This document shows, piece by piece, positions 1 through 64,000 of a DNA stretch of 64,000 nt. Source of the DNA: Bacteroidota bacterium (GTDB lineage Bacteria > Bacteroidota > Bacteroidia > Flavobacteriales_D > Sanyastnellaceae); NCBI GenBank assembly GCA_002746975.1, contig NVXE01000006.1, positions 41,875-105,874 of the forward strand. The letters run 5' to 3'. The notes beneath the pieces were generated by a model. The model saw nothing but the letters and a program-made list of their open reading frames with translations, made no database searches and was not told the DNA's origin. A program made the translations under genes and the position numbers. The number at the start of each line of letters is the position of its first letter. The first letter of the stretch is position 1.

Positions 1-2
1 AA

Positions 3-1616
3 AAGGCAACTGCCACAATGAACTCTATTTTGGGCGACCCTGACCGTTTACTCAAATTAGCAGAAGATTTTGTAAAGCATTATGATAAACGAGTTTCAGA
101 GGGTGCAACGGTAAAAGGAAAAGCAATGTTTGTTTGCAGTAGCCGTGAAATCGCCTATAACTTTTATAAAAATGTAATTGCTCTAAAACCTGAATGGGCA
201 GAAGTAAGAGTTGCAGAACAAGGAGCAGAACTCACAGATAAAGAAAAAAGGGAAATCAAACCAATGGAGCGTATCAAAATGATAATGACCAGAGGAAAAG
301 ACGACCCAAAAGAGATGTACGATTTACTCGGCACAAAAGATTATCGAAAAGAGTTGGACAGACAGTTTAAAAACGAAAAATCCAATTTCAAAATAGCCAT
401 TGTAGTTGATATGTGGCTGACAGGATTTGATGTTCCATTTTTAGATTCAATTTATATTGACAAACCAATTAGACAACACAATTTAATTCAAACCATTTCA
501 CGAGTAAACCGAAAATTCAAAGGCAAAAACAAAGGATTAGTAGTTGATTATATTGGAATTAAAAAAGCAATGAATCTTGCTTTAGCCAAATACAATAAAG
601 GTGAAAGAGAAAACTTTGAGGACATTAAAGAGTCCTTGATTGTTGTAAGAAATCACTTAGATTTATTAGACAAAGTCTTTCACAAATTTGACAATTCAAA
701 ATATTTCGGTGGTTCTGCATTAGAGCAGTTAAATACGCTAAATATGGCTGCCGAATATATACAACTGACCAAAGAGCTTGAAACCCGATTTATGGGCTTG
801 GTAAAACGTTTAAAAGCAGCTTATGATATTTGTGCAGGAAGTGAACAGTTAACACAAAAGGAAAGAGATTTTACACATTTCTATTTAGCGGTTCGCTCAA
901 TCGTTTTTAAACTGACAAAAGGAAATGCACCGGACACAGCACAGATGAACGCCAAAGTTCGAGAAATGATAAAAGATGCTTTGGAAAGTGATGGCGTACA
1001 AGAAATTTTTAAACTTGGTGATGAAGCTGAAAACGAGCAAGACCTTTTTGATGAAGATTATTTGGCGAAAATTGACAAGATAAAATTGCCAAACACTAAA
1101 ATAAAATTACTTCAACAACTCTTAGCAAAAGCCATTGGAGAAATTAGGAAAGTCAATAAAGTAAAAGGAATTGATTTTTCTAAGAAAATGCAATCCTTAG
1201 TTGAGAAATACAACGAAAGAAAAGAAGATGATGTTTTGCGTAGTGAAGTTTATGAGGAAATGGCAGAACACTTAACCAATCTGATTTGGGAAGTGCAAAA
1301 AGAATTTTCCGCAGGAGACGAAATGGGAATTGATTTTGAAGAAAAAGCATTTTACGATATTCTGAAAGAATTGTGTGTAAAATATGACTTCAAATATCCA
1401 GAGGACAAACTCATTGAATTGGCAAAAGCTGTAAAGGATTTAGTAGATGGACAAGCTAAATTCCCCGACTGGAGTAAACGAGAAGATATTAAATCGGCTC
1501 TAAAAGTCGGACTGATTTTGCTATTAGACGAACACGGTTATCCGCCAGTAGAAAGAGATGAAGTTTATAAGGATATTTTTGAACAAGCAGCTAACTTTAA
1601 AAAAAATAGAAAATAA
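3..1616 (+). CDS. hsdR: Type I restriction enzyme R subunit, C-terminal part
   Basis: This is the 3' part of a type I restriction-modification motor/endonuclease subunit, which translocates DNA using ATP and cuts far from its recognition site. The frame is open to the left edge of the window, so the nuclease domain and first RecA-like domain lie outside; the ATG at 18 is internal. The visible part starts in the second RecA-like domain (KAMFVCSSREIA), followed by motif V (LTGFDVP, about nt 421) and motif VI (QTISRVNR, about nt 489). A long charged helical C-terminal region follows, as in the HsdR C-terminal domain that binds the methylase. HsdM and HsdS are not in the window. By eye I found no CTAG in 1-1812, whereas it is frequent downstream, which suggests a different origin. 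The identification is secure; full length and activity cannot be judged. Confidence 0.93.
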   Translation, partial: KATATMNSILGDPDRLLKLAEDFVKHYDKRVSEGATVKGKAMFVCSSREIAYNFYKNVIALKPEWAEVRVAEQGAELTDKEKREIKPMERIKMIMTRGKDDPKEMYDLLGTKDYRKELDRQFKNEKSNFKIAIVVDMWLTGFDVPFLDSIYIDKPIRQHNLIQTISRVNRKFKGKNKGLVVDYIGIKKAMNLALAKYNKGERENFEDIKESLIVVRNHLDLLDKVFHKFDNSKYFGGSALEQLNTLNMAAEYIQLTKELETRFMGLVKRLKAAYDICAGSEQLTQKERDFTHFYLAVRSIVFKLTKGNAPDTAQMNAKVREMIKDALESDGVQEIFKLGDEAENEQDLFDEDYLAKIDKIKLPNTKIKLLQQLLAKAIGEIRKVNKVKGIDFSKKMQSLVEKYNERKEDDVLRSEVYEEMAEHLTNLIWEVQKEFSAGDEMGIDFEEKAFYDILKELCVKYDFKYPEDKLIELAKAVKDLVDGQAKFPDWSKREDIKSALKVGLILLLDEHGYPPVERDEVYKDIFEQAANFKKNRK

Positions 1617-1764
1617 CGGAATGAAATCCAACGCTACAAACAGGACGGAAAAGAAAGCACATACCCCCAACAAAGTGTATAAATCATTGGGCAATAAGTG
1701 GTTAAATGAAATTAATAGCAATAAATAAAATTTACGGTAAACTGAAAATGAAGTGCTTCTAAAT

Positions 1765-1806
1765 GCCCAACGCTTCATACACAAACCACTATAAATGCGT
1801 TATAAG
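1765..1806. repeat. attC-like imperfect palindrome
   Basis: The 196-nt gap after hsdR has no convincing gene, although a 35-codon frame at 1621-1728 is open. It holds two imperfect dyads. The clearer one begins GCCCAAC, which fits the integron attC core RYYYAAC, and has arms AACGC (1769-1773) and GCGTT (1797-1801). A second begins with CCCCAAC near 1665 and ends with GTTAAAT near 1701, which fits GTTRRRY. Such elements are typical remnants at the edges of gene-cassette or island regions. The palindrome is seen directly; the recombination role is inference. Confidence 0.35.
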
Positions 1807-1812
1807 TCTAAT

Positions 1813-2892
1813 CTATCTCTCCCACTTAATCTTTTTATACTTGTCTAATTTTAATAGTTGGGCCATGTATGAGAGCATTAATCGTATTGTTTCACCAATA
1901 AACCTGGGCCGCCAAATAATTAAAAGTATTAAAATTACTGTTGTAATTCCAAAATGATAAGCCCTTACACCACTTAGAAAAATTGCCAAAAATGAAGCTA
2001 TCGTGAAAAGTATCGGAACTGTGTATTTCATTATTTTTTGGCCATAAAGAAAGATAAGCTGCTTAAGTCCTATACTGAAAATTAAAGGACGATAAGATTT
2101 GAGAAGCTGCACAATTCCAGCAGTGATTCTACCTTGACGGCGACCGCTGTAAAACAAATCCCAACTAACATCGTGGACGATAGCACGAGGCTCTAGCACT
2201 ACCCTTTTCTTCATCGACATTACGAATAATGCAACCATAAGATCATCTAAAATAAGGTTCTCTGGAAGAGGCTGCACTAATTCTCTCCTTATCACATAAA
2301 GTGCACCACACACACCTGTCGTAGATCCTTTCTTACTTTCACGAAGCTTTAAAGAATTCATAATCTTTCTAGAGGGTGATGCGTCACCTTCTAGTTCTAA
2401 TTGTGATGTAACTGCACCTACTTCTGGGTCTGAGAGGTTAGATAGAAGATAAGAAATAGCGCCTTTTGAAAAGGTTTGGCGTACATCTGAAAATAGTAAA
2501 ATTGGAAAGCTAGACCTTGCCACACCTTCATTTATTGCATTCGGCTTGCCCTTTCTCTCTGAAACCAAATGATAGATTATCGTTCCCGAGTTAGATAAGC
2601 GTTCCAAAATTTTATTAGAACCGTCGTCAGAGCCATCTGAAATAACTATAATCTCATACTTATTAACTTTTGCGTAGGCGAATTGTGTTTTCAATTCCTC
2701 TACTTTTTGTTCTATTCTATTTACTTCATTATGACAAGCAATGATAGCAGAAATCCCATCAAGAGCATTTGGAGCTACTAAGTCTATTTCATTACTTGAC
2801 TTAATTGTCGGTAAAATTAATAAGCCCAAAAAATAGTCAAGAGCAGGTAGGATAATTAATCCCATAAAAATTACATAAGATATGAATATCAT
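1813..2892 (-). CDS. Membrane glycosyltransferase family 2
   Basis: This is a GT-A fold glycosyltransferase of 359 residues, likely making or extending a cell-envelope polysaccharide from a nucleotide sugar at the inner face of the cytoplasmic membrane. It has an N-terminal membrane segment (about 1-28). The catalytic domain shows DGSDDGS (86-92), SDVR (135-138) at the DxD position, the acidic pair DD (216-217) and RRQGR (251-255), which resembles the Q/RxxRW signature. At least two C-terminal membrane helices (about 290-328) follow. This is the layout of processive or polyprenyl-type GT2 enzymes. The acceptor is unknown. The neighbouring Gre-like gene upstream on the same strand is 17 nt away, so the two may be co-transcribed. 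Family is certain, substrate is not. Confidence 0.85.
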   Translation of the reverse strand: MIFISYVIFMGLIILPALDYFLGLLILPTIKSSNEIDLVAPNALDGISAIIACHNEVNRIEQKVEELKTQFAYAKVNKYEIIVISDGSDDGSNKILERLSNSGTIIYHLVSERKGKPNAINEGVARSSFPILLFSDVRQTFSKGAISYLLSNLSDPEVGAVTSQLELEGDASPSRKIMNSLKLRESKKGSTTGVCGALYVIRRELVQPLPENLILDDLMVALFVMSMKKRVVLEPRAIVHDVSWDLFYSGRRQGRITAGIVQLLKSYRPLIFSIGLKQLIFLYGQKIMKYTVPILFTIASFLAIFLSGVRAYHFGITTVILILLIIWRPRFIGETIRLMLSYMAQLLKLDKYKKIKWER

Positions 2893-2909
2893 CTGAGCAC
2901 AAAGTTACC

Positions 2910-3368
2910 TCACACTATGTGATTAATTTCTATCTCTCGCCCTTGAAATACAAGGATCTCTCCCTCTTCCCTCCCCATTAAGGCTAGTCCCATAGGTGAG
3001 CCAGCAGAAATAGCGAAGCACTTATGCTTGTGTAACTCAATATTTCCAAGACCTACACAAATGAAAAAGGAAGCATCGTTTGTAAATATGAGTGCTCCAA
3101 ATTCTACTTTATCAAATTTTCTAGTGAGTGATATTTTCGAAAGATCATTTTTTAAAATTTGAGCTTTTTGGAGTTGGGAATTACTCAGCGCAAGCTCTCG
3201 CTCCATCATAGCTCTTCCAGTCTCATGTTTATCGCCTGCAGAACTTTTTGTAGCCGTGTTTTTTGATTCAGTAGTCGATGCAATTGAGGAAGAAGCCGAA
3301 TGTATTTTTAAATCAACTAAGCGATTTAATTCTGTTAGTAATATTGATTTGATTTCATGATAATTCAC
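2910..3368 (-). CDS. GreA/GreB C-terminal-domain-like protein
   Basis: This 152-residue protein has a predicted coiled N-terminal half with the conserved block SSAGDKHETGRAMM (42-55). A C-terminal region (about 86-152) has the Gre-factor FKBP-like signature SAGSPMGLALMG (121-132), close to the GreA motif SP-G-ALLG. Homologues in Bacteroidota are often mislabelled 3-oxoacyl-ACP synthase, but nothing here resembles a ketosynthase. A role at RNA polymerase, analogous to Gre/Rnk proteins, is inference. The start is GTG at 3368; it gives the N-terminus expected for the family, and no nearby in-frame ATG does. The Gre-type acidic hairpin tip is not obvious, so transcript-cleavage stimulation is doubtful. 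Confidence 0.7.
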   Translation of the reverse strand: MNYHEIKSILLTELNRLVDLKIHSASSSIASTTESKNTATKSSAGDKHETGRAMMERELALSNSQLQKAQILKNDLSKISLTRKFDKVEFGALIFTNDASFFICVGLGNIELHKHKCFAISAGSPMGLALMGREEGEILVFQGREIEINHIV

Positions 3369-3415
3369 TGCGTAAAGCTACTCTCAATATTGTGAATTAA
3401 TTAGTATTTTTCAGC

Positions 3416-6400
3416 ATGCATAATTTGAATATTTACACCAAACCTTTTTTGTTTGTTTTTGTCCTTACATGTACTTTTTCAAAAGTATATTCTCAACATA
3501 CTAAGCAGACTACGTATTCAAAGACAAATAATACACCGCAATGGGCTATAATTATGTATGAGTCTCCTGATAAGATTAATGAAATTAGAATTGGTTATGA
3601 AGCCTGGAGGATTGATAACCCACATTCAAAAACAAATCACACTCAATTCTACAAAAGGTGGATGAGACAGGCTCAATGGTCAACAAACCCTAAAGCACAC
3701 GAAAGCCGTATTTACGGTGAAAGAAGTGGCTCTTGGAGTGAAGTTGGCCCTTGGCATTATGACCCTGAAGTTGCTATGTATTTTGAGGTTCAGTCTCCTG
3801 GAGCGTGCCATGTTTATACTGTTGAACAATCCTATTCAAATCCAAATGTAATTTATTGCGGTACGGCTACTGCTGGAATGTATCGCTCCTCTGATAAGGG
3901 AATGAACTGGAGTCTTATTACTCGTGACCTTCCCGTAACTGGAGTTTATAGTATCGCAATATCTGAAATCGACGAAAACTTAATATTCCTAGGCTCTGGA
4001 GATGGAGACCTGTACAGGTCAAGTAACGGAGGAGCTTCGTGGACTATCTGTGGTTCTAGCACATTCCAAAGCACTTCTAAATGGTACAGAACATTAATGA
4101 TGACAGAGTTGGGATTATTCGCTGCTACTAATGAAGGTCTGTGGTTTTCTGACGACCTAGGAGTAACTATGCAACTAATTCTAGCAGGGGAATACATGGA
4201 ATTAGAACGACATCCTACTAATCCTAACGTATTATATACTGTACGTCTCCAAGGAGAATCCACGAAATTCTTAAAGTCTGTAGACGGTGGGGTAACTTTC
4301 GCTACCGCGGGAATTGGAATCGGATGGCCTATCACTACCACAGGAAGTGAACAAAAAAGAACAGAAATCGCTGTATCACCCGCATCACCAAATACTATCT
4401 ATGTACTGGCAGCTGGAGAGACTCCCGATGGAGGAGGGCTTTATGGTTACTACGTTTCATACGATGCGGGAGTTACTTTTTCTCAAATATGTTGTGGAGA
4501 TGGGCCTGGAGGGCCTTGGATTGAAAATGAAAACCCAAACATTCTCGGTTGGGGAGAAAATGGAGGGAGTGATGGAGGACAATACTACTACGACCTTGCT
4601 CTAGGGGCATCCCCCTCCGACTCTTTAAAGCAATTTGCAGCAGGTATTTCTGTTTGGAGAACTGAGAATGGTGGAGGAAATTGGGATTTAAATGCACATT
4701 GGGTTACTTGGGCTGGAGAGTTTACGGCAGAACGCTATACTCACGCGGATGTTCACGATATTAAGTTTTTCACTCAATCTGACGGAACAGTAGATATGTG
4801 GGTAGCCTCGGATGGCGGATTGTATTATTCATCTAACGAAGGTGATAACATAGAACCTAGAATGTTTGGACTGCACGGAACAGACTTCTGGGGATGGCAA
4901 GCTGGATGGAGGGCGAATAATGTAATGATAGGTGGTACTTATCACAATGGAACACTTTTAAAAAATGATGATTTATACTATCACGGTAATCCAGTGTTCG
5001 GGGAGCAAAGCGACACGAGTGGTGGCTGGCTAGCAGAACTAGCTGGTGATAATTATCGTGGCTTTGTAAATCCCGGAGACCCTTCCATTGGATATCACGA
5101 CAATGGAGCATTTAGATTTTCTGAAGACAGGTTTGAGCGCATTTCAGCACTTTCATTTGATAATTCTAAAAGCCCAAACACTTCCTATTGGTTAGGAGAG
5201 TATGGCAATTACGAATGGGATCCCATAAACTACAATAAATTTTATTCTCCAGTAAATTCTGAGCTATGGCGTACTGATAATGGGGGCTCATCTTGGACAT
5301 TAGTCCATGACTTTGGTGGCGAGAAGATTATTTCTATTTCCATCCCTCCCACAAGTCCAAACATCATTTACGTTAGTCATAAATTTAATAATTCAACTTG
5401 GAAAATTCACAAGTCTATAGACTTCGGGCTTACTTGGACTGATATAAGCCTATCAAATACTGAGTCAAACTTTAATTCCGATAAAGCTATTTATCTCGAT
5501 AGTGATGGCCTCAATCCAAATCGTATATACGCTGTTCTATTAGGAAACCAAAATGGTTATTCTGTTTTTGAGTCTCAGGACTTCGGCGATTCATGGCAAA
5601 ACTTAACTACCCCTACTCTAGATGACGAGCATGTTATCTCAATCGTACATCAGAGAGGAACTGAAGGGGGGCTATATTTAGGAACGACTAGAGCCGTTTA
5701 TTATCGAGACGATTCTATGGAAGACTGGGAACTATTCAATGATGGTCTTCCTATCGCTACAGCGGCTAAATTCCTACAACCTGATTATTGTGGAGGAACT
5801 ATAAGAACTGCGGGTCCTCGCTCTGTGCACGAAAGCCCGTTTCACTCTCCATCTACTGTACATGCACAGTGGATGGCGGATAGGACTGAGATAAACCTCG
5901 GGTCGCCTTGTTTTACACCTCCCATACACTTTAGTGACGTAAGCGTTGTAGAGTGTGAGGGGGCGGAATATGTTTGGACTTTTGAAGGAGGAATACCATC
6001 AAATCCCACGGGTCCAGATGTCTTTATTACTTACAACTCTGTAGGAGAATACGATGTCACCTTAGAAGTTACAGACGCACAGGGACAATCTTCAAGTATC
6101 TTCTGGAATGATGTGATAACCGTTGTTTCTGAAGAGGTAGTTCCATCTGAGGGGTTTTCTGAGGATTTCGACGAGGATGTTTTCCCTCCCACTAATTGGA
6201 GGCTAGAGTCACCAGGCCACCCTTGGGAGCACGCTTATGACCTCTTTGATGAAACAAATGGAGTTGCACAATTCCCCAACTACTGGGTAGAAACAAATGG
6301 TGCACTAGATATGCTTATAACCCCAGGGTTTAATCCTTCAGAGATAGAGAACATCACGTTTGATTATGCATACAGGCAGTATTCAACATTTATAGATGGA

Positions 6401-6913
6401 TTGCAAGTTGTGGGACGCTTAGCAGGTGAAAGTGAGTGGACTGTTTTATGGGAAGATTATGGTATTGACCTAAGCGTCGCAGATTGCTATACATGGTTTT
6501 GGTACGATATGGATGGTGAAATTGCATGGGAAACGGTTTCGTTAAATACCCCATCTCATTGGGCAGATACAGACGTTAATTGCGCTGAGATTGCTTTTGT
6601 CAATGTAGGAGGTTACGGCAATCATATTTGGATAGACAATGTAACAATTGGTAATCCCGTAGGGATTGAAAATATTGATATTCAAGACCAAATCATATCA
6701 ATTTCTCCCAATCCATCAAGCGGAATATATTATGTGAGAATTAATAACATCTCAAATCAAAGGACTCCTTATTATGTTTTCGACATGACGGGTAGTCGTA
6801 TTGATAGTGGCATGGCGTCTGAGAGCTTTAGTTTGGACTTATCTTCTAGAGCTAAAGGACTTTATACCCTAAGTGTTCCTGGTATAGGCACACGAAGACT
6901 GATTAAAAATTAG
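3416..6913 (+). CDS. Secreted BNR/sortilin-like beta-propeller protein with PKD and T9SS sorting domain
   Basis: This is a 1165-residue exported protein. The signal peptide ends near residue 26 (FSKVYSQ). The bulk is a beta-propeller of BNR/Vps10-type repeats, with repeated Asp/Gly-rich turns such as SSNGGASW, SVDGGVTF, ENGGGNW, TDNGGSSW and SQDFGDSW. A PKD domain follows (about 845-915, ending in YDVTLEVTD), then a jelly-roll-like segment beginning EDFDEDVFPPTNW. The C-terminus (about 1095-1165) is a T9SS type A sorting domain with SPNPSSG and a terminal basic tail, so the protein should be cell-surface bound or released. No sialidase or glycosidase catalytic residues are evident, so binding or adhesion is as likely as hydrolysis. 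It stands alone between oppositely oriented genes. Confidence 0.88.
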   Translation: MHNLNIYTKPFLFVFVLTCTFSKVYSQHTKQTTYSKTNNTPQWAIIMYESPDKINEIRIGYEAWRIDNPHSKTNHTQFYKRWMRQAQWSTNPKAHESRIYGERSGSWSEVGPWHYDPEVAMYFEVQSPGACHVYTVEQSYSNPNVIYCGTATAGMYRSSDKGMNWSLITRDLPVTGVYSIAISEIDENLIFLGSGDGDLYRSSNGGASWTICGSSTFQSTSKWYRTLMMTELGLFAATNEGLWFSDDLGVTMQLILAGEYMELERHPTNPNVLYTVRLQGESTKFLKSVDGGVTFATAGIGIGWPITTTGSEQKRTEIAVSPASPNTIYVLAAGETPDGGGLYGYYVSYDAGVTFSQICCGDGPGGPWIENENPNILGWGENGGSDGGQYYYDLALGASPSDSLKQFAAGISVWRTENGGGNWDLNAHWVTWAGEFTAERYTHADVHDIKFFTQSDGTVDMWVASDGGLYYSSNEGDNIEPRMFGLHGTDFWGWQAGWRANNVMIGGTYHNGTLLKNDDLYYHGNPVFGEQSDTSGGWLAELAGDNYRGFVNPGDPSIGYHDNGAFRFSEDRFERISALSFDNSKSPNTSYWLGEYGNYEWDPINYNKFYSPVNSELWRTDNGGSSWTLVHDFGGEKIISISIPPTSPNIIYVSHKFNNSTWKIHKSIDFGLTWTDISLSNTESNFNSDKAIYLDSDGLNPNRIYAVLLGNQNGYSVFESQDFGDSWQNLTTPTLDDEHVISIVHQRGTEGGLYLGTTRAVYYRDDSMEDWELFNDGLPIATAAKFLQPDYCGGTIRTAGPRSVHESPFHSPSTVHAQWMADRTEINLGSPCFTPPIHFSDVSVVECEGAEYVWTFEGGIPSNPTGPDVFITYNSVGEYDVTLEVTDAQGQSSSIFWNDVITVVSEEVVPSEGFSEDFDEDVFPPTNWRLESPGHPWEHAYDLFDETNGVAQFPNYWVETNGALDMLITPGFNPSEIENITFDYAYRQYSTFIDGLQVVGRLAGESEWTVLWEDYGIDLSVADCYTWFWYDMDGEIAWETVSLNTPSHWADTDVNCAEIAFVNVGGYGNHIWIDNVTIGNPVGIENIDIQDQIISISPNPSSGIYYVRINNISNQRTPYYVFDMTGSRIDSGMASESFSLDLSSRAKGLYTLSVPGIGTRRLIKN

Positions 6914-6919
6914 TGATGC

Positions 6920-8047
6920 TTAGTGGGCGAATTTAAAAGGAAACCTAGGAAGGTTTGCGTCTGTGGAAAGAAGTATAAGCGCATCGAACTCGGAAATGAT
7001 TTGTTCAAACTCCTGACGATTTGTATAACCATGTACTGTCATAGGAGAAGCGCCTTTGTCTTCAATTAATGGTCCATGAACTCCAGAATTATAGAACCAA
7101 AATTCGCTGTCTCGAAAACCATGTTTTAATAGCCCCAAATTTACAGGTCCCCAAGCATAACTATCTCCCATTACTAGAACTTTAGGTCTAGAACTCGTTG
7201 GCAATAAATCCCAATGAGTTCTATAATAAGTGGCTTCTAAATCCTCTAGGTTTTGCCAAAGATTGAGCCCTTGTTCTATATCCTCATCTGTACCTTGCAT
7301 TTCAGAAGATCTGTATGAATCATCAATAACTAGATGAGCTGCAAAAAGACTATCTGGGAGTAATTCATTTAATTTTTCAATCATCAAATTCACGGCTTCT
7401 ACTTGAGCCCACTGGCTCCAATGAATTCCATTCTTAGGAAAAACTTCAATCTTCTTTTCAAAATATTTGTGTAAATCTAATAGGGTAATTAATTGTTTTC
7501 TTGTCTCAATTTCATCACTCCAAGCGTTATATAATCTATCCTTCTTCTGCCCTTCCCTATCTGTATATTCTGTAGGTAAAAATTCTCTGAAATAACTTCC
7601 TTTTCCTGGTGCAAAAACAACTAAAACGGGCACTCCCGTATTTTTAGAAAGTTCACATATTCTATCTGTCCTTGACACAATAGAATCTACAGGAAGTGAG
7701 TCCAAACCTAGAGCCGCCAAAATATAATTTTCCTCGAATAAATAGCCGTCAAGACCTGCAACTATCGATCTAGCATGACGTAATTTAAAAAGTGAATAAT
7801 CAATTTGATTTCTTGTTCTAATGGCAACCCCACGAAGAAGGAAATTTGTTCTAAAGTATTCATCAATTCCATCCTGAAACTCCCCAGACCAAACTGTTTC
7901 GAAAAGAAACTCTGGAGCTTCAATACGTGTAGATTCTCCATGCAAAGGATGAGGTTCTTTGAGACCTAAGACATCAACCACCCAAGGTGTGTTTATTATA
8001 ACCAAAACACTTAGTAAAAGCCACTTATATCTCACGATTATAGTCAT
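6920..8047 (-). CDS. AlgJ/AlgX-like SGNH acetyltransferase-domain protein
   Basis: This is a 375-residue protein with one N-terminal membrane anchor (about 6-26) and a periplasmic SGNH-hydrolase-like domain. Visible signature parts are DGYLF (about 100-104), APGKG (146-150), IHWSQ (208-212; catalytic His region) and GDSY (294-297; catalytic Ser). In alginate and related systems such proteins transfer acetyl groups, delivered by the MBOAT partner, to an exported polysaccharide. Its start codon shares one base with the stop of the upstream MBOAT gene (TGATG), so translation is probably coupled. The classical Asp before the catalytic His (DTHW in AlgJ/X) is replaced by NGIHW. The polysaccharide is unknown because no polymerase genes are adjacent. 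Confidence 0.8.
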   Translation of the reverse strand: MTIIVRYKWLLLSVLVIINTPWVVDVLGLKEPHPLHGESTRIEAPEFLFETVWSGEFQDGIDEYFRTNFLLRGVAIRTRNQIDYSLFKLRHARSIVAGLDGYLFEENYILAALGLDSLPVDSIVSRTDRICELSKNTGVPVLVVFAPGKGSYFREFLPTEYTDREGQKKDRLYNAWSDEIETRKQLITLLDLHKYFEKKIEVFPKNGIHWSQWAQVEAVNLMIEKLNELLPDSLFAAHLVIDDSYRSSEMQGTDEDIEQGLNLWQNLEDLEATYYRTHWDLLPTSSRPKVLVMGDSYAWGPVNLGLLKHGFRDSEFWFYNSGVHGPLIEDKGASPMTVHGYTNRQEFEQIISEFDALILLSTDANLPRFPFKFAH

Positions 8048-9459
8048 CAGAATCTGAAATAAATAAATGGATTAAAGTCTGATCCGGCTAGAAAACTCAC
8101 ACTTACCAACCACATCACGACACTTGTTGATGCTATCAAAATAGGTCTTGAATCATTTAAGTTGAACCATCTCACAAATCGGTCGTAAAGTCCTGTTGAA
8201 GTAAATAATATTGCCGCAATTAACACGAATAATTCCCGTGCGTTAAGGCCTTGTATTGCCTCAGTCCAAAACCTAGTTGAAAATATACTAAAGTCTGAGA
8301 TTTGGTCTAAGAAATTGACCGCAAGCGTGAAGTCTTCAATCGCGAAAAACACCCAGCCCACTACTACTAAAACGAAAGTAAACATCCTGGACATGAACTT
8401 TGGTAACTGAGACAGCCAAGACTTCAAGAATATCCTGTCTAAAATTAAAAACACTCCATGATATAATCCCCAAATCAGAAAATTCCAAGATGCTCCGTGC
8501 CAAAGACCACTAATTGCAAAAACTATGACAAGGTTCATATAAAGCCGTGAGTTAGTACTTACTCTATTACCTCCTAATGGGATGTATAAATAATCTCTCA
8601 TCCATGAGCTTAGGGTTATATGCCAACGCCTCCAAAAGTCTGTTATACTTGTCGCTCTATAAGGCTGTTTGAAATTCTCAGGAAAATTAAAACCAAGCAT
8701 CTTACCCAATCCTATTGCCATATCAGAATATCCAGAAAAGTCAAAATATATTTGGAATGTATAGGCAAGAATCGCAATTAAAGCATGTGGAGAAGACCAT
8801 TCTGAAAAGCCTCCTTCTAAAACAGCTATATCTAAAGGATAAATAGACGCTAGAGTATTCGCAATCAACACCTTCTTAGCTAGACCTAGGGCGAACCTAT
8901 AAAAGCCATTAACCCAATCCGTATTTTTGACTGTTCTTTCTCTAAGTTCTTTCTCTACTTCAGTAAATCTCACTATAGGCCCAGCTATCATTTGCGGAAA
9001 GCTCAAAATATATACTAGGTATTCACTTAATTTATCGAGTGGCCTGACAGTCTTTCTGTATACGTCAAGGGCATATGACAGCGATTGAAATGAAAAGAAT
9101 GAGATACCTATAGGAAGAGCGACATCAGTCCATTCTGCCCTTACATGTTCGAACGCAAAATTTGCGACAATAAAATTTGCGTATTTAAAGTAAAGTAATA
9201 TCCCTACATTTAATAACACTGCACCACCTACAGCACGCCTCCTACTAACACCGCTTAGCCCCTCAATTTTACGCACCAAATAAAAATTCACAACGCTACT
9301 CCCAAGCAATATCGGCAGAAATGACATCGCACCCCAACCATAAAACACGACAGAAGCAAATAATAGTATTCCATTCTGCATTTTCGCCCCCCCTAATCTA
9401 TACGCCACAAGGAATGGCGGTAGAAAATAAAGTAGAAACGTAATACTCGAAAATACCAT
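8047..9459 (-). CDS. MBOAT-family O-acyltransferase (AlgI/DltB/PatA-like)
   Basis: This is a polytopic membrane protein of about 470 residues that should move acyl (probably acetyl) groups across the inner membrane to a partner acetylating a surface polysaccharide. The MBOAT hallmarks are WRRWHITLSSWMRDYLYIPL (conserved His280, counting from the start used here) and GLWHGASWNF (catalytic His321). I chose the ATG at 9459 because MVFSS is the usual N-terminus of the family; an in-frame ATG at 9480 adds seven residues. It overlaps the AlgJ-like gene by one base, forming a two-gene acetylation module. Both functional histidines are present, so the protein looks intact. Confidence 0.9.
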   Translation of the reverse strand: MVFSSITFLLYFLPPFLVAYRLGGAKMQNGILLFASVVFYGWGAMSFLPILLGSSVVNFYLVRKIEGLSGVSRRRAVGGAVLLNVGILLYFKYANFIVANFAFEHVRAEWTDVALPIGISFFSFQSLSYALDVYRKTVRPLDKLSEYLVYILSFPQMIAGPIVRFTEVEKELRERTVKNTDWVNGFYRFALGLAKKVLIANTLASIYPLDIAVLEGGFSEWSSPHALIAILAYTFQIYFDFSGYSDMAIGLGKMLGFNFPENFKQPYRATSITDFWRRWHITLSSWMRDYLYIPLGGNRVSTNSRLYMNLVIVFAISGLWHGASWNFLIWGLYHGVFLILDRIFLKSWLSQLPKFMSRMFTFVLVVVGWVFFAIEDFTLAVNFLDQISDFSIFSTRFWTEAIQGLNARELFVLIAAILFTSTGLYDRFVRWFNLNDSRPILIASTSVVMWLVSVSFLAGSDFNPFIYFRF

Positions 9460-9498
9460 TTTGCGATGATACGACCGCACCGATGTTGTTACAAGTAC

Positions 9499-9522
9499 TT
9501 CGAAATTTTCATATATTTCGAA
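9499..9522. promoter_or_regulatory. 8-bp inverted repeat abutting the esterase start
   Basis: A perfect dyad TTCGAAAT-N8-ATTTCGAA ends two bases before the esterase start codon and lies in the divergent gap with the MBOAT gene. It overlaps a sequence resembling a Bacteroidota -7 box (TATATTTC, 9512-9519). A repressor operator or a leader hairpin is possible; neither is proven. Confidence 0.4.
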
Positions 9523-9523
9523 T

Positions 9524-10378
9524 ATGAGACATCACACGAAAATAAAACTAGGCGTAATTTCTTTATTTTTAATTGTCGTTTCAACTTTAAATATTAATGC
9601 CGGGATAGACACTTTATACGTGAATAGCGTGTGTATGAACAAGGAAATCCCTAACCTCATTATTCTTCCTGATAGTTTTAATACCACTTCAGACCAAACC
9701 TCAATAATTTATCTCCTTCACGGAGCAGGTGGAGATTTCGGAAATTGGATGCGTCGTTTTCCTGAATTACAAGATTTATCTAACGAACTAAATCAAATAA
9801 TAGTTTGTCCCGATGGCTCGAAGACAAGTTGGTATATAGATAGTCCAGAGGATCCAAATAGCCAATACGAGAGTTACATAATTAATGATCTGGTTCCTAC
9901 AATTGACTCTATGTACACATCATCTCAAATAGCAATTACAGGACTGAGTATGGGTGGTCATGGTGCATTATTCCTAGCGTTAAGGCATCCTGAAATCTTC
10001 GATTTGGCAGGAAGTATGAGCGGAGGTGTAGACCTTAGACCTTTTGAAGATAATTGGAATCTTACAAGTATACTAGGAACTTCAAATGAATTTCCAGAGA
10101 GATGGAAAAGCCTAAGTGTTGTGGGAATTGTCGAAAACATGAGTAAACCCTCAATGCAGAAATTCATTTTCGATTGTGGAATTGACGATTTCTTTTTAGA
10201 AGTAAATAGAAGTTTAGATCTGATAATGACAGAAAAAGGAATTGATCATATCTATTCTGAGAGACCTGGTACTCACGATTGGAATTATTGGCGCGTTTCC
10301 ATTATTGAGCACCTACTGTTTTTCAACAATGAGTTCATTATTTCCCTAAAAAGCGACCTCAAAAACAGCTCAAAGTAA
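9524..10378 (+). CDS. Secreted alpha/beta-hydrolase esterase (CE1/esterase D-like)
   Basis: This is a 284-residue exported esterase. An N-terminal signal peptide ends near residue 26. The fold signatures are the oxyanion motif HGAGG (66-70), the nucleophile elbow GLSMGG (Ser142), an acidic residue in DCGIDD (217-222) and the catalytic His251 in GTHDW. It resembles tributyrin esterase, feruloyl/CE1 esterases and S-formylglutathione hydrolase. Export argues for cleavage of carbohydrate esters or other extracellular esters rather than formaldehyde metabolism. No T9SS domain is present, so a periplasmic location is most likely. It converges on the downstream copper protein gene with only 3 nt between them. 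Next to an O-acetylation module it could be a deacetylase, which is inference. Confidence 0.85.
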   Translation: MRHHTKIKLGVISLFLIVVSTLNINAGIDTLYVNSVCMNKEIPNLIILPDSFNTTSDQTSIIYLLHGAGGDFGNWMRRFPELQDLSNELNQIIVCPDGSKTSWYIDSPEDPNSQYESYIINDLVPTIDSMYTSSQIAITGLSMGGHGALFLALRHPEIFDLAGSMSGGVDLRPFEDNWNLTSILGTSNEFPERWKSLSVVGIVENMSKPSMQKFIFDCGIDDFFLEVNRSLDLIMTEKGIDHIYSERPGTHDWNYWRVSIIEHLLFFNNEFIISLKSDLKNSSK

Positions 10379-10381
10379 TAA

Positions 10382-11971
10382 TTATTGAACCTCTAGCAAC
10401 TTGCTACTAACATAGCCTGACGAAGTAATCATTCGATATATATACGACCCTGAAGAGAGATTCGGAAGTGTAACATTAATTAAATGACTTCCTAAATCAT
10501 ACTTCTTCGACTCTAGTAATACGCTAATTCGCTTCCCGTTAATATCGAACAGTTCTATAGTCACCTCAGCTGGATTTGATCTTAAGCTAAATCCAATAGT
10601 AAGGTTAGAATTAGCAATCGCAGGGTTAGGCCAAGCTGGCATTAACTTTTCATCTGTAAAAACAAATTCAACATTATCTTCAATGGAAGTCGAGCTAATT
10701 TCCTCATCTCCTGGCAAGTAATTAACATATTGCGCGAACATAACAAACATTTCGTCAGTAGTGAAGTCGCCCCAATACGCATCCTGCGGAGGGTTGTTTG
10801 GATTGTCTGGATTAGAAACTGTGTTATCATACTCAGCTATAGCGTTTATAGTATAACCACCAGGTATATGAAGTAACTGAGGGAAAGTAAAAATTCCCTG
10901 CCAATGAAAATCCCAATCAGGTATATAGATTATAGGGATGGTATCTTGATTATCCGACGATGTTGCATAAACAAGCCAAGATTTTCCGAGAAGGTGAGAG
11001 TGGGGTGTAATCGATAACATACTAATGTCATCAGAAACATATCTAGTTCCGTGGAATACGGAAATTTCATTTGCGGGAATATAAAATGGTACCGATAAAT
11101 CCATAGTGGTCATCATTTCCGTCTGAACTTCTCTTGTAATAGGTTCGTCCGCGAAAAAAATATTTATTTCAGTAAGGTCTGACTGCTCAATAGAACTAGG
11201 TCCGTAATGCATTTGCAATAAAAGTTGAGATCCCGGTTCCATAAACTTACCAATAGTAGGTGGGGTGACCATTGGTGGGGTACCAGGCACCCACCCTCCA
11301 AAAAGGAATTCCTCTACATCTACACCATAATCACCAAAACTTTCATAACCTGGCGCAGGATCAGCGGCATCCATGGCTTCAGCAGCAGAAAATGAAATTG
11401 GATTATTCGTATAACCTACGAGTCCGTGATGCGCAATATTAAAGTTTCCCGGACGTATTTCAACAGCTTGTATTTCCTTCGTTTCAGTAACACCAGTAGG
11501 GATAATGAATACTTGATACTGTTCTTCGTTATCTCCTCCATGGATATATGGCTCTGCCATACTTAAGATTAAATCTGGCTCACCTATTTGGCTTCCAGTA
11601 GGGAATTCAGGTAGACCTGGGTTATCGTCAATATTACCCTCTAACATACCCCCAGCTACCCAATCTGCAATCGTTTGGATATCATCATCTGAAAGGACTC
11701 GTTCTCCAACAAGTGTCGTGTAGGTATGATCAGGCGTCCAAGGTGGCATATAGCCGCTCGCAGTGACAAATTCTATAAATGATCCATAAGCTGAAACCTC
11801 CTCATAAGTAGTTAACGGCATAGGACCTATTTCCCCTACCCTATGACACTGTGTACAATTATTGTAAATAATCGGAGCGACATCGAGGTGAAACGTGGGG
11901 GTTTGGCCTAATACTGAAGTATTTACGAAAACACTACAGATTATTAAACCCGTCAAAAAATTAATGTTCAT
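10382..11971 (-). CDS. Cytochrome c / PHM-type copper monooxygenase-like fusion with T9SS domain
   Basis: This is a 529-residue secreted protein. A signal peptide (1-23) is followed by a single c-type haem motif CTQCH (39-43) in a short cytochrome-like region. Next comes a domain like copper type II ascorbate-dependent monooxygenases (PHM/dopamine beta-monooxygenase). All expected copper ligands are visible: His181-His182, His255, the His324-x-His326 pair in TPHSHLLG, and a Met at 408. The C-terminus is a T9SS type A sorting domain (PNPAIANSNLTIGF onward). In known enzymes this dicopper fold hydroxylates a C-H bond using external electrons; a fused haem could supply them. The substrate is unknown. 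It lies 9 nt downstream of a paralogue, so the two look like a tandem duplication in one transcript. Confidence 0.82.
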   Translation of the reverse strand: MNINFLTGLIICSVFVNTSVLGQTPTFHLDVAPIIYNNCTQCHRVGEIGPMPLTTYEEVSAYGSFIEFVTASGYMPPWTPDHTYTTLVGERVLSDDDIQTIADWVAGGMLEGNIDDNPGLPEFPTGSQIGEPDLILSMAEPYIHGGDNEEQYQVFIIPTGVTETKEIQAVEIRPGNFNIAHHGLVGYTNNPISFSAAEAMDAADPAPGYESFGDYGVDVEEFLFGGWVPGTPPMVTPPTIGKFMEPGSQLLLQMHYGPSSIEQSDLTEINIFFADEPITREVQTEMMTTMDLSVPFYIPANEISVFHGTRYVSDDISMLSITPHSHLLGKSWLVYATSSDNQDTIPIIYIPDWDFHWQGIFTFPQLLHIPGGYTINAIAEYDNTVSNPDNPNNPPQDAYWGDFTTDEMFVMFAQYVNYLPGDEEISSTSIEDNVEFVFTDEKLMPAWPNPAIANSNLTIGFSLRSNPAEVTIELFDINGKRISVLLESKKYDLGSHLINVTLPNLSSGSYIYRMITSSGYVSSKLLEVQ

Positions 11972-11980
11972 CTCGTAAAG

Positions 11981-13483
11981 TTAAGGACAAAAAGAACCGA
12001 AAATCGAGAGGAACCCTAAAAGGTCTATAGCAGTCAAAAAACCATCCATATTTATATCTCCAGGACAAGGTTCAGGACACACAACAGAAGCTATACCGTC
12101 AGCATAACCTGAGTCATACGCAGCCTGAAGCGCAGCTGGGTCGCAAGCATTATTCCCGCCATTTCCTCCAAACGTTAGATTTTCATCACCCGGCTGATAT
12201 AAAACAAACTGTGCAAAAACGATGAACATCTCCTGTGTAGTGAACTCCCCCCAAGTCATAGACTGAGGAGGGGAAAAAGGATTATCTAGATTACTTGTCG
12301 TGTTATCGTATTCTCCTATAGCGTGTAAAGTATAACCGGCAGGGATTTTTAAAAGCGAGGGGAAAGTGAACATCCCCTGCCAATGAAAATCCCATTGAGG
12401 GATGGAAATTAAAGGTATTGTATCCAGATTGTCCGCTGAGGTAGCATAAACAAGCCACGATTTTCCTAAAAGATGCATGTGTGGAGTAATTGAGACCAAA
12501 CTAATATCTGACGGAATATCAAACGTAGCATGAAACGAAGTGATTTGGTCTGCGGGAATTATAAATGGCTCTGGAAAGTTAATAGGACTTAATGTATAGA
12601 CGTCTACAACTCTTGATACAGGAATGTCTGCTGTAAAAATATTAATCGTAGTTAGATCTACTTCCTCAACAGGCGTAGGGCCATAATGCATTTGTAGGAA
12701 CAAGTACGAGCCTGGCTCCATAAGCTTGCCTATGCCGTCGGGAAATTCTGTAGGGGGAGATCCAGGCACCCAAACTCCGAATAAATTATCCTCAAGAGCC
12801 ACTCCGAAACCGCCGAAACCAACATAACCCGGTTCTGGGGTAGCGGCATCCATAGCAAGAGCTTCCGCAATTACTACGGGGTCGCTTGAGTACCCAATAA
12901 TTGAGTGATGGGCAATTGCTGAATTTCCAGTAATTACTTCAATCGCACGAACGTAAGTCGTAGTGTTAACGCCAGTAGGTATAAGGAATATTTGGTATTG
13001 ATCTGCCATATTTCCAGCTTGAACCCATGGCTCAGACATAGTTAGTGCTATATCTGGAACACCTAAAACACTTTCATTTGTGAAAATTGGAACTCCAGGG
13101 TTTGCTGCTGGGTTGCCTTCTTGCTTCCCTCCTGTAACCCAATCAGAAAGCACTAGTTTCAGAGAATCACTAAGTACTCTTTCTCCACGAAAATGACTGT
13201 AATTATGATCTGGAATCCACGGAGGCATAAATCCAGTTGAGGTAACCATTTCAATAAACTCTCCATATACGAAGACATCATTATATGTTACTAAAGGCAT
13301 AGGCCCAAGCCCCCCCTGTCTATGACACTCAGTACAATTATTGTAAATTATGGGAGCTATATCTTCATGGAAGGTGGGATATGTTTGGGCTGAAAATGAG
13401 TTTAACACCAAACCAAATATTGCCGCAAAAGTAAAATTTAGCAATTTCGGGGCATGGAACTTGCGCCTAGTAAAATAATCCAT
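11981..13483 (-). CDS. Cytochrome c / PHM-type copper monooxygenase-like fusion, dockerin-like C-terminus
   Basis: This is a 500-residue paralogue of the gene immediately downstream. It shows an N-terminal signal peptide (to about residue 33), haem motif CTECH (50-54) and copper ligands His192-His193, His266, His335-x-His337 (TPHMHLLG) and Met419. It differs at the C-terminus: instead of a T9SS domain it ends in a Cys-flanked segment CPGDINMDG...IDLLGFLSIFG (473-496). That segment resembles a dockerin-like calcium loop. The two proteins may therefore be anchored differently, or one may be held by a cohesin-like partner. First gene of the pair; it is divergent from the cupredoxin oxidase genes across a 120-nt promoter gap. 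An extracellular oxidative enzyme is inferred; the reaction is not known. Confidence 0.82.
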   Translation of the reverse strand: MDYFTRRKFHAPKLLNFTFAAIFGLVLNSFSAQTYPTFHEDIAPIIYNNCTECHRQGGLGPMPLVTYNDVFVYGEFIEMVTSTGFMPPWIPDHNYSHFRGERVLSDSLKLVLSDWVTGGKQEGNPAANPGVPIFTNESVLGVPDIALTMSEPWVQAGNMADQYQIFLIPTGVNTTTYVRAIEVITGNSAIAHHSIIGYSSDPVVIAEALAMDAATPEPGYVGFGGFGVALEDNLFGVWVPGSPPTEFPDGIGKLMEPGSYLFLQMHYGPTPVEEVDLTTINIFTADIPVSRVVDVYTLSPINFPEPFIIPADQITSFHATFDIPSDISLVSITPHMHLLGKSWLVYATSADNLDTIPLISIPQWDFHWQGMFTFPSLLKIPAGYTLHAIGEYDNTTSNLDNPFSPPQSMTWGEFTTQEMFIVFAQFVLYQPGDENLTFGGNGGNNACDPAALQAAYDSGYADGIASVVCPEPCPGDINMDGFLTAIDLLGFLSIFGSFCP

Positions 13484-13493
13484 TTAAAAAGTA

Positions 13494-13523
13494 TTGTGCT
13501 TATAAATATACGATTTATGTTTG
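13494..13523 (+). promoter_or_regulatory. Bacteroidota-type promoter for the cupredoxin oxidase pair
   Basis: TTG at 13494-13496 and TATGTTTG at 13516-13523 match the Bacteroidota -33 (TTG) and -7 (TAnnTTTG) elements exactly, with a 19-nt spacer. The predicted start of transcription is near 13530, leaving a leader of about 75 nt before the ATG at 13604. Confidence 0.55.
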
Positions 13524-13603
13524 TACAAATAATTTTTCATGCAAACCTTTATAATTTTTGAAATTGTATTTGGCGAGTTCGTATCCATTAAAAGAATTTC
13601 AAA

Positions 13604-14449
13604 ATGAGGGTTACTGCTTTCATAATATTAGTGGTTTTATGGGCTGGATCTTTAAAATCACAAGATACACTTTGGATTAATACGGGAACTTGGAATCAGT
13701 CTGCTGATACACTTCCTGCACTAAGGTTTAACAGTAGTGAGAACTTCGATACCAGTAACGTTGCCATAGAAATTCCAGATGGAACTCTATGGAACCTAAT
13801 CGTAATTAACTTGGATAGTCTTGTGCACGAATTTGAGATTCAGGGATTTGAAAACTTTGGAGGAATTGTTTTAGCTGGAGATACCGCCACTTTTGATTAC
13901 CCCCCAATGAATTTAGGCACATACCGGTATTACACAAGTGATGAACGAGGTTTATTGCTTGGAGCTTCAGGCGTTGTAAAATGCGGAATAGAAACGCCTC
14001 TTCAATTTCATTGGAACCTTGTCGATTGGATGCCTAGCCGTATGGATTCAGTCGTTGTTGGAGCAAATGTGGTTTGGGATGAAGAGTATATCCCTAAGTA
14101 CTTCTCGATTAACTCCTATACCTTCCCGCATACTCCCCTTGATGAAAATGGCTATGTCTCATTAATTTTAGGCGACACTTGTTCTATTTCCATCGTGAAT
14201 AATGGTTTTATGGACCATGTTTTACATTTTCATGGCTTTCACGTAGAGATTGTTTCTTCTACACACCAAACCTCACGAATCGGCTGGATAAAAGACACTA
14301 TATCCATACTTCGTGGGGAAGGGATAACTGTTAAGCTTATCGCAAATCAACCAGGAATTTACCCAGTGCACAATCACAATTTAATTGCTGTAACAAATTC
14401 AGGCTTTTACCCAGGGGGAATGTTCACTCTAATAAACATAGTACAATGA
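13604..14449 (+). CDS. Secreted cupredoxin / multicopper oxidase-like protein, T1-Cys-less
   Basis: This 281-residue exported protein (signal peptide about 1-19) has two cupredoxin-like domains. The first (about 50-125) keeps no obvious copper ligands. The second has LHFHG (His208, His210) and PVHNHNLIAVTNSG (His256, His258), resembling the type 2/3 copper ligands of multicopper oxidases and the NHNL motif of the second domain of copper nitrite reductase. No Cys sits at the type 1 position in that domain, so it may need a partner for electron entry. Its stop overlaps the start of the next gene by 4 nt (ATGA), and that gene carries a complete type 1 site. The pair may form one oxidase from two polypeptides, which is inference. 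Confidence 0.75.
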   Translation: MRVTAFIILVVLWAGSLKSQDTLWINTGTWNQSADTLPALRFNSSENFDTSNVAIEIPDGTLWNLIVINLDSLVHEFEIQGFENFGGIVLAGDTATFDYPPMNLGTYRYYTSDERGLLLGASGVVKCGIETPLQFHWNLVDWMPSRMDSVVVGANVVWDEEYIPKYFSINSYTFPHTPLDENGYVSLILGDTCSISIVNNGFMDHVLHFHGFHVEIVSSTHQTSRIGWIKDTISILRGEGITVKLIANQPGIYPVHNHNLIAVTNSGFYPGGMFTLINIVQ

Positions 14450-15645
14450 GATACCCTTGGAGCATATACATACTTCTGGCAGCATCATTTTATTGTATTA
14501 ACAATGACACTGTAGCACAAGTTAACCAACCACCACTCATGTTCACTGAGATGGACGGAGTACTTGAGTTAGATAATGGTATGGAAATACCTATTTGGGG
14601 GTATGGGCTTTCGTCAGATGGGTTTATAACGCTTCCTGGACCGTTGCTCGAATACGAAACTGGTGACAACATTACCATTTCTTTCGTAAATCCAAGTTCT
14701 GAATCTCACACTATTCACCTTCATGGACTAGATGTAGACCAAGCAAATGATGGAGTTCCTGCAACTTCATTCCTCGTTCCTCAAGATGAAACAGGGTCTT
14801 ATTCGTTTACTGCCTCAAGTCCCGGAACATTTCTATACCACTGCCACGTAACAACAACGCTTCACCTTACTATGGGAATGTACGGAATGATTCTCGTACG
14901 TCATCCAGGAGGAGTACTCTTCGAAAACGGACCATCATATTACTCAGATGCCCCTTTATTATTCAGCGACCTAGAAGTTGCAACGAATGTTGCCCCAGTT
15001 CAGTCCTACCCCTTCCATGACATAAGACCGGACTACTTTATGGTGAACGGGAAATCAGGCTCACAACTCAATCTTGGCGAGTCTATACTTTCTTGTCCGG
15101 CAAATGATACAATAGCACTGAGGCTTGGATCTATGGCTTACACTATTACTAAGCTTATTTTCCCTCCTGAGCTAAATGCAAAATGCTGGATGTCGGACGG
15201 ACGTCCTGTGCCTGAACCATTTGGAGTCGATACTATACAGATATTTCCAGGAGAGAGATTTACTATCCTAATTTCACCCCCCTCCGAATATGATGGAGAA
15301 ATAGAAGTTGAATCTTGGGATATGGTCAACCATCAACTACTTCATACAAATTATGTAAGAGTCAGAGATGAGACCTTGAATATTGATGAGTTTGGTATGA
15401 ATAATAATAACGACTCGGGTTATATTATCTACCCTAATCCTGTCACATCTACACTTAACATTCAATCTTCTGATATACAGATGATTATGGGCTGGGCAAT
15501 ATATGATGATTTGGGGAGAATTACTGAAAAAGGATTTAACCCTGGGCAAACACTTGTTTTAGATATTAGTACATATAAACCTGGCACTTATTTGTTTACA
15601 GATTCTTCTGGAAGAACGAAGAGTTTTATTAAAACTATGGACTAA
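14446..15645 (+). CDS. Multicopper oxidase-type protein with T1 copper site and T9SS domain
   Basis: This is a 399-residue exported protein with two cupredoxin domains and a C-terminal T9SS type A sorting domain (from about 325, YIIYPNPVTSTLNIQ). Domain 1 has SHTIHLHG (His88, His91, His93) and YHCHVTTTLHLTMGM. The latter supplies His132/His134 for a type 2/3 site and Cys133, His140 and Met145 as a type 1 blue-copper site. Domain 2 (about 190-315) resembles the middle domain of laccases (FMVNGKSG). A full laccase has three domains, so this chain alone lacks the C-terminal HCH domain; the upstream protein contributes a second histidine pair. Substrate candidates are Cu(I), phenols or nitrite; I cannot choose between them. 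Confidence 0.8.
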   Translation: MRYPWSIYILLAASFYCINNDTVAQVNQPPLMFTEMDGVLELDNGMEIPIWGYGLSSDGFITLPGPLLEYETGDNITISFVNPSSESHTIHLHGLDVDQANDGVPATSFLVPQDETGSYSFTASSPGTFLYHCHVTTTLHLTMGMYGMILVRHPGGVLFENGPSYYSDAPLLFSDLEVATNVAPVQSYPFHDIRPDYFMVNGKSGSQLNLGESILSCPANDTIALRLGSMAYTITKLIFPPELNAKCWMSDGRPVPEPFGVDTIQIFPGERFTILISPPSEYDGEIEVESWDMVNHQLLHTNYVRVRDETLNIDEFGMNNNNDSGYIIYPNPVTSTLNIQSSDIQMIMGWAIYDDLGRITEKGFNPGQTLVLDISTYKPGTYLFTDSSGRTKSFIKTMD

Positions 15646-17168
15646 GAAAGTGAGTTAGGCTCTATTTCAGGATATACCTCTGCGTAAGTCAAAGTCTTAT
15701 TCGTACTAACGCGCTTATTTATATTACTCCTTTTAAGATCCTCTGGGTTACTTACTCCTGCAGCAGCAATTAGTTCTATAAAACTGTGTAGCGTTTCATG
15801 GTGATAATTTGCTGCTCTCTTAGCTTTATCCTCAACGTTTAAACCTCCCATAAGAGCCGAATCTTGAGTTGCAACTCCTACGGGACAAGTATTTACATTG
15901 CATTTTAGAGCTTGAATACAACCTATGGACATCATCATTCCCCTAGCGCTATTCACCATATCAGCACCAAGTGCAATAGCCCTTGCAATATGAAACCCTG
16001 TGAATATTTTTCCTGAAGCTATAATTTTTATTTCATCTTTTAAACCAAACCCAATTAAAGTATTGTAAGCAAATGAAAGACCATCTCTTAAGGGCATACC
16101 AAGTGAGTTAGAGAACTCTATCGGAGCAGCTCCAGTCCCTCCTTCTCCACCATCAATGGTGATGAAATCAGGACTTACTCCTGACTTTTTAATTTCTCTA
16201 CAAATGTCTATAAATTCTTCTTTTACACCTATACATAACTTAAATCCTATAGGCTTACCTCCAGAAAGACTCCTCAATTGTTGAATAAAACTTATCAATT
16301 CCGATGGGGATGAAAACGCAGAATGAGAAGGCGGTGAATGAACATCAGTAAATGGCTCTACACCTCTTATTGCAGCAATTTCTTCAGTATTTTTACTCGC
16401 AGGCAAAATCCCCCCATGACCTGGCTTAGCTCCCTGTGATAACTTTATCTCAATCATTTTTACGCTTTCGAGTTGAGATTTTTCACGATACTTCACTTGA
16501 TCAAAACCTCCTTCCTCATTCCTACAACCGAAATATCCTGTTCCAATTTGCCAAATCAAATCACCTCCATATTTTAAATGATGCTCACTAATACCACCCT
16601 CCCCTGTATTATGAGCAAATCCATCTATTAAAGCTCCTTTATTAAGAGCCATAATAGCATTTTTACTCAATGATCCAAAGCTCATCGCAGAAATGTTCAT
16701 CAAACTTGCCGAGTAAGGCTTTTCACATAAAGAACCACCGACTTTTACTCTTGGATGCATATCAAGTTTGGAAGCTTTGACAGAATAAATACTATGATCC
16801 ATCCATTCATACCCAACCCTATAAACGTCCATTTGAGTTCCGAAAGGTGTCGTGTCATTGACTTTTTTTGCTCGTTGGTAGATAATAGTTCTGAAAATTC
16901 TATTTATAGGCCTTCCTTCTGTATCAGTTTCAACGAAATACTGCATAATCTCAGGCCTTATCATCTCAAATAAATATCTGATATTACCTAAAACAGGAAA
17001 GTTTCTCCTTATTGCGTGCTTTTTCTGAAGAACATCATAGTAGCCTATAACTATAATGGGTATTACAATAATAAAAAGCCCATTTACCCATGGAAAGCTA
17101 TCCGATAAGATGATGATAAAAACTGGAACTATAACTGATAGTAGAAGGAAAAGTCTTTTCGGATTCAT
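15642..17168 (-). CDS. FMN-binding glutamate synthase-like protein, membrane-anchored
   Basis: This 508-residue protein resembles the FMN/Fe-S synthase domain of glutamate synthase (archaeal-type or GltB-related), but lacks the glutaminase domain. Two N-terminal membrane helices (about 6-44) tether it to the inner membrane. Visible family features are NISAMSFGSLS, the glycine-rich GEGGISEHHLKYGGD, PGHGGILPA, DGGEGGTGAAP and the Fe-S cysteines in CIQALKCNVNTCPVG (about 415-430). The electron donor is probably ferredoxin. In vivo substrates of these stand-alone proteins are poorly defined, so true glutamate synthesis should not be assumed. It is the last gene of a long minus-strand run and overlaps the convergent multicopper oxidase gene by 4 nt. 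Confidence 0.85.
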   Translation of the reverse strand: MNPKRLFLLLSVIVPVFIIILSDSFPWVNGLFIIVIPIIVIGYYDVLQKKHAIRRNFPVLGNIRYLFEMIRPEIMQYFVETDTEGRPINRIFRTIIYQRAKKVNDTTPFGTQMDVYRVGYEWMDHSIYSVKASKLDMHPRVKVGGSLCEKPYSASLMNISAMSFGSLSKNAIMALNKGALIDGFAHNTGEGGISEHHLKYGGDLIWQIGTGYFGCRNEEGGFDQVKYREKSQLESVKMIEIKLSQGAKPGHGGILPASKNTEEIAAIRGVEPFTDVHSPPSHSAFSSPSELISFIQQLRSLSGGKPIGFKLCIGVKEEFIDICREIKKSGVSPDFITIDGGEGGTGAAPIEFSNSLGMPLRDGLSFAYNTLIGFGLKDEIKIIASGKIFTGFHIARAIALGADMVNSARGMMMSIGCIQALKCNVNTCPVGVATQDSALMGGLNVEDKAKRAANYHHETLHSFIELIAAAGVSNPEDLKRSNINKRVSTNKTLTYAEVYPEIEPNSLS

Positions 17169-17182
17169 ATTAATAATTTCAT

Positions 17183-18118
17183 TTAGTTCAATCTACAACA
17201 TCTCAATAAAACGACCTTAACCGTTTTTATTTTTAGGGTTACCTCTCTACAATTAGATGGATAAATCACTTCAAAAGTTGACATTTCTAAAGATGTTTTT
17301 ATTTTACTATTTTCTTTGAACTTAAAAATACCGCTACACTCCAAATCTCCATAAGGCGAGTATCTATCAATTACATACTCACCTCCATCATCCCTCTTAT
17401 GGTCCACTTTTACAATAGAAAACCAAGACCCCGCTCCCACTCCATCTAACCAAAGTGAGTTAGGTGGTATGGACTTCTTTAAAGTGGGTTCAACACAAGC
17501 ATGGGGCTTATGTAGGGTTAACATCTTGTCTCCCATCCCCACCGCCTTTACATTCCAAAGTGGAGAAGGCGAAAGCATAGGTGGAAACCTCAATAAATAT
17601 TTTTGAGTCTTTGGTGGTTTTCCAGCCTTAATGACATTTCTCACGAATCTAGAGCAATTAGTTCCATCTATAATAAATGGGCCGTATTTAATAAAGTTTT
17701 TTGTTTGGAGTGAGTGAGCATACTCTTTTGATAATAAGTAATTTACTCTAGTTACTGAGGCTACAATCGGACCATCGCCATGAGTTGAAGGATTTGAATT
17801 AAGTTCCTTTAAAACATCATGTAAATTTTCAATCTTTGAACCACAAGGTGAATATGAAGCACTCGTCTTAAGTTCTAAATCACTATCCGAACAACTACTT
17901 CTAACTCTTCCAAAACCTTCTGGAGAATGATATCGTCCGAAATCGTAATAAGAACAAGACTTAGAGTCGTCTGAAACTAAGACAACAGCTGAATGCCCCA
18001 CTTTATAATGGTCATCGCGATTAATTTTAAGCCAAGACATAGGAGAATCGTACCAAGCTCCTGCTTTTCGGCACAATGTCTCTGGCCAGGCAAGTACTAT
18101 TGCAAAACCGGAGTGCAT
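17183..18118 (-). CDS. Conserved hypothetical protein (DUF6695-like)
   Basis: This is a 311-residue soluble protein without signal peptide or membrane segment. The N-terminus HSGFAIVLAWPETLCRKAGA, with the following VGHSAVVLV and YDFGRYHSPEGFGRVRS, matches my memory of a Bacteroidota family currently called DUF6695. A later NCSRFVR motif with upstream H and D residues suggests a papain-like or NlpC/P60-like fold (GTNCSRF as Cys nucleophile, GHSAVVL as the His strand); that is a guess. It overlaps the NRDE gene by 22 nt, so the two are translated together. No function is known. Confidence 0.7.
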   Translation of the reverse strand: MHSGFAIVLAWPETLCRKAGAWYDSPMSWLKINRDDHYKVGHSAVVLVSDDSKSCSYYDFGRYHSPEGFGRVRSSCSDSDLELKTSASYSPCGSKIENLHDVLKELNSNPSTHGDGPIVASVTRVNYLLSKEYAHSLQTKNFIKYGPFIIDGTNCSRFVRNVIKAGKPPKTQKYLLRFPPMLSPSPLWNVKAVGMGDKMLTLHKPHACVEPTLKKSIPPNSLWLDGVGAGSWFSIVKVDHKRDDGGEYVIDRYSPYGDLECSGIFKFKENSKIKTSLEMSTFEVIYPSNCREVTLKIKTVKVVLLRCCRLN

Positions 18119-18813
18119 GGTACAGTTATAACTTCATTTTTTACTAAGTCGTTGTAAATCATCTCCATCTCATTTTCCGTTGATACAACTTGGGTTATAC
18201 TTACTGTTGAGACACCGTTAGTTGGAGAAAGAATTACATCATTTGATTTATGAAAGTCCAAAACATCACCCTTCCAACCCTCGAACAGCATTACCCTTGC
18301 GAGCTGAATCTCAGGAGAGTATAGAGTAGATGAAGCCCAAACCTTTTTTTTATAGGCATCCAATTTTATAATGTGCTTACTTTTATAATCCCATCTAAAC
18401 TCCCATAGACTTAATTCCTTAGCCTTAGCCTCACCTTCATTTCCCCCATCAACAGAAAGGGAGTCAACTACAATCAACGTAAAAGGTTCTACTCCTTCTA
18501 AGTTAACCTCACGAAAAAACGACTCCACATTCTCAAACTCACACAATTCTAATATCAATCTACCCCTACTTCTTGAATAATTTGGAAATCTATCATGTTT
18601 CACAAATGCTCCATTTAATAAACAGCACACCCTACCATTAGCAGCCGCGGCGATCCAAGTACCACCAGCTTCTTCATCTTGTGGAAATACAATTCCGTTG
18701 CTCTCTGATGGTGCAATCGTTTTTCTTAAAGGACTCTCATCTCTATTTGAGACAAGAGTAAAACATAAGGGTGAATCGGAAATTGAGCTAGGAGTATAAC
18801 TTACTGTGCACAT
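18097..18813 (-). CDS. NRDE / TANGO2-family protein
   Basis: This 238-residue protein begins MCTVSYTP and carries SNRDE (22-26) and GGTWIAAA (50-57), the defining motifs of the NRDE (TANGO2) family. Members have an Ntn-hydrolase-like fold with an invariant Cys2 exposed after Met removal. The biochemical role is unsettled; the eukaryotic homologue has been linked to haem trafficking and lipid metabolism. That is of interest because this window is rich in haem genes, but there is no direct link here. It overlaps DinB by 13 nt and the DUF6695-like gene by 22 nt, inside the sigma-factor-led gene run. Family is secure, function is not. Confidence 0.88.
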   Translation of the reverse strand: MCTVSYTPSSISDSPLCFTLVSNRDESPLRKTIAPSESNGIVFPQDEEAGGTWIAAAANGRVCCLLNGAFVKHDRFPNYSRSRGRLILELCEFENVESFFREVNLEGVEPFTLIVVDSLSVDGGNEGEAKAKELSLWEFRWDYKSKHIIKLDAYKKKVWASSTLYSPEIQLARVMLFEGWKGDVLDFHKSNDVILSPTNGVSTVSITQVVSTENEMEMIYNDLVKNEVITVPCTPVLQ

Positions 18814-19358
18814 TCCTCACGATATCTAATAGTTGAAGGAGCTACTCCGAGGCTAGACCTGTTTTGAATTTCATGCCCACCATCGATAAGTGCAATTTTA
18901 ATTATTGCCAAATGATGAGTCGCATGGTCGAAACAATGTGCTAACTCTCTTTTCAAAGTTGAGGGGATATTTACAATATTAACAGAATTACCCTTCGCAT
19001 CAGAGTTGTAATTAGCGACCAATAGAATAGGCGAGTTCAATATCGAACTCAGTTTACTTGGATTATCACTTGCAGATAATAACCCCTTAAGAAAAACTTC
19101 TAACCTATCTATTGTATCACAGGCATATTCTAACTCAGTTTCAATTTTTAAATCCCTAGATCGAGCATCATAACAAACCTTTCCTAAATCTAAACCAGTC
19201 TCAACAGCATAATAAAACTCAAGAAGATGTCTCACATGTCCACCTATGGTAGAACCACTTAACACTTCTTTCTTGGAAGAGTACAATTCTCCAGAAAGTG
19301 AAAGTAATAAGGACTTTATCTCCCTTAATTGAGTAATATTATTATGAATCAACGTCAT
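18801..19358 (-). CDS. DinB-like four-helix-bundle protein
   Basis: This is a 185-residue cytoplasmic protein of the DinB/YfiT-like superfamily. Candidate metal-binding His residues are in GGHVRHLLEF (His41/His44) and in FDHATHHLAI (His145, His149), spaced as in the usual divalent-metal His triad of these four-helix bundles. Related proteins include thiol-dependent transferases (bacillithiol or mycothiol transferases), but many members have no assigned reaction. It sits 12 nt downstream of yceI and overlaps the NRDE gene, so it is part of the same transcript. Its function is unassigned. Confidence 0.8.
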   Translation of the reverse strand: MTLIHNNITQLREIKSLLLSLSGELYSSKKEVLSGSTIGGHVRHLLEFYYAVETGLDLGKVCYDARSRDLKIETELEYACDTIDRLEVFLKGLLSASDNPSKLSSILNSPILLVANYNSDAKGNSVNIVNIPSTLKRELAHCFDHATHHLAIIKIALIDGGHEIQNRSSLGVAPSTIRYREECAQ

Positions 19359-19370
19359 TTGATCTAGTTA

Positions 19371-19940
19371 TTATGATTTCAATGAATGCTCTGCCTTGAT
19401 AGTAATCTCAATGTCTTTTGCTATATTAGTTGATGGCTTACCTTTTTCAAAAGCAACTCCAAACTCAGCTAAAGTTACACTCATCTTTGCATCAACAATT
19501 ACATTTGATCCGTTAATTGTAATAGTCCCTTCTTCTGTAACATCGTTAGTAACTCCATGCATCTCAAGAGTCCCTAAGACTGTTGCTGTATAAACTCCAT
19601 CGGTGGAGAAATCTATTTGGTCTAAATTCGTAATGTTACCTATAAACTTTGCTTTAGGGAACTGCTTCGTATCCAAGAAATTATCACTGTTAAAGTGCTT
19701 TTGCATCAAAGCTTTTTCAAACTCAAAAGCTTGCATAGATACCGAGAAAACTACTTTACCAGTTTCAGCATCGATAGAGCTAACAACCTGATAATTATTC
19801 GCGGTAATATCTTCTACAGTAGTATGAGAGTAAAAGCTAATATGTCCGTTCTTACTTACATATTTCTCTCCAAGAGGAGTAAAAGCTGTCGTTATTGCAA
19901 CAAATCCGACTGCAACGAGGGTTATAATTAAATTCTTCAT
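19371..19940 (-). CDS. YceI-family periplasmic lipid-binding protein
   Basis: This is a 189-residue exported protein with signal peptide (about 1-20) and a YceI lipocalin-like beta-barrel. Typical features are GHISFYSHT near the N-terminus, a central FPKAKFIGNI and LEMHGVTNDV, and a C-terminal DIEITIKAEHSL strand. YceI proteins bind isoprenoid or amide-type lipids in the periplasm; some respond to acid or osmotic stress. In this phylum YceI genes are often near redox or stress regulons. It lies 25 nt after the OB-fold gene in a run headed by an ECF sigma factor, which suggests envelope-stress control. Ligand unknown. Confidence 0.9.
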   Translation of the reverse strand: MKNLIITLVAVGFVAITTAFTPLGEKYVSKNGHISFYSHTTVEDITANNYQVVSSIDAETGKVVFSVSMQAFEFEKALMQKHFNSDNFLDTKQFPKAKFIGNITNLDQIDFSTDGVYTATVLGTLEMHGVTNDVTEEGTITINGSNVIVDAKMSVTLAEFGVAFEKGKPSTNIAKDIEITIKAEHSLKS

Positions 19941-19965
19941 TTTATATAATTTTAATGTTTTTTAT

Positions 19966-20433
19966 TTATTTTAAAAGATCACATTTCGCCATAATCACGT
20001 CTTCATACATCTCAAGGTCTTCATCATATTCTGCACCAGATCTTATCACCCCTTTAATAATTACTTCTTCTCCTAATACCAAACCACTTACATGTTTCGA
20101 AGTGCTTTCCGAGAAAGTACATCTGACACCTACTTCGTCTGTCCGACCTGTGAGGAACACAACATTATTTCCGTTTAAGTCCATTTCTATTGATTTAACT
20201 AATCCAGATACAGCTAGAATTTTAGATTCACCTTCTTCCTGTAAATATTTATCATTTGCTGTAGATGCACTCTTTAAGTACTCATCTACAATACCGTCTA
20301 CCGTCAGTTCAAAATCAACTTTTGCAGATTGAACATCCCTGTGTGGCATATTAAACATATATAGAACTACTCCGCCTCCTATAACTGCTATGGCAACTCC
20401 TAGAGTCAGAGCCCATTTTAAATACTTTTTCAT
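19966..20433 (-). CDS. Membrane-anchored OB-fold (tRNA_anti-like) protein
   Basis: This is a 155-residue protein with one N-terminal membrane segment (about 5-27) and an extracytoplasmic region. The segment beginning VDFELTVDGIVDEYL and continuing with ILAVSGLVKSIEMD, VVFLTGRTDEVGVRCTF and VIIKGVIRSG reads as the five strands of an OB-fold of the tRNA_anti-like family. Such periplasmic OB-folds are not known to bind tRNA. It lies between the anti-sigma and yceI genes with short spacers (8 and 25 nt). A role linked to YceI is inferred from position only. Confidence 0.75.
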   Translation of the reverse strand: MKKYLKWALTLGVAIAVIGGGVVLYMFNMPHRDVQSAKVDFELTVDGIVDEYLKSASTANDKYLQEEGESKILAVSGLVKSIEMDLNGNNVVFLTGRTDEVGVRCTFSESTSKHVSGLVLGEEVIIKGVIRSGAEYDEDLEMYEDVIMAKCDLLK

Positions 20434-20441
20434 TGTGATGA

Positions 20442-20723
20442 CTATTTTTGAAATTTAAGTTTAATTCTAGATTTAGTTACTTCTGACAAATACTTCTTTC
20501 CTTTTTTACTGTTTTCTTCCTCCTTTAATGCTATACTCAGTGCATCTCCGAATTCCTTGTTCTTTTTCTCAAATTTTCTACAAGCAGAACAAACCGATTT
20601 ATGCATAGCTAGCTTTACTCTTTCAACCTTTCCCAACTTAAAATGCTCTTGCTTCTCAAGTAGAGCAGAGGCATTCTTACATGAAAAAATTAGTTTGCGT
20701 AACATTTCTTTTCTTAAACTCAT
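20442..20723 (-). CDS. Zinc-finger-type anti-sigma factor, small
   Basis: This is a 93-residue cytoplasmic protein with the anti-sigma zinc-binding pattern: an early Cys in SCKNAS and the HxxxCxxC motif HKSVCSAC. No membrane segment is present, unlike transmembrane anti-sigmas. I chose the ATG at 20723 because it overlaps the sigma-factor stop as ATGA, giving translational coupling; an in-frame ATG at 20744 would add seven residues. It probably binds and silences the ECF sigma factor encoded just upstream. A soluble zinc anti-sigma often senses thiol oxidation; that is family knowledge, not shown here. Confidence 0.75.
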   Translation of the reverse strand: MSLRKEMLRKLIFSCKNASALLEKQEHFKLGKVERVKLAMHKSVCSACRKFEKKNKEFGDALSIALKEEENSKKGKKYLSEVTKSRIKLKFQK

Positions 20724-21238
20724 AACACATTTTTTTCGAGACAAATCCGCAGTTGCATTTTAGCTCTATGGACTATCTGCCAATAATTAGACGGTGTAAT
20801 TTCTAGTTCCTGACAAATTTCTTCAGAATCTTCTCCATTTAGATACTTCATTCTAATTGCAATCGCCCAAACTTCAGGTAGTTTACTAATGCATTTCCTC
20901 AATCCACGCTCGATATCATCACTCCATTCATTGGGATTCATTTCTTCAACCCAAGACCCACTTTCATCAAAAAATTCGTCCTGACTCACTTCATTTAACT
21001 TGAGTTTCCTTCTAAAATGGTCGTATATCTTATTGTTTAGTATGGAAATCAACCACGTCTTAGGCTTACTTTTTTGATTGAACTTATCTCGCGCCTTAAA
21101 TGCTGACATAAACGTTTCTTGAACTAAATCTTCTGCTAGTTCAAGTTTACCCGTTCTAGATAACGCCCAATTAAAAAGATCGTCAGAGTATAGTTCTACC
21201 CACTCCGAGAACTCTGATGCGTCCAATTTCTTTTTCAA
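20720..21238 (-). CDS. ECF-type RNA polymerase sigma factor
   Basis: This is a 172-residue sigma-70 family factor with only regions 2 and 4. Region 2 contains EDLVQETFMSAFKARDKF and KTWLISILNNKIYDHFRR (RNA polymerase binding and -10 recognition). Region 4 contains LPEVWAIAIRMKYLNGEDSEE and the helix-turn-helix LEITPSNYWQIVHRAKMQLR. The reading frame has a stop two codons upstream, and the only plausible start nearby is TTG at 21238 (TTGAAAAAG). It heads a run of eight same-strand genes down to 15642 and is paired with the anti-sigma gene by ATGA overlap. The signal it responds to is unknown. Confidence 0.92.
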   Translation of the reverse strand: MKKKLDASEFSEWVELYSDDLFNWALSRTGKLELAEDLVQETFMSAFKARDKFNQKSKPKTWLISILNNKIYDHFRRKLKLNEVSQDEFFDESGSWVEEMNPNEWSDDIERGLRKCISKLPEVWAIAIRMKYLNGEDSEEICQELEITPSNYWQIVHRAKMQLRICLEKNVL

Positions 21239-21362
21239 ACTTCACTAATCTTGTAACTCACAGCATTACACAACTCCTTCACTCCAGATACACATTGACC
21301 ATAAGTCATTCTTTTAACGGAATATCTATTGTTTTTCATGGTCTAAAACTACGAAGGAGCGT

Positions 21363-21370
21363 TAACTTTG
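21363..21370 (+). promoter_or_regulatory. Candidate -7 promoter element for gap
   Basis: TAACTTTG matches the Bacteroidota -7 consensus TAnnTTTG exactly, 40 nt before the GAPDH start codon. There is no well-spaced TTG at -33 (the nearest is 31 nt upstream), so the assignment is tentative. Confidence 0.35.
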
Positions 21371-21410
21371 CATCGATTTTTATTGTAAATAATCAAACCC
21401 AAGCAGAATA

Positions 21411-22874
21411 ATGTCTGAATCTACTTTTTTGAAAGAAACATATAGTAATGAGCTAAATGACTATATCGTAAAAGAAAAAGCCGCAGTTGATTTAACACAC
21501 GTTATAGGCAAGTTAATTTTCGATAAGAATATTGAACTTGTTTTATTTCGAAATCATCTTGTTGACAAGACTATCAGTGATTTATTAGGGCTTCACGAGT
21601 ATGCTGAAAAAGTGGTGAACAAACCCATTAACGTTGTTGACTCTTCTGAATTAGCTACTATTATTTATTCAATGGATATTGCGCCTGCAAAAATTGATAT
21701 CGGTAAACTTGCTAGTGAGTGGATTTCTGAAGGTGGTAATTTTAAGTCAAAGAGAGACTTTCTAAATGAAAAACTCAAGGATTTTAAATTAAGTGATTGT
21801 ACTGAAATTGAACCAAGAGACGTTGTTTTATTTGGATTTGGACGAATAGGTCGATTAGCAGCAAGAGAGCTAATTAAGCAGGCAGGTAAAGGCCAACAAT
21901 TGAGATTAAGAGCTATCGTTCTACGAAAGATTGACGATGCCTCTCTGAAGAAGCGTGCTGCACTTCTTGAAAACGACTCTGTACACGGACGATTTCCTGG
22001 AACCATACAAATAGATTACAAGCAGAAACATCTAATCGTTAATGGGCAACGCATTCAAATAATAGCAAGTTCAGACCCATCTAGTATTGACTACGTCGAT
22101 CTAGGAATAAACAATGCACTCTTAATTGACAATACGGGTGCTTACAGAGATCAAGAAGCACTAAGCACCCACCTAAGAGCTAAGGGAATAAGTAAAGTAA
22201 TACTTACAGCTCCTGGTAAGGGTATTCCAAATATCGTTTACGGTATAAATCATGGTAATCTTGATATTGATAACGAAAATATCTTCTCAGCTGCTAGCTG
22301 TACTACAAATGCGATTTCACCTATTTTAAAAGTTATAGACGATAAGTTTGGTATAGTAAGAGGACATATTGAAACTGTTCACGCTTACACAAATGACCAA
22401 AACTTGCTAGACAATATGCATAGTAAGGAACGCCGAGGGAGATCTGCAGCTGTGAATATGGTTATTACTGAAACCGGAGCAGGTAAGGCAGTTACTAAGG
22501 TGATTCCTAGACTTGAAAATAAACTCACAGCGAATGCAGTAAGAGTTCCTACTCCTAACGGCTCGCTTGCAATCATGAATTTGGAACTTGCTAAGAATAC
22601 AAATTTAACAGAGCTCAATGAGACTGTTAAGGAGGCTGCTCTGTCAGGTGATTTGATAAACCAAATTCATTTTTCTGTGAATGAGGAATTAGTGAGTAAT
22701 GACATAATCGGAAATGAATGTTGTGCCGTATTCGATAGTCCTGCCTCTATTGTGAGTAATGATGGCAAAAGCGTTGTGCTATATACTTGGTATGATAATG
22801 AGTTCGGTTATACTAAGCAGGTGATACGACTTGCAAAATTCGTGGCCAAAGTTCGTCGCCGTATCTACTATTAA
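21411..22874 (+). CDS. gap: Glyceraldehyde-3-phosphate dehydrogenase, long form
   Basis: This is a 487-residue type I GAPDH, which oxidises glyceraldehyde-3-phosphate with NAD(P) and phosphate in glycolysis or the reverse in gluconeogenesis. After an N-terminal extension of about 135 residues comes the Rossmann motif GFGRIGRLAAREL. The catalytic Cys297 lies in SAASCTTNAISP, followed by HAYTNDQNLLDN, RRGRSAAVN and the C-terminal WYDNEFGYTKQV. The long N-terminal extension is typical of a second GAPDH class in Bacteroidota and some proteobacteria, usually tied to anabolic or NADP use. The SulP gene follows 1 nt after the stop, so they are probably co-transcribed, which is an unusual pairing. 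Confidence 0.95.
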   Translation: MSESTFLKETYSNELNDYIVKEKAAVDLTHVIGKLIFDKNIELVLFRNHLVDKTISDLLGLHEYAEKVVNKPINVVDSSELATIIYSMDIAPAKIDIGKLASEWISEGGNFKSKRDFLNEKLKDFKLSDCTEIEPRDVVLFGFGRIGRLAARELIKQAGKGQQLRLRAIVLRKIDDASLKKRAALLENDSVHGRFPGTIQIDYKQKHLIVNGQRIQIIASSDPSSIDYVDLGINNALLIDNTGAYRDQEALSTHLRAKGISKVILTAPGKGIPNIVYGINHGNLDIDNENIFSAASCTTNAISPILKVIDDKFGIVRGHIETVHAYTNDQNLLDNMHSKERRGRSAAVNMVITETGAGKAVTKVIPRLENKLTANAVRVPTPNGSLAIMNLELAKNTNLTELNETVKEAALSGDLINQIHFSVNEELVSNDIIGNECCAVFDSPASIVSNDGKSVVLYTWYDNEFGYTKQVIRLAKFVAKVRRRIYY

Positions 22875-22875
22875 T

Positions 22876-24408
22876 ATGCAAAGATTACTCAACTTCTTTG
22901 ACTTCAAGTCACTTGGTCCTAACGTGAATTATAGGCTTGAAGTCTTAAGTGGACTTACGGTTGCTCTTGCGTTAATTCCTGAAGCAGTAGCTTTTGCACT
23001 GATAGCAGGTCTTAGCCCACTAACAGGTCTATACGCTGCTTTTATGGTAGGTCTTGTAGCTGCCGTACTTGGCGGAAGACCCGGAATGATATCAGGAGCT
23101 ACAGGCGCTATAGCAGTTATTATTGCCCCTCTAGCACTTATGTATGGTGTGGAATATGTTTTTGCTGCTGTTATGCTAGCGGGTGTATTTCAACTGTTGG
23201 CAGGAGTATTTAAACTTGGAAAACTGATGCGATTAGTACCCCAGCCCGTTATTTTCGGGTTCGTAAATGGTCTCGCTATTATTATAGGCGGAAGCCAAAT
23301 CTCTCAGTTTAAGGATGCTGCAGGATCGTGGCTATCTGGCACGGATATGTATGTTTTCGGAGGTCTTGTACTATTATCGATGGCGATAATTGCACTTATG
23401 CCTCGTATTACAAAAGCTATTCCCGGTGGGTTGACGGCTATTGTTGTTGTATTTGGTTTGGCTTATGGGATGGGACTAGACACTAAAACGGTAGGCGATC
23501 TAGCCTCGATTAGAGGAGGATTTCCTCCCTTCCACTTACCTAATTTGCCATTAACATTTGAAACTTTTCAACTCATACTTCCTTTCTCCGTAATTATAGC
23601 TTCTGTAGGACTGATTGAGAGTCTTCTAACTTTAAATATCGTTGATGAATTAACCCAAACCCGTGGTAATGGCAATCGCGAATGTCTCGCCCAAGGTTCC
23701 GCAAATATTTTAAGTGGGATGTTTAGTGGAATGGGTGGTTGTGCAATGATAGGCCAAAGTTTAATAAACATTAGTTCTGGTGCACGAACTAGAATATCAG
23801 GAATTGTCGCGGCAGTTATGTTACTCATGTTTATACTGTTTGGGTCAAGTCTTATCGAGCAGCTTCCGATGGCGGCTTTAACAGGACTGATGTTGATGGT
23901 AGCTATAGGGACTTTCGAATGGGCATCTTTAAAGACTTTTCGAAGAATGCCTACTAGTGACGTACTCGTTATGGTACTAGTAACACTTGTTACTGCATTC
24001 TTACACAACTTAGCTCTTGCAGTCCTTGTGGGTGTGATTATATCCGCATTGATCTTTGCTTGGGATAATGCAACTAGAATTAGAGCGAGGAAGCATATTG
24101 ACGAGAATGGATGGAAACATTATGAAATTTACGGCCCTCTTTTCTTTGGGTCAACAACTATGTTTGCAGAAAAGTTTGACGTTTCTAAAGATCCAGAACA
24201 TATCGTAATTGACTTTATGGAAAGTCGAGTGTCCGATATGAGTGCTATTGATGCGCTCAATAAAGTTACAGCTATTTATGATGACGCAGGTAAAAAAGTA
24301 CATCTACGTCATTTATCTAAAGATTGCCGCAGACTACTAGATAGAGCTCATGCTATTATTGAAGTTAATCACTTCGAAGACCCTACATATAAAGTTGTTT
24401 CTGAATAA
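22876..24408 (+). CDS. SulP-family anion transporter with STAS domain
   Basis: This is a 510-residue inner-membrane transporter of the SLC26/SulP family. The first transmembrane segments show LSGLTVALALIPEAVAFAL and GLYAAFMVGLVAAVLGGRPG, the conserved SulP signature. About 12-14 membrane helices run to residue 410, followed by a cytoplasmic STAS domain (about 425-510). Substrates in the family are sulfate, bicarbonate or dicarboxylates; sequence alone does not tell. Sulfate would suit the sulfite reductase operon elsewhere in the window. I chose ATG 22876 since it begins right after the gap stop; an in-frame ATG at 22831 lies inside gap. A strong hairpin follows the stop. Confidence 0.92.
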   Translation: MQRLLNFFDFKSLGPNVNYRLEVLSGLTVALALIPEAVAFALIAGLSPLTGLYAAFMVGLVAAVLGGRPGMISGATGAIAVIIAPLALMYGVEYVFAAVMLAGVFQLLAGVFKLGKLMRLVPQPVIFGFVNGLAIIIGGSQISQFKDAAGSWLSGTDMYVFGGLVLLSMAIIALMPRITKAIPGGLTAIVVVFGLAYGMGLDTKTVGDLASIRGGFPPFHLPNLPLTFETFQLILPFSVIIASVGLIESLLTLNIVDELTQTRGNGNRECLAQGSANILSGMFSGMGGCAMIGQSLINISSGARTRISGIVAAVMLLMFILFGSSLIEQLPMAALTGLMLMVAIGTFEWASLKTFRRMPTSDVLVMVLVTLVTAFLHNLALAVLVGVIISALIFAWDNATRIRARKHIDENGWKHYEIYGPLFFGSTTMFAEKFDVSKDPEHIVIDFMESRVSDMSAIDALNKVTAIYDDAGKKVHLRHLSKDCRRLLDRAHAIIEVNHFEDPTYKVVSE

Positions 24409-24410
24409 AT

Positions 24411-24442
24411 AAATACCGCCGACCGAATAGTCGACGGTATTT
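24411..24442. terminator. Hairpin terminator between sulP and clpB
   Basis: The arms AAATACCGCCGAC (24411-24423) and GTCGACGGTATTT (24430-24442) pair over 13 positions with one mismatch and a 6-nt loop. It sits in the 70-nt gap between convergent genes and is flanked by A/T-rich DNA, so it can serve both directions. The T-tract after the stem is short on the plus strand. Confidence 0.8.
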
Positions 24443-24478
24443 ATAAGAATTACTCTTCCTTTAGAAGGCGTAAAAGAG

Positions 24479-27112
24479 TTATTTACCCTTACCGTTCAGA
24501 TTTTGCTCAGAAGAAGGTGTTTTCGGTTCATCCAATTTTACGGATTTAATTAAAACGAATTCATCCCCTGAGTAATCAAATATTACTGGTTGAGACTTCG
24601 TTAAAGAACCATCAATAATAGCTCGTGCTAGCTTATTCATCGCAACCTTTTGAATTAGGCGTCGAACAGGACGAGCTCCGAATTCCGGATCATAACCATG
24701 CTCCACGATATAATTAATCGCATCCGGAGAAATTGTAACATCATAACCTTCTGATGTAAGACGATCTTCCAAAGAGGCAATCTGTAAACCCACTATAGAA
24801 GCAACGTTCTCTTTAGTTAGAGGGTGAAATGTTATTACTTCGTCTAAACGGTTCAAGAACTCTGGTTTTACAAATCTTTGCAGAGCTTGCATTCCTGCTG
24901 AGTGCATTTCTGCCTGAGAAGAGCCTTTTTCGAAAAGAGATTTAATTTCTGAGGAACCAGCATTAGATGTCATAATCAAAATGGTATTCTTAAAATTAAC
25001 GACCCTTCCCTTAGAATCTGTAAGACGACCATCTTCCATTACTTGAAGAAGGATGTTAAATGCATCAGGATGTGCTTTCTCTATTTCATCTATAAGGATT
25101 ACACAATACGGCTTACGCCTAACTGCTTCCGTGAGTTGACCACCATCATCATGACCTATATATCCAGGAGGAGATCCTATCAATTTACTTATTGCATGAG
25201 ATTCTTGGAACTCACTCATATCAAGCCTTACCATAGCATTTTCGTTCTGAAATAACGACTCAGAAAGAGCTTTAGCTAATTCCGTTTTTCCTACCCCAGT
25301 AGTTCCTAAAAACATAAGGCTAGCCACAGGTCGGTTAATATCTCCTAGACCTGAACGAGCTCTACGGATAGCATCTGACACGGCTTCTACAGCTTGGTTT
25401 TGGCCTATTACACGCTTATGAAGATCTGACTCAAGATTTAATAAACGCTCACGTTCACTAGCTAACATACTATTTACAGGAATCCCCGTCCAGTTTGAAA
25501 CCACAGAAGCAATTTCTTCAGCGTCCACAATTTCTTTTATCATTTGACCAGAAGCTTGCATCTCTTCAAAGTCAGACCTAGCTTTATCCATATTCCTATT
25601 ACTTTCAACCAACTTTCCGTATCTGATTTCTGCAACTAATTCGTAGTTTCCCTCACGTTCAGCTTTTTCTGCTTCCTGCTTCAAATTTTCTATCTCAGCA
25701 GCTAATGAGTGAATTCTATCTGCAACTGCTTTCTCAGAAACCCATCTAGCCTCCATCTCATCCCTCTCTTCAACAACATTTGCTAAAACTGCACCTAGGT
25801 CTGCAAGCTTTACAGAATCGTCCTCTCGTTTTATAGCCTCTCTTTCTATCTCTAGTTGAGTTACTTTACGATTCAATTCATCTAGTTCTTTAGGTCTAGA
25901 ATTCATTTCAAGCCTTAGTTTAGCAGCTGCTTCGTCCATTAAATCTATAGCTTTATCGGGAAGAAACCTATCGCTAATATAGCGATTTGAAAGATCCACA
26001 GCAGCCACAACTGCTTCGTCTTTAATTAGTACTTGATGGTGTTGTTCATATTTGTCTTTGATACCCCTTAGGATAGAAACAGCAGCCTCTAAAGAAGGCT
26101 CCTCTACCAAAACAGTTTGAAATCTACGAGCTAAGGCTTTGTCTTTCTCAATGTATTTTTGGTATTCCGCTAGTGTAGTCGCACCTATGGCACGCAACTC
26201 TCCCCTTGCAAGGGCTGGTTTTAAAATATTCGCGGCATCCATAGCTCCTTCTCCTCCTCCTGCACCTACTAAAGTATGTATCTCATCAATGAACATTATC
26301 ACTTCTCCATCTGAGTCTTGAACCTCCTTAACTACAGCTTTAAGACGTTCTTCGAATTCACCTTTATACTTAGCTCCAGCTACCAAAGCTCCCATATCTA
26401 GAGATTGAATAACCTTGTTTTTCAAATTTTCTGGCACGTCGCCTTCAATTATTCTGTGAGCAATACCTTCAGCTATTGCGGTTTTACCCACACCGGGTTC
26501 ACCTATTAATATTGGATTATTTTTCGTACGTCTAGATAAAATATGCATGACACGACGAATTTCTTCATCCCTCCCTATTACAGGGTCAAGCTTACCATCT
26601 TCAGCAAGTACGTTTAAGTTCCTTGCATATTTAGAAAGAGCTTCAAACTGACTTTCTCCAGATGAAGACCCCATATTAGAACTTGTCTCTCTCCATGATT
26701 TAAGAGCTTCCTCTAAGCCTTTTTTTGTTGCTCCAGAGTCTTTTAATATGCGACTTGTTTCATCTCCCTCGATTAATAAGGATTCCAGAATCCTATCAAC
26801 CGCGACAAATTCATCACCTGCTTTTCTAGCCAAACCAGAAGCCCTCTGAATAATCTGACTAGCCGATCTTGAGAATGTTAATTCTCCAGAGCTTTTAGGC
26901 AAGTTATCCATCACACTTGTAACCGTCTTTTTTAATACGCTTACTTGTACGCCCATTTTCCCCAAAGCACTTGACACTATTCCTTCGTCTGTTTCTAATA
27001 GCGCATTTAGAAGATGTATTGACTCAACAGTACTCACACCCTGAGCAAGCGCGGTTTGTTGCGCTCGTTCAAGGGTTTTCTGAGTCTTTAATGTGAAATT
27101 ATTTGTTTGCAT
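24479..27112 (-). CDS. clpB: ClpB disaggregase chaperone
   Basis: This 877-residue AAA+ chaperone forms hexamers and extracts polypeptides from aggregates together with DnaK. Domain order is: N-domain with two Clp-N repeats (1-150), NBD1 with Walker [14 protein letters not shown] and Walker [12 protein letters not shown], the coiled-coil middle domain (about 400-530, [20 protein letters not shown] region) that distinguishes ClpB from ClpA/C, and NBD2 with [12 protein letters not shown] and a C-terminal sensor. No ClpP-binding IGF/L loop is evident, as expected. Length is normal for ClpB (about 860). It is monocistronic by appearance and preceded by a dyad in its leader. Heat-shock control is likely but no CIRCE element was found. 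Confidence 0.97.
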
Positions 27113-27127
27113 TTTATGAATGATTTT

Positions 27128-27160
27128 TAGATTGTAATACGCCTTTAAAGGCTCAATCTA
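27128..27160 (-). promoter_or_regulatory. Inverted repeats in the clpB leader
   Basis: A 7-bp outer dyad TAGATTG/CAATCTA (27128-27134 and 27154-27160) encloses a 12-nt palindrome GCCTTTAAAGGC (27141-27152). It ends about 16 nt before the clpB start codon. As RNA it would fold into a two-part hairpin near the ribosome entry site; as DNA it could be an operator. It does not match CIRCE (TTAGCACTC-N9-GAGTGCTAA). Confidence 0.4.
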
Positions 27161-27296
27161 TATGCCAAAACAACAAATGCTCAATTACTCCTTCACATCA
27201 TGTAAATATGTCATAACTATGTGCACTAAATATCATTACGACCGCCATAATGACTGAATATCAGACATTTGGTCACACAGCTTATAAAGGGAGATG

Positions 27297-27572
27297 TTAC
27301 TTCTGTGCAACCTCTTTCAAATCCATTTTACAAACCGGGCAAGAGCCTTCTTCCTTGTATGTTTTGTCTCCTTCACACTTCATCGGACATTGGTATTCTG
27401 CAGAATGCTCAGCATGATCAGAGTGTTCTTCGTGTCCTGAGTGCTCTTCGTGACCCGAATGCTCTTCGTGTCCTGAGTGCTCTTCGTGACATGCATCATC
27501 TCCACAGCTAGACAAAGATATTACTCCAATAAAGAGAGCTGCTGAGGCAAAAATTAAAAATTGCTTTTTCAT
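27297..27572 (-). CDS. His-rich lipoprotein with heavy-metal-binding domain
   Basis: This is a 91-residue predicted lipoprotein with signal peptide and lipobox LSSC (20-23). The mature part has five His/Glu repeats of the form EEHSGH (about 29-58). A heavy-metal-binding domain of the YHS-related type follows (60-86), with CPMKC and CPVCKMDL holding Cys and Met ligands. It is the last gene of the cus-like efflux operon, 36 nt after the adaptor. It probably buffers or delivers Cu(I)/Ag(I) in the periplasm. The same metal domain is repeated in the adaptor upstream. Confidence 0.8.
   Translation of the reverse strand: MKKQFLIFASAALFIGVISLSSCGDDACHEEHSGHEEHSGHEEHSGHEEHSDHAEHSAEYQCPMKCEGDKTYKEEGSCPVCKMDLKEVAQK
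27403..27492. repeat. Five 18-bp tandem repeats coding for HEEHSG
   Basis: Units begin at 27403, 27421, 27439, 27457 and 27475, of the form GAGTGCTCTTCGTGACCC on the plus strand. The first unit is more diverged. Because the unit is six codons long, copy-number changes keep the reading frame and alter the number of His ligands. Confidence 0.85.
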
Positions 27573-27608
27573 TATTAAAAAATTATGATTGATTTATATA
27601 AACTAAAA

Positions 27609-29297
27609 TTATTTTATTTCTAAGGTTACTTTACCACATTTAAGCATTGCTGATCCGAAATATGGATTACTAATAGAATTCACATCGCTTATCCAATCTC
27701 CACCGGTATTATCATTTGCCATGGGGCAATGTTGCACGAAAAGTATTTCATCGAAAGGACCTAAATCGACAGCTATACTTATAAATTCATTCGAAAGTGA
27801 TGTGAAAATTTCTCTTGCTTTAATAATATCCTTTGATAATGTAAAAACATCTATTATCGGTAAAAGCAACTTTGAGTGCTCCATCCAAACCATGTGATTA
27901 TCTCCTCTAAACGACTCCATATCTATATTTTTAGTCATTTCAAAAAGAGACTTGGAATATTCAACGCTTTCTTCAAAATTATCATTTACTAGTGCCTCTT
28001 TAAGGTCTAGATATTTATGAAATAGAGGTACTAACTCTGTTTGGACTGAAACTGGAGCTTTATCTGTAATTTCAGGAGAAAAACTCATCATGCTAGGCTT
28101 TCCAGCTAACTGCGCTGCAGCATCAATGCTGAATGTTCCATTTGTAGCAATTTCATCCCCCACGGAAATACCCTCTTCGATAGCATAGGAATCCCCTAAA
28201 GAGGCGCCAAGTATTACCTCTTTCATTTTAAATACCAAACCATATTCTGACTCTTGCTTTACATAAACAACCGATTTCTTACCTGTCCACATCACGGCAG
28301 ATTTAGGTACGGTTAAATATGATTCCGAAATAGAGCTGAATATTGTTCCTACAGCAAACATCTCAGGCTTTAGATTTAGATTGTTATTTGATATCTCTAT
28401 CCTTATTGTAGTCGCTCTTGTTTTAGGATTGATTACAGGGTCTATGAAAGCAATAGTGCTATTAAAAATTACACCGGGTTGAGATTTAATGGAAAACTCT
28501 ATATCATCACCTTCTTTCACCCATTTCAAATCAGATTCATATACATCAAATAAAACCCACACTTTAGATAAGTCCGCAACTTCGAAAATGGATTGTCCCT
28601 TATTAACGTGATCCCCTAGGTTGAGCATTTTCTTAATGACAACTCCAGAAACGTCAGATAAAACAGGGATTTGTGATCGCGGTGATCCATTTTCGAGAAC
28701 GCCATCTATTTGGTCATCAGTAAGTCTCCAGTTCAAAAGCTTTCCTCTAGCAGCTCTATATAATTCTGGTTGAGTGTCTTTAATTTTATACGCTTGGAAA
28801 AGCTCTTCCTGAGCAGAAACTAGTTCTGGTGAATATATTTGGGCCAAAACATCACCTTTCTCAACACTTTCTCCAGTAAAATTCACTAATAAATCATCTA
28901 TCCTACCTGATATATGAGCAGATTGAGTGAATAGATGACGCTCGTCAAATTTAACCGTTCCGTTAACTCTAACCTCCATTTTAGGGGTATGTTTATTAAT
29001 CACTGAAGTTTGAATATTCGCCAGCTTGATAGCTGTTTCTGACATAGAAATTGAAAGCGGATCTCCAGATAAATTATCTTCAGTATGTAGTTTTATTAAG
29101 TCCATACCACAAATTGGACAGTCTCCAGGTTCTGACTGCCTGATTTGAGGGTGCATAGAACAAGTCCATACCTCATCTACGTGACCTACTTCTTCGTTTG
29201 TTGTACTATGCGACTCTTGTTCGTCATTGCTGAATACCCCTCCGAAAAAAAGGGCTCCGAGAACAACACCAGCTATTAATATTGCTAAATATTTCAT
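27609..29297 (-). CDS. cusB: CusB-type efflux periplasmic adaptor with metal-binding domain
   Basis: This is a 562-residue membrane-fusion protein linking the inner-membrane RND pump to the TolC-type channel. It has an N-terminal anchor (about 3-22) and a heavy-metal-binding domain WTCSMHPQIRQ...CPICGMDL (44-66). The barrel-sandwich/lipoyl and alpha-hairpin region starts near 95 (VNGTVKFDE onward), with a beta-barrel region to about 390. A C-terminal DUF3347-like domain (about 410-562), with VQHCPMA and a final LKCGKV, adds further possible metal ligands. It overlaps the TolC-like gene by 4 nt. The Cys/Met-rich ends point to Cu(I)/Ag(I) rather than Zn/Co, which is an inference from family trends. 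Confidence 0.92.
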   Translation of the reverse strand: MKYLAILIAGVVLGALFFGGVFSNDEQESHSTTNEEVGHVDEVWTCSMHPQIRQSEPGDCPICGMDLIKLHTEDNLSGDPLSISMSETAIKLANIQTSVINKHTPKMEVRVNGTVKFDERHLFTQSAHISGRIDDLLVNFTGESVEKGDVLAQIYSPELVSAQEELFQAYKIKDTQPELYRAARGKLLNWRLTDDQIDGVLENGSPRSQIPVLSDVSGVVIKKMLNLGDHVNKGQSIFEVADLSKVWVLFDVYESDLKWVKEGDDIEFSIKSQPGVIFNSTIAFIDPVINPKTRATTIRIEISNNNLNLKPEMFAVGTIFSSISESYLTVPKSAVMWTGKKSVVYVKQESEYGLVFKMKEVILGASLGDSYAIEEGISVGDEIATNGTFSIDAAAQLAGKPSMMSFSPEITDKAPVSVQTELVPLFHKYLDLKEALVNDNFEESVEYSKSLFEMTKNIDMESFRGDNHMVWMEHSKLLLPIIDVFTLSKDIIKAREIFTSLSNEFISIAVDLGPFDEILFVQHCPMANDNTGGDWISDVNSISNPYFGSAMLKCGKVTLEIK

Positions 29298-30538
29298 TTT
29301 GAAATCGATTTTGAAGTTAAATAATCTAACTGTGCCAAGGCGATAAAGAATTCGGTAGAAGCTTGCTTTTGAGCAATTTCAAAACGAAGTAAATCTTGTT
29401 TCATCCTTAGCACTTCTTCGAAGCCACTGTAATCATTACTATACGATGCTAGTAGCAGTGTGAATGCACGATTTGAACTATCTATTTGTTCTGAATAAAG
29501 AGACAATAAATCCTTAGATTTAAGTAATTTATAATGGGCCATATCATAACTACTCAATAACTCATTTTTCTTACTATCACTTGCTAGTTCTATTGAATTA
29601 GATAGAAAAACAGATTCTTGCTGAGCAGCTCTATATGACTTGCGGAAAATTGGAACGTTCATACTAAGCATAGGCATAAATACATCCCTACCATTGTCAG
29701 GAATACTTAGCTCAGTGATCTCATTAACAAATACGTAATCAACGCCTATTCCAATTGACGGTTTTGTAAGCTTTTGAGCAAGGTCTATTTTCGAGGTTGA
29801 TGAAGCATACATATATTCATAAACCATCAAAGAAGGATGTGAGAGCACTTCAGTTTTTGAATATCTTAACTCCAATTCGTCTGTAACAGAATATTGAGTT
29901 TCGCTTACCACAATATCTTCTCCTGAACTCCTTCCCAATAAATTAGCTAAAGAAGATTTAAGAGGAATAATCAATGACTTTAAAAGTTCAATTTGTGTTT
30001 TTGTTTCTGAAATTAAAATATTTACCCTTACAACATCAACCATCTCACTTTTTCCGTTTTTAAATGATATTGTGGACAGCTCTTTTAAGGTTTCAAGTAA
30101 TTCTAAATACTCCATTTGAATTAAAATAACATCTTGAGTCTCTCGAATCGGATACCATGCTGATTTAACCTTATAAGTCAATGCTAATTGAGCGTCTAAA
30201 AACTGATGATATTTTGCCTGAGCTTCCTGAGTTGCTATATCTTCTTTCAGAGATAAAACACCAAACCATGGAAACATTTGACTCAGACTCAATTTCGCTT
30301 TTTGAGGTCCTAATTTCGTTTCTACAGGACTGATAAAGTATCCAAAGGATAATATTGGGTCAGGTAGCGAATTCGCTTGGGCAACTCTCTGTAGAGACGC
30401 TTCGAAGAGGGCGTATTTAGATAATAACGAAGGGTTATTTTCCGATGCCTCTAGAATGAATTCATCAAGGGTTTGGGCTTGTGAAAAAGTAGACACTAAT
30501 AAAGTCAGAGAATAAAGGATATATTTCATGTAATTCAT
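29294..30538 (-). CDS. TolC-family outer-membrane efflux channel (CusC-like)
   Basis: This is a 414-residue outer-membrane factor with a signal peptide (about 1-21, TFSQAQT). Two TolC-type coiled helical repeats follow, with typical EANNPSL-like openings (ASENNPSLLSKY) and long amphipathic helices such as RYSKTEVLSHPSLMVYE. No lipobox is present, unlike E. coli CusC. It forms the outer exit duct of the RND pump. Start and stop overlap both neighbours by 4 nt (ATGA), so the three subunits are translationally coupled. Confidence 0.9.
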   Translation of the reverse strand: MNYMKYILYSLTLLVSTFSQAQTLDEFILEASENNPSLLSKYALFEASLQRVAQANSLPDPILSFGYFISPVETKLGPQKAKLSLSQMFPWFGVLSLKEDIATQEAQAKYHQFLDAQLALTYKVKSAWYPIRETQDVILIQMEYLELLETLKELSTISFKNGKSEMVDVVRVNILISETKTQIELLKSLIIPLKSSLANLLGRSSGEDIVVSETQYSVTDELELRYSKTEVLSHPSLMVYEYMYASSTSKIDLAQKLTKPSIGIGVDYVFVNEITELSIPDNGRDVFMPMLSMNVPIFRKSYRAAQQESVFLSNSIELASDSKKNELLSSYDMAHYKLLKSKDLLSLYSEQIDSSNRAFTLLLASYSNDYSGFEEVLRMKQDLLRFEIAQKQASTEFFIALAQLDYLTSKSISK

Positions 30539-33500
30539 GATTTCTGTACTTTAAGATTTCTTTCCTCTCTCATACAGTAGAGAACTGGGACGATGAAATA
30601 CGTGATAGAAGCGAATATCATTCCGCCGAAAACAGGTATAGCCATTGGAATCATAATATCCGCTCCTCTTCCAGTAGATGTTAGAACAGGCATAAGAGCG
30701 ATTATTGTTGTTGCAGATGTGATTATCGCTGGCTTAATTCTACGTTGGCCAGACTTAATAACACCCTTCCTAACATCAGGTATCGTTTTAGGAGCATTCG
30801 GGTTGTTTCTGAAATTTGAGTCCAAATACGTACCCATTAATACACCATCATCAGTTGCAATTCCAAATAAAGCTATAAACCCTACCCATACAGCGACACT
30901 CATATTTATGGAGTGCATCTTAAATAGATCTCTTATGTTAGACCCGAAAAAATTAAAGTTAGCAAACCACTGTTCTCCGAAAAGCCAAATCAAGACGAAA
31001 GCCCCACTGAATGCCATGGCAATTCCTGTAAAAATCATTAACGAAGTTGAAACTGATTTGAACTGGAAGTATAGAATTAAGAAAATTATAATAAAAACTA
31101 AAGGAACAATAATTGCCAACCTTTTCTCAGCTCTTATTTGGTTTTCATAACTACCAGAAAATTTATAACTGACACCTGCAGGCACTATCAAATCTCCAGA
31201 TGCGATACTGCTTTCAATAAACCGAGTAGCTTCCTCAACAACTTCGACCTCAGCATATCCACTCTTTTTATCTAGAAGAACATACCCCACTAAGAAGGTA
31301 TCCTCACTTTTAATCATTTGCGGTCCTTTCACGTACTCGATTTGTACCAAACTAGATATCGGAACTTGAGCTCCTATAGGAGTCGGGATAAACAGTTTTT
31401 CGAGCATAGCTGGATCGTCTCTTAATTCTCGTGGGTAACGAACTCTTATAGGGAACCTTTTACGACCTTCTACTGTATTTGAAATATTAACTCCTCCAAC
31501 AGCTACCTCTAGGAAACTCTGTACGTCATTTATGCTTAGGCCAAATCTCGCAATGGCATCTCTATCGATATTAAAATGAATATACGGTTTCCCTACGATT
31601 CTATCTGCAAATACAGCCTCAGACTTGACAGATGGGACCGTTTTTAAAATCTCCTCTAGATGCATCCCAAATTCCTCAATTGTAGAAAGATCAGGTCCGT
31701 AAACCTTGATACCCATAGGAGCTCTCATGCCAGTTTGTAGCATTACTAATCTCGTTTCTATAGGTTGAAGTTTCGGGGCTGATGTCATTCCAGGAATCTT
31801 AGTAACCTTGACAATTTCATTCCATATATCATCTGGGGATTTAATATGATCTCGCCAATTTCTATAGTAAACTCCATTATTATCGCTTATAAGTTCTCCA
31901 TCGGAATCCCTCATAAATTCGCCGTCATCATCAACTGCGAACCTCAACCTATGCCCCTTCTCACTTACACGATACTCAGGTTTATAGTTAATAACGGTTT
32001 CGTACATAGATATTGGAGCTGGATCGAGGGCTGTTTCAGCACGACCCATTTTACCCACTGCCAGCTCCACTTCCGGAATACTAGATAGTATCATATCTAG
32101 CTGCTGAATGACCATTCTGTTTTGGTCCATACCTGCGTGAGGCATGGAGGTAGGCATGAAAAGAAAGCTCCCTTCATCGAGGGAAGGCATGAATTCTTTT
32201 CCTACTCCTGGGAACGTGTGAGATAAGGTAGACCAAACCTTATTTGCTCTGATATTTACATTAATGGAATCGCCTGCCCTTCCAACAAACCCGAAAACGC
32301 CATTAAATCCCATCCAAATAACAGCACCCCATAGCATCATAAAAGCGGGGATTATTAGGAAAGTTTTCTTATTATTTAAGCACCAACTAAGAATTAGTAC
32401 GTAATATCTCTCAAGTAAATAAAATAGAACGAGAACTGAAGATACAATTATCGAAACGAATATAAAGTTTATGAAAATCGAACGTTCGGCCCCTAATGGC
32501 ATCCAAAATTTGGAGAGTAAAACCGTTACGAATACGACAGATATAATCTCTGTAATATATTTGGTGATAAATGCTCCCTTTGGAAGATAATCCGATAAAA
32601 ACCATGCACACCCGAATGCAAACAACGCCGCTCCGCTAATTACATCTACCCATATCATTACCGCCACTCCGAAAAGGATAAGAAGCACATTTAAAAGACG
32701 AGCTTTCGCAATCTTTCTAGCCTTAAATCCAAATACCAAATGAGCCAACGTTGGCAAAACGACTAACACCACTATTAATGAGGCGATTAAAGCAAATGAC
32801 TTCGTGAATGCCAACGGTCTGAACAACTTACCCTCAGCTGCTTGCATAGTAAATACCGGAATGAAACTCACAATTGTCGTAGAAACGGCTGTAAGAATTG
32901 CCGAACTTACTTCTGCAGAAGCTCTATAGATAGTGTCGAGTAGCTTTTCTGTTGCTGACGCTTCTTTAATGTGTTTGATAATGTTCTCGGATAGAACTAT
33001 ACCTAGGTCGACCATTGTACCTATCGCAATTGCAATTCCGGAAAGAGCTACAATATTTGCATCGATGTGAAAGTATCGCATTGCAATAAATACCATCAAT
33101 ACAGCAATTGGTAGTAAGCTCGAAATGAGAATGGACGCTCTTAGGTTGAGTAGCATGACAATTACAACCAGAATCGTTATTAAGAGCTCTAATGACAATG
33201 CTTCTTCTAGCGTGCCTAATGTTTCGTGTATTAAGTTCGTTCTGTCATAGAAAGGAACTATCGTTAACTGAGTCTTTACTCCATTAGCAAGAATTTTTGT
33301 CGGCATCCCAGACGCGATATCCTCGATCTTCTTTTTGACATTATTTATTACATCTAGAGGATTCGAACCGTAACGTGCAATGACTACTCCTCCTACAACT
33401 TCAGCTCCTTCCTTATCGAGTAAACCTCTCCTAGTAGAAGGCCCTAAACTTACTGTCCCGATGTCTTTAATTCGGAGTGGCACCCCATCGTTAATTCCCA

Positions 33501-34296
33501 CAACCGCTTTCTCAATATCTTCAATAGACTTTACATATCCCAAACCTCGAACTAAATATTCAGCTTTATTTATCTCTATCGTTTTCGCTCCAATATCTTT
33601 ATTCGAATTCTTTACAGCCTTCATAACATCAGGTAAAGCCACACCATAAACTAACAGGGCATTAGGATCAACATCTATTTGGTATTCTTGAACATACCCA
33701 CCTATAGAAGCCACTTCAGAAACGTCATCAACTGCATTCAAACCATATTTAACAAAGTAATCCTGAACAGTTCTTATTTCGTGTAAATCCCATCCTCCAG
33801 TAACATTACCATCCTCATCCCTTCCTTCTATTGTGTACCAAAACACTTGTCCCAAAGCTGTTGCGTCAGGGCCCAAAGCAGGTTGTACACCATCTGGCAA
33901 AATTCCAGGAGATAGCGAGTTTAATTTTTCAAGAATCCTTGACCTAGACCAGTAAAACTCAACGTCTTCATTAAAAATTATATAAATACTACTGAACCCG
34001 AAAATTGAAGAACTACGGATTGACTTAACTCCAGGTATGCCGAGCAGAGATGTAGTAAGAGGATAAGTTATTTGGTCATCAATATCCTGAGGAGATCTAC
34101 CCATCCACTGTGTGAACACAATTTGTTGATTTTCACCTATATCGGGAATAGCATCTACAGATACGGGATCTGAGGGCAAAGGACTTATATCCCATCCGAA
34201 TGGTGAGGTTACAAGACCCCACCCCATTAAAATAATAACAATTAAAAATGTTACTAACCTGTTTTCCAGGAAGTAACGAATGATTTTATTGAGCAT
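30535..34296 (-). CDS. cusA: CusA/CzcA-family heavy-metal RND efflux pump
   Basis: This is a 1253-residue proton-driven inner-membrane pump for metal cations. It shows the HME-RND signatures near the N-terminus (VDAIPDIGENQQIVFTQW) and the proton-relay helix GTMVDLGIVLSENI (Asp430, Glu437). The porter domain contains FLFMPTSMPHAG and METs in the cleft. The chain is about 200 residues longer than E. coli CusA: an insertion at about 525-640 adds hydrophobic, membrane-like segments, and an acidic loop lies near 790-830. Similar long forms occur in Bacteroidota. It is the first pump gene of the operon; the adaptor and channel follow with overlaps. Cu/Ag specificity is favoured by the companions' Met/Cys-rich domains. 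Confidence 0.93.
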   Translation of the reverse strand: MLNKIIRYFLENRLVTFLIVIILMGWGLVTSPFGWDISPLPSDPVSVDAIPDIGENQQIVFTQWMGRSPQDIDDQITYPLTTSLLGIPGVKSIRSSSIFGFSSIYIIFNEDVEFYWSRSRILEKLNSLSPGILPDGVQPALGPDATALGQVFWYTIEGRDEDGNVTGGWDLHEIRTVQDYFVKYGLNAVDDVSEVASIGGYVQEYQIDVDPNALLVYGVALPDVMKAVKNSNKDIGAKTIEINKAEYLVRGLGYVKSIEDIEKAVVGINDGVPLRIKDIGTVSLGPSTRRGLLDKEGAEVVGGVVIARYGSNPLDVINNVKKKIEDIASGMPTKILANGVKTQLTIVPFYDRTNLIHETLGTLEEALSLELLITILVVIVMLLNLRASILISSLLPIAVLMVFIAMRYFHIDANIVALSGIAIAIGTMVDLGIVLSENIIKHIKEASATEKLLDTIYRASAEVSSAILTAVSTTIVSFIPVFTMQAAEGKLFRPLAFTKSFALIASLIVVLVVLPTLAHLVFGFKARKIAKARLLNVLLILFGVAVMIWVDVISGAALFAFGCAWFLSDYLPKGAFITKYITEIISVVFVTVLLSKFWMPLGAERSIFINFIFVSIIVSSVLVLFYLLERYYVLILSWCLNNKKTFLIIPAFMMLWGAVIWMGFNGVFGFVGRAGDSINVNIRANKVWSTLSHTFPGVGKEFMPSLDEGSFLFMPTSMPHAGMDQNRMVIQQLDMILSSIPEVELAVGKMGRAETALDPAPISMYETVINYKPEYRVSEKGHRLRFAVDDDGEFMRDSDGELISDNNGVYYRNWRDHIKSPDDIWNEIVKVTKIPGMTSAPKLQPIETRLVMLQTGMRAPMGIKVYGPDLSTIEEFGMHLEEILKTVPSVKSEAVFADRIVGKPYIHFNIDRDAIARFGLSINDVQSFLEVAVGGVNISNTVEGRKRFPIRVRYPRELRDDPAMLEKLFIPTPIGAQVPISSLVQIEYVKGPQMIKSEDTFLVGYVLLDKKSGYAEVEVVEEATRFIESSIASGDLIVPAGVSYKFSGSYENQIRAEKRLAIIVPLVFIIIFLILYFQFKSVSTSLMIFTGIAMAFSGAFVLIWLFGEQWFANFNFFGSNIRDLFKMHSINMSVAVWVGFIALFGIATDDGVLMGTYLDSNFRNNPNAPKTIPDVRKGVIKSGQRRIKPAIITSATTIIALMPVLTSTGRGADIMIPMAIPVFGGMIFASITYFIVPVLYCMREERNLKVQKS

Positions 34297-34331
34297 AACA
34301 TTCTGTTACATTAAACATAAGAAACTATAGG

Positions 34332-34350
34332 GTATGCGCTAACGCATTAC
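34332..34350. promoter_or_regulatory. Hairpin/dyad upstream of cusA
   Basis: GTATGCG (34332-34338) and CGCATTAC (34343-34350) form a 5+2 bp stem with a 4-nt loop and one bulge, 35-55 nt before the cusA start. It could be a regulator site or an RNA hairpin adjusting expression between the HYC-type gene and the pump. No -7 element was found in this gap. Confidence 0.3.
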
Positions 34351-34369
34351 CAGAATCAAATGAAATGCT

Positions 34370-34792
34370 CTAAATAAGGTAAGACTGAACTAAAATTATG
34401 ATATCTCTCTCAATAAGAGGAGGTGAGTAATACTCATACTTCGTAGGAATTTGAAGTATCTGAGAACTATAAAGTTGAATAGTATTATAGACCAAATAAA
34501 CATTGTTACTCGCATTATCTATTGCAACAGCGGCATCCAAAGATTTGACATCATCTACATCAAGCTGTAAGTATTTATTTTGGCAACAAGTTTTATTTTC
34601 TAAACTATCTGAAGATGTCCCCGATGAATGAGTACACGTATCATCAGCGCTCATTCCACAACTCAATTCCATTTCCCCTAAAGCAAATGCTGACATAACA
34701 GCTTTACCACCGCAATAGTGCGTAGCTAAAGTTACGCCCATGTTAGAAACAAGCATAAGGGTAGCTAAAAATATGGAAAACAGTTGTTTCAT
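34370..34792 (-). CDS. HYC_CC_PP-family secreted protein
   Basis: This 140-residue exported protein has a signal peptide (about 1-23), then the family motifs HYC (25-27), a CC pair (TCCQNKY) and a late PP (YYSPPLIERD). Bacteroidota genomes carry this HYC_CC_PP family beside copper and other metal efflux genes, and its Cys/His content suggests metal binding. I chose the ATG at 34792 (MKQLFSIFLATLM) as the start of a normal signal peptide; the frame is open 13 codons further. It precedes cusA by 73 nt. A periplasmic metal chaperone or sensor is inferred. Confidence 0.8.
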   Translation of the reverse strand: MKQLFSIFLATLMLVSNMGVTLATHYCGGKAVMSAFALGEMELSCGMSADDTCTHSSGTSSDSLENKTCCQNKYLQLDVDDVKSLDAAVAIDNASNNVYLVYNTIQLYSSQILQIPTKYEYYSPPLIERDIIILVQSYLI

Positions 34793-34859
34793 TAATTTCA
34801 AATTTAAACTAAAAAATGATTCATCATACAATTTTGATTGTCAATGAATGTGAAAATGA

Positions 34860-35603
34860 TTAAAACAAATATTTTATTCCATTTCTAAAATTGTAGATAA
34901 AGGATGGAATTCCTGTTGCAGGAAAGGAATCGTATATAGCAGTGAAGGAATTTGTAAAGGCAAATTTATCTGTGATATGGAAGCTTAAAGTTGATTGCGA
35001 TGATATCTTTATATCTGAGAATTTACTCAGGTTTGGTTGTAGGTATGTCGTTGTAAGAAACTTAATTGTCTTTGAAAGCTGTAGTTTTAATTGGAGGTAT
35101 GAGCTTAGTCGGAAATCTTGATTCAGAGTTTCGTCAGTAAGCAACTCATTCTCGAACAATGTCGAAAACCCAAAGTAGTTTGAGTTCGATAATTTCACCC
35201 TCACTCCTGCTCCAAGTAAACGTCGTTGAGCAATGTTACGAACGGGGTCGTATTGGTTTTGGCCATAGGCCTCAGCAGTAAAAACATCATTCAAATGTCT
35301 ACTAATTCTCAAATGCTGAAAACCATCATCTACATAATTAGTTCCATCCACTCTATTAAAATTTATCTCATTTAAGAGAAGAACACTCCATTTCTCGTTA
35401 TCCCATTGCAGAAAAGTTTGATTCCTCCAATCCAAACTTTGAACCGTTGTTTTTCGAGCTGTGAAATTGAACTCAACTTTCCCACTAAGCCCGCTAGTGT
35501 TATCTTGACGTAACTTCTCCACATTAACCACTTGGGAATACATTGCCACAGGGATAGAGCAAAAAAACGCAGCGTATAGAAATAATAAGGTGAAGTTTTT
35601 CAT
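34860..35603 (-). CDS. DUF481-like outer-membrane beta-barrel protein
   Basis: This is a 247-residue exported protein with signal peptide (about 1-24). The rest is amphipathic beta-strands, for example KVEFNFTARKT, FLQWDNEKWSVLLLNEIN and RLLGAGVRVKLSN, ending in an aromatic residue (GIKYLF) as outer-membrane barrels do. The pattern resembles the DUF481/YdiY family. It is the first gene of the minus-strand metal-efflux run, 67 nt before the HYC-type gene. A role as a small porin or in metal sensing is not established. Confidence 0.7.
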   Translation of the reverse strand: MKNFTLLFLYAAFFCSIPVAMYSQVVNVEKLRQDNTSGLSGKVEFNFTARKTTVQSLDWRNQTFLQWDNEKWSVLLLNEINFNRVDGTNYVDDGFQHLRISRHLNDVFTAEAYGQNQYDPVRNIAQRRLLGAGVRVKLSNSNYFGFSTLFENELLTDETLNQDFRLSSYLQLKLQLSKTIKFLTTTYLQPNLSKFSDIKISSQSTLSFHITDKFAFTNSFTAIYDSFPATGIPSFIYNFRNGIKYLF

Positions 35604-35607
35604 TGCG

Positions 35608-35638
35608 CAAATCTATGAGCGCAATTCTCCTTGAACAA
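35608..35638 (-). promoter_or_regulatory. Bacteroidota-type promoter for the metal-efflux run
   Basis: On the minus strand TTG (35638-35636) and TAGATTTG (35615-35608) fit the -33/-7 elements with a 20-nt spacer. The -7 box ends 5 nt before the ATG at 35603, so transcription would start almost at the start codon, giving a leaderless or near-leaderless mRNA. A short dyad ATCGT-TTT-ACGAT lies at 35645-35657. Confidence 0.5.
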
Positions 35639-35727
35639 GTTTATATCGTTTTACGATTTGTTAAATTCGGCTTTTAATACTTGTTTACCTTTATTGAAAA
35701 GGCATAACATCAACTTGAAAAATCATT

Positions 35728-36945
35728 ATGATAAAATATTTCTCAATTTTCACCTTAATCTCTTTCCTTTTTAATTGCAGCTCAGGAGTAGACACCCTTA
35801 ATGATTTCAACACCTCTGTTCCTAACCTTCATATTGGAGCAGATGGGAAACTATACAAGTCTTGGACCAAAGAATATGGAGATGGACGTGCCGAACTTTG
35901 GTATTCTGACTCAGTAAGCGAGCACAAAATAGCTGGAGGTAATAACTGGCTCATTAATTGGGCCGACTTCCCCTCTATGTTGCAATATGGTGACGGAAAT
36001 ATGGTTGCTAATTATTTGGTTTTAACTGATGAAGAAAGTTTTGCTTACGACATTCAATTAATCCTTAGTAATGACAATGGTGAAACTTGGAGCTCTCCTT
36101 TCTCCCCTCACTTAGATTCTACTTTTACCGAACATGGTTTCGTAAGTCTTGTTGGAGTGAGGGACGATGCGTTTATGGCTATCTGGCTTGATGGAAGAGA
36201 GTACTCTACGGGGAAGAACGTTATGGAATTGAGGGCTGCTCTAATTAACAACATGGGAGAACTTGAGGAAGAGTGGTTAATTGATGATAATGTGTGCTCT
36301 TGTTGTGCAACAGATGCTGTAGTTACCGATAATAAAATATCGGTTGTCTATCGTGATAGACATAAAGGTGAAATACGTGATATATCCACAGTAAATTTCG
36401 ACAAAACGAATATGACTTGGTCTGAACCGCATACAGTGCATGCAGATAATTGGATGATTGCTGGATGCCCTGTAAATGGTCCCGCTATTGCAGCTACTCT
36501 AGACCAAACCGTTGTAGTTTGGTACACAATGCACAACGAATCTCCATCTGTGTTCGTAGCACTTTCGGATAACGACTCTATTAATTTCACACAGCCCTTA
36601 ATGGTGAATACAGAAAACACCATAGGACGACTAGACGTATGTTTGACGAGTAATAACTCCGCTGAGATTATCTGGATAGAAGAATCCGCACCCACACATT
36701 CCGAAGATCGAAAATCCTATTTAAAACGACGAACATTTCACTTCGGACAAGACTCACCTTATTTATCTGAACCCGAAATAATTTCGGAAATAAATAATGC
36801 TAGATCTAGCGGATTTCCTAAAATAAAATACTTTAACGACGAGTTAGTAATAGTTCTAACAAACGTTGTACCCACAAGTACACTGGACAAAAATGAAAGA
36901 GAAATAGATAAACTAGAAGTTCAAACTATCTTAATTCAACCTTAG
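35728..36945 (+). CDS. Sialidase-like beta-propeller lipoprotein with Cys cluster
   Basis: This is a 405-residue predicted lipoprotein with lipobox LFNC (14-17). The remainder resembles a six-bladed BNR/sialidase-type propeller, with Asp-box-like turns such as LSNDNGETWSSP and VWYTMHNESPSV. It carries a cluster CSCCATDAV (near residue 191) and a later AGCPVNGP, unusual for sialidases but suited to Cu(I) binding. The sialidase Arg triad is not evident. It is divergent from the metal-efflux run across a 124-nt gap. A metal-binding surface protein is more likely than a glycosidase; that is inference from context. Confidence 0.7.
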   Translation: MIKYFSIFTLISFLFNCSSGVDTLNDFNTSVPNLHIGADGKLYKSWTKEYGDGRAELWYSDSVSEHKIAGGNNWLINWADFPSMLQYGDGNMVANYLVLTDEESFAYDIQLILSNDNGETWSSPFSPHLDSTFTEHGFVSLVGVRDDAFMAIWLDGREYSTGKNVMELRAALINNMGELEEEWLIDDNVCSCCATDAVVTDNKISVVYRDRHKGEIRDISTVNFDKTNMTWSEPHTVHADNWMIAGCPVNGPAIAATLDQTVVVWYTMHNESPSVFVALSDNDSINFTQPLMVNTENTIGRLDVCLTSNNSAEIIWIEESAPTHSEDRKSYLKRRTFHFGQDSPYLSEPEIISEINNARSSGFPKIKYFNDELVIVLTNVVPTSTLDKNEREIDKLEVQTILIQP

Positions 36946-36958
36946 TATCTTCGAAAGA

Positions 36959-37393
36959 TTATAATAGGAATTTAACGGGAAGTATATATTCAATCCGTAC
37001 TGCTTCACCCTTTTCAGTTCCTGGTCTGAAATTTGGCAATCCTTTAACAACACGTAATGCTTCTTCTTCTAAGGCCTTCGCTCCTTCACTGTCTCCTATT
37101 CCACGCATAACCTTAACGTCATTAACAGAGCCATCAGTTTCTACAACGAAAACTAGATATATGGTTCCTTCTGTTTTTGAAACTAAAGCAGTCTCTGGAT
37201 ATTTTGTCTCAGCCCCTACATACTCCATTAGAGCCATAGACGAACATCTGTATATATCTTCCATCGGAGCATCAACGCATTCCCCAAAAGCAGGCATAAT
37301 CTCACACTTCCTTAAAATTTGACCATCAGTATTCGACTGAGAGAAAGACACTAACGGTATTAAAATAGCCATTAAAACAATTAAATTCTTCAT
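36959..37393 (-). CDS. TonB C-terminal-domain periplasmic protein
   Basis: This is a 144-residue exported protein (signal peptide about 1-19, VSFSQ). Its C-terminal half (about 65-144) is a TonB-like domain: YPETALVSKTEGTIYLVFVV, GSVNDVKVMRGIG and LPNFRPGTEKGEAV. It lacks the transmembrane energy-transducing anchor and Pro-rich linker, so it cannot act as classical TonB. In Bacteroidota such secreted TonB-domain proteins are common and poorly understood. I chose ATG 37393; the upstream in-frame start at 37402 would be TTG. Convergent with the sialidase-like gene, 13 nt away. Confidence 0.85.
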   Translation of the reverse strand: MKNLIVLMAILIPLVSFSQSNTDGQILRKCEIMPAFGECVDAPMEDIYRCSSMALMEYVGAETKYPETALVSKTEGTIYLVFVVETDGSVNDVKVMRGIGDSEGAKALEEEALRVVKGLPNFRPGTEKGEAVRIEYILPVKFLL

Positions 37394-37468
37394 TATGATC
37401 AATTAATCTAGATTTTATAAAATCCAAATTACAACTCCAATCCTCAATTAACACAATACTTTTGTTAA

Positions 37469-37621
37469 ATGTTTACAGTAAAATATTCATTCGATGTAAA
37501 ACCTGGTTATGCGTACGCTCAATGGCCAGATAAACATCATTGGGAGTCATCTGGGAACAATTTACCATACTCAAATCTTAAATATCGTCAAATAATGAAC
37601 GACTCATGTGCAAAAATATAA
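37469..37621 (+). CDS. Possible 50-residue small protein
   Basis: An open frame encodes MFTVKYSFDVKPGYAYAQWP and 30 further residues, rich in Tyr, Trp and His (DKHHWESSG). It lies in the 600-nt gap before the sulfite reductase operon. A perfect -7-like TACTTTTG is at 37457-37464, with no matching -33. I do not recognise it; it may be chance or a decayed gene fragment. Confidence 0.25.
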   Translation: MFTVKYSFDVKPGYAYAQWPDKHHWESSGNNLPYSNLKYRQIMNDSCAKI

Positions 37622-37719
37622 AAAATATTTGAGCTTGACGTAATTGACGATTTACTAGTAAACAAAGGTAATAACCCACCTTTTAAGTAGGATTAGTTAA
37701 AGTCATTATTTGAAACTCC

Positions 37720-37748
37720 TTGTTTTATCAATATTTTTATGTAACTTG
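37720..37748 (+). promoter_or_regulatory. Promoter of the sulfite reductase operon
   Basis: TTG (37720-37722) and TAACTTG (37742-37748) resemble the Bacteroidota -33/-7 elements with a 19-nt spacer. Transcription would begin near 37752, giving a leader of about 245 nt ahead of the sulfite reductase ATG. A perfect 12-bp palindrome TTTACTAGTAAA at 37651-37662 lies upstream and could bind an activator or repressor. Confidence 0.45.
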
Positions 37749-37768
37749 TAGGAATAAGGTCTGAAAAA

Positions 37769-37798
37769 GGGCCATGGAGAATTCGCCTCTCCTACTGG
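37769..37798 (+). promoter_or_regulatory. Structured RNA element in the operon leader
   Basis: GGAGA (37776-37780) pairs with TCTCC (37788-37792) around a 7-nt loop, and CCA (37772-37774) pairs with TGG (37796-37798), giving a stacked hairpin about 20 nt after the predicted transcription start. It does not look like SAM-I, TPP, FMN or cobalamin riboswitch cores. Its role is unknown. Confidence 0.35.
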
Positions 37799-37858
37799 TA
37801 AAATAGAAGAATAATGAGTTTAAATAATAAAAATATCCAATTCCAAAACATCAAAGAA

Positions 37859-37915
37859 ATGATGTTGTGTTGTATGTGTTGTAGAAACAACTCATGGAAG
37901 AATTTATGGATATAA
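37859..37915 (+). CDS. Cys-rich leader peptide (putative attenuator peptide)
   Basis: An 18-codon frame encodes MMLCCMCCRNNSWKNLWI followed by TAA. Four of codons 4-8 are Cys and three of the first six are Met, the sulfur amino acids made from the product of the downstream operon. Its stop is 28 nt before the intrinsic terminator that precedes sulfite reductase. Bases 37874-37882 and 37887-37895, covering the last Cys codons, form a hairpin (ATG-T-GTTGT with ACAAC-T-CAT, loop AGAA). GGAAG at 37896-37900 can pair with CTTCC at 37949-37953 in the terminator's 5' arm. Ribosome stalling on Cys codons could therefore favour readthrough. Translation is inferred. Confidence 0.6.
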   Translation: MMLCCMCCRNNSWKNLWI

Positions 37916-37943
37916 TAATAACCTAATTAATAAAATATCACAT

Positions 37944-37973
37944 AAAGCCTTCCTTAACCGGGAGGCTTTTTTT
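37944..37973 (+). terminator. Intrinsic terminator/attenuator in the sulfite reductase leader
   Basis: AAAGCCTTCC (37944-37953) pairs with GGGAGGCTTT (37960-37969) in a 10-bp stem with one G-U pair, loop TTAACC, followed by an uninterrupted T run to 37973. It sits 23 nt upstream of the sulfite reductase start and downstream of the Cys-rich leader peptide. This is the position of an attenuator rather than the end of a gene. Confidence 0.85.
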
Positions 37974-37996
37974 ATGGATAATAAATGAAGTAACAG

Positions 37997-40108
37997 ATGA
38001 AAAGCTTTAGGACAGAGTTAGAAAACTCTATAGTAGAAAAGGATATAATTGAATTAGAATCAAAAATCCGAAAATTTCGAGACGGTAAGGTTGATGAAGA
38101 CAGTTTTAGAAGTTTAAGACTAGCTAGAGGTGTATATGGTCAACGCCAACCAGGGGTACAGATGATACGAATCAAAATTCCATTTGGTAAGCTCACCTCA
38201 GAACAGTTAAGAAGAATCTCAAAAGTCGCTGATGAATACTCCACTGGAAATTTACATGTGACGACTAGACAAGATATTCAAATTCACTATGTAAGTCTTG
38301 ATAGAACACCCGAATTGTGGGCTGAGCTGGAAAAGGATAAAATCACTCTAAGAGAGGCTTGTGGAAATACTGTTAGGAATATTACCGCCTCATCACTTGC
38401 GGGGGTTGATAATAAAGAACCTTTTGATGTATCTCCATACGCTCAAGCAACTTTTGAATATTTCCTACGGAATCCTGTTGGCCAAGATTTAGGGCGAAAG
38501 ATTAAGATAGCTTTTTCATCAAGCGATGAGGACTCTGCTTACTCTTTCATTCATGATTTAGGCTTCATTCCTAAGCTGAAAACTATTGACAATAAGGAAG
38601 TTAAAGGCTTTAAGCTAGTAATCGCTGGAGGGCTAGGTGCTGTTCCTTTTGTAGCCCAAACTTTTTCCGAATTTATCACTACAGATCAAATCATACCAAT
38701 CTCAGAAGCAATTATACGGGTCTTTGATAGAGAGGGAGAAAGAACTAACAGAAATAAGGCAAGGCTCAAATATCTGGTGAAATCAATAGGCTTAGAAGCA
38801 TTTATGAAGTTAGTCGAAGAAGAACGGATTTCTGTTAAAGAAAAAGTCTTCCCTATTGACACTTCGCTTTTTGAAATTCAGAGTGCCAAACCTTTAGTTG
38901 AAGCCCCTGAAATTACGATTTTGGACTCTGAAAAATTTAAAAGATGGAAACTATCTAACGTAATTAAACAGAAACAAAATGGTTTTTTTGCGATTAAAAT
39001 AAAACTCCAAACAGGAGATTTCTCAACTGACACAGCTCGTAAACTAGCTACACTTGTTGATGATTATGCGGCAGATGACATAAGACTTACCATAGGACAA
39101 GGGGTAGTCCTTAAATTCGTTAGAGAAGCTCATCTCGAGTATTTATTTCACGAATTAAATTCACTCGGACTTGCTGAACCTGGCGCAGAAAGCACTGCTG
39201 ACATTACAACATGTCCTGGAACTGATACTTGTAATTTAGGTATTTCTAATAGCACTGAGATAACTAGAGTTCTCGAAAAGTTAATCAACGAGAAGTATCC
39301 AGATTTTATATACAATCACGATATAAAGATAAAGATTAGTGGGTGTATGAACGCGTGTGGTCAGCACACTTTAGCTAATATAGGGTTTCACGGAAGCTCC
39401 ATGAGGTCAGGTAGCCTAATCGCTCCTGCTCTACAAGTTTTACTAGGTGGTGGGGCTTTGGGGAATGGTGAAGGTCGGGTCGCAGATAAGGTTATTAAGG
39501 TGCCTAGTAAAAGAGGTCCACTTACTTTAATGACAATATTAAACGATTTCGATATAAATAAAAATGACGGTGAGCTCTTTAATGACTATTACGATAGACA
39601 AGGAAAACGCTATTTCTACGATTTATTGAAAGTAATCGGCTCCTCTGAAGAGTTAACATCAGAAGAGTTTTTGGATTGGGGACACACCGAGACATTTAAA
39701 ACAGCTATAGGTGTGGGAGAGTGTGCGGGAGTAACTATTGATTTGGTCTCAACTCTTCTACTTGAAGGAAAAGAAAAACTAGATAATGCAAAAGAGACTC
39801 TAATAAATGGCTCATATGCAGATTCTATTTACCACTCTTATAGTTCACTCATTAATGGTGCAAAAGCTTTACTCGTGGGTAAACAGGTTAGGACAAATAG
39901 TCAAACGACGATTATAAGTTTATTCGACGAAAACTTTATAGATACAAAAGAAATAGAGCTTGATGGCACCTTTCAACAACTAGCTCTACAAATTAAGAAT
40001 AACGAACCCACAGCTGAGTTTGCTACAAAATTTTTCGAAAGAGCTAAAAGCTTTGCAGAAACTGTAGTAGATCTTAGAAAAAAACAATTAAGTAATGCAA
40101 GCATTTAA
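37997..40108 (+). CDS. Sulfite reductase hemoprotein (ferredoxin-type), with C-terminal extension
   Basis: This is a 703-residue siroheme / 4Fe-4S enzyme of the nitrite and sulfite reductase family, reducing sulfite to sulfide with six electrons. Signatures are TTRQDIQIHYV, CGNTVRNITAS and the cluster ligands Cys406, Cys412, Cys450 and Cys454 (CPGTDTC and GCMNACGQH). The last about 130 residues (570-703, beginning near GECAGVTIDLV) form an extra all-helical region resembling a HEPN domain, absent from E. coli CysI. Context, with SUMT, siroheme synthase and CysH directly following, favours sulfite over nitrite. The gene overlaps the next by 14 nt. No separate flavoprotein subunit is present, so ferredoxin is the likely donor. 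Confidence 0.9.
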   Translation: MKSFRTELENSIVEKDIIELESKIRKFRDGKVDEDSFRSLRLARGVYGQRQPGVQMIRIKIPFGKLTSEQLRRISKVADEYSTGNLHVTTRQDIQIHYVSLDRTPELWAELEKDKITLREACGNTVRNITASSLAGVDNKEPFDVSPYAQATFEYFLRNPVGQDLGRKIKIAFSSSDEDSAYSFIHDLGFIPKLKTIDNKEVKGFKLVIAGGLGAVPFVAQTFSEFITTDQIIPISEAIIRVFDREGERTNRNKARLKYLVKSIGLEAFMKLVEEERISVKEKVFPIDTSLFEIQSAKPLVEAPEITILDSEKFKRWKLSNVIKQKQNGFFAIKIKLQTGDFSTDTARKLATLVDDYAADDIRLTIGQGVVLKFVREAHLEYLFHELNSLGLAEPGAESTADITTCPGTDTCNLGISNSTEITRVLEKLINEKYPDFIYNHDIKIKISGCMNACGQHTLANIGFHGSSMRSGSLIAPALQVLLGGGALGNGEGRVADKVIKVPSKRGPLTLMTILNDFDINKNDGELFNDYYDRQGKRYFYDLLKVIGSSEELTSEEFLDWGHTETFKTAIGVGECAGVTIDLVSTLLLEGKEKLDNAKETLINGSYADSIYHSYSSLINGAKALLVGKQVRTNSQTTIISLFDENFIDTKEIELDGTFQQLALQIKNNEPTAEFATKFFERAKSFAETVVDLRKKQLSNASI

Positions 40109-40871
40109 TCTTTTCCGAAAACCAAAATTGACGCTCGTGGGAGCTGGTCCTGGAGATCCAGAACTTATTACGTTGAAAGGTGTAAAAGCACTGTCCTCTG
40201 CGAAAGTAGTGTTATACGATGCCTTAGTACATCCTGACATGCTTGATTACACATCAGATGGATGTCTTAACATACTCGTGGGTAAAAGGTCTGGACATCA
40301 CAGCTATAAGCAACATGAGATTAATGAATTAATCGTTAAATACGCATATGAATTCGGTAGTGTCGTGAGGCTCAAAGGTGGAGATCCTTTTGTGTTCGGG
40401 AGGGCGAGCGAAGAGATTGAGTATGCCGATAAGTATGGGATTACTAGTAATGTTATTCCTGGCTTATCATGCTCTACCGCCCTACCCGGCTTACATGGTA
40501 TGCCATTGACTAAAAGAGGAGTTAACGAGAGTTTCTGGGTTGTCACGGGTACTACAAAAAACGGTAAAATCTCAGACGACTTCTATTTAGCAGCTCGTTC
40601 TTCTGCAACTGTCGTTGTGCTAATGGGTAGGAAGAAACTAAATGTCGTAACAGAGTTCTACAAATCTATTGGGAAAGAAAATTTACCTATTGCGGTTATA
40701 CAAAACGGTTCATTAGAGTCTGAGAAAACCGCTATCGGATCAATTATCGACATCGAAGCTTTAGTCGAGGAAAAGAAAATTGGCACGCCAGCAATATTAA
40801 TAATAGGCGAGGTCGTTAAATATCATTCTGAGCGTCTTCCCATTTTTGCACAACATTTTTCAAACAACTGA
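40095..40871 (+). CDS. cobA: Uroporphyrinogen-III C-methyltransferase
   Basis: This 258-residue SUMT uses SAM to methylate uroporphyrinogen III twice, giving precorrin-2, the first committed step toward siroheme. Motifs are VGAGPGDPELITLKG at the N-terminus, VRLKGGDPFVFGRASEE, GLSCSTALPGL and the conserved LTKRGVNESFWVVTGT. It overlaps the sulfite reductase gene by 14 nt and the siroheme synthase gene follows after 3 nt, so siroheme supply is coupled to the apoenzyme. It competes with haem synthesis for the product of the convergent hem genes. Confidence 0.95.
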   Translation: MQAFNLFRKPKLTLVGAGPGDPELITLKGVKALSSAKVVLYDALVHPDMLDYTSDGCLNILVGKRSGHHSYKQHEINELIVKYAYEFGSVVRLKGGDPFVFGRASEEIEYADKYGITSNVIPGLSCSTALPGLHGMPLTKRGVNESFWVVTGTTKNGKISDDFYLAARSSATVVVLMGRKKLNVVTEFYKSIGKENLPIAVIQNGSLESEKTAIGSIIDIEALVEEKKIGTPAILIIGEVVKYHSERLPIFAQHFSNN

Positions 40872-40874
40872 ATC

Positions 40875-41471
40875 ATGACTTCTAATTCTAATACTTTATT
40901 TCCGATTTTTCTAAAACTTTCTAAGCTCAACGTTTTAATTGTCGGAGGTGGAAATGTCGCTGCGGAGAAGTTGCATTTCTTACTTAAAAGTAGCCCAGAC
41001 GCAAATGTTACTGTCGTAGCAACAGAGATTTCAGAAGCCGTTAGCGATCTTGTTAAAGACCAAACTCATGTTAGATGTACCCTCGAAGAATACTCAAAGT
41101 CTTGGCTTAACGGTATAGATATTGTAGTTGCAGCAACTGGAGATAAGAAGATAAATAAGACAGTTTGGTCTGATGCAAAAAAAGCAAAAATAATAGTTAA
41201 CGTAGCTGACACACCTGATCTTTGTGATTTCTATATGGGGTCAATTGTGACTAAAGGAGACTTAAAATTAGCGATATCTACAAATGGAAAATCTCCGACT
41301 TTTTCAAGGCGATTTAGAGAATTACTCGAAAGTATATTGCCCGACACTTTGCCTGAAACTCTTAACAACTTAAATGCAATCAGAAAGACATTAAAGGGGG
41401 ATTTTACTGAGAAAGTAAAATCACTCAATAAGTTAACAGAACTGTTAGTTCTAGAAAACACGAAAAAATGA
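40875..41471 (+). CDS. Precorrin-2 dehydrogenase / sirohydrochlorin ferrochelatase
   Basis: This 198-residue protein corresponds to the N-terminal part of E. coli CysG (Met8p-like). It oxidises precorrin-2 with NAD and inserts iron to give siroheme. The Rossmann motif IVGGGNVAAEK is near residue 25; VNVADTPDLCDFYMG and the signature ISTNGKSPTFSRRFRELLE follow. Stop overlaps the start of cysH (ATGA). Together with the upstream methyltransferase it completes siroheme synthesis from uroporphyrinogen III. Confidence 0.93.
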   Translation: MTSNSNTLFPIFLKLSKLNVLIVGGGNVAAEKLHFLLKSSPDANVTVVATEISEAVSDLVKDQTHVRCTLEEYSKSWLNGIDIVVAATGDKKINKTVWSDAKKAKIIVNVADTPDLCDFYMGSIVTKGDLKLAISTNGKSPTFSRRFRELLESILPDTLPETLNNLNAIRKTLKGDFTEKVKSLNKLTELLVLENTKK

Positions 41472-42160
41472 CCACCCAAACTATTACCTCACAAATCATT
41501 CAAGACAAGAAAATTTCTGAACTTAATAAGAAATATATCTCACTTAAGCCTATAGAAAGAGTTGCAGAGCTATATAAGGATTTTAATCAAAATGAGATAA
41601 TGCTAACATCTTCTTTTGCAGCAACTTCAGCCCTTCTACTTAAACTATTTTCTGACACTGAAAAAAGTCAAATTATATACTTTATAGATACTGGATATCA
41701 TTTTCCTGAGACATTAATATACAAGCAATACTTAACTCAGCTTTATGATTTAAAAGTTGATGATGTTAGAGCTGATAGAGTTAATCATGACAAGACTTCT
41801 ACAGAAAAAACATGGGAGAAAGACCCTAACCTTTGCTGTTCAATAAATAAAGTATCACCCCTAGATAAACTCAAGAACTCACACTCGGTTTGGGTATCTG
41901 GCCTTATGTCATGGCAGTCAAACCATAGGTCGTCATTAAATATTTTTGAACGACGTAATGGAATATTAAAGTTCTATCCTTTATTAGACGTGACTCAATC
42001 TGAGCGTGATAACTATATAAAAGATCACCACTTACCGTTTCACCCTCTAGTTTCTAAAGGATATTTATCTATTGGATGTTCACATTGTACCGTTCCAGGT
42101 AATGGAAGAGATGGAAGATGGAATAACAACCCTAAAACTGAGTGTGGACTACATCTTTAG
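41468..42160 (+). CDS. cysH: Adenylylsulfate / phosphoadenylylsulfate reductase
   Basis: This 230-residue enzyme reduces APS or PAPS to sulfite with thioredoxin, the step before sulfite reductase. It shows the nucleotide-binding TSSFAATSALLLK, the pair Cys123-Cys124 and Cys204-x2-Cys207 that bind a 4Fe-4S cluster, and the catalytic Cys226 in the C-terminal ECGLHL. The four cluster Cys favour APS use over PAPS. It is the last gene of the operon. No ATP sulfurylase (CysDN or Sat) is in the window, so it must be encoded elsewhere. Confidence 0.95.
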   Translation: MTTQTITSQIIQDKKISELNKKYISLKPIERVAELYKDFNQNEIMLTSSFAATSALLLKLFSDTEKSQIIYFIDTGYHFPETLIYKQYLTQLYDLKVDDVRADRVNHDKTSTEKTWEKDPNLCCSINKVSPLDKLKNSHSVWVSGLMSWQSNHRSSLNIFERRNGILKFYPLLDVTQSERDNYIKDHHLPFHPLVSKGYLSIGCSHCTVPGNGRDGRWNNNPKTECGLHL

Positions 42161-42177
42161 GATTTGTTTTTATATGA

Positions 42178-43461
42178 CTATAATATCTCGTTTAACGATT
42201 CTTCTATTGCCAAAATAGTTCCGTCTAATAAAGAATAGCTATGTGTGGTGGAAACGAATAGAGTTTCGAATGCTGAGGGTGCAAAATAAATACCACGCTT
42301 CAATACTCCATGAAATAGCAGTTTAAAAAACTCAGTATCTGCGTTATTCGCCTCATTAAAATTCCCAACCTCATCCACACCAAAATGAAAACTCAGCATT
42401 GACCCCACTCTGTTGAGTGCGTATTTTAATTCGTGATTATCGAACACTTCACGTATTCCCTTTTCTAAATAGGCTCCTTTCTCTTCAAGTTCGAGATAAA
42501 TATTTGGTTTACAGTTAAGTTCCTTCAATAAGGCAAGCCCACAAGTCATTGCTATAGGATTGCCACTTAATGTACCTGCTTGATATACTGGCCCTTCAGG
42601 TGCGAGCATATCCATAATTTCTCGTTTCCCACCAAATGCCCCAACTGGCATACCCCCACCTATAATTTTACCCATAGTAACTAAATCAGGCAACACTCCA
42701 TAAAGCTCTGTAGCCCCACCTTTAGCAATTCTGAAGCCGCACATCACCTCATCAAAAATTAATAGTATTCCATGAGTATCGCATAATTCTCTCAATCCTT
42801 TTAAGAAACCGTCAACAGGTGGAATACACCCCATATTTCCAGCTACTGGTTCTAATATTATTGCAGCTATTTCATTAGGGTTTAACTCAATTAGTTGAAT
42901 AACTGCCGATAAGTCGTTAAATGGTGCTAATAGTGTGTCACGAGCCGTACCACGTGTTACTCCGGAACTATCCGGCTCACCCAAGGTGGCTGCTCCTGAA
43001 CCTGCTTTAATAAGAAACGGGTCAGCGTGACCGTGATAACATCCTTCAAACTTGATAAATTTATCTCGGTTTGTATAACCTCTAGCTAACCTGATAGCAG
43101 ACATACATGCTTCAGTACCCGAATTTACCATACGTACTTTTTCAACAGCGGGGACCATTTTGCAAATCAACTCAGCTATTTCTATCTCTAATACTGTAGG
43201 AGTACCAAAAGATGTTGTATTACTAGTTGCCTTTTTAAGAGCTTCCACTATTGGTGGATGGCAATGTCCTAATATCATAGGGCCCCAAGATCCTATATAA
43301 TCTATGTAATCTCTACCTTCGACATCGGTCATAATCGACCCTTTTGCAGATTGAAAAAACAAAGGAGTCCCTCCAACAGATTTAAATGCTCTTACGGGTG
43401 AGTTTACTCCTCCAGGAATAAATAACTGAGCCCTTTCAAAAAGATCTTCACTTTTACTCAT
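42178..43461 (-). CDS. hemL: Glutamate-1-semialdehyde 2,1-aminomutase
   Basis: This is a 427-residue PLP-dependent aminomutase converting glutamate-1-semialdehyde to 5-aminolevulinate in C5-pathway haem synthesis. Characteristic sequences are IPGGVNSPVRAFKSVGG, SWGPMILGHCHP, RMVNSGTEACMSAIRLARG, FDEVMCGFR and the PLP lysine in TMGKIIGGGMPVGA. Full length, no anomalies. It is the last of the five haem genes and overlaps hemB by 4 nt. It is convergent with cysH, only 17 nt away. Confidence 0.97.
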   Translation of the reverse strand: MSKSEDLFERAQLFIPGGVNSPVRAFKSVGGTPLFFQSAKGSIMTDVEGRDYIDYIGSWGPMILGHCHPPIVEALKKATSNTTSFGTPTVLEIEIAELICKMVPAVEKVRMVNSGTEACMSAIRLARGYTNRDKFIKFEGCYHGHADPFLIKAGSGAATLGEPDSSGVTRGTARDTLLAPFNDLSAVIQLIELNPNEIAAIILEPVAGNMGCIPPVDGFLKGLRELCDTHGILLIFDEVMCGFRIAKGGATELYGVLPDLVTMGKIIGGGMPVGAFGGKREIMDMLAPEGPVYQAGTLSGNPIAMTCGLALLKELNCKPNIYLELEEKGAYLEKGIREVFDNHELKYALNRVGSMLSFHFGVDEVGNFNEANNADTEFFKLLFHGVLKRGIYFAPSAFETLFVSTTHSYSLLDGTILAIEESLNEIL

Positions 43462-44438
43462 CTATTCAATAGTCTAACTGCGTCTTTTGCAAAGTATGTT
43501 GCTATCAATGTTGCCCCAGCCCTTTTAAAAGCAATTAACGTCTCCATCATAACCTCGTCATGAGATAACCACCCCTTTTCTGCCGCAGCTTTAATCATTG
43601 CATACTCTCCTGACACTTGATAAGCTACTACTGGGGCATCGAAATTATCATAAACTAGTCTCACGACATCTAAATAAGGCAAACCGGGCTTAACCATTAC
43701 CATATCCGCTCCTTCCTCTATATCTCTTTCAACTTCAGTGAGGGCTTCTTGAGAATTGGAAATACTCATTTGGTATGATTTTTTATCCCCAAATCCAGGA
43801 GCAGAATCCAAAGCGTCACGAAATGGCCCATAAAATGAGGATGCATACTTAGCGCTATAAGACAAAATGCCTGTATTCTTAAAACCTTCTTCTTCCAAAC
43901 GTTCTCGTATATATCCAATACGACCATCCATCATATCTGATGGTGCTACCATATCGACACCCGCTTTTGCATGAGACACCGACATTTCACCTAGTATCTC
44001 AACTGTAAGATCATTGACTATTTCACTTCCTACAACAATTCCATCATGTCCGAAACTAGAATATGGGTCTAAAGCAACATCACTCATTACATACATTTCT
44101 GGCACAGCCTCCTTAATCGCGCGAATCCCCCTCTGCATTAACCCATTATCATTAACGGCCTCAGTTCCTTTATTATCCTTTAACTCATCTACTACTTTAG
44201 CAAATAATAAAACACAACGCAATCCTAAACTATAGCATTCCCTGACTTCGTCAAGAAGTAAATCCAATGAAAATCTATAGTAACCGGGCATAGAAGATAT
44301 CTCTTCCTTCTTACCATCACCTTCAATAAGGAATAATGGAACTATGAAATCAGTAGCGCGTAAGTGATTCTCTGCTACTAAATCTCTAATTGCTTCTGTA
44401 GCTCTTAACCTTCTGTTTCTTTGATAGGGGAATGCCAT
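43458..44438 (-). CDS. hemB: Porphobilinogen synthase (delta-aminolevulinate dehydratase)
   Basis: This 326-residue enzyme condenses two 5-aminolevulinates to porphobilinogen. Schiff-base lysines lie in ILSYSAKYASSFYGPFRDA and MVMVKPGLPYLD. At the metal site the sequence DVALDPYSSFGHDG has Asp in place of the Cys residues of zinc enzymes, so this is the Mg/K-dependent type and should not need zinc. It overlaps hemD by 34 nt upstream and hemL by 4 nt downstream. Confidence 0.96.
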   Translation of the reverse strand: MAFPYQRNRRLRATEAIRDLVAENHLRATDFIVPLFLIEGDGKKEEISSMPGYYRFSLDLLLDEVRECYSLGLRCVLLFAKVVDELKDNKGTEAVNDNGLMQRGIRAIKEAVPEMYVMSDVALDPYSSFGHDGIVVGSEIVNDLTVEILGEMSVSHAKAGVDMVAPSDMMDGRIGYIRERLEEEGFKNTGILSYSAKYASSFYGPFRDALDSAPGFGDKKSYQMSISNSQEALTEVERDIEEGADMVMVKPGLPYLDVVRLVYDNFDAPVVAYQVSGEYAMIKAAAEKGWLSHDEVMMETLIAFKRAGATLIATYFAKDAVRLLNR

Positions 44439-45076
44439 GCGAAATACTCTATTGCTTTTTCGATTATACTCTCTGAACTAGATTCTTTACTTAAAATAAG
44501 ATCCTGACCTTGACGAATTAATTCCCGCTCAGTTGAAGGACCTATAGCAAAGCAAGGTAAGTTGTTAAACCCTCCATTTTGCATAAGACCTTTTACAGAA
44601 CTAGGGCTCATAAATGCCAATGCGTCAACACCTCTTAAATCTATGCTTTTTTTTAGAATACGAGAGCTATACACTACCTTTTCTAATACCTTAATGTCGG
44701 CATTATTAAGACCTTTAAGCAAATCACCTCTCCTGTTGTCACCACAAATAAACATAACCTCTTGCTCTTTGTTTTCAATAATTAATTCTGCCAAATAAAC
44801 TGCTGTATGTATTTTAGGAATTAATGCGTTGGGAATATTAGAGGCTGTTCTAGGGCCTACTGCATAAACTTTAGAGGGAAAATCAATCTCACAAAAACAT
44901 CTGCTAGCATTCCCACTTGTAAAAACCCAAGGGATATTCCTATTCCAATTTTTACAATCAAAATCAAGCTCAGATATCTCAATAATAGGTTCACATGAAA
45001 CACGTATTTCATCATGTTCTACAAGCAGATTATCAGCAAGCTGATTTAAGAATAATATATGAGGCTTCTTACTCAT
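44405..45076 (-). CDS. hemD: Uroporphyrinogen-III synthase
   Basis: This 223-residue protein is assigned mainly by position between hemC and hemB and by its two-domain alternating alpha/beta pattern; the family is poorly conserved. Supporting segments are VYAVGPRTASNIPN, MFICGDNRRGDLL, ALAFMSPSSVKGLMQNG and PCFAIGPSTERELIRQG, which match the usual HemD blocks around the active-site cleft. It closes hydroxymethylbilane to uroporphyrinogen III, the branch point to haem and siroheme. It overlaps hemC by 8 nt. Confidence 0.85.
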   Translation of the reverse strand: MSKKPHILFLNQLADNLLVEHDEIRVSCEPIIEISELDFDCKNWNRNIPWVFTSGNASRCFCEIDFPSKVYAVGPRTASNIPNALIPKIHTAVYLAELIIENKEQEVMFICGDNRRGDLLKGLNNADIKVLEKVVYSSRILKKSIDLRGVDALAFMSPSSVKGLMQNGGFNNLPCFAIGPSTERELIRQGQDLILSKESSSESIIEKAIEYFAWHSPIKETEG

Positions 45077-45974
45077 TTCGTTCGGGAGACATCAGTTTAT
45101 CTGCACCTTCTTCAAGAGCCAATATAGCTGCCTCCCTTCCAATTCCAACCGCATTATGCAATGGTCTATTAAGAGATATCTCAATCTTCTGCTCTCCATT
45201 TGGGCTTAAAACGACACCGTTAAAGAAAATTTCTTGATCATGAATATAAACCTTAGCTCCCACAGGTACAGAACACCCCCCGCTGAGTTCATTTAAAAAC
45301 TCACGTTCTGCAAGAGTACAGCTCGCCGTATCCCTGTGATTTAGGGTTTGCAATGATTGAAGTATGTTGTCACTTTCAGAAGCGTAAACTACAGCAATTG
45401 CTCCCTGAGCTGGGGCGTGAACCATCCAATCTAAGGTCATTCCTATCTCATGCTCTAATCCTAACCTTATCAAACCCGCAGCGGCAAAAATAGCTGCATC
45501 CCATTTACTGGATTTCAGCTTTTCAATTCTAGTGTGAACATTACCACGAATATCTACAATATTATGAGTTGGATATCTTTGTAACCATTGAGACTTCCTA
45601 CGATTACTACTAGTTGCAATAACCGCTACTTTATTATTTAAAAAGTCCAAACCCTCCCTACACACAATTACATCAACAGGGTTTTCTCTCTCTAAAATTG
45701 CACCCAGTTCAATTCCTGGAAGAAGTTGAGTTGGAATATCCTTGAATGAATGTACTGCTATATCTATATCACCTTTTATTAAAGCCTCGTCTAAAACTTT
45801 TGTAAACACACCCTTACCTCCCATTAAAGGAAGTGGAGTATCTAACACTCTGTCTCCTTCAGAAATAAGTTCTATTATTTCAGTAGTATGACCTGTCTTT
45901 TCTAAAGCATCAGCAACATAATGGGATTGCCAAAGTGCCAACTTGCTGTTCCTGCTACCTATCTTAATGTGCAT
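45069..45974 (-). CDS. hemC: Hydroxymethylbilane synthase (porphobilinogen deaminase)
   Basis: This is a 301-residue enzyme joining four porphobilinogens on a dipyrromethane cofactor. It opens with IGSRNSKLALWQSHYVADAL, contains HSFKDIPTQLLPG, the Arg-rich RGNVHTRIEKL and ALIRLGL-like AAGLIRLGL, and the cofactor-binding Cys234 in LSGGCSVPVGA. Normal length. It overlaps hemA by 11 nt and hemD by 8 nt, indicating tight translational linkage. Confidence 0.97.
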   Translation of the reverse strand: MHIKIGSRNSKLALWQSHYVADALEKTGHTTEIIELISEGDRVLDTPLPLMGGKGVFTKVLDEALIKGDIDIAVHSFKDIPTQLLPGIELGAILERENPVDVIVCREGLDFLNNKVAVIATSSNRRKSQWLQRYPTHNIVDIRGNVHTRIEKLKSSKWDAAIFAAAGLIRLGLEHEIGMTLDWMVHAPAQGAIAVVYASESDNILQSLQTLNHRDTASCTLAEREFLNELSGGCSVPVGAKVYIHDQEIFFNGVVLSPNGEQKIEISLNRPLHNAVGIGREAAILALEEGADKLMSPERNE

Positions 45975-47193
45975 CTTTATCCAAGCTATACATTTCTCGA
46001 AAAATAGCTAATACATCTTCGTTTTCTCGATATCGTTTGCGCAGATACTCAATGTTTTTGCTACTTATTCTTTTAAGAATGCTATCGACAAGCGGTTTTA
46101 ACTTTTGTAGCTCTTCCTCTGTGTACCTTCCTTTATATTTCCTTATTTCATCAGCCTTTTCAGCTTCAAATGCTAGATTAAGGTCTTTTATCGTAGGTCC
46201 TAAAGTCCTCATCTTTCTCCAGTCCTCAAACTCAGCTTTGTACATTTCAATAATCCCTCTTGCCTTAGGAATATCTTCTTTTCGTTTTGCTAGAGTTTCA
46301 TCCGCCACTTCGCTAAGTTTTTCTATATCTGCCAAATCAACTGTCCCCAACTCCATAACGTTAGGGTTAATGTTTCTAGGAACAGATAGATCAATTAATA
46401 ATTTCTCGCCTCCATTAAGGTGAGTTTTTTCTAAAGTATAATTTTCTGAACCTGTAGCTACCATTACAATATCTGCCTCTTTCACTCTATCCCCCAATTC
46501 TTCAAAAGGAGCAATATGAACTGAGTGCTTTTCTGCAATAACATTTGCCGTACTATAAGTCCTATTTATCACCGTTACTTTAGAAAACTTATAGCTTGTA
46601 ATATTTTCTAACGTCCTCTTCCCCATCTCTCCAGTACCAAAAAGTAAAATATTCTTATCGCCTAAATTCTTATGCTTATTCCTCACAAATAAAACGGCTG
46701 CATGTGCTACAGAAGCAGCTCCTTTGCTAATATTCGTGTAAGATTGAACATCTTTATAAGCCTGGAAAACGAACTGTAAAAGCCTGTCCATAACCCCGGT
46801 TATAGCTCCGGATTTTTTTGCTTGTTCTACTCCAGATTTAACTTGTGAAAACACCTGAATATCACCTAAAATTTGAGAATCAAGTCCGGTACTAACTTTA
46901 AATAAATTATCTATCGCCTCCTCACCTTCTAAAGCGAATCCGTATTTTACGAGATCTATAAAACTCCCATTACTATACTTTACGAGTAAGTCATTCAAAT
47001 AAGTAATCTCAGCATCTAATGCGAAAACCTGAGTCCTATTACAAGTAGAAATCGTAAAAATACTTTTTACGCCAAATTCTAAAGCCTCATTTATTAGACA
47101 TTCGGACAACTCCCTAGTCATACTGAACTTCTCAAGTACTTCAAGAGGCGTTTGCCAATGGTTTACCCCTACGGAAATGAAAGAATGCCTCAT
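45964..47193 (-). CDS. hemA: Glutamyl-tRNA reductase
   Basis: This 409-residue enzyme reduces glutamyl-tRNA to glutamate-1-semialdehyde, the first and usually rate-limiting step of C5-pathway haem synthesis. The nucleophile Cys51 lies in TISTCNRTQVF; GQILGDI-type SQILGDIQVFSQVK, the NADPH site LLFGTGEMGKRTL and a C-terminal dimerisation helix follow. I chose ATG 47193; the in-frame TTG at 47202 adds three residues. The gene begins 33 nt after the cytochrome c synthase gene on the same strand, with no terminator between them, so haem precursor synthesis appears linked to the cytochrome operon. Confidence 0.96.
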   Translation of the reverse strand: MRHSFISVGVNHWQTPLEVLEKFSMTRELSECLINEALEFGVKSIFTISTCNRTQVFALDAEITYLNDLLVKYSNGSFIDLVKYGFALEGEEAIDNLFKVSTGLDSQILGDIQVFSQVKSGVEQAKKSGAITGVMDRLLQFVFQAYKDVQSYTNISKGAASVAHAAVLFVRNKHKNLGDKNILLFGTGEMGKRTLENITSYKFSKVTVINRTYSTANVIAEKHSVHIAPFEELGDRVKEADIVMVATGSENYTLEKTHLNGGEKLLIDLSVPRNINPNVMELGTVDLADIEKLSEVADETLAKRKEDIPKARGIIEMYKAEFEDWRKMRTLGPTIKDLNLAFEAEKADEIRKYKGRYTEEELQKLKPLVDSILKRISSKNIEYLRKRYRENEDVLAIFREMYSLDKDAH

Positions 47194-47226
47194 TAAAACC
47201 AAAAATAAGGCTTATTTTGAATAAAA

Positions 47227-50200
47227 TTAGCTAATCTTATGCTTCACTTTTTTCAGATAAGCAAATAAACTAATGATAGTGATCGCAATAACTGCGTAAT
47301 ACACCCAACTAGGGATAGGCACTGGATCTCCAGCAGCATATGAATGCATTCCAGATAAATAATAATTCACCCCGAAATATGTCATGATCACAGAGGAAAG
47401 CCCAAATAGAGTAGCAAAATTATAAGCAAATAGACTTTTCAGACCAGGAATAAGGCGCATATGAAGAATGAACGCGTAAACTAGAATCGAAACTAGAGCC
47501 CATGTTTCTTTGGCATCCCATCCCCAATATCTTCCCCAAGATTCATTTGCCCAAATTCCACCCAAGTAAGTCCCTACACTGAGTAGCACTATCCCCCCGG
47601 TCAATGTCATCTCACTTATATAAGTCATCTCTTTGATGATCTTAATAATGTTTGGTTTGTTTTTTTCACTTAAAATCATGTACATAAGAAGGTTTATGAG
47701 CCCGATAATTGCACCGAGCATTAAAAACCCATAAGAACCTGCAATTAGACTTACATGTATAGTGAGCCAGTATGATTTAAGAACTGGTACAAGAGGTGTA
47801 ATTTCTGGATCTAGATAACTCAGCATCGCAATTAATAGTACTGCTCCCGCTAATACCATAGTTGCCGCCATAGCTCCTAAAGACTTCCTTGTAAAAATCA
47901 AACCCGCCAATGTTGAAGTCCAAGCAATATAAATCATCGACTCGTAGCCGTTACTCCAAGGTGCTCGTCCTGTGATATACCACCTTGCCCCCAATCCCGT
48001 AGTATGGAATATAAATCCTACGAAAACAAGGAAAACCAGAGCCGATCTGAATTTCGCCGCTCGCCCGTTTGGGAAGAAAACTGAATAAAATAACAAGCCT
48101 AAAAACAACATTCCTAGAAGGAAATAAAAAAGCGCTAATCTATTAAATACATTAGAATTATTGAGAGCTATTTCAGTAGAAATCTTTAAGTCAGAAGGAA
48201 TTACTGCCGCGCCGATTGTTGTTTGGTAATTCTTAAGTTCGTTAATGATTTTATCGCACAGCTCATAACTAGCGCCATTCATAGCATCATAAACTGCTCT
48301 TCTATAAGTACTGAAGAACGCCTCAGCAACTGGTGATGTTAATTTCTCCGAAGCAGGCAAGTGAGAGGTTTCTGCAACCCAAGTATTATTCACATCATTT
48401 TCTATGGGAATTACTTTAAAGAAGCTTCCCGCGAAAACCATTCCCACGATATTAACTCGTTCGTCAACCTTTAAAAGTTGTTTCTCGTAAGTCCCCCTCT
48501 CAATAGGAGGTTTTGCATTAGCTTCTTTTATCGCATTCCCAAGTTTGTAACTTCCATCATCGAAGAAAAAGTCTTTATAACTCGCTAATTCATTAGGTGA
48601 AATACCTAAAATTTCTGCAATGCCTTCATGCTTTCCAAATCTAATCATAGGGGCTCCGTACCAAACTTTAGGGTCCCCATACATAGATAGAATGGTCGTA
48701 CTCGCTGAATGCCCTTGATATTTAGACTTTCCGTGAACTTTGCGTAATAGCTCGTTAGAAAGTGTCTGCATAGGCTTCATTCTGCCTTTAAAATCCTGTA
48801 CTATCGTAGTATTAAAAAGGGTAGCGTGACTATCACTAACGTATGTCAGGTTTGGTGTAATAGGAGAAGCAAAAGCCATTACGGAAGAAACAGATAGCAT
48901 TGCAACTAAAACGAACCTTTTATCCTGCAAAGTTTTTAATTGTCTAGATAATTGAGAGAAGCGAGTGTTTTTATTAAAAAAGACCAATACTAAACCTAGT
49001 GTAAATAGGGCATAGCTGATATAAGTAATTAAAGTGCCCCAATAATCGTGATTCACACTAAGATATGTTCCTAATTCATCTTGATCGAAAGATGATTGAA
49101 AAAACCTGTAACCGTCATGATCTAGTATGTGATTCATATAAATTCTATGGTCTTCCCGAATATCTGTTCTGTCATCAATTAAAGTAACCTCACTGGCATA
49201 AGATGCAGGACTGTTAGTGCCTGGATATCTATCCATTATAAAATCATTCAAGTATAGACCAAACGGGAGATTAATGCGCTTAGCTCCATAACTTATTGAA
49301 AACTCGAAATTATCTACGTTAAAAACTTCAGCCCTTCCTTCTCCGCCAGTACGACCAAATACGTATCTATCAAACTCCTTATCATCAATATTAACTTTTA
49401 AATGAACACCTACAATGGAACTATTATCCATTTTAACGTCTGTACTAGTAAGCTGCAATTCTCCTGATGAAACGAAAGCTCCAAATACAAATCCTTTCTC
49501 TCCTGTATTGTAAAAAGACCTAAGCTTAAGTGGATGCACAATACCTTTCTCAAGTATTGATTGAGCTTGAGTTATCATTACCATCTCAGACAATTCTGTC
49601 TTAGACTTTATGAATAATTCTCCTTCTTCGTAGAAGATGCTTATATCTGCAGGACTTTCTGAAAAATCAACTACTGATGAATCAGATAATGATTTACTAA
49701 AATCGAAATTAAGCCCTGAAATAGTTCTTCTCTCTCCATCTCCTATATAAAACTCTTCTCTACCATTGCTTCCTCCGAAGACAATCTTAAGAATAGGTTG
49801 CCCGTTTTCAGATTCTACTAGAAGATTATCTGGGTTGGGCATAATGTCCAAAACCTCAACATTTACAAGCTTGCCATCAATATTGAATTTCTCATTGAAT
49901 GAATTATTGCCTATAGAAGAGAATAAAACAGGTTCACTAAATTCATAAAAATCTCCCTGACTTACTGCTTGAAAATTTAAATAATTGTCTCTAGAAAGCA
50001 CTGTGTTGGAGGAATCCCCCTCTCGTATGTGCATGGTCCCTTCAAAACTAAAATACCTTGTAATACCAGCTCCAACTAAAATTAGAACCATTGATAAATG
50101 AAAAATGAAGAGAGGCCACTTTTTCAATTGAAGCATCTTGAATTTCACAACATTTACCACGAGAGTGATACTGAATAGTGTCAGTAAAAGCTCAAACCAC

Positions 50201-50331
50201 CATGCTTTATAAACTAATTTCATAGCAGAGCTCGTGCCGAAATCGTTCTCAATAAATGTAGCTACACCTATCGAAACAGCAAAAAGCAAAATGTAAAAAC
50301 CTGCAGCAGAAGTACTAAATATTCTCTTCAC
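47227..50331 (-). CDS. Cytochrome c biogenesis protein CcsBA (ResB-CcsA fusion)
   Basis: This 1034-residue membrane protein exports haem and attaches it to CXXCH motifs of secreted cytochromes (system II). The N-terminal ResB/CcsB-like half has membrane helices near 10-30, 50-65 and 75-95, a large extracytoplasmic domain and another helix near 440. The C-terminal CcsA half (about 740-1034) contains the WWD haem-handling signature WGRYWGWDAKETW and conserved histidines on flanking helices (e.g. TIHVSLIAGSYGFL). The start is GTG at 50331. It stands between the multihaem cytochrome genes and hemA, as would suit the 37 haems per set of cytochromes to be attached. Fused CcsBA is usual in this phylum. 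Confidence 0.95.
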   Translation of the reverse strand: MKRIFSTSAAGFYILLFAVSIGVATFIENDFGTSSAMKLVYKAWWFELLLTLFSITLVVNVVKFKMLQLKKWPLFIFHLSMVLILVGAGITRYFSFEGTMHIREGDSSNTVLSRDNYLNFQAVSQGDFYEFSEPVLFSSIGNNSFNEKFNIDGKLVNVEVLDIMPNPDNLLVESENGQPILKIVFGGSNGREEFYIGDGERRTISGLNFDFSKSLSDSSVVDFSESPADISIFYEEGELFIKSKTELSEMVMITQAQSILEKGIVHPLKLRSFYNTGEKGFVFGAFVSSGELQLTSTDVKMDNSSIVGVHLKVNIDDKEFDRYVFGRTGGEGRAEVFNVDNFEFSISYGAKRINLPFGLYLNDFIMDRYPGTNSPASYASEVTLIDDRTDIREDHRIYMNHILDHDGYRFFQSSFDQDELGTYLSVNHDYWGTLITYISYALFTLGLVLVFFNKNTRFSQLSRQLKTLQDKRFVLVAMLSVSSVMAFASPITPNLTYVSDSHATLFNTTIVQDFKGRMKPMQTLSNELLRKVHGKSKYQGHSASTTILSMYGDPKVWYGAPMIRFGKHEGIAEILGISPNELASYKDFFFDDGSYKLGNAIKEANAKPPIERGTYEKQLLKVDERVNIVGMVFAGSFFKVIPIENDVNNTWVAETSHLPASEKLTSPVAEAFFSTYRRAVYDAMNGASYELCDKIINELKNYQTTIGAAVIPSDLKISTEIALNNSNVFNRLALFYFLLGMLFLGLLFYSVFFPNGRAAKFRSALVFLVFVGFIFHTTGLGARWYITGRAPWSNGYESMIYIAWTSTLAGLIFTRKSLGAMAATMVLAGAVLLIAMLSYLDPEITPLVPVLKSYWLTIHVSLIAGSYGFLMLGAIIGLINLLMYMILSEKNKPNIIKIIKEMTYISEMTLTGGIVLLSVGTYLGGIWANESWGRYWGWDAKETWALVSILVYAFILHMRLIPGLKSLFAYNFATLFGLSSVIMTYFGVNYYLSGMHSYAAGDPVPIPSWVYYAVIAITIISLFAYLKKVKHKIS

Positions 50332-50359
50332 GTTTCGAGTATTTAAGTATTTTTTTCAA

Positions 50360-51094
50360 TTATTGAATAGGAACCGCATCCTCCATTAACAACTCATATA
50401 TATAACCGGCTCCGAAATCTTTATTTGTAGAAATAACACCTTCAAATGTTACTGAATGTCCTGTAGGAACAGAGACTTCAGATGTTACTACAAAATCGTA
50501 ATCATCAGCAGATCCGTCTTTAATATGAATCCAGTTTCTGTCCATTATACTCTCGTTAACCTTAGAGATTAGGCCATGTACCCTTACGGTTTTTCCAGCA
50601 AAATCGAATGGCGAATTGACAATTTCTGAAATACTCACGACCCCTTCAGAGGTAGAATTTAAAGGACTCCCTCCTATTTCCTTTTCAATAAATGATACCA
50701 AATAAATTTTATCGAAACTTCTAGACAATTCTTTACTATCAAAATTTGATTTAAGTAGTCGACCAGTGTATTTATAGTTCTCCCCAACTACAAAGTCTCC
50801 CTTAAGGGTAGCAATCCAATATGCATCGCTCTCTGTCAAACCAGCACCCTCTCCTTCAACCTTTAAATATGAGTACTTGGAAGCTTGAAGAACCTCTACG
50901 GCAGTCACGTTATACGTTTTTCTTTCTGCTCCTGCGTTCGTTTTACCGGAGAAAATGCCTGTAGATACAGCATTACCCGTAGAATTAGCACCCGAGTTAT
51001 TTGCTTCAATTACCTTTCCGTCATCTGAACATCCGGAAATTAAAAGTGCGCTAAGGGATAAGAAAATTAGTCCCGAAAAAATGGTATTTTTCAT
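50360..51094 (-). CDS. Lipoprotein with OB-fold-like domains
   Basis: This is a 244-residue predicted lipoprotein (lipobox LISGC, Cys22). After a low-complexity Asn/Ser/Gly-rich linker (about 28-55) come two beta-rich segments. The second, about 150-242 (VSISEIVNSPFDFAGKTVRV, then HIKDGSADDYDFVV and VTFEGVISTNKDFGAGY), reads as an OB-fold of the kind found in small proteins next to multihaem cytochrome genes. It has no CXXCH. It lies 2 nt from the barrel gene and 28 nt from ccsBA. It could be an outer-membrane scaffold or haem-handling protein; no function is established. Confidence 0.7.
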   Translation of the reverse strand: MKNTIFSGLIFLSLSALLISGCSDDGKVIEANNSGANSTGNAVSTGIFSGKTNAGAERKTYNVTAVEVLQASKYSYLKVEGEGAGLTESDAYWIATLKGDFVVGENYKYTGRLLKSNFDSKELSRSFDKIYLVSFIEKEIGGSPLNSTSEGVVSISEIVNSPFDFAGKTVRVHGLISKVNESIMDRNWIHIKDGSADDYDFVVTSEVSVPTGHSVTFEGVISTNKDFGAGYIYELLMEDAVPIQ

Positions 51095-51096
51095 TA

Positions 51097-52641
51097 TTAA
51101 AAACGCTGTAGGATTCTAACTGTAAATCTATGAAATGGCGCACCACTTCTAGCCGAAAAATCATACAAAGCACTAACAGATAAACCTTCTTTAACATAGT
51201 AGTCGGAATCTATCCCGATATAGAGTTGTTTAATTGGGTTTATATCGAAATTGTGATACGAGTAGAGCAGGAATCTTGCATTAGGTGAAACCTCAAGTTT
51301 GGAGTTGAAAAATTGACGAGAATATCGTGACGAAATAGAGTAATACTGGAAGTAATCATTTTTGTTAACCGAAAATGAATTGCTGAGCCGGCCTCCTAAA
51401 AGTTCCGAGAAATTTAAATAACCCCCGAAATTTGAAAAGTTGTTATTACCATCTTCCTGACGACGAATACTGAAGCTAGCACCGCTATAAACACGGTTCG
51501 AAATCCTATAGTTTGCTCGAAATCTTATGCTGCTCTTCAATGGATCGTTCGCCATTAACTCTACCAAGTCTTGATTAAATGACTCGTATAAGATTAAATT
51601 CTTTCGAAGATTTAAAGATGCTGACAATCTCAATTTATCATTTACTCTATAGTTTGCTGACGTATATAGAAGTCTGAGGTGAGCTGAATTATATAAATCC
51701 ACTTCTGCACTTGAATAAATAGTCAAATCCTTCCCGACTCGACTATTATGCTGTAAAAAGGCGTATCGACGGTCAGTGAGACCTCTGTTTGTTTGGTCTA
51801 TGAAACCTATAGACGTAGAACTCGAATGAGCATCATTATGGAAAACGCCAACATTTACACCATACTGGAATAAATTCGTGTTTACTGAATACGTATAAGG
51901 ATCGGGTCTACTTCCCACCACTATTCCTACAAATGACCTTTTAAACCTCTTTTCTGCATGTAGGCCGTCAGTAGCCCCAAGAGAATACATCCTGTTGTTT
52001 ATATCACGACCTAGACTTATCGTTGTACTAGAATCAAGCTCATAGGTTAGAATAGCTTCGTGAATATTTAAACGATTATTATTTAGATTTCGATAATTAG
52101 AATAGCTCTGAAAAGATAATTTAGACCCTGCAATATTCTTTACATCTAGTGCTAGCCTAGCCACCCTCTTAGAATAAGACTCACCATATCCAAAAGTTGT
52201 ATTATTAGACAAAGAGAATCTTCCGCTAACCTCTTGACTTCTTTTATTTAACTCCTCAGCAATATCCAAAGGTTCTCCACTTGTTTTATCTCCAGTAGTT
52301 TTATTATCCACCTCTTCAACTTTGGAATCCTGATTAATGCGGTAATGGTAAATCACACTTGCCCCTTTCTCAATATCGCATCCTCCTATTACTTCTGCTA
52401 CACAAGAAACTGATGACTTTTCAAGGATGATTATACATGGAGTTTCAATGCCATCACGAGCTATATAAACTGTATCTCCCGTAAACATGTTTTCAGTAGA
52501 GGGGAATCTGAGATAGACATTTTGGGATGTCACGAAACTCACCTCACCAGAAATGGGAGGTAAATCGTTCTGGGATAAAACCTCTAAAGAATTCAGAGTA
52601 CCCATAAATATCGCAACAGTAAATATAACTGAATTTCTCAT
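51097..52641 (-). CDS. Outer-membrane beta-barrel protein of the multihaem cytochrome locus
   Basis: This is a 514-residue exported protein (signal peptide about 1-24). The N-terminal part (25-105) is a small beta domain with three Cys (TPCIIIL, VSCVAEV, GGCDIE). From about 140 to the end, alternating amphipathic strands such as RLALDVKNIAGSKLSFQSYS and LRLSASLNLRKN run to a terminal Phe, as in a 16 to 22-strand outer-membrane barrel. It lacks haem motifs. Position directly after two multihaem cytochromes matches the logic of porin-cytochrome conduits (MtrB-like), but I see no detectable MtrB sequence motif, so it would be a different barrel family. Four nt separate it from the 16-haem gene. 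Confidence 0.7.
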   Translation of the reverse strand: MRNSVIFTVAIFMGTLNSLEVLSQNDLPPISGEVSFVTSQNVYLRFPSTENMFTGDTVYIARDGIETPCIIILEKSSVSCVAEVIGGCDIEKGASVIYHYRINQDSKVEEVDNKTTGDKTSGEPLDIAEELNKRSQEVSGRFSLSNNTTFGYGESYSKRVARLALDVKNIAGSKLSFQSYSNYRNLNNNRLNIHEAILTYELDSSTTISLGRDINNRMYSLGATDGLHAEKRFKRSFVGIVVGSRPDPYTYSVNTNLFQYGVNVGVFHNDAHSSSTSIGFIDQTNRGLTDRRYAFLQHNSRVGKDLTIYSSAEVDLYNSAHLRLLYTSANYRVNDKLRLSASLNLRKNLILYESFNQDLVELMANDPLKSSIRFRANYRISNRVYSGASFSIRRQEDGNNNFSNFGGYLNFSELLGGRLSNSFSVNKNDYFQYYSISSRYSRQFFNSKLEVSPNARFLLYSYHNFDINPIKQLYIGIDSDYYVKEGLSVSALYDFSARSGAPFHRFTVRILQRF

Positions 52642-52645
52642 CTAT

Positions 52646-53875
52646 TTAATCCTCATCGCCTGTTGGATGACATGCATAACAAGCATTACTTTCATAAACA
52701 TAATTATTCTCTTCATTATGTTCTCCAGCTAGATTTTGCTGGTCATTGTGACATACTATGCAACTAAATGTAGAATAATCCCCGCCTATATGACATTCGT
52801 TACATGAAGTCCACTCTCCTTGATGTTTACCTGAAAAGATAGGGAAATATTGAGAGTCATGTTGGTCATAACTCGCTTCCCCCCAAGTATCACCTGTATG
52901 ACAAAGGGTGCAGTCTTGAGAAAATCCAGAACTTACATGATTCGGTGAATTTACTGCCAAGTAATCATCCTCGTGACAAGAAACACATTCTGGGGAAATA
53001 TTACTGTAGTTATTAACGTCATGACATTCTGCGCAATCTGAAATATTGTGTTTTCCTACCAATGGGAACATATCGTGAGATGCGAAAATTGCCTCCTGCC
53101 AAGTATCCCCAAAATGACATTGAGCACAGTCAGTACCAAAATTTGATGAAACGTGATCTGGCGAAGTAGTAGCCAAATAGTCATTTTCATGACAAGACAC
53201 ACAGTCTGGAGATGTATCCGAGTAGTTTTCACTAAGATGACAAGATGCACAATCGCTAATGTTATGTCTTCCTACCAATGGGAAGAATAAATGAAAATTC
53301 TCAGCTCCCTCCCATGATTGTGCTCCTGGACTGTGACATTCTGTACACTCTTGAGAAAATCCCGATTGGATATGATTCGGTGACGTAGTGGCATGGTAAT
53401 TATCGATATGACAAGTGACACAATCACTGCCCATCCAATCCCATCTCAAATTGCTTTCCGATTTATGACACTCTGAACATGAAATAAGTCTGTGTTCGCC
53501 TAATAGAGGGAAGCCGTTCATCTCATGCAATTCAGGAATATTATCAACTAACCAATTTCTTTCGTCGTGACATCTTACACAATCATTTCCAACTGACATG
53601 CTATGCATATCAGTGTGACAAGAAATACAGCTAGGATCAGCTTCGTTAAAAATCAGAGTCGAGTGACATTTTTTACAATCTGTATCCAAATGACTGAATT
53701 TTAACTCGAACCCAACATCATCATGGGTGAAGTTAGCCCCCTCACCCATAAATTCCCACCCCGTACTATTGTGACAATCTGCACAAGCTATTGCGAGAGA
53801 AGTGCCATGTGGAGTTTGGGCTGAAAGCCCTAGTGATAACACTAAAAACAATACTATTGATGACAATCTATACAT
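52646..53875 (-). CDS. 16-haem cytochrome c with tandem tri-haem repeats
   Basis: This is a 409-residue exported cytochrome (signal peptide about 1-19, GLSAQ) with 16 CXXCH motifs that I counted directly. The middle is a tandem array of about 70-residue modules, each with three haems: a segment FPLVGKHNISDCAECH, then PECVSCHEDDYLA, then SQDCTLCHTGDTW. Four such copies lie between residues 120 and 380, the last partial. Many additional His residues could serve as distal ligands. It overlaps the 20-haem gene by 22 nt. Periplasmic or surface-exposed electron transfer is inferred; no catalytic site (hydroxylamine or nitrite reductase type) is recognisable. Confidence 0.9.
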   Translation of the reverse strand: MYRLSSIVLFLVLSLGLSAQTPHGTSLAIACADCHNSTGWEFMGEGANFTHDDVGFELKFSHLDTDCKKCHSTLIFNEADPSCISCHTDMHSMSVGNDCVRCHDERNWLVDNIPELHEMNGFPLLGEHRLISCSECHKSESNLRWDWMGSDCVTCHIDNYHATTSPNHIQSGFSQECTECHSPGAQSWEGAENFHLFFPLVGRHNISDCASCHLSENYSDTSPDCVSCHENDYLATTSPDHVSSNFGTDCAQCHFGDTWQEAIFASHDMFPLVGKHNISDCAECHDVNNYSNISPECVSCHEDDYLAVNSPNHVSSGFSQDCTLCHTGDTWGEASYDQHDSQYFPIFSGKHQGEWTSCNECHIGGDYSTFSCIVCHNDQQNLAGEHNEENNYVYESNACYACHPTGDED

Positions 53876-55446
53876 TCAAATCTTTCAATTTTATAATTCA
53901 CAGTTTCAACTTCTTGATTGTAAAACCTAGCCGTGTGACACTCTATACAATCTACGTCTTTATGCTTACCATCTAACGGAAAATCAGTTTCATTATGATT
54001 AAACAATTTGGCTTTCCAACCTTTGTCTGTCGTATGACAATTATTACAATCAACTTTTAGGCCAAACTGTCCATTATGTTGATCTTCATGACAACTTGAG
54101 CAGTTTGAGCTTTTTCCTTCAAACTCTTGAATTTCATCTATTTGAGAGAAGTGACATTCTCTGCAGCTTACCTCAAGATGACCACCCTCTAAATCCCATT
54201 CAGTAGTAGAGTGATCGAAATCAACCTCAGACCAAGTGTCCGAATTATGACAGGCTGCGCAATTTGATTCCGGAAAGTATTTTTCGCTAATTATACCTTC
54301 ATGAATATTATCATGACAGTCAACACAGTCTTCGCCTATATCTCTAAACTCCCATCTATCGCTATTTTCATCTACATGACATACGAAACATGGCGTCGCA
54401 ATATGCGCTCCCTCGAGCTTAAAACCCGACTCTTGATGCTCCGCTAGACCATATAATGTACTCGTGAATGGATGTTCAAGAGTGTGACAGTCATTACAGT
54501 CTAATTCTGGCTTTATACTTGTAAACTGCTCGTTATGATAGTCGTCGTGACAATTCTTACACAAATTGTGATCAAGGCTCAAAGTGTGTTTTCCAGATTT
54601 ATGACATTCCTTACAATCAAGCCCTACGTGTTCTCCAACAAGAGGAAAATCGGTCAAATCGTGATTGAAATTAGAACCTGAATTAAGATTACTCCAGCTT
54701 TTTTCATTGTGACATTCCGTACAATTTGTGCTAAAACTGCTGTTGTGTGGATTATCGTGACAGTCAGTGCAAAGCTTGAATTTTATATCCTTAAACTTTT
54801 GGAAGTCCTCTCCGTTTCTAGTGCTTTTTTTGTGACATTTAGCACAATCTATATCTTTGTGAGCACCTCTAAGGCGAAATTTTGCCTCTTTATGGTCGAA
54901 CAATTTTGCAGGATTCCATTTTTCAAAATTATGACACTCTTTACAGTCAGCTCCCAGAGTTTCTTGATGATAATCTTTGTGACAGCTCAAACAATCTTCT
55001 TCAAGACCTAGATATGTTTCACTCAATTTTCTTATCTCTTCACTTTTGATATTCTCTGGGTTATGGCAATCACGACAATCTATTCTCCAATGTTCTCCTT
55101 CTAGTTTATAATCGGCAAGATTATGGTCGAATTTATCTTCATTGATTCGAAATAAGTCAAAGCCTCTCCCATGATGTTCGCTATGACAGCTAAAGCAGTT
55201 CTTACCCTCTACATCTTCACTTACGTGATATCCTCTATCGGCATCTATTAAAGATTTAATCTCCTTGTGACAGGCTAAGCACTTATCGTTATTAACCTGG
55301 CTTCCTAAAATATGGCATTCTGTACAATTCTCTACTCCTTCAAGATGCTTATGTGCTTCTGACAAATCTCCCGGAGATAGTTGTCCCCATGAACAACTTG
55401 CTCCTAAAGCACTTATAATCAGAAATATGTATTTAAGTTTTTTCAA
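53854..55446 (-). CDS. 20-haem cytochrome c
   Basis: This 530-residue exported cytochrome has 20 CXXCH motifs by direct count, from CTECH near residue 41 to the terminal CIDCH. Recurrent segments (FPLVGEHVGLDCKECH, FRLRGAHKDIDCAKCH, FPLDGKHKDVDCIECH) show the same module family as the 16-haem protein. The start is TTG at 55446; the frame has no ATG nearby, and MKKLKYIFLIISALGASCSWG gives a good signal peptide. No lipobox is certain, although GASC could be one, which would anchor the protein to a membrane. It overlaps the 16-haem gene by 22 nt and follows the oxidoreductase by 11 nt. It should relay electrons between the inner and outer membrane. Confidence 0.92.
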   Translation of the reverse strand: MKKLKYIFLIISALGASCSWGQLSPGDLSEAHKHLEGVENCTECHILGSQVNNDKCLACHKEIKSLIDADRGYHVSEDVEGKNCFSCHSEHHGRGFDLFRINEDKFDHNLADYKLEGEHWRIDCRDCHNPENIKSEEIRKLSETYLGLEEDCLSCHKDYHQETLGADCKECHNFEKWNPAKLFDHKEAKFRLRGAHKDIDCAKCHKKSTRNGEDFQKFKDIKFKLCTDCHDNPHNSSFSTNCTECHNEKSWSNLNSGSNFNHDLTDFPLVGEHVGLDCKECHKSGKHTLSLDHNLCKNCHDDYHNEQFTSIKPELDCNDCHTLEHPFTSTLYGLAEHQESGFKLEGAHIATPCFVCHVDENSDRWEFRDIGEDCVDCHDNIHEGIISEKYFPESNCAACHNSDTWSEVDFDHSTTEWDLEGGHLEVSCRECHFSQIDEIQEFEGKSSNCSSCHEDQHNGQFGLKVDCNNCHTTDKGWKAKLFNHNETDFPLDGKHKDVDCIECHTARFYNQEVETVNYKIERFECIDCHQ

Positions 55447-55457
55447 TACCAGTGTTG

Positions 55458-56840
55458 TTAATATTCACGTACAATCTTCCCGAATTTCTTTTCAACGTTA
55501 ATCCCTGCATTTTTTAGAAATTTAATCGGTAATTCCCCCCCTGCAAAAATATAAACCAAATCATTTTTAATATTTTCGATTTCCTTTTCCGCGTCCACTC
55601 CTTCTTTACATAACGTGATAAAATCTTCTTTTATTTCAAGAAGATTTGAATTGTAAATCATCTTCAATTTTTTATTCTCAATTGCCTCGTTAATTAGACG
55701 TCTATTTTCTGATTTTATTCGAGCAAATTTGTCCTTCCTATATGAGAGAATCACTTCATTCTCCTCCATTAATAACATTGCTGACTCAACCGCAGAATCA
55801 CCTCCTCCCACAACTAGGATTTTATTGCCTTTAATATTCTCAGGCTCTAGCAATCTATACGCAACTTTTTTCGACATCTCTCCTGGCACACCAAGCTTCC
55901 TTGGAGAACCTCTTCTCCCTATTGCGATGACCACATTAGAAGCGATATACTCTTTCTCCTCAGCTCCATCTTTGCCTTCGACACATACTTTAAATTCTCC
56001 CTTTTCAAGAGGCACTATTCTATCCACCTTAGAATGTTCAGTTACTGAAATATTATTATCAGATAGTACTTTAGTCCAAATTTTTAGCAATTCCTCTTTA
56101 CTCGTATCAAATAACTTGACCTTTCCTAACAAAGGTAAATCCATAGGATGAGTCATTACAACTTTAGCTCTAGGGAAAGTAAACACTGTACCCCCTAATG
56201 AATCCTGTTCTAAAATCTCAAAGTTCAAACCGTTATCTTTTGCGGTCAAAGCCGCTGCTATTCCGGCTGGCCCAGCTCCTACTATGATAATATCGTGAAT
56301 GCCTTCCTTATTAATTCTTCCACTCTTTACTATATTTTCAACAGCTTGTTTACCTTGTTCAGTACTATTCTTAATAAGCCCCATTCCTCCAAGCTCTCCT
56401 GCGATATAGATTCCCGAGATATTAGTTTCATAGTTTGGCTTAATTTGAGGTAATTCAACACCACGAGTTTCTGTACCTATCCTGAGACTTATTGCTTCAA
56501 CCGGACAAGCGTGAAAACATGCACCGTGACCTATACAGCTCGAAGCGTTAATCACTGTAGCAACTCCATCAACAATACCTAAAATATCTTTTTCAGGACA
56601 AGATGATACGCAAGCTCCACTACCTATACATTTAGTTAGATCTATGTGTGGGTGAAGCGAAACTGGCTCGAACATACCTTCTTCTTTAGCAACAATTACT
56701 TTTTTTGCTATAGCTTTTGAGCTTCGTTTCTCCTTTTTAGCATAATACATTACAATCATGCCACCTATAAGAGCGGTAAATCCATAGATAAGGACTTCAT
56801 CGAGTAAAACTGATAATTGAATTAATCCTAAAATATCCAT
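55458..56840 (-). CDS. Membrane-anchored Fe-S / FAD NAD(P)H oxidoreductase
   Basis: This 460-residue protein has an N-terminal membrane helix (about 12-33), two ferredoxin-like modules (about 65-120) and a thioredoxin-reductase-like FAD/NAD(P) domain (from 168: IIIVGAGPAGIAAALTAKDN, later VVGGGDSAVESAMLL). In the Fe-S modules the second Cys is replaced: CIGSGACxxxCP (Cys71, Ser74, Cys77, Cys81) and CIGHGACxxxCP (Cys102, His105, Cys108, Cys112). The redox-active CxxC of thioredoxin reductase is absent, so it is not a disulfide reductase. It overlaps the membrane cytochrome b-like gene by 13 nt and precedes the 20-haem cytochrome; it is the likely entry point for electrons from NAD(P)H or ferredoxin. 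Confidence 0.85.
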   Translation of the reverse strand: MDILGLIQLSVLLDEVLIYGFTALIGGMIVMYYAKKEKRSSKAIAKKVIVAKEEGMFEPVSLHPHIDLTKCIGSGACVSSCPEKDILGIVDGVATVINASSCIGHGACFHACPVEAISLRIGTETRGVELPQIKPNYETNISGIYIAGELGGMGLIKNSTEQGKQAVENIVKSGRINKEGIHDIIIVGAGPAGIAAALTAKDNGLNFEILEQDSLGGTVFTFPRAKVVMTHPMDLPLLGKVKLFDTSKEELLKIWTKVLSDNNISVTEHSKVDRIVPLEKGEFKVCVEGKDGAEEKEYIASNVVIAIGRRGSPRKLGVPGEMSKKVAYRLLEPENIKGNKILVVGGGDSAVESAMLLMEENEVILSYRKDKFARIKSENRRLINEAIENKKLKMIYNSNLLEIKEDFITLCKEGVDAEKEIENIKNDLVYIFAGGELPIKFLKNAGINVEKKFGKIVREY

Positions 56841-57640
56841 GTATATCCCATTGTTACTGTAACTCCAATATGAATAAGCACAACAAAAAGCATAATCAAA
56901 GCGAAAGGTTTATGAATAACATGCCAATACTTAAATAATGTCTTCATAGTGCTCAAATTCGCAATCTTGGATTCTAAGTGTTTTTCCTTATTAAGAATTT
57001 CTAAAACTTGCATTTTTTCTTTCCTAGAAGCTTTACTTAACTTCAGATAACCCTTAGCTATATTATATCGTTTTTTACTCTTCAAGCCACTATCTAAAAG
57101 AACTTTTAGTTGATCTTCCGTCAGCACATCCCCTTCTTTCAGCCCCTCGAGCATTACTTTTTGTTTATTATGGATTTGCTCTAAGCCTAACGCTTGACCT
57201 TGAATGTTTCGTGGGATTTGAACATAAATGAACCTTCCCACCACTCCACTAGCTACAATTGCAATCATAGACCAAAACGCAATACTTACTATTCCGCCAA
57301 ACTTAAATGAGGTGTGAAAGAGGATTAAAATCGGACCTAGTGTACAAAGGAAAATATGAAATTCTAGCAAATACTTTATCCTCAAATACTTCTCCATAAA
57401 TCCATGATTCTTTCTCGCAATATAAATTGCGACTCCGAAAGCTATCATAAACGTACCTATAACACCCAGCCCCTGACCGAACAATCCTGACGGCTTAAAC
57501 CAATTATAATCAGGATGATAGAACCTTTCTTCTAAAGGTAAACTATAAAACGAATTTCCTGCTATCCAGAGATAAGCTGTGACTATGACTACAACTGCAG
57601 ACATAGAAAAAATATAAAGGGAATGAACTGATTTCGTCAT
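56828..57640 (-). CDS. Cytochrome b-like multi-helix membrane protein
   Basis: This is a 270-residue inner-membrane protein with about five or six helices (near 8-28, 53-74, 88-108, 116-136 and 240-265). Paired His residues in the membrane, HIFLCTLGPILILFH (two His 14 apart) and WHVIHKPFALIMLFVVLIH, have the spacing of b-type haem ligands in cytochrome b561- or ferric-reductase-type proteins. A cytoplasmic helical region (about 140-235) separates the helix groups. It is the first gene of the multihaem run and overlaps the flavoprotein gene by 13 nt. The pair probably forms a transmembrane quinol or NAD(P)H oxidoreductase feeding the periplasmic cytochromes. No exact family name is claimed. 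Confidence 0.65.
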   Translation of the reverse strand: MTKSVHSLYIFSMSAVVVIVTAYLWIAGNSFYSLPLEERFYHPDYNWFKPSGLFGQGLGVIGTFMIAFGVAIYIARKNHGFMEKYLRIKYLLEFHIFLCTLGPILILFHTSFKFGGIVSIAFWSMIAIVASGVVGRFIYVQIPRNIQGQALGLEQIHNKQKVMLEGLKEGDVLTEDQLKVLLDSGLKSKKRYNIAKGYLKLSKASRKEKMQVLEILNKEKHLESKIANLSTMKTLFKYWHVIHKPFALIMLFVVLIHIGVTVTMGYTWIF

Positions 57641-57646
57641 TTAAAT

Positions 57647-57720
57647 TTATAACTTATGTACGAGCCATTAATTTAATAATATAACGTCGTTTATTCTTTA
57701 ATCATATGTATAAGTTATAA
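57647..57720. promoter_or_regulatory. Long-spaced 11-bp inverted repeat upstream of the cytochrome operon
   Basis: TTATAACTTAT (57647-57657) and its exact complement ATAAGTTATAA (57710-57720) bracket the 74-nt gap between the patatin gene and the cytochrome b-like gene. The right arm runs into the patatin stop. No good TAnnTTTG promoter is visible here. The dyad could be an operator pair for a looping regulator, or a base-paired leader; chance in AT-rich DNA is possible. Confidence 0.4.
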
Positions 57721-58776
57721 ACGCCTCTCGAAGTAACAACTAACTCCCAACTTTCCACTATCGATTAACATTAGCTTTTCTGACTCTGATAGCATCCTAA
57801 TCTTAGGGCCTATACCTACAGAGGATACGGAAACGGTTCTGTCCCAGTCTGAAGATACTAATTGTGTTCTGTTTAAATTTTCTATGGTAAATACGTAAAA
57901 CGCTTTTACAAAATCCTCGAAACTTCTAATATCTAAAGGAACTAAGTCAATAGATTGAGAATTGTTCTGAGAACATACCTGACTATCTACTTGATCGCTC
58001 GAATCCATTCGAATTCCCAATGTAGATGGGTTGGGCGTTCTAATAGAATTCCCCGAATCGTCAATTGTCGAATCGTCGAACAAAAATATGGGAAAATTTC
58101 CGATAATTCCTCCGTCTACGACAATATCAAGAGGAATCGAGGATGAGTTTTCAGAGTACACTTTCCCGAATTCATCTATGAACATCGCTTCAAAATAGAA
58201 CGGGATTGACATAGAAATTAATACCGCATCAATTATCCTCATATCAGGATAAGTCTCGTTTGAGAAAACTAAAAGTTTCTGCTTATTCAAACAAGTCCCT
58301 GTTGTATATAAATCTAGGAATCCCGCGTCATGAAGCTCTGAGAAAGTGATGTTTTTGTCACCGGTTTTGGAAGAAACGATTTGGTCTAACCAAGCCTCAA
58401 AAGTATCGCGTTGATACCATCCATACCTCTTATTCACTCTATGAATACCCCCGATGAACATATACTCTCCGTCATTGAATTCATTTAGCTCGGTATTGGA
58501 AATTATTTCCTCCAGTTCAGCTGCTGTATAGCCCAAAGAAAGCATTAATGCTGTGATCGCTCCTGCAGAAGTCCCTCCCACTTTTTCGATTCCACTCATC
58601 ACCCCCCTTTCCTCAAGTTCATAAACTACTCCAGCATATGCTATCCCTTTAACCCCAGCTCCTTCGAACACTAGATTTCGAATATCGAGTTGTTGTGCGA
58701 AGCATTTTGCATCTTTATTAAATGCAAAACTGGTGAGCACAATGAGGGCGTAAATGACGTACTTAAAGTTCTTCAA
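57715..58776 (-). CDS. Patatin-like phospholipase, exported
   Basis: This protein of about 353 residues has a signal peptide (MKNFKYVIYALIVLTSFAF) and a patatin domain: the oxyanion motif EGAGVKGIAYAG, nucleophile GTSAGA and catalytic Asp in VVDGGIIGNFPI. The Ser-Asp dyad is complete, so lipid acyl hydrolase activity is likely. I placed the start at TTG 58776 because it yields a clean signal peptide; GTG at 58800 is the alternative. It overlaps the dehydrogenase gene upstream. Export suggests action on periplasmic or foreign lipids. Role unknown. Confidence 0.83.
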   Translation of the reverse strand: MKNFKYVIYALIVLTSFAFNKDAKCFAQQLDIRNLVFEGAGVKGIAYAGVVYELEERGVMSGIEKVGGTSAGAITALMLSLGYTAAELEEIISNTELNEFNDGEYMFIGGIHRVNKRYGWYQRDTFEAWLDQIVSSKTGDKNITFSELHDAGFLDLYTTGTCLNKQKLLVFSNETYPDMRIIDAVLISMSIPFYFEAMFIDEFGKVYSENSSSIPLDIVVDGGIIGNFPIFLFDDSTIDDSGNSIRTPNPSTLGIRMDSSDQVDSQVCSQNNSQSIDLVPLDIRSFEDFVKAFYVFTIENLNRTQLVSSDWDRTVSVSSVGIGPKIRMLSESEKLMLIDSGKLGVSCYFERRL

Positions 58777-59899
58777 CTTGCAATTCGTAGTTGACACCAC
58801 GCTCTTTAAGACCGTTTAAAATATACTCTACGCATTTGTGATGCTTACCTAGATATTCCGGTACGATGATTCCTTTTTCGGAATAAACACCCTCTGAGAG
58901 CATTCGAAGAACAGTAGTGGCGGTATAACCCGTGGTTCGAGCCATGCTATGGACCTTTGAGGTAGGGCAGTACTCATCGAAAAGACTGTACGTGTATTTT
59001 AAACTCACGCCGTCCTTAACCCCTTCTACTTCTATACGCATAATCGTGAAATCCACTTCGCCGGGCTTGAGTTCCCATTGCGGAAATAAAAGCTTCGCCG
59101 TTAAGTCTATGGGACGGACGTTTACGCCATTAACCTCTGTGGGTTCTGAACTAAAAAAGCCAGCTTCACGCATAATTTCCATAAGCTTGATATGGCCTGG
59201 ATAGCGTAAGGTTTTCTCCTTGATGTTGGGAACGTGAGGCATGGTCTTAGCGAGAGATCTAATCCCATCGCTATTAAAAGATTCTAGCGTTCCTACCTTT
59301 TCAAATTGAAGAAGTTCTGGCTCAGATAGAGCTGGTTTTGTTATAAGAACTCCGTCCTGAATATATCTAGCAGGTCTAGTGTACTCCTCTATAACATCTA
59401 TAGGTGAGAAAACCGCTTTATACTCGTATGGTAGTTCTCTAACTTTAGGTAGACCTCCGACGTAAATGAGAATGGATGAGGTTATGTCTAAAATAGAATC
59501 AACATATCCCGGGAGAATGTTACTCATGCCAGGCGCCACGCCTATATCCACTATCGCTGTCACATCATGCTTCAAGGCCAAATCGTTTAGCTCCAAAGCA
59601 TCTTCTGGGAAAAACGAGATGTCCACCACATCCTTTCCTGCTTGAATAATGCTCTTTAAAGTGGTATAGCCCATAAATCCCGGAACCGCACACAAAACAA
59701 GATCAGCATCATCTATCACCTTGAGCAGAAGTGACTCATTACTCAGATCTGCTTCAACTGTTTCAATTCTACTGCCCAGAAATTTCCCCAGGTTCACAGG
59801 GCTGAAATCTGCCACTTTAACTTCCAATTCTTCATCTAAGGCCAAATCAAATGCCATCGGCGCTCCTACTAGCCCCGCTCCCAGTACAGTTACTTTCAT
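58763..59899 (-). CDS. Saccharopine dehydrogenase-like NAD(P) oxidoreductase
   Basis: This is a 378-residue cytoplasmic protein with an N-terminal Rossmann motif (VTVLGAGLVGAPMAFDLA) and the saccharopine-dehydrogenase family blocks ADLVLCAVPGFMGYTTLKS, DIGVAPGMSNILPGYVD and a C-terminal domain with SMARTTGYTATTV. Family members act on saccharopine, carboxynorspermidine or related secondary amines. The sequence alone does not decide, and no lysine pathway genes are adjacent. It overlaps penicillin acylase by 4 nt (ATGA). Confidence 0.88.
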   Translation of the reverse strand: MKVTVLGAGLVGAPMAFDLALDEELEVKVADFSPVNLGKFLGSRIETVEADLSNESLLLKVIDDADLVLCAVPGFMGYTTLKSIIQAGKDVVDISFFPEDALELNDLALKHDVTAIVDIGVAPGMSNILPGYVDSILDITSSILIYVGGLPKVRELPYEYKAVFSPIDVIEEYTRPARYIQDGVLITKPALSEPELLQFEKVGTLESFNSDGIRSLAKTMPHVPNIKEKTLRYPGHIKLMEIMREAGFFSSEPTEVNGVNVRPIDLTAKLLFPQWELKPGEVDFTIMRIEVEGVKDGVSLKYTYSLFDEYCPTSKVHSMARTTGYTATTVLRMLSEGVYSEKGIIVPEYLGKHHKCVEYILNGLKERGVNYELQVEEL

Positions 59900-62286
59900 T
59901 TTTCAGGTTTTATTGTAGAAATTCCAATCGCGTGATTCATAATATCTGATTCATTCATTCTTTGTTTTCGAAAACTACCTCCGTGATACATCTCAGCTTG
60001 GTTAGCGTAATATTCACTAAAAACATTTCCAGATTGCCCCGTAGGAATTACACTTTCTGAATTCTCAACATCGGAAAAATCTATCGCTATTCTCATTGAT
60101 GGTCCAGAAAAGACTTCAAAATTAACTTCGTCGTTGAGTCTGAATTCTAGTTTATTCAATGCATCTTTCGCAGATGGCACTTTGAATGGACCTACGTTAA
60201 AGAAATTGCCGATAATTTTCACGTCGCCCATAGCGTGCTTATGGGTTACACGATGTAGATCACTGTAAATCCACAAGTTCTGATTATCTCCCAGAGAGTC
60301 TCTTAACTCATCGATAGCGGCTTTGAAAGCACGACTTACTATTTCTGAAGCATCATCCGACTTCTCAGTATTTATGTCGTCCCACCAAGGCGAATTCGCG
60401 TTTTCGAGCAACATCGGAAATGTATTCTCGCAAACGAAAGTCGGTGTAAACGATTTAAACTTCTCCTCCCCCATATCGTCACTTAGTGCAAGTTTTAGAG
60501 TTGCGTACATCCAACGATAATAAATGGTGGGAGCTATTTCGCCTATTTCGTGAGTACCTCTCCAGTCTTTAATAAGATCGAATGACGATTTATAAAGGTC
60601 TTCGAAATTATTAGGGTCGAGGTCTTCACTTTCGTTCTTTAAAATGTACTCAACTAACATACGTGAGTTTTTATCATAAACTGGGGAATAATTTCTCAGC
60701 TGAAGCTTGTGTACATCTTGAATCGTCCAATCACTTTTATCCTTACTTAAAGCGTCCTTTATAGAAGAGGCCCTCGTGTTTCCACTGTAATAATATCCTG
60801 GGTAGTGAACACCATCGACTTCTTCAGGAGAGTTATTTGCGGAAAAAACAAACCCCCTCTCTGGATTGACTATCTGAGGGTTTTTACTGAAATCATACCA
60901 TCCTTGAACGTCGTTAGAAGATTTCGTCCCATCAATAAATATTTTAGAATCGACTGAATCTCCACGGATAGGTAGTTTCGCAGAAGCCCACCAAGCGATA
61001 TTACCACTACTGTCACCATACATTATATTCAAACCGGGAGCATGAATCATAGAGGCTGAACGACGAGCACCTTCAATATCATGAGCCCTTGAAAATCCAT
61101 AGAAAGCTTCGTTTAGTAAATTATCTGGATACTTAGTATATGCCCACCACATTGAAATATTGTCCTTGATAATAGGCCCGTGGTGCGTCTTTTTAATAGT
61201 TAGAATGAGGTCGTCAGAGTCCTTAACCTTAATGATTTGGTCTGAAATATCTAGATCTAGCCACTTGCCATCATGGAAATATTTATCACCTTCAATCTTC
61301 TCCTTATACATATCTATGTCATCATTAACGAACATCGTTATACCCCAGGAATGACCTAAAGTATGTCCTATGGGCGGGAACGGCATACCTGCCAAGTGAT
61401 TCCCATAATATTCTAACTCTGGTGTAATTATATGAGCTTCATACCAAACAGAAGGAGATGCGAAAGCCATGTGTGCATCATTGGCAAAAACGACCCTTCC
61501 GGATTTCGTCTTTTCTCCACTTATCACCCAAGAGTTAGAACCTATAAATTGAGGCACTGGAAGTCTTGCGTCAAGCTTCATAACCATATCTGAAATTGAC
61601 ACCGCATCCTCAGAGGTAGGTAACCCAACCCCTCCATTGACAGGTATGGTCGTGTTATTTGAAAGAGTAACTGATATATCCGCCATATAAGTCGAATCGA
61701 AATTATTCTTCATCCAATCTATAATAGGTTCATTTTTGAAAGCCATTGCGAAGCTATACCCCATAAATCCAGCCGTTTTATAAAGATCTTCTAAAATAAA
61801 TTTCTGAGGCGATACTCCTAACAAAGTGTACTCGATAGGAAAATCCCCTTCCTCAATAAATGAATTCACTCCTGATAAATAAGCCTCGGCTGCATCCCTC
61901 ACTTCCCCATAGCCACGTTTACCAAACTCCAGAGCACTTTTCTCAGCTGACTCCTTCATACCTAAAGTCCTAAGGTACTTGTCATTCTCTATCATATCCT
62001 TCCCGAAAATTTCGGATAACTCCCCCCCTCCAGCTCTTCGAATTAAATCCATTTGCCATAACCTCTCCGAAGCATGAACATAACCTAAAGCGAACATAGC
62101 GTCAGTTTCATTATCTGCATATATATGAGGAATCGCCATATCATCAAATACTACCCTTACTTCAGAAGACACATCACTTGACGTAATATTAAATTCATAA
62201 TTCGTTCCTGAATTTATCACGAACAAATAACCTCCGATAAAAACCAACACAATTACTACAAGTACAATACCCAATAATTTTCTCAT
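59896..62286 (-). CDS. Penicillin acylase-family Ntn hydrolase
   Basis: This 796-residue protein has an N-terminal hydrophobic anchor or signal (4-24) and the alpha-spacer-beta plan of penicillin/AHL acylases. The beta chain should begin at Ser250 in IGSNSWVISG, the autocatalytic nucleophile; GHTLGHSWGITMFVNDD and a later Asn/Arg network follow. Homologues hydrolyse amides, including N-acyl homoserine lactones (quorum quenching) and antibiotics. Substrate is not evident. It lies 9 nt downstream of the helicase gene and overlaps the dehydrogenase gene, so all four are in one run. Confidence 0.92.
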   Translation of the reverse strand: MRKLLGIVLVVIVLVFIGGYLFVINSGTNYEFNITSSDVSSEVRVVFDDMAIPHIYADNETDAMFALGYVHASERLWQMDLIRRAGGGELSEIFGKDMIENDKYLRTLGMKESAEKSALEFGKRGYGEVRDAAEAYLSGVNSFIEEGDFPIEYTLLGVSPQKFILEDLYKTAGFMGYSFAMAFKNEPIIDWMKNNFDSTYMADISVTLSNNTTIPVNGGVGLPTSEDAVSISDMVMKLDARLPVPQFIGSNSWVISGEKTKSGRVVFANDAHMAFASPSVWYEAHIITPELEYYGNHLAGMPFPPIGHTLGHSWGITMFVNDDIDMYKEKIEGDKYFHDGKWLDLDISDQIIKVKDSDDLILTIKKTHHGPIIKDNISMWWAYTKYPDNLLNEAFYGFSRAHDIEGARRSASMIHAPGLNIMYGDSSGNIAWWASAKLPIRGDSVDSKIFIDGTKSSNDVQGWYDFSKNPQIVNPERGFVFSANNSPEEVDGVHYPGYYYSGNTRASSIKDALSKDKSDWTIQDVHKLQLRNYSPVYDKNSRMLVEYILKNESEDLDPNNFEDLYKSSFDLIKDWRGTHEIGEIAPTIYYRWMYATLKLALSDDMGEEKFKSFTPTFVCENTFPMLLENANSPWWDDINTEKSDDASEIVSRAFKAAIDELRDSLGDNQNLWIYSDLHRVTHKHAMGDVKIIGNFFNVGPFKVPSAKDALNKLEFRLNDEVNFEVFSGPSMRIAIDFSDVENSESVIPTGQSGNVFSEYYANQAEMYHGGSFRKQRMNESDIMNHAIGISTIKPEK

Positions 62287-62295
62287 GTTCGAAAT

Positions 62296-63837
62296 TTACA
62301 ATAGTTTGTCTTTTAAGAAATACAACTTCTTAGAAGCTCTTGTAGAAGCTGTATAAATCCACCTGGCGAACGATACTCTTTTATCTTCGAAATGCTGTAA
62401 ATCTCTTTGATAATTTGATGCCGGATCTACTATTACCACCGGCCACTCCCCGCCTTGGGAATTGTGAACCGTTACAGCATATCCATAATTTACTCTGAGT
62501 GCGTTCATATACTTATCTGTTCGAGCTTCCTTGTCGTATTCTTCATAGTATGAGGCATTAGGTTTGGGAGGATTCCAACCGAACTTCGCTTTCATGCGAC
62601 GTTGGAAGTCGATAAGAATTGCCGTTTCTATGTTTTGGTAATTTTTATTACGGGAATCCGAAGAAGTGGTTTGGCCTTGATTAAACAAAGCGTTTGAAAG
62701 CACGGTGACGTAAAACTCCTTCTTCTCGCCTAACATCCTAATGCAAGTGCTGTGAAACTTCAAAGTAATCGTCTCCCCACCTTTTAACTGCACCACCTTG
62801 TCCTTTAAGGGAGTAGGAAGCTTTGTCACCTGAATAAAAGTTCCGTTTTTCAAAGCAGATGATTCATTTGAGATATTTAACTCCCCATGATCCCTAAATC
62901 TCACATTCCTCTTCACTAGCAGAATTTCTCCTTCGTTAATCACATCATGCCCCCTGTCTAGTGCCTGCCTGATGATTTGATTGTATCGAAAAACTGCCTT
63001 ATTTGTATGTGCCAAAATCACGGCTCCCTCCGGCCTATCTCCTCTATCCGTAGCCATCAAAAATGTACCTACCAAATCACATTCCCTAAGATTCCTAACA
63101 TCTTCGACTGCCTTCTTCGGAAGCTCTTCTCCTGAATTAATAGCACTCCTCACGGTATTCACGAAATCTAACAAAGTCCCTTTCCCTTGTCTGTGAACGA
63201 AATCTAATTCCGCACATAACACTTCGGAATCTTTAATTAACTCAGGTAGAGATGATTTAATCTTATCCAAACTTAATGCGGGAGAAGTACTTTCTGATTT
63301 CGAAACAGGCGGTAGTTGACAAGGGTCTCCTACTATCAAAACTCTACTATCGTCCCTATTCCCCAAATCTGCAAATTCGAAAATATCGTGTAAAAGAGAC
63401 CCCGAACCGAAATTAAAACCAGAAGTAGTCTGCTCTTTCTTTTCATCTCCTACCATAGATCCTTCGTCTATAATAAAAATCGTTTTTTCGGAATCGCTAT
63501 GAGATGATACCGTTCCGAAAATCGACAATTGGCTAGAGGAATAGTCTAAGGGCTCGATTTTATAAATACAACTATGAATCGTCTGAGGAATCGACTCTAA
63601 ACCGAACGGCTTCATTTTATCAGCCAAAACCTGGGCTGCCCTTCCAGTAGGTGCTAATACCTTTACATTCCACCCCTCGGACTCCAGTTCGTTAATCAAG
63701 TACGCCGTCAAATAAGTCTTCCCCGTACCTGCTGATCCAGTTAAAATCCCTACTCTTGATTTAGACTCTTCTTCAAAAAGTGGAGCTAAAACTACTAGGG
63801 CTTTTGATTGGCAATCTGATAATTTGAGTTCTGTCAT
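62296..63837 (-). CDS. RecD/UvrD-like superfamily 1 helicase
   Basis: This 513-residue cytoplasmic protein is a superfamily 1B-type ATPase. It has Walker A GSAGTGKTYLT, Walker B FIIDEGSMVG, GDPCQLPPVS (motif III), and at the C-terminus the UvrD-C2 domain with VTVHNSQGGEWPVVIV and TRASKKLYFL (motif VI). This is the compact AAA_30/RecD-like form without the RecD2 N-terminal domain. Likely role is DNA or RNA unwinding in repair. It is the first gene of the run of four and starts 160 nt before the right edge of the window. Confidence 0.9.
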   Translation of the reverse strand: MTELKLSDCQSKALVVLAPLFEEESKSRVGILTGSAGTGKTYLTAYLINELESEGWNVKVLAPTGRAAQVLADKMKPFGLESIPQTIHSCIYKIEPLDYSSSQLSIFGTVSSHSDSEKTIFIIDEGSMVGDEKKEQTTSGFNFGSGSLLHDIFEFADLGNRDDSRVLIVGDPCQLPPVSKSESTSPALSLDKIKSSLPELIKDSEVLCAELDFVHRQGKGTLLDFVNTVRSAINSGEELPKKAVEDVRNLRECDLVGTFLMATDRGDRPEGAVILAHTNKAVFRYNQIIRQALDRGHDVINEGEILLVKRNVRFRDHGELNISNESSALKNGTFIQVTKLPTPLKDKVVQLKGGETITLKFHSTCIRMLGEKKEFYVTVLSNALFNQGQTTSSDSRNKNYQNIETAILIDFQRRMKAKFGWNPPKPNASYYEEYDKEARTDKYMNALRVNYGYAVTVHNSQGGEWPVVIVDPASNYQRDLQHFEDKRVSFARWIYTASTRASKKLYFLKDKLL

Positions 63838-63873
63838 ATTGCACGGTAATTTACAATAGTCTTGCCAAACTCG

Positions 63874-63990
63874 TTCTTATCTAATGATAAGAAATTAAGG
63901 CCAAATAAAAAATAAATTGTCTGTATAACTATATCCAAGAAATCATTAATATTATTCCTACATTGGGAGCAAACATTTTGTCCAAATGTT
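63874..63990. promoter_or_regulatory. Two hairpins upstream of the helicase gene
   Basis: TTCTTATC-taat-GATAAGAA (63874-63893) is a perfect 8-bp stem, and AACATTT-N5-AAATGTT (63972-63990) a perfect 7-bp stem. They occupy the gap between the helicase start and the window edge. They may be operators of the helicase run, or terminators of a gene beyond the edge; no T-tract is clear. Confidence 0.3.
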
Positions 63991-64000
63991 ATAAAGATGT

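Follow-up and report, generated by a model that had tools for sequence, protein, structure and literature searches.

Seven consecutive ORFs on the minus strand at positions 47227–57640 of the window (the whole stretch of 64,000 nucleotides that was analyzed) probably encode a trans-envelope electron conduit of PCC3-like type, fed by NAD(P)H, in which a continuous heme wire would run from the cell interior to the outside. The original prediction had proposed seven consecutive, overlapping genes at this place; the seven ORFs lie at the coordinates claimed, but overlaps occur at just two of their six junctions (13 and 22 nt), and the remaining four are gaps of 2 to 28 nt. Its counts of 20 and 16 hemes were reproduced exactly as CXXCH motifs in the two cytochromes, with no CX3CH or CX4CH motif found in either, and its reading of the set as an electron path across the envelope is supported by the gene set, the motifs and the conservation described below. 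Heme numbers are given here as motif counts, with full heme loading presumed.

The gene order, which the original prediction proposed to check in other Bacteroidota, showed strong synteny. Among the 395 genomes sampled, 45 matched the inner-membrane protein (IMP), with four weak matches (G279, G293, G429 and G566) placed outside the inspection, and the cluster was found in 38 of the 40 genomes with a strong IMP match, spread across the phylum. Out of 32 related regions annotated, 27 contain the IMP, the flavoprotein, both cytochromes and the barrel, on one strand in all 27, suggesting that the association is not due to chance; the other five either have no cluster (L091 and L114) or are cut by contig ends (L096, L113 and L116). 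The cluster was also present in seven of eight further regions. The flavoprotein occurs in 27 of the 28 regions harboring the IMP, both cytochromes and the barrel, the 28th (L113) stopping inside the barrel gene at a contig end, and in all seven hold-out clusters. Viral contigs searched with the flavoprotein yielded no relatives, and plasmid searches for full-length cytochromes or the barrel returned Emticicia alone, the others opened being small IMP modules. The named carriers, Emticicia oligotrophica DSM 17448 and Hanstruepera neustonica JCM19743, make the conduit testable.

The two cytochromes and their triheme register

The putative periplasmic wire cytochrome (53854..55446, minus strand; 530 aa) contains 20 CXXCH motifs arranged as six triheme modules plus two hemes, while the length-variable cytochrome (52646..53875, minus strand; 409 aa), probably located at the cell surface, contains 16, arranged as one heme plus five triheme modules. 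The heme densities are 26.5 and 25.6 aa per heme, respectively. Both chains carry c7/c3-type Pfam domains, and PF22113 (MtrC/MtrF domain II/IV) scored 37.4 and 33.0 bits against a gathering threshold of 30 but was outscored by Cytochrome_C7 and Cytochrom_c3_2 on both. The PDB sequence matches were three c7-type chains alone (3ov0, 3ouq and 3oue, ‘Cytochrome c family protein’), all weak with E values of 0.001–0.007, which we take to be Geobacter GSU1996. Homology to a known soluble enzyme, named by the original prediction as evidence against its own reading, was not encountered, every such family scoring below its cut-off; identities as soluble HmcA (21.9 and 14.9 bits, cut-off 400) and NrfH (29.4 bits, cut-off 134.2) were rejected. 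The AlphaFold2 model of the 20-heme chain is poor (pLDDT 34.5), which leaves the wire shape without support from the model.

Substantial differences in the variability of the heme numbers were observed between the two chains. The periplasmic number is almost constant, at 20 or 23 with 19 in three clusters, whereas the outer number takes 18 values ranging from 10 to 73 and equals 3k+1 in all 44 complete main genes, with coefficients of variation of 0.06 and 0.51, respectively. One fixed and one variable chain would be expected if the first spans the periplasm and the second extends outside. The main outer cytochrome counted was the 25-heme one in L109 and the 10-heme one in L099, and the counts leave out truncated or broken outer genes (L005, L010, L096, L116, L138 and L140), a weak 14-heme non-cluster (L114) and IMPs without a cluster (L091 and L143), with two secondary cytochromes of 12 and 8 hemes being cut by the locus end. 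Against the 3k+1 rule stand a planctomycete outer chain with 15 hemes and the complete secondary outer cytochromes, with 38, 9, 9 and 9 hemes; in L141, the 10-heme cytochrome that neighbors a short IMP also lies outside the pattern. No tandem repeats were found at the DNA level in the 73-heme gene, and the window genes gave a single short hit with an 8-base unit, suggesting that the triheme modules are not recent DNA copies in these genes.

The triheme repeat is common to both cytochromes and stays in register across the two proteins, as module heme 2 is the last heme of the periplasmic chain in 48 of 48 cases and module heme 3 the first heme of the outer chain in 47 of 47 plus a further 8 of 8. 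Classification by module position, which used whichever outer cytochrome was listed first for a cluster (in L109 the 9-heme one), placed the penultimate periplasmic heme at position 1 in 41/41 clusters, the last periplasmic heme at position 2 in 39/41 (periplasmic model) or 41/41 (outer model), and the first outer heme at position 3 in 41/41 with downstream flanks or 33/41 with the short upstream flank. The last outer heme is split between position 3 (21/41) and position 2 (20/41), suggesting that the outer end forms a different cap. Under a 29-residue gap rule, internal modules are split 1+2 in 15 of 41 periplasmic chains.

In the window, the first two hemes of the split module are the motifs of heme 19 (residues 500–504, 53935..53949, minus strand) and heme 20 (residues 525–529, 53860..53874, minus strand), the latter lying inside the 22-nt overlap with the outer cytochrome gene. 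The third, as classified, is the first motif of the outer cytochrome (residues 31–35, 53771..53785, minus strand), and it is preceded by Pro-His-Gly at residues 22–24 (53804..53812, minus strand), beside a predicted mature N-terminus for which signal cleavage was judged by eye. Each of the 47 listed outer cytochromes has Pro-His ahead of its first heme. We put the chances at about even that both cytochromes form one triheme wire cut within a module at the outer membrane, with the first outer heme completing that module and heme number serving as a ruler. If so, the split module becomes whole only once both chains meet, with its heme 3 beside the conserved Pro-His, and 20 or 23 hemes are found where the periplasm is bridged while growth outside proceeds by threes; the register across two proteins thereby gives a sharp prediction of how the periplasmic and surface wires dock. 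A role for the outer Pro-His as ligand of heme 20 on the partner chain was considered but is unproven: there is approximately one candidate distal His per heme within each chain (window, by eye), a number compatible with ligation either between or within chains.

Barrel, membrane module and accessory genes

The outer-membrane beta-barrel (51097..52641, minus strand; 514 aa) was modeled with AlphaFold2 at a mean pLDDT of 76.7 and a pTM of 0.57, with 22 predicted strands at residues 137–513 and an N-terminal beta domain at residues 30–98. The top VIA-align match was 5fp2_B (Z 20.3, rmsd 4.1 over 346 residues); for this predicted structure, high Z scores against siderophore receptors indicate no more than a wide barrel. 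Failure of the barrel prediction had been offered as a check on the original prediction, and neither AlphaFold2 nor VIA-align gave such a result. Neither the barrel nor the lipoprotein had a Pfam match at E 0.01. The barrel gene is present in all 27 uncut clusters with an ORF length of 527–605 aa, though its assignment is weak in the divergent clusters L111 (19.6 bits), L113 (32.7 bits) and L103 (38.0 bits).

The IMP (56828..57640, minus strand; 270 aa) is an ORF with the motifs of a two-heme-b inner-membrane protein of PCC3/PCC4 type, from which heme b binding is predicted. The motifs are H95-X13-H109, S131-G-x-x-G135 and W239-X3-H243-X13-H257 (Met = 1), so that the window has the two HX13H pairs, SGXXG and the Trp of TM5. 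Where the PCC3 IMP has its TM3 Trp, the window protein has Leu, and 3 of 11 family rows have Trp. Across 17 aligned sequences, including six from Proteobacteria or Spirosoma plasmids, none of the four His varies, nor does the first Gly, and the Ser, second Gly and Trp are conserved in at least 90%; all eight residues are invariant in the 11 family rows. Hydropathy revealed six peaks, three of them overlapping within 88–134, compared with five TM helices in the PCC3 IMP. In six plasmid modules with a homologous IMP, a 7-heme cytochrome matches the 20-heme chain within residues 11–262 (E 1e-14 to 4e-20), suggesting that the N-terminal half of this chain is the likely IMP partner.

The gene of the membrane-anchored Fe-S/FAD NAD(P)H oxidoreductase (55458..56840, minus strand; 460 aa), which overlaps the IMP gene by 13 nt, was assigned from its Pfam domains, Pyr_redox_3 (2.1e-36) and Fer4_10 (1.6e-11), and scored 148.9 bits against YpdA, under the cut-off of 339.9. 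It shares 57–67% identity with 10 homologues, and its ferredoxin domain has six invariant Cys and an invariant His; both Fe-S motifs have lost their second Cys, and in one of them this His takes its place. Downstream of the barrel gene, the lipoprotein (50360..51094, minus strand; 244 aa) has an invariant lipobox Cys and a conserved IMxRNWxHIKDG region in seven aligned rows; it was also found in L086 and was not seen in L006, L008, L042 or the other 31 regions inspected. The last gene encodes CcsBA (47227..50331, minus strand; 1034 aa), a system II cytochrome c synthase joining ResB and CcsA (PF01578, 2.3e-38; PF05140, 1.7e-22), with 170.3 bits against TIGR03144 (cut-off 187.6).

Proposed electron path and alternative readings

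In the proposed path, NAD(P)H would reduce the FAD of the membrane-anchored Fe-S flavoprotein, and electrons would pass through the Fe-S clusters into the IMP, reaching first its cytosolic and then its periplasmic b heme, the two proteins together resembling a split NADPH-oxidase or ferric-reductase layout. The fixed-length 20-heme chain would follow, with its N-terminus toward the IMP and its C-terminus entering the 22-strand barrel, inside which the first heme of the outer cytochrome would complete the unfinished triheme module. The outer cytochrome would act as an extendable wire, lengthened three hemes at a time, and deliver electrons to an extracellular acceptor, for which Fe(III), Mn(IV), humics or a partner cell are candidates, and CcsBA would attach the hemes. 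If true, this places a PCC3-like conduit with an explicit cytosolic electron source in the Bacteroidota, which are known mainly for aerobic polymer degraders.

The same conduit might run inward, with electrons from Fe(II), sulfide minerals or a partner reaching the quinone pool or an aerobic chain, a reading we consider rather unlikely. PCC3 has been discussed for Fe(II) oxidizers, with quinone exchange and electron uptake proposed (He 2017, PMC5566968). The genome contains a cytochrome oxidase, with an adjoining gene run recognized by eye as alternative complex III, and the nearest named relative is Flavobacteriales bacterium isolate SZUA-1298; such SZUA isolates are presumably linked to deep-sea vents. 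However, the flavoprotein linked to the set suggests NAD(P)H, and electron transfer from Fe(II) to an NAD(P)H flavoprotein is uphill in potential and against the membrane potential, which counts against inward flow. RuBisCO, the sole carbon-fixation marker searched, had no match in the 95% complete genome, and export would fit an aerobic heterotroph better than lithoautotrophic uptake.

Reduction of Fe(III) chelates or oxidants at the surface, serving iron uptake or redox balance instead of respiration, is an improbable reading, given that 36 hemes in the window and 93 in L043 would be costly for assimilation. The IMP does resemble ferric-reductase transmembrane domains, both by the motif argument of He 2017 (PMC5566968) and by a weak PF01794 match of a fused planctomycete IMP homologue (E 0.0019). 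Carriers of the cluster include the two named species given above. Hanstruepera neustonica and Emticicia oligotrophica are aerobes. It is more doubtful still that the outer membrane is not crossed at all, both cytochromes being periplasmic electron stores and the barrel an unrelated porin; the outer cytochrome has no visible lipobox and the plasmid IMP modules pair a cytochrome with no neighbor annotated as a barrel (some neighbors being ‘hypothetical’), but the barrel gene accompanies the cytochromes in 27 of 27 uncut clusters and the heme number of only one chain varies freely.

Comparison with known systems

As in MtrCAB, MtoAB and PioAB, a multiheme chain is expected inside a wide barrel together with an outer cytochrome, but the periplasmic chain has 20 hemes against 10 and TIGR03508 scored only 44.7 bits against a cut-off of 192.2, in line with the original prediction that no decahaem MtrA homologue is present. 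The barrel, likewise, lacks an MtrB signature as predicted: a relationship to MtrB was rejected because an MtrB_PioB Pfam match is absent, and MtrB is not among the 50 matches listed by Foldseek and VIA-align, an absence that excludes nothing. Cyc2 differs in being a single heme fused to a porin, whereas the barrel here contains no CXXCH. The c7-type PDB chains share the chained triheme units and are soluble domains without a barrel. Members of the NADPH oxidase and ferric reductase family combine NAD(P)H, FAD and two stacked b hemes across the membrane, while here the parts are separate polypeptides, Fe-S clusters would link FAD to heme, and the electrons would be taken up by a heme wire.

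Two other Bacteroidetes reports are relevant. In the available text of He et al. 2019 (PMC6344600), Trout Bog Bacteroidetes have unnamed putative PCC-like clusters without homology to known PCCs, which may include the present cluster. The Bacteroidetes_1 cluster from an anode biofilm (PMC8258643), uncharacterized but proposed for EET, combines cytochromes with a predicted barrel; it differs in that six of its seven genes are multiheme cytochromes, and its description, as available in part, includes no flavoprotein.

PCC4 (He et al. 2017, PMC5566968) shares the IMP motifs, the porin and other redox proteins, but its three MHCs, with 4, 5 and 10 hemes, are all periplasmic and an outer one is lacking, whereas the two MHCs of the window have 20 and 16 hemes and one of them is probably outer, so that the set falls outside the PCC4 definition. 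The closest likeness is to PCC3, found in Alpha-, Beta- and Gammaproteobacteria including Sideroxydans and Leptothrix, with a porin of up to 42 predicted strands, a periplasmic MHC of about 21 hemes, a length-variable outer MHC, 22–39 aa per heme (median 26) and an IMP of about 300 aa with SGXXG on TM4 and WX3HX13H on TM3 and TM5 (PMC5566968); the available text of a 2025 Sideroxydans CL21 paper (PMC12442390) terms it functionally unverified. The set matches PCC3 in its features as described in He 2017, compared by description and not by sequence: porin, putative periplasmic and outer MHCs and IMP in one cluster, SGXXG and HX13H pairs in the IMP, heme density close to the PCC3 median, and an outer chain that varies widely among relatives. 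The original prediction had not considered PCC3, its view that the parts resemble no known system is not supported, and the conduit it proposed is new only in part. The 22 strands predicted for the barrel are below the maximum of 42 for PCC3 porins. What sets the cluster apart from PCC3 is periplasmic heme numbers of 20 or 23 (3k+2) against 21, 24 and 27 in Gallionellaceae (a count that includes CX3CH and CX4CH), where multiples of three suggest unsplit modules, the possible linkage of CcsBA and the lipoprotein, and an NAD(P)H/Fe-S flavoprotein that is part of the set in every uncut cluster opened.

Gene content and conservation of the cluster

The seven genes at 47227–57640 of the window all lie on the minus strand, as originally predicted, and 20 and 16 CXXCH motifs were counted in the periplasmic and outer cytochromes, corresponding to 26.5 and 25.6 residues per heme, respectively (length divided by CXXCH count). 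The CcsBA, 4Fe-4S plus FAD/NAD(P)H and c7/c3-type cytochrome domains were all found as claimed. The claimed overlaps hold for two of the six junctions, namely 13 nt between the inner-membrane protein (IMP) and flavoprotein genes and 22 nt between the two cytochrome genes, and fail for the other four, where the genes are 2–28 nt apart. At E 0.01, no Pfam or NCBIfam model matched either the barrel or the lipoprotein. The AlphaFold2 model of the barrel bears out the predicted fold, with 22 strands (residues 137–513) after a small beta domain and a pLDDT of 76.7, and siderophore-receptor barrels score best against it in structural comparison (5fp2_B, Z 20.3, rmsd 4.1, 346 residues). In both ferredoxin motifs of the flavoprotein (55458–56840), the second Cys has given way to another residue, which varies in one motif and is an invariant His in the other; this replacement suggests that the ferredoxin domain may hold unusual clusters.

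A patatin-like phospholipase gene (57715–58800) lies directly upstream on the same strand. CcsBA is followed, also on the same strand, by hemA, hemC and hemD (44405–47202; names assigned from sequence by eye), with hemA starting 24 nt past CcsBA. A hemA of the window type (57–100% identity) was found in three of the 14 genomes of the genus, four showed 30–32% identity, and seven had no match.

The outer cytochrome was detected in 6 of 199 sampled genomes of the window's order, and the IMP in 45 of 395 sampled genomes of the phylum, 40 of them with strong matches (E 1.1e-64 or better); within the window's class, just one genome besides the window's own had an IMP match. The IMP was present in only 2 of the 14 genomes of the genus, many of which are incomplete. 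All 40 neighbourhoods of strong matches were examined (window counted), and the IMP and both cytochromes occur together in 38, the exceptions being G490 and G336, the latter with an IMP interrupted by stop codons (regions L091 and L143). One of the five weak matches was examined (genome G306, region L114) and is not this cluster. All five core genes occur in 27 of the 32 regions annotated, on one strand each time; the cluster is real and conserved in other Bacteroidota. Of the 28 regions having the other four core genes, 27 also encode the flavoprotein, and the 28th stops at a contig end. The flavoprotein gene lies either between those of the IMP and periplasmic cytochrome or outside the pair, with one change on a quick flavoprotein tree of 41 rows. 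Neither soluble-enzyme homology, nor a failed barrel, nor lost synteny, named beforehand as counter-evidence, was seen.

The gene set is also borne by plasmid pEMTOL02 of Emticicia oligotrophica. A planctomycete contig (L011) carries one ORF matching both IMP and flavoprotein, with cytochromes of 29 and 15 hemes, and no barrel was recognised on it. In eight regions (L088–L090, L092–L094, L097 and L102), the IMP is adjoined by a roughly 200-aa protein; the two scanned, from L089 and L097, are TPR proteins weakly like CcmH, and this protein is possibly a cytochrome assembly factor.

Heme numbers and the split triheme register

The periplasmic chains carry 20 hemes in 32 of 41 clusters, 23 in six and 19 in three, one of the 19-heme chains being joined from two ORFs. 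Outer heme numbers range from 10 to 73, and the count is 3k+1 in each of the 39 complete main outer cytochromes, across 17 values. Eight hold-out regions were fetched last and opened after this rule had been seen; seven contain the cluster, with 20 periplasmic hemes in 7/7 and 3k+1 in all five complete main outer chains (49, 19, 31, 10 and 37), bringing the rule to 44/44 and 18 values. Outside these 44, complete secondary outer cytochromes with 38, 9, 9 and 9 hemes and the 15-heme planctomycete chain go against the rule, and the 34-heme secondary cytochrome of L141 obeys it. Mapped on the flavoprotein tree, at least 26 changes are needed for the outer number (37 rows) and seven for the periplasmic number (39 rows), and so shared ancestry alone does not account for 3k+1. 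In a genome of the window's family, one outer cytochrome alone (L043:13119-18545) has 1808 aa and 73 CXXCH, and L141 carries, beside its full cluster, an additional short IMP plus a 10-heme cytochrome (L141:3127-4616).

With module borders set at gaps of ≥29 residues between CXXCH motifs, the periplasmic chain ends in a two-heme part module in 41/41 clusters and 7/7 hold-outs (the non-cluster region L114 differs), the rule being imperfect inside divergent chains, where 1+2 splits occur in 15/41. Only 0–7 residues follow the last periplasmic CXXCH, and the planctomycete periplasmic chain also ends in a two-heme part module. The outer chain starts with a single heme, preceded by Pro-His, in 47/47 (41 main and six secondary) and in 8/8 intact hold-out starts. 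A second test used flanking residues only, with the tested cluster left out, and classed 96–98% of internal hemes correctly. It placed the penultimate periplasmic heme at module position 1 in 41/41, the last at position 2 in 39/41 under one model and 41/41 under the other, and the first outer heme at position 3 in 41/41 by downstream flanks and 33/41 by the short upstream flank. The last outer heme was ambiguous (position 3 in 21, position 2 in 20). No earlier description of this register was found in the literature covered, which included few subscription journals and no preprints. At L045:16018-17472, an outer cytochrome gene lying behind CcsBA, apart from its partner, retains both a 3k+1 heme count and the Pro-His at the start.

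Proposed electron path and direction

The cluster is probably an electron conduit. Electrons would flow from NAD(P)H via the flavoprotein and IMP along the cytochromes outward to a putative acceptor, with surface location and heme loading being predicted. Proteobacterial and Spirosoma plasmids (L050–L055) share a small module in which a homologous IMP is accompanied by a 7-heme cytochrome and a 2Fe-2S or FAD/NAD(P)-binding protein; copper, metal or hydrogenase genes lie close to several of these modules. In five plasmids the IMP gene is preceded by one annotated as encoding a 2Fe-2S protein, and in Spirosoma by one annotated as an FAD/NAD(P)-binding oxidoreductase, so that a partner feeding electrons to the IMP is seen repeatedly. 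Since the 7-heme cytochromes of all six match the N-terminal half of the periplasmic cytochrome, its N-terminus probably faces the IMP, so that gene order would track the proposed path in many clusters. The predicted agreement of gene order and path does not extend to flavoprotein-last clusters or to L045, whose outer cytochrome gene comes at the end. Judged by eye from charge, the flavoprotein C-terminal domains and the long IMP loop appear cytosolic.

Transfer from NAD(P)H to the outside is downhill, and the opposite direction is not. The window's genome has a cytochrome oxidase and a gene run, recognised by eye, which we take to be alternative complex III, and gave no RuBisCO match. On these grounds, export is favoured with moderate confidence.

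Relation to PCC3 and other described clusters

In the available text of He 2019 (PMC6344600), unnamed PCC-like clusters are reported from a number of Bacteroidetes, and those parts give no gene content. Another uncharacterised Bacteroidetes cluster (PMC8258643, available parts) is set apart by its description, six multiheme cytochromes plus a barrel. No word starting with Bacteroid occurs in the available text of Garber 2024 (PMC11475568), nor "Bacteroidetes" in the text of He et al. 2017 (PMC5566968). Among the matches listed for PCC3 in Bacteroidota, Flavobacteriales porins with multiheme cytochromes and related topics, no title or opening of an abstract describes the gene set, which is weak evidence of absence given that few subscription journals and no preprints were covered.

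As far as the available text of He et al. 2017 (PMC5566968) goes, PCC3 comprises a porin, a periplasmic and an outer multiheme cytochrome (median 21 and 34 hemes) and a roughly 300-aa IMP bearing SGXXG and a pair of WX3HX13H motifs, with 22–39 residues per heme (median 26). The corresponding motifs of the window IMP are H95-X13-H109, S131-G-x-x-G135 and W239-X3-H243-X13-H257. An alignment of 17 rows, some of them proteobacterial, shows no variation at the four His and first Gly and ≥90% conservation at the other three motif residues; at the TM3 Trp position, the window has Leu and 3/11 family rows have Trp. In gene content, IMP motifs and residues per heme, compared by features and not by sequence, the cluster is PCC3-like. 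The cluster proposed as a new trans-envelope conduit is conserved and probably a conduit, but not wholly new. The PCC3 carriers reported in the available text of PMC5566968 are Alpha-, Beta- and Gammaproteobacteria, whereas the window-type cluster is found across Bacteroidota; it is probably a PCC3-type variant linked to NAD(P)H, spread across the phylum and marked by a split triheme register.
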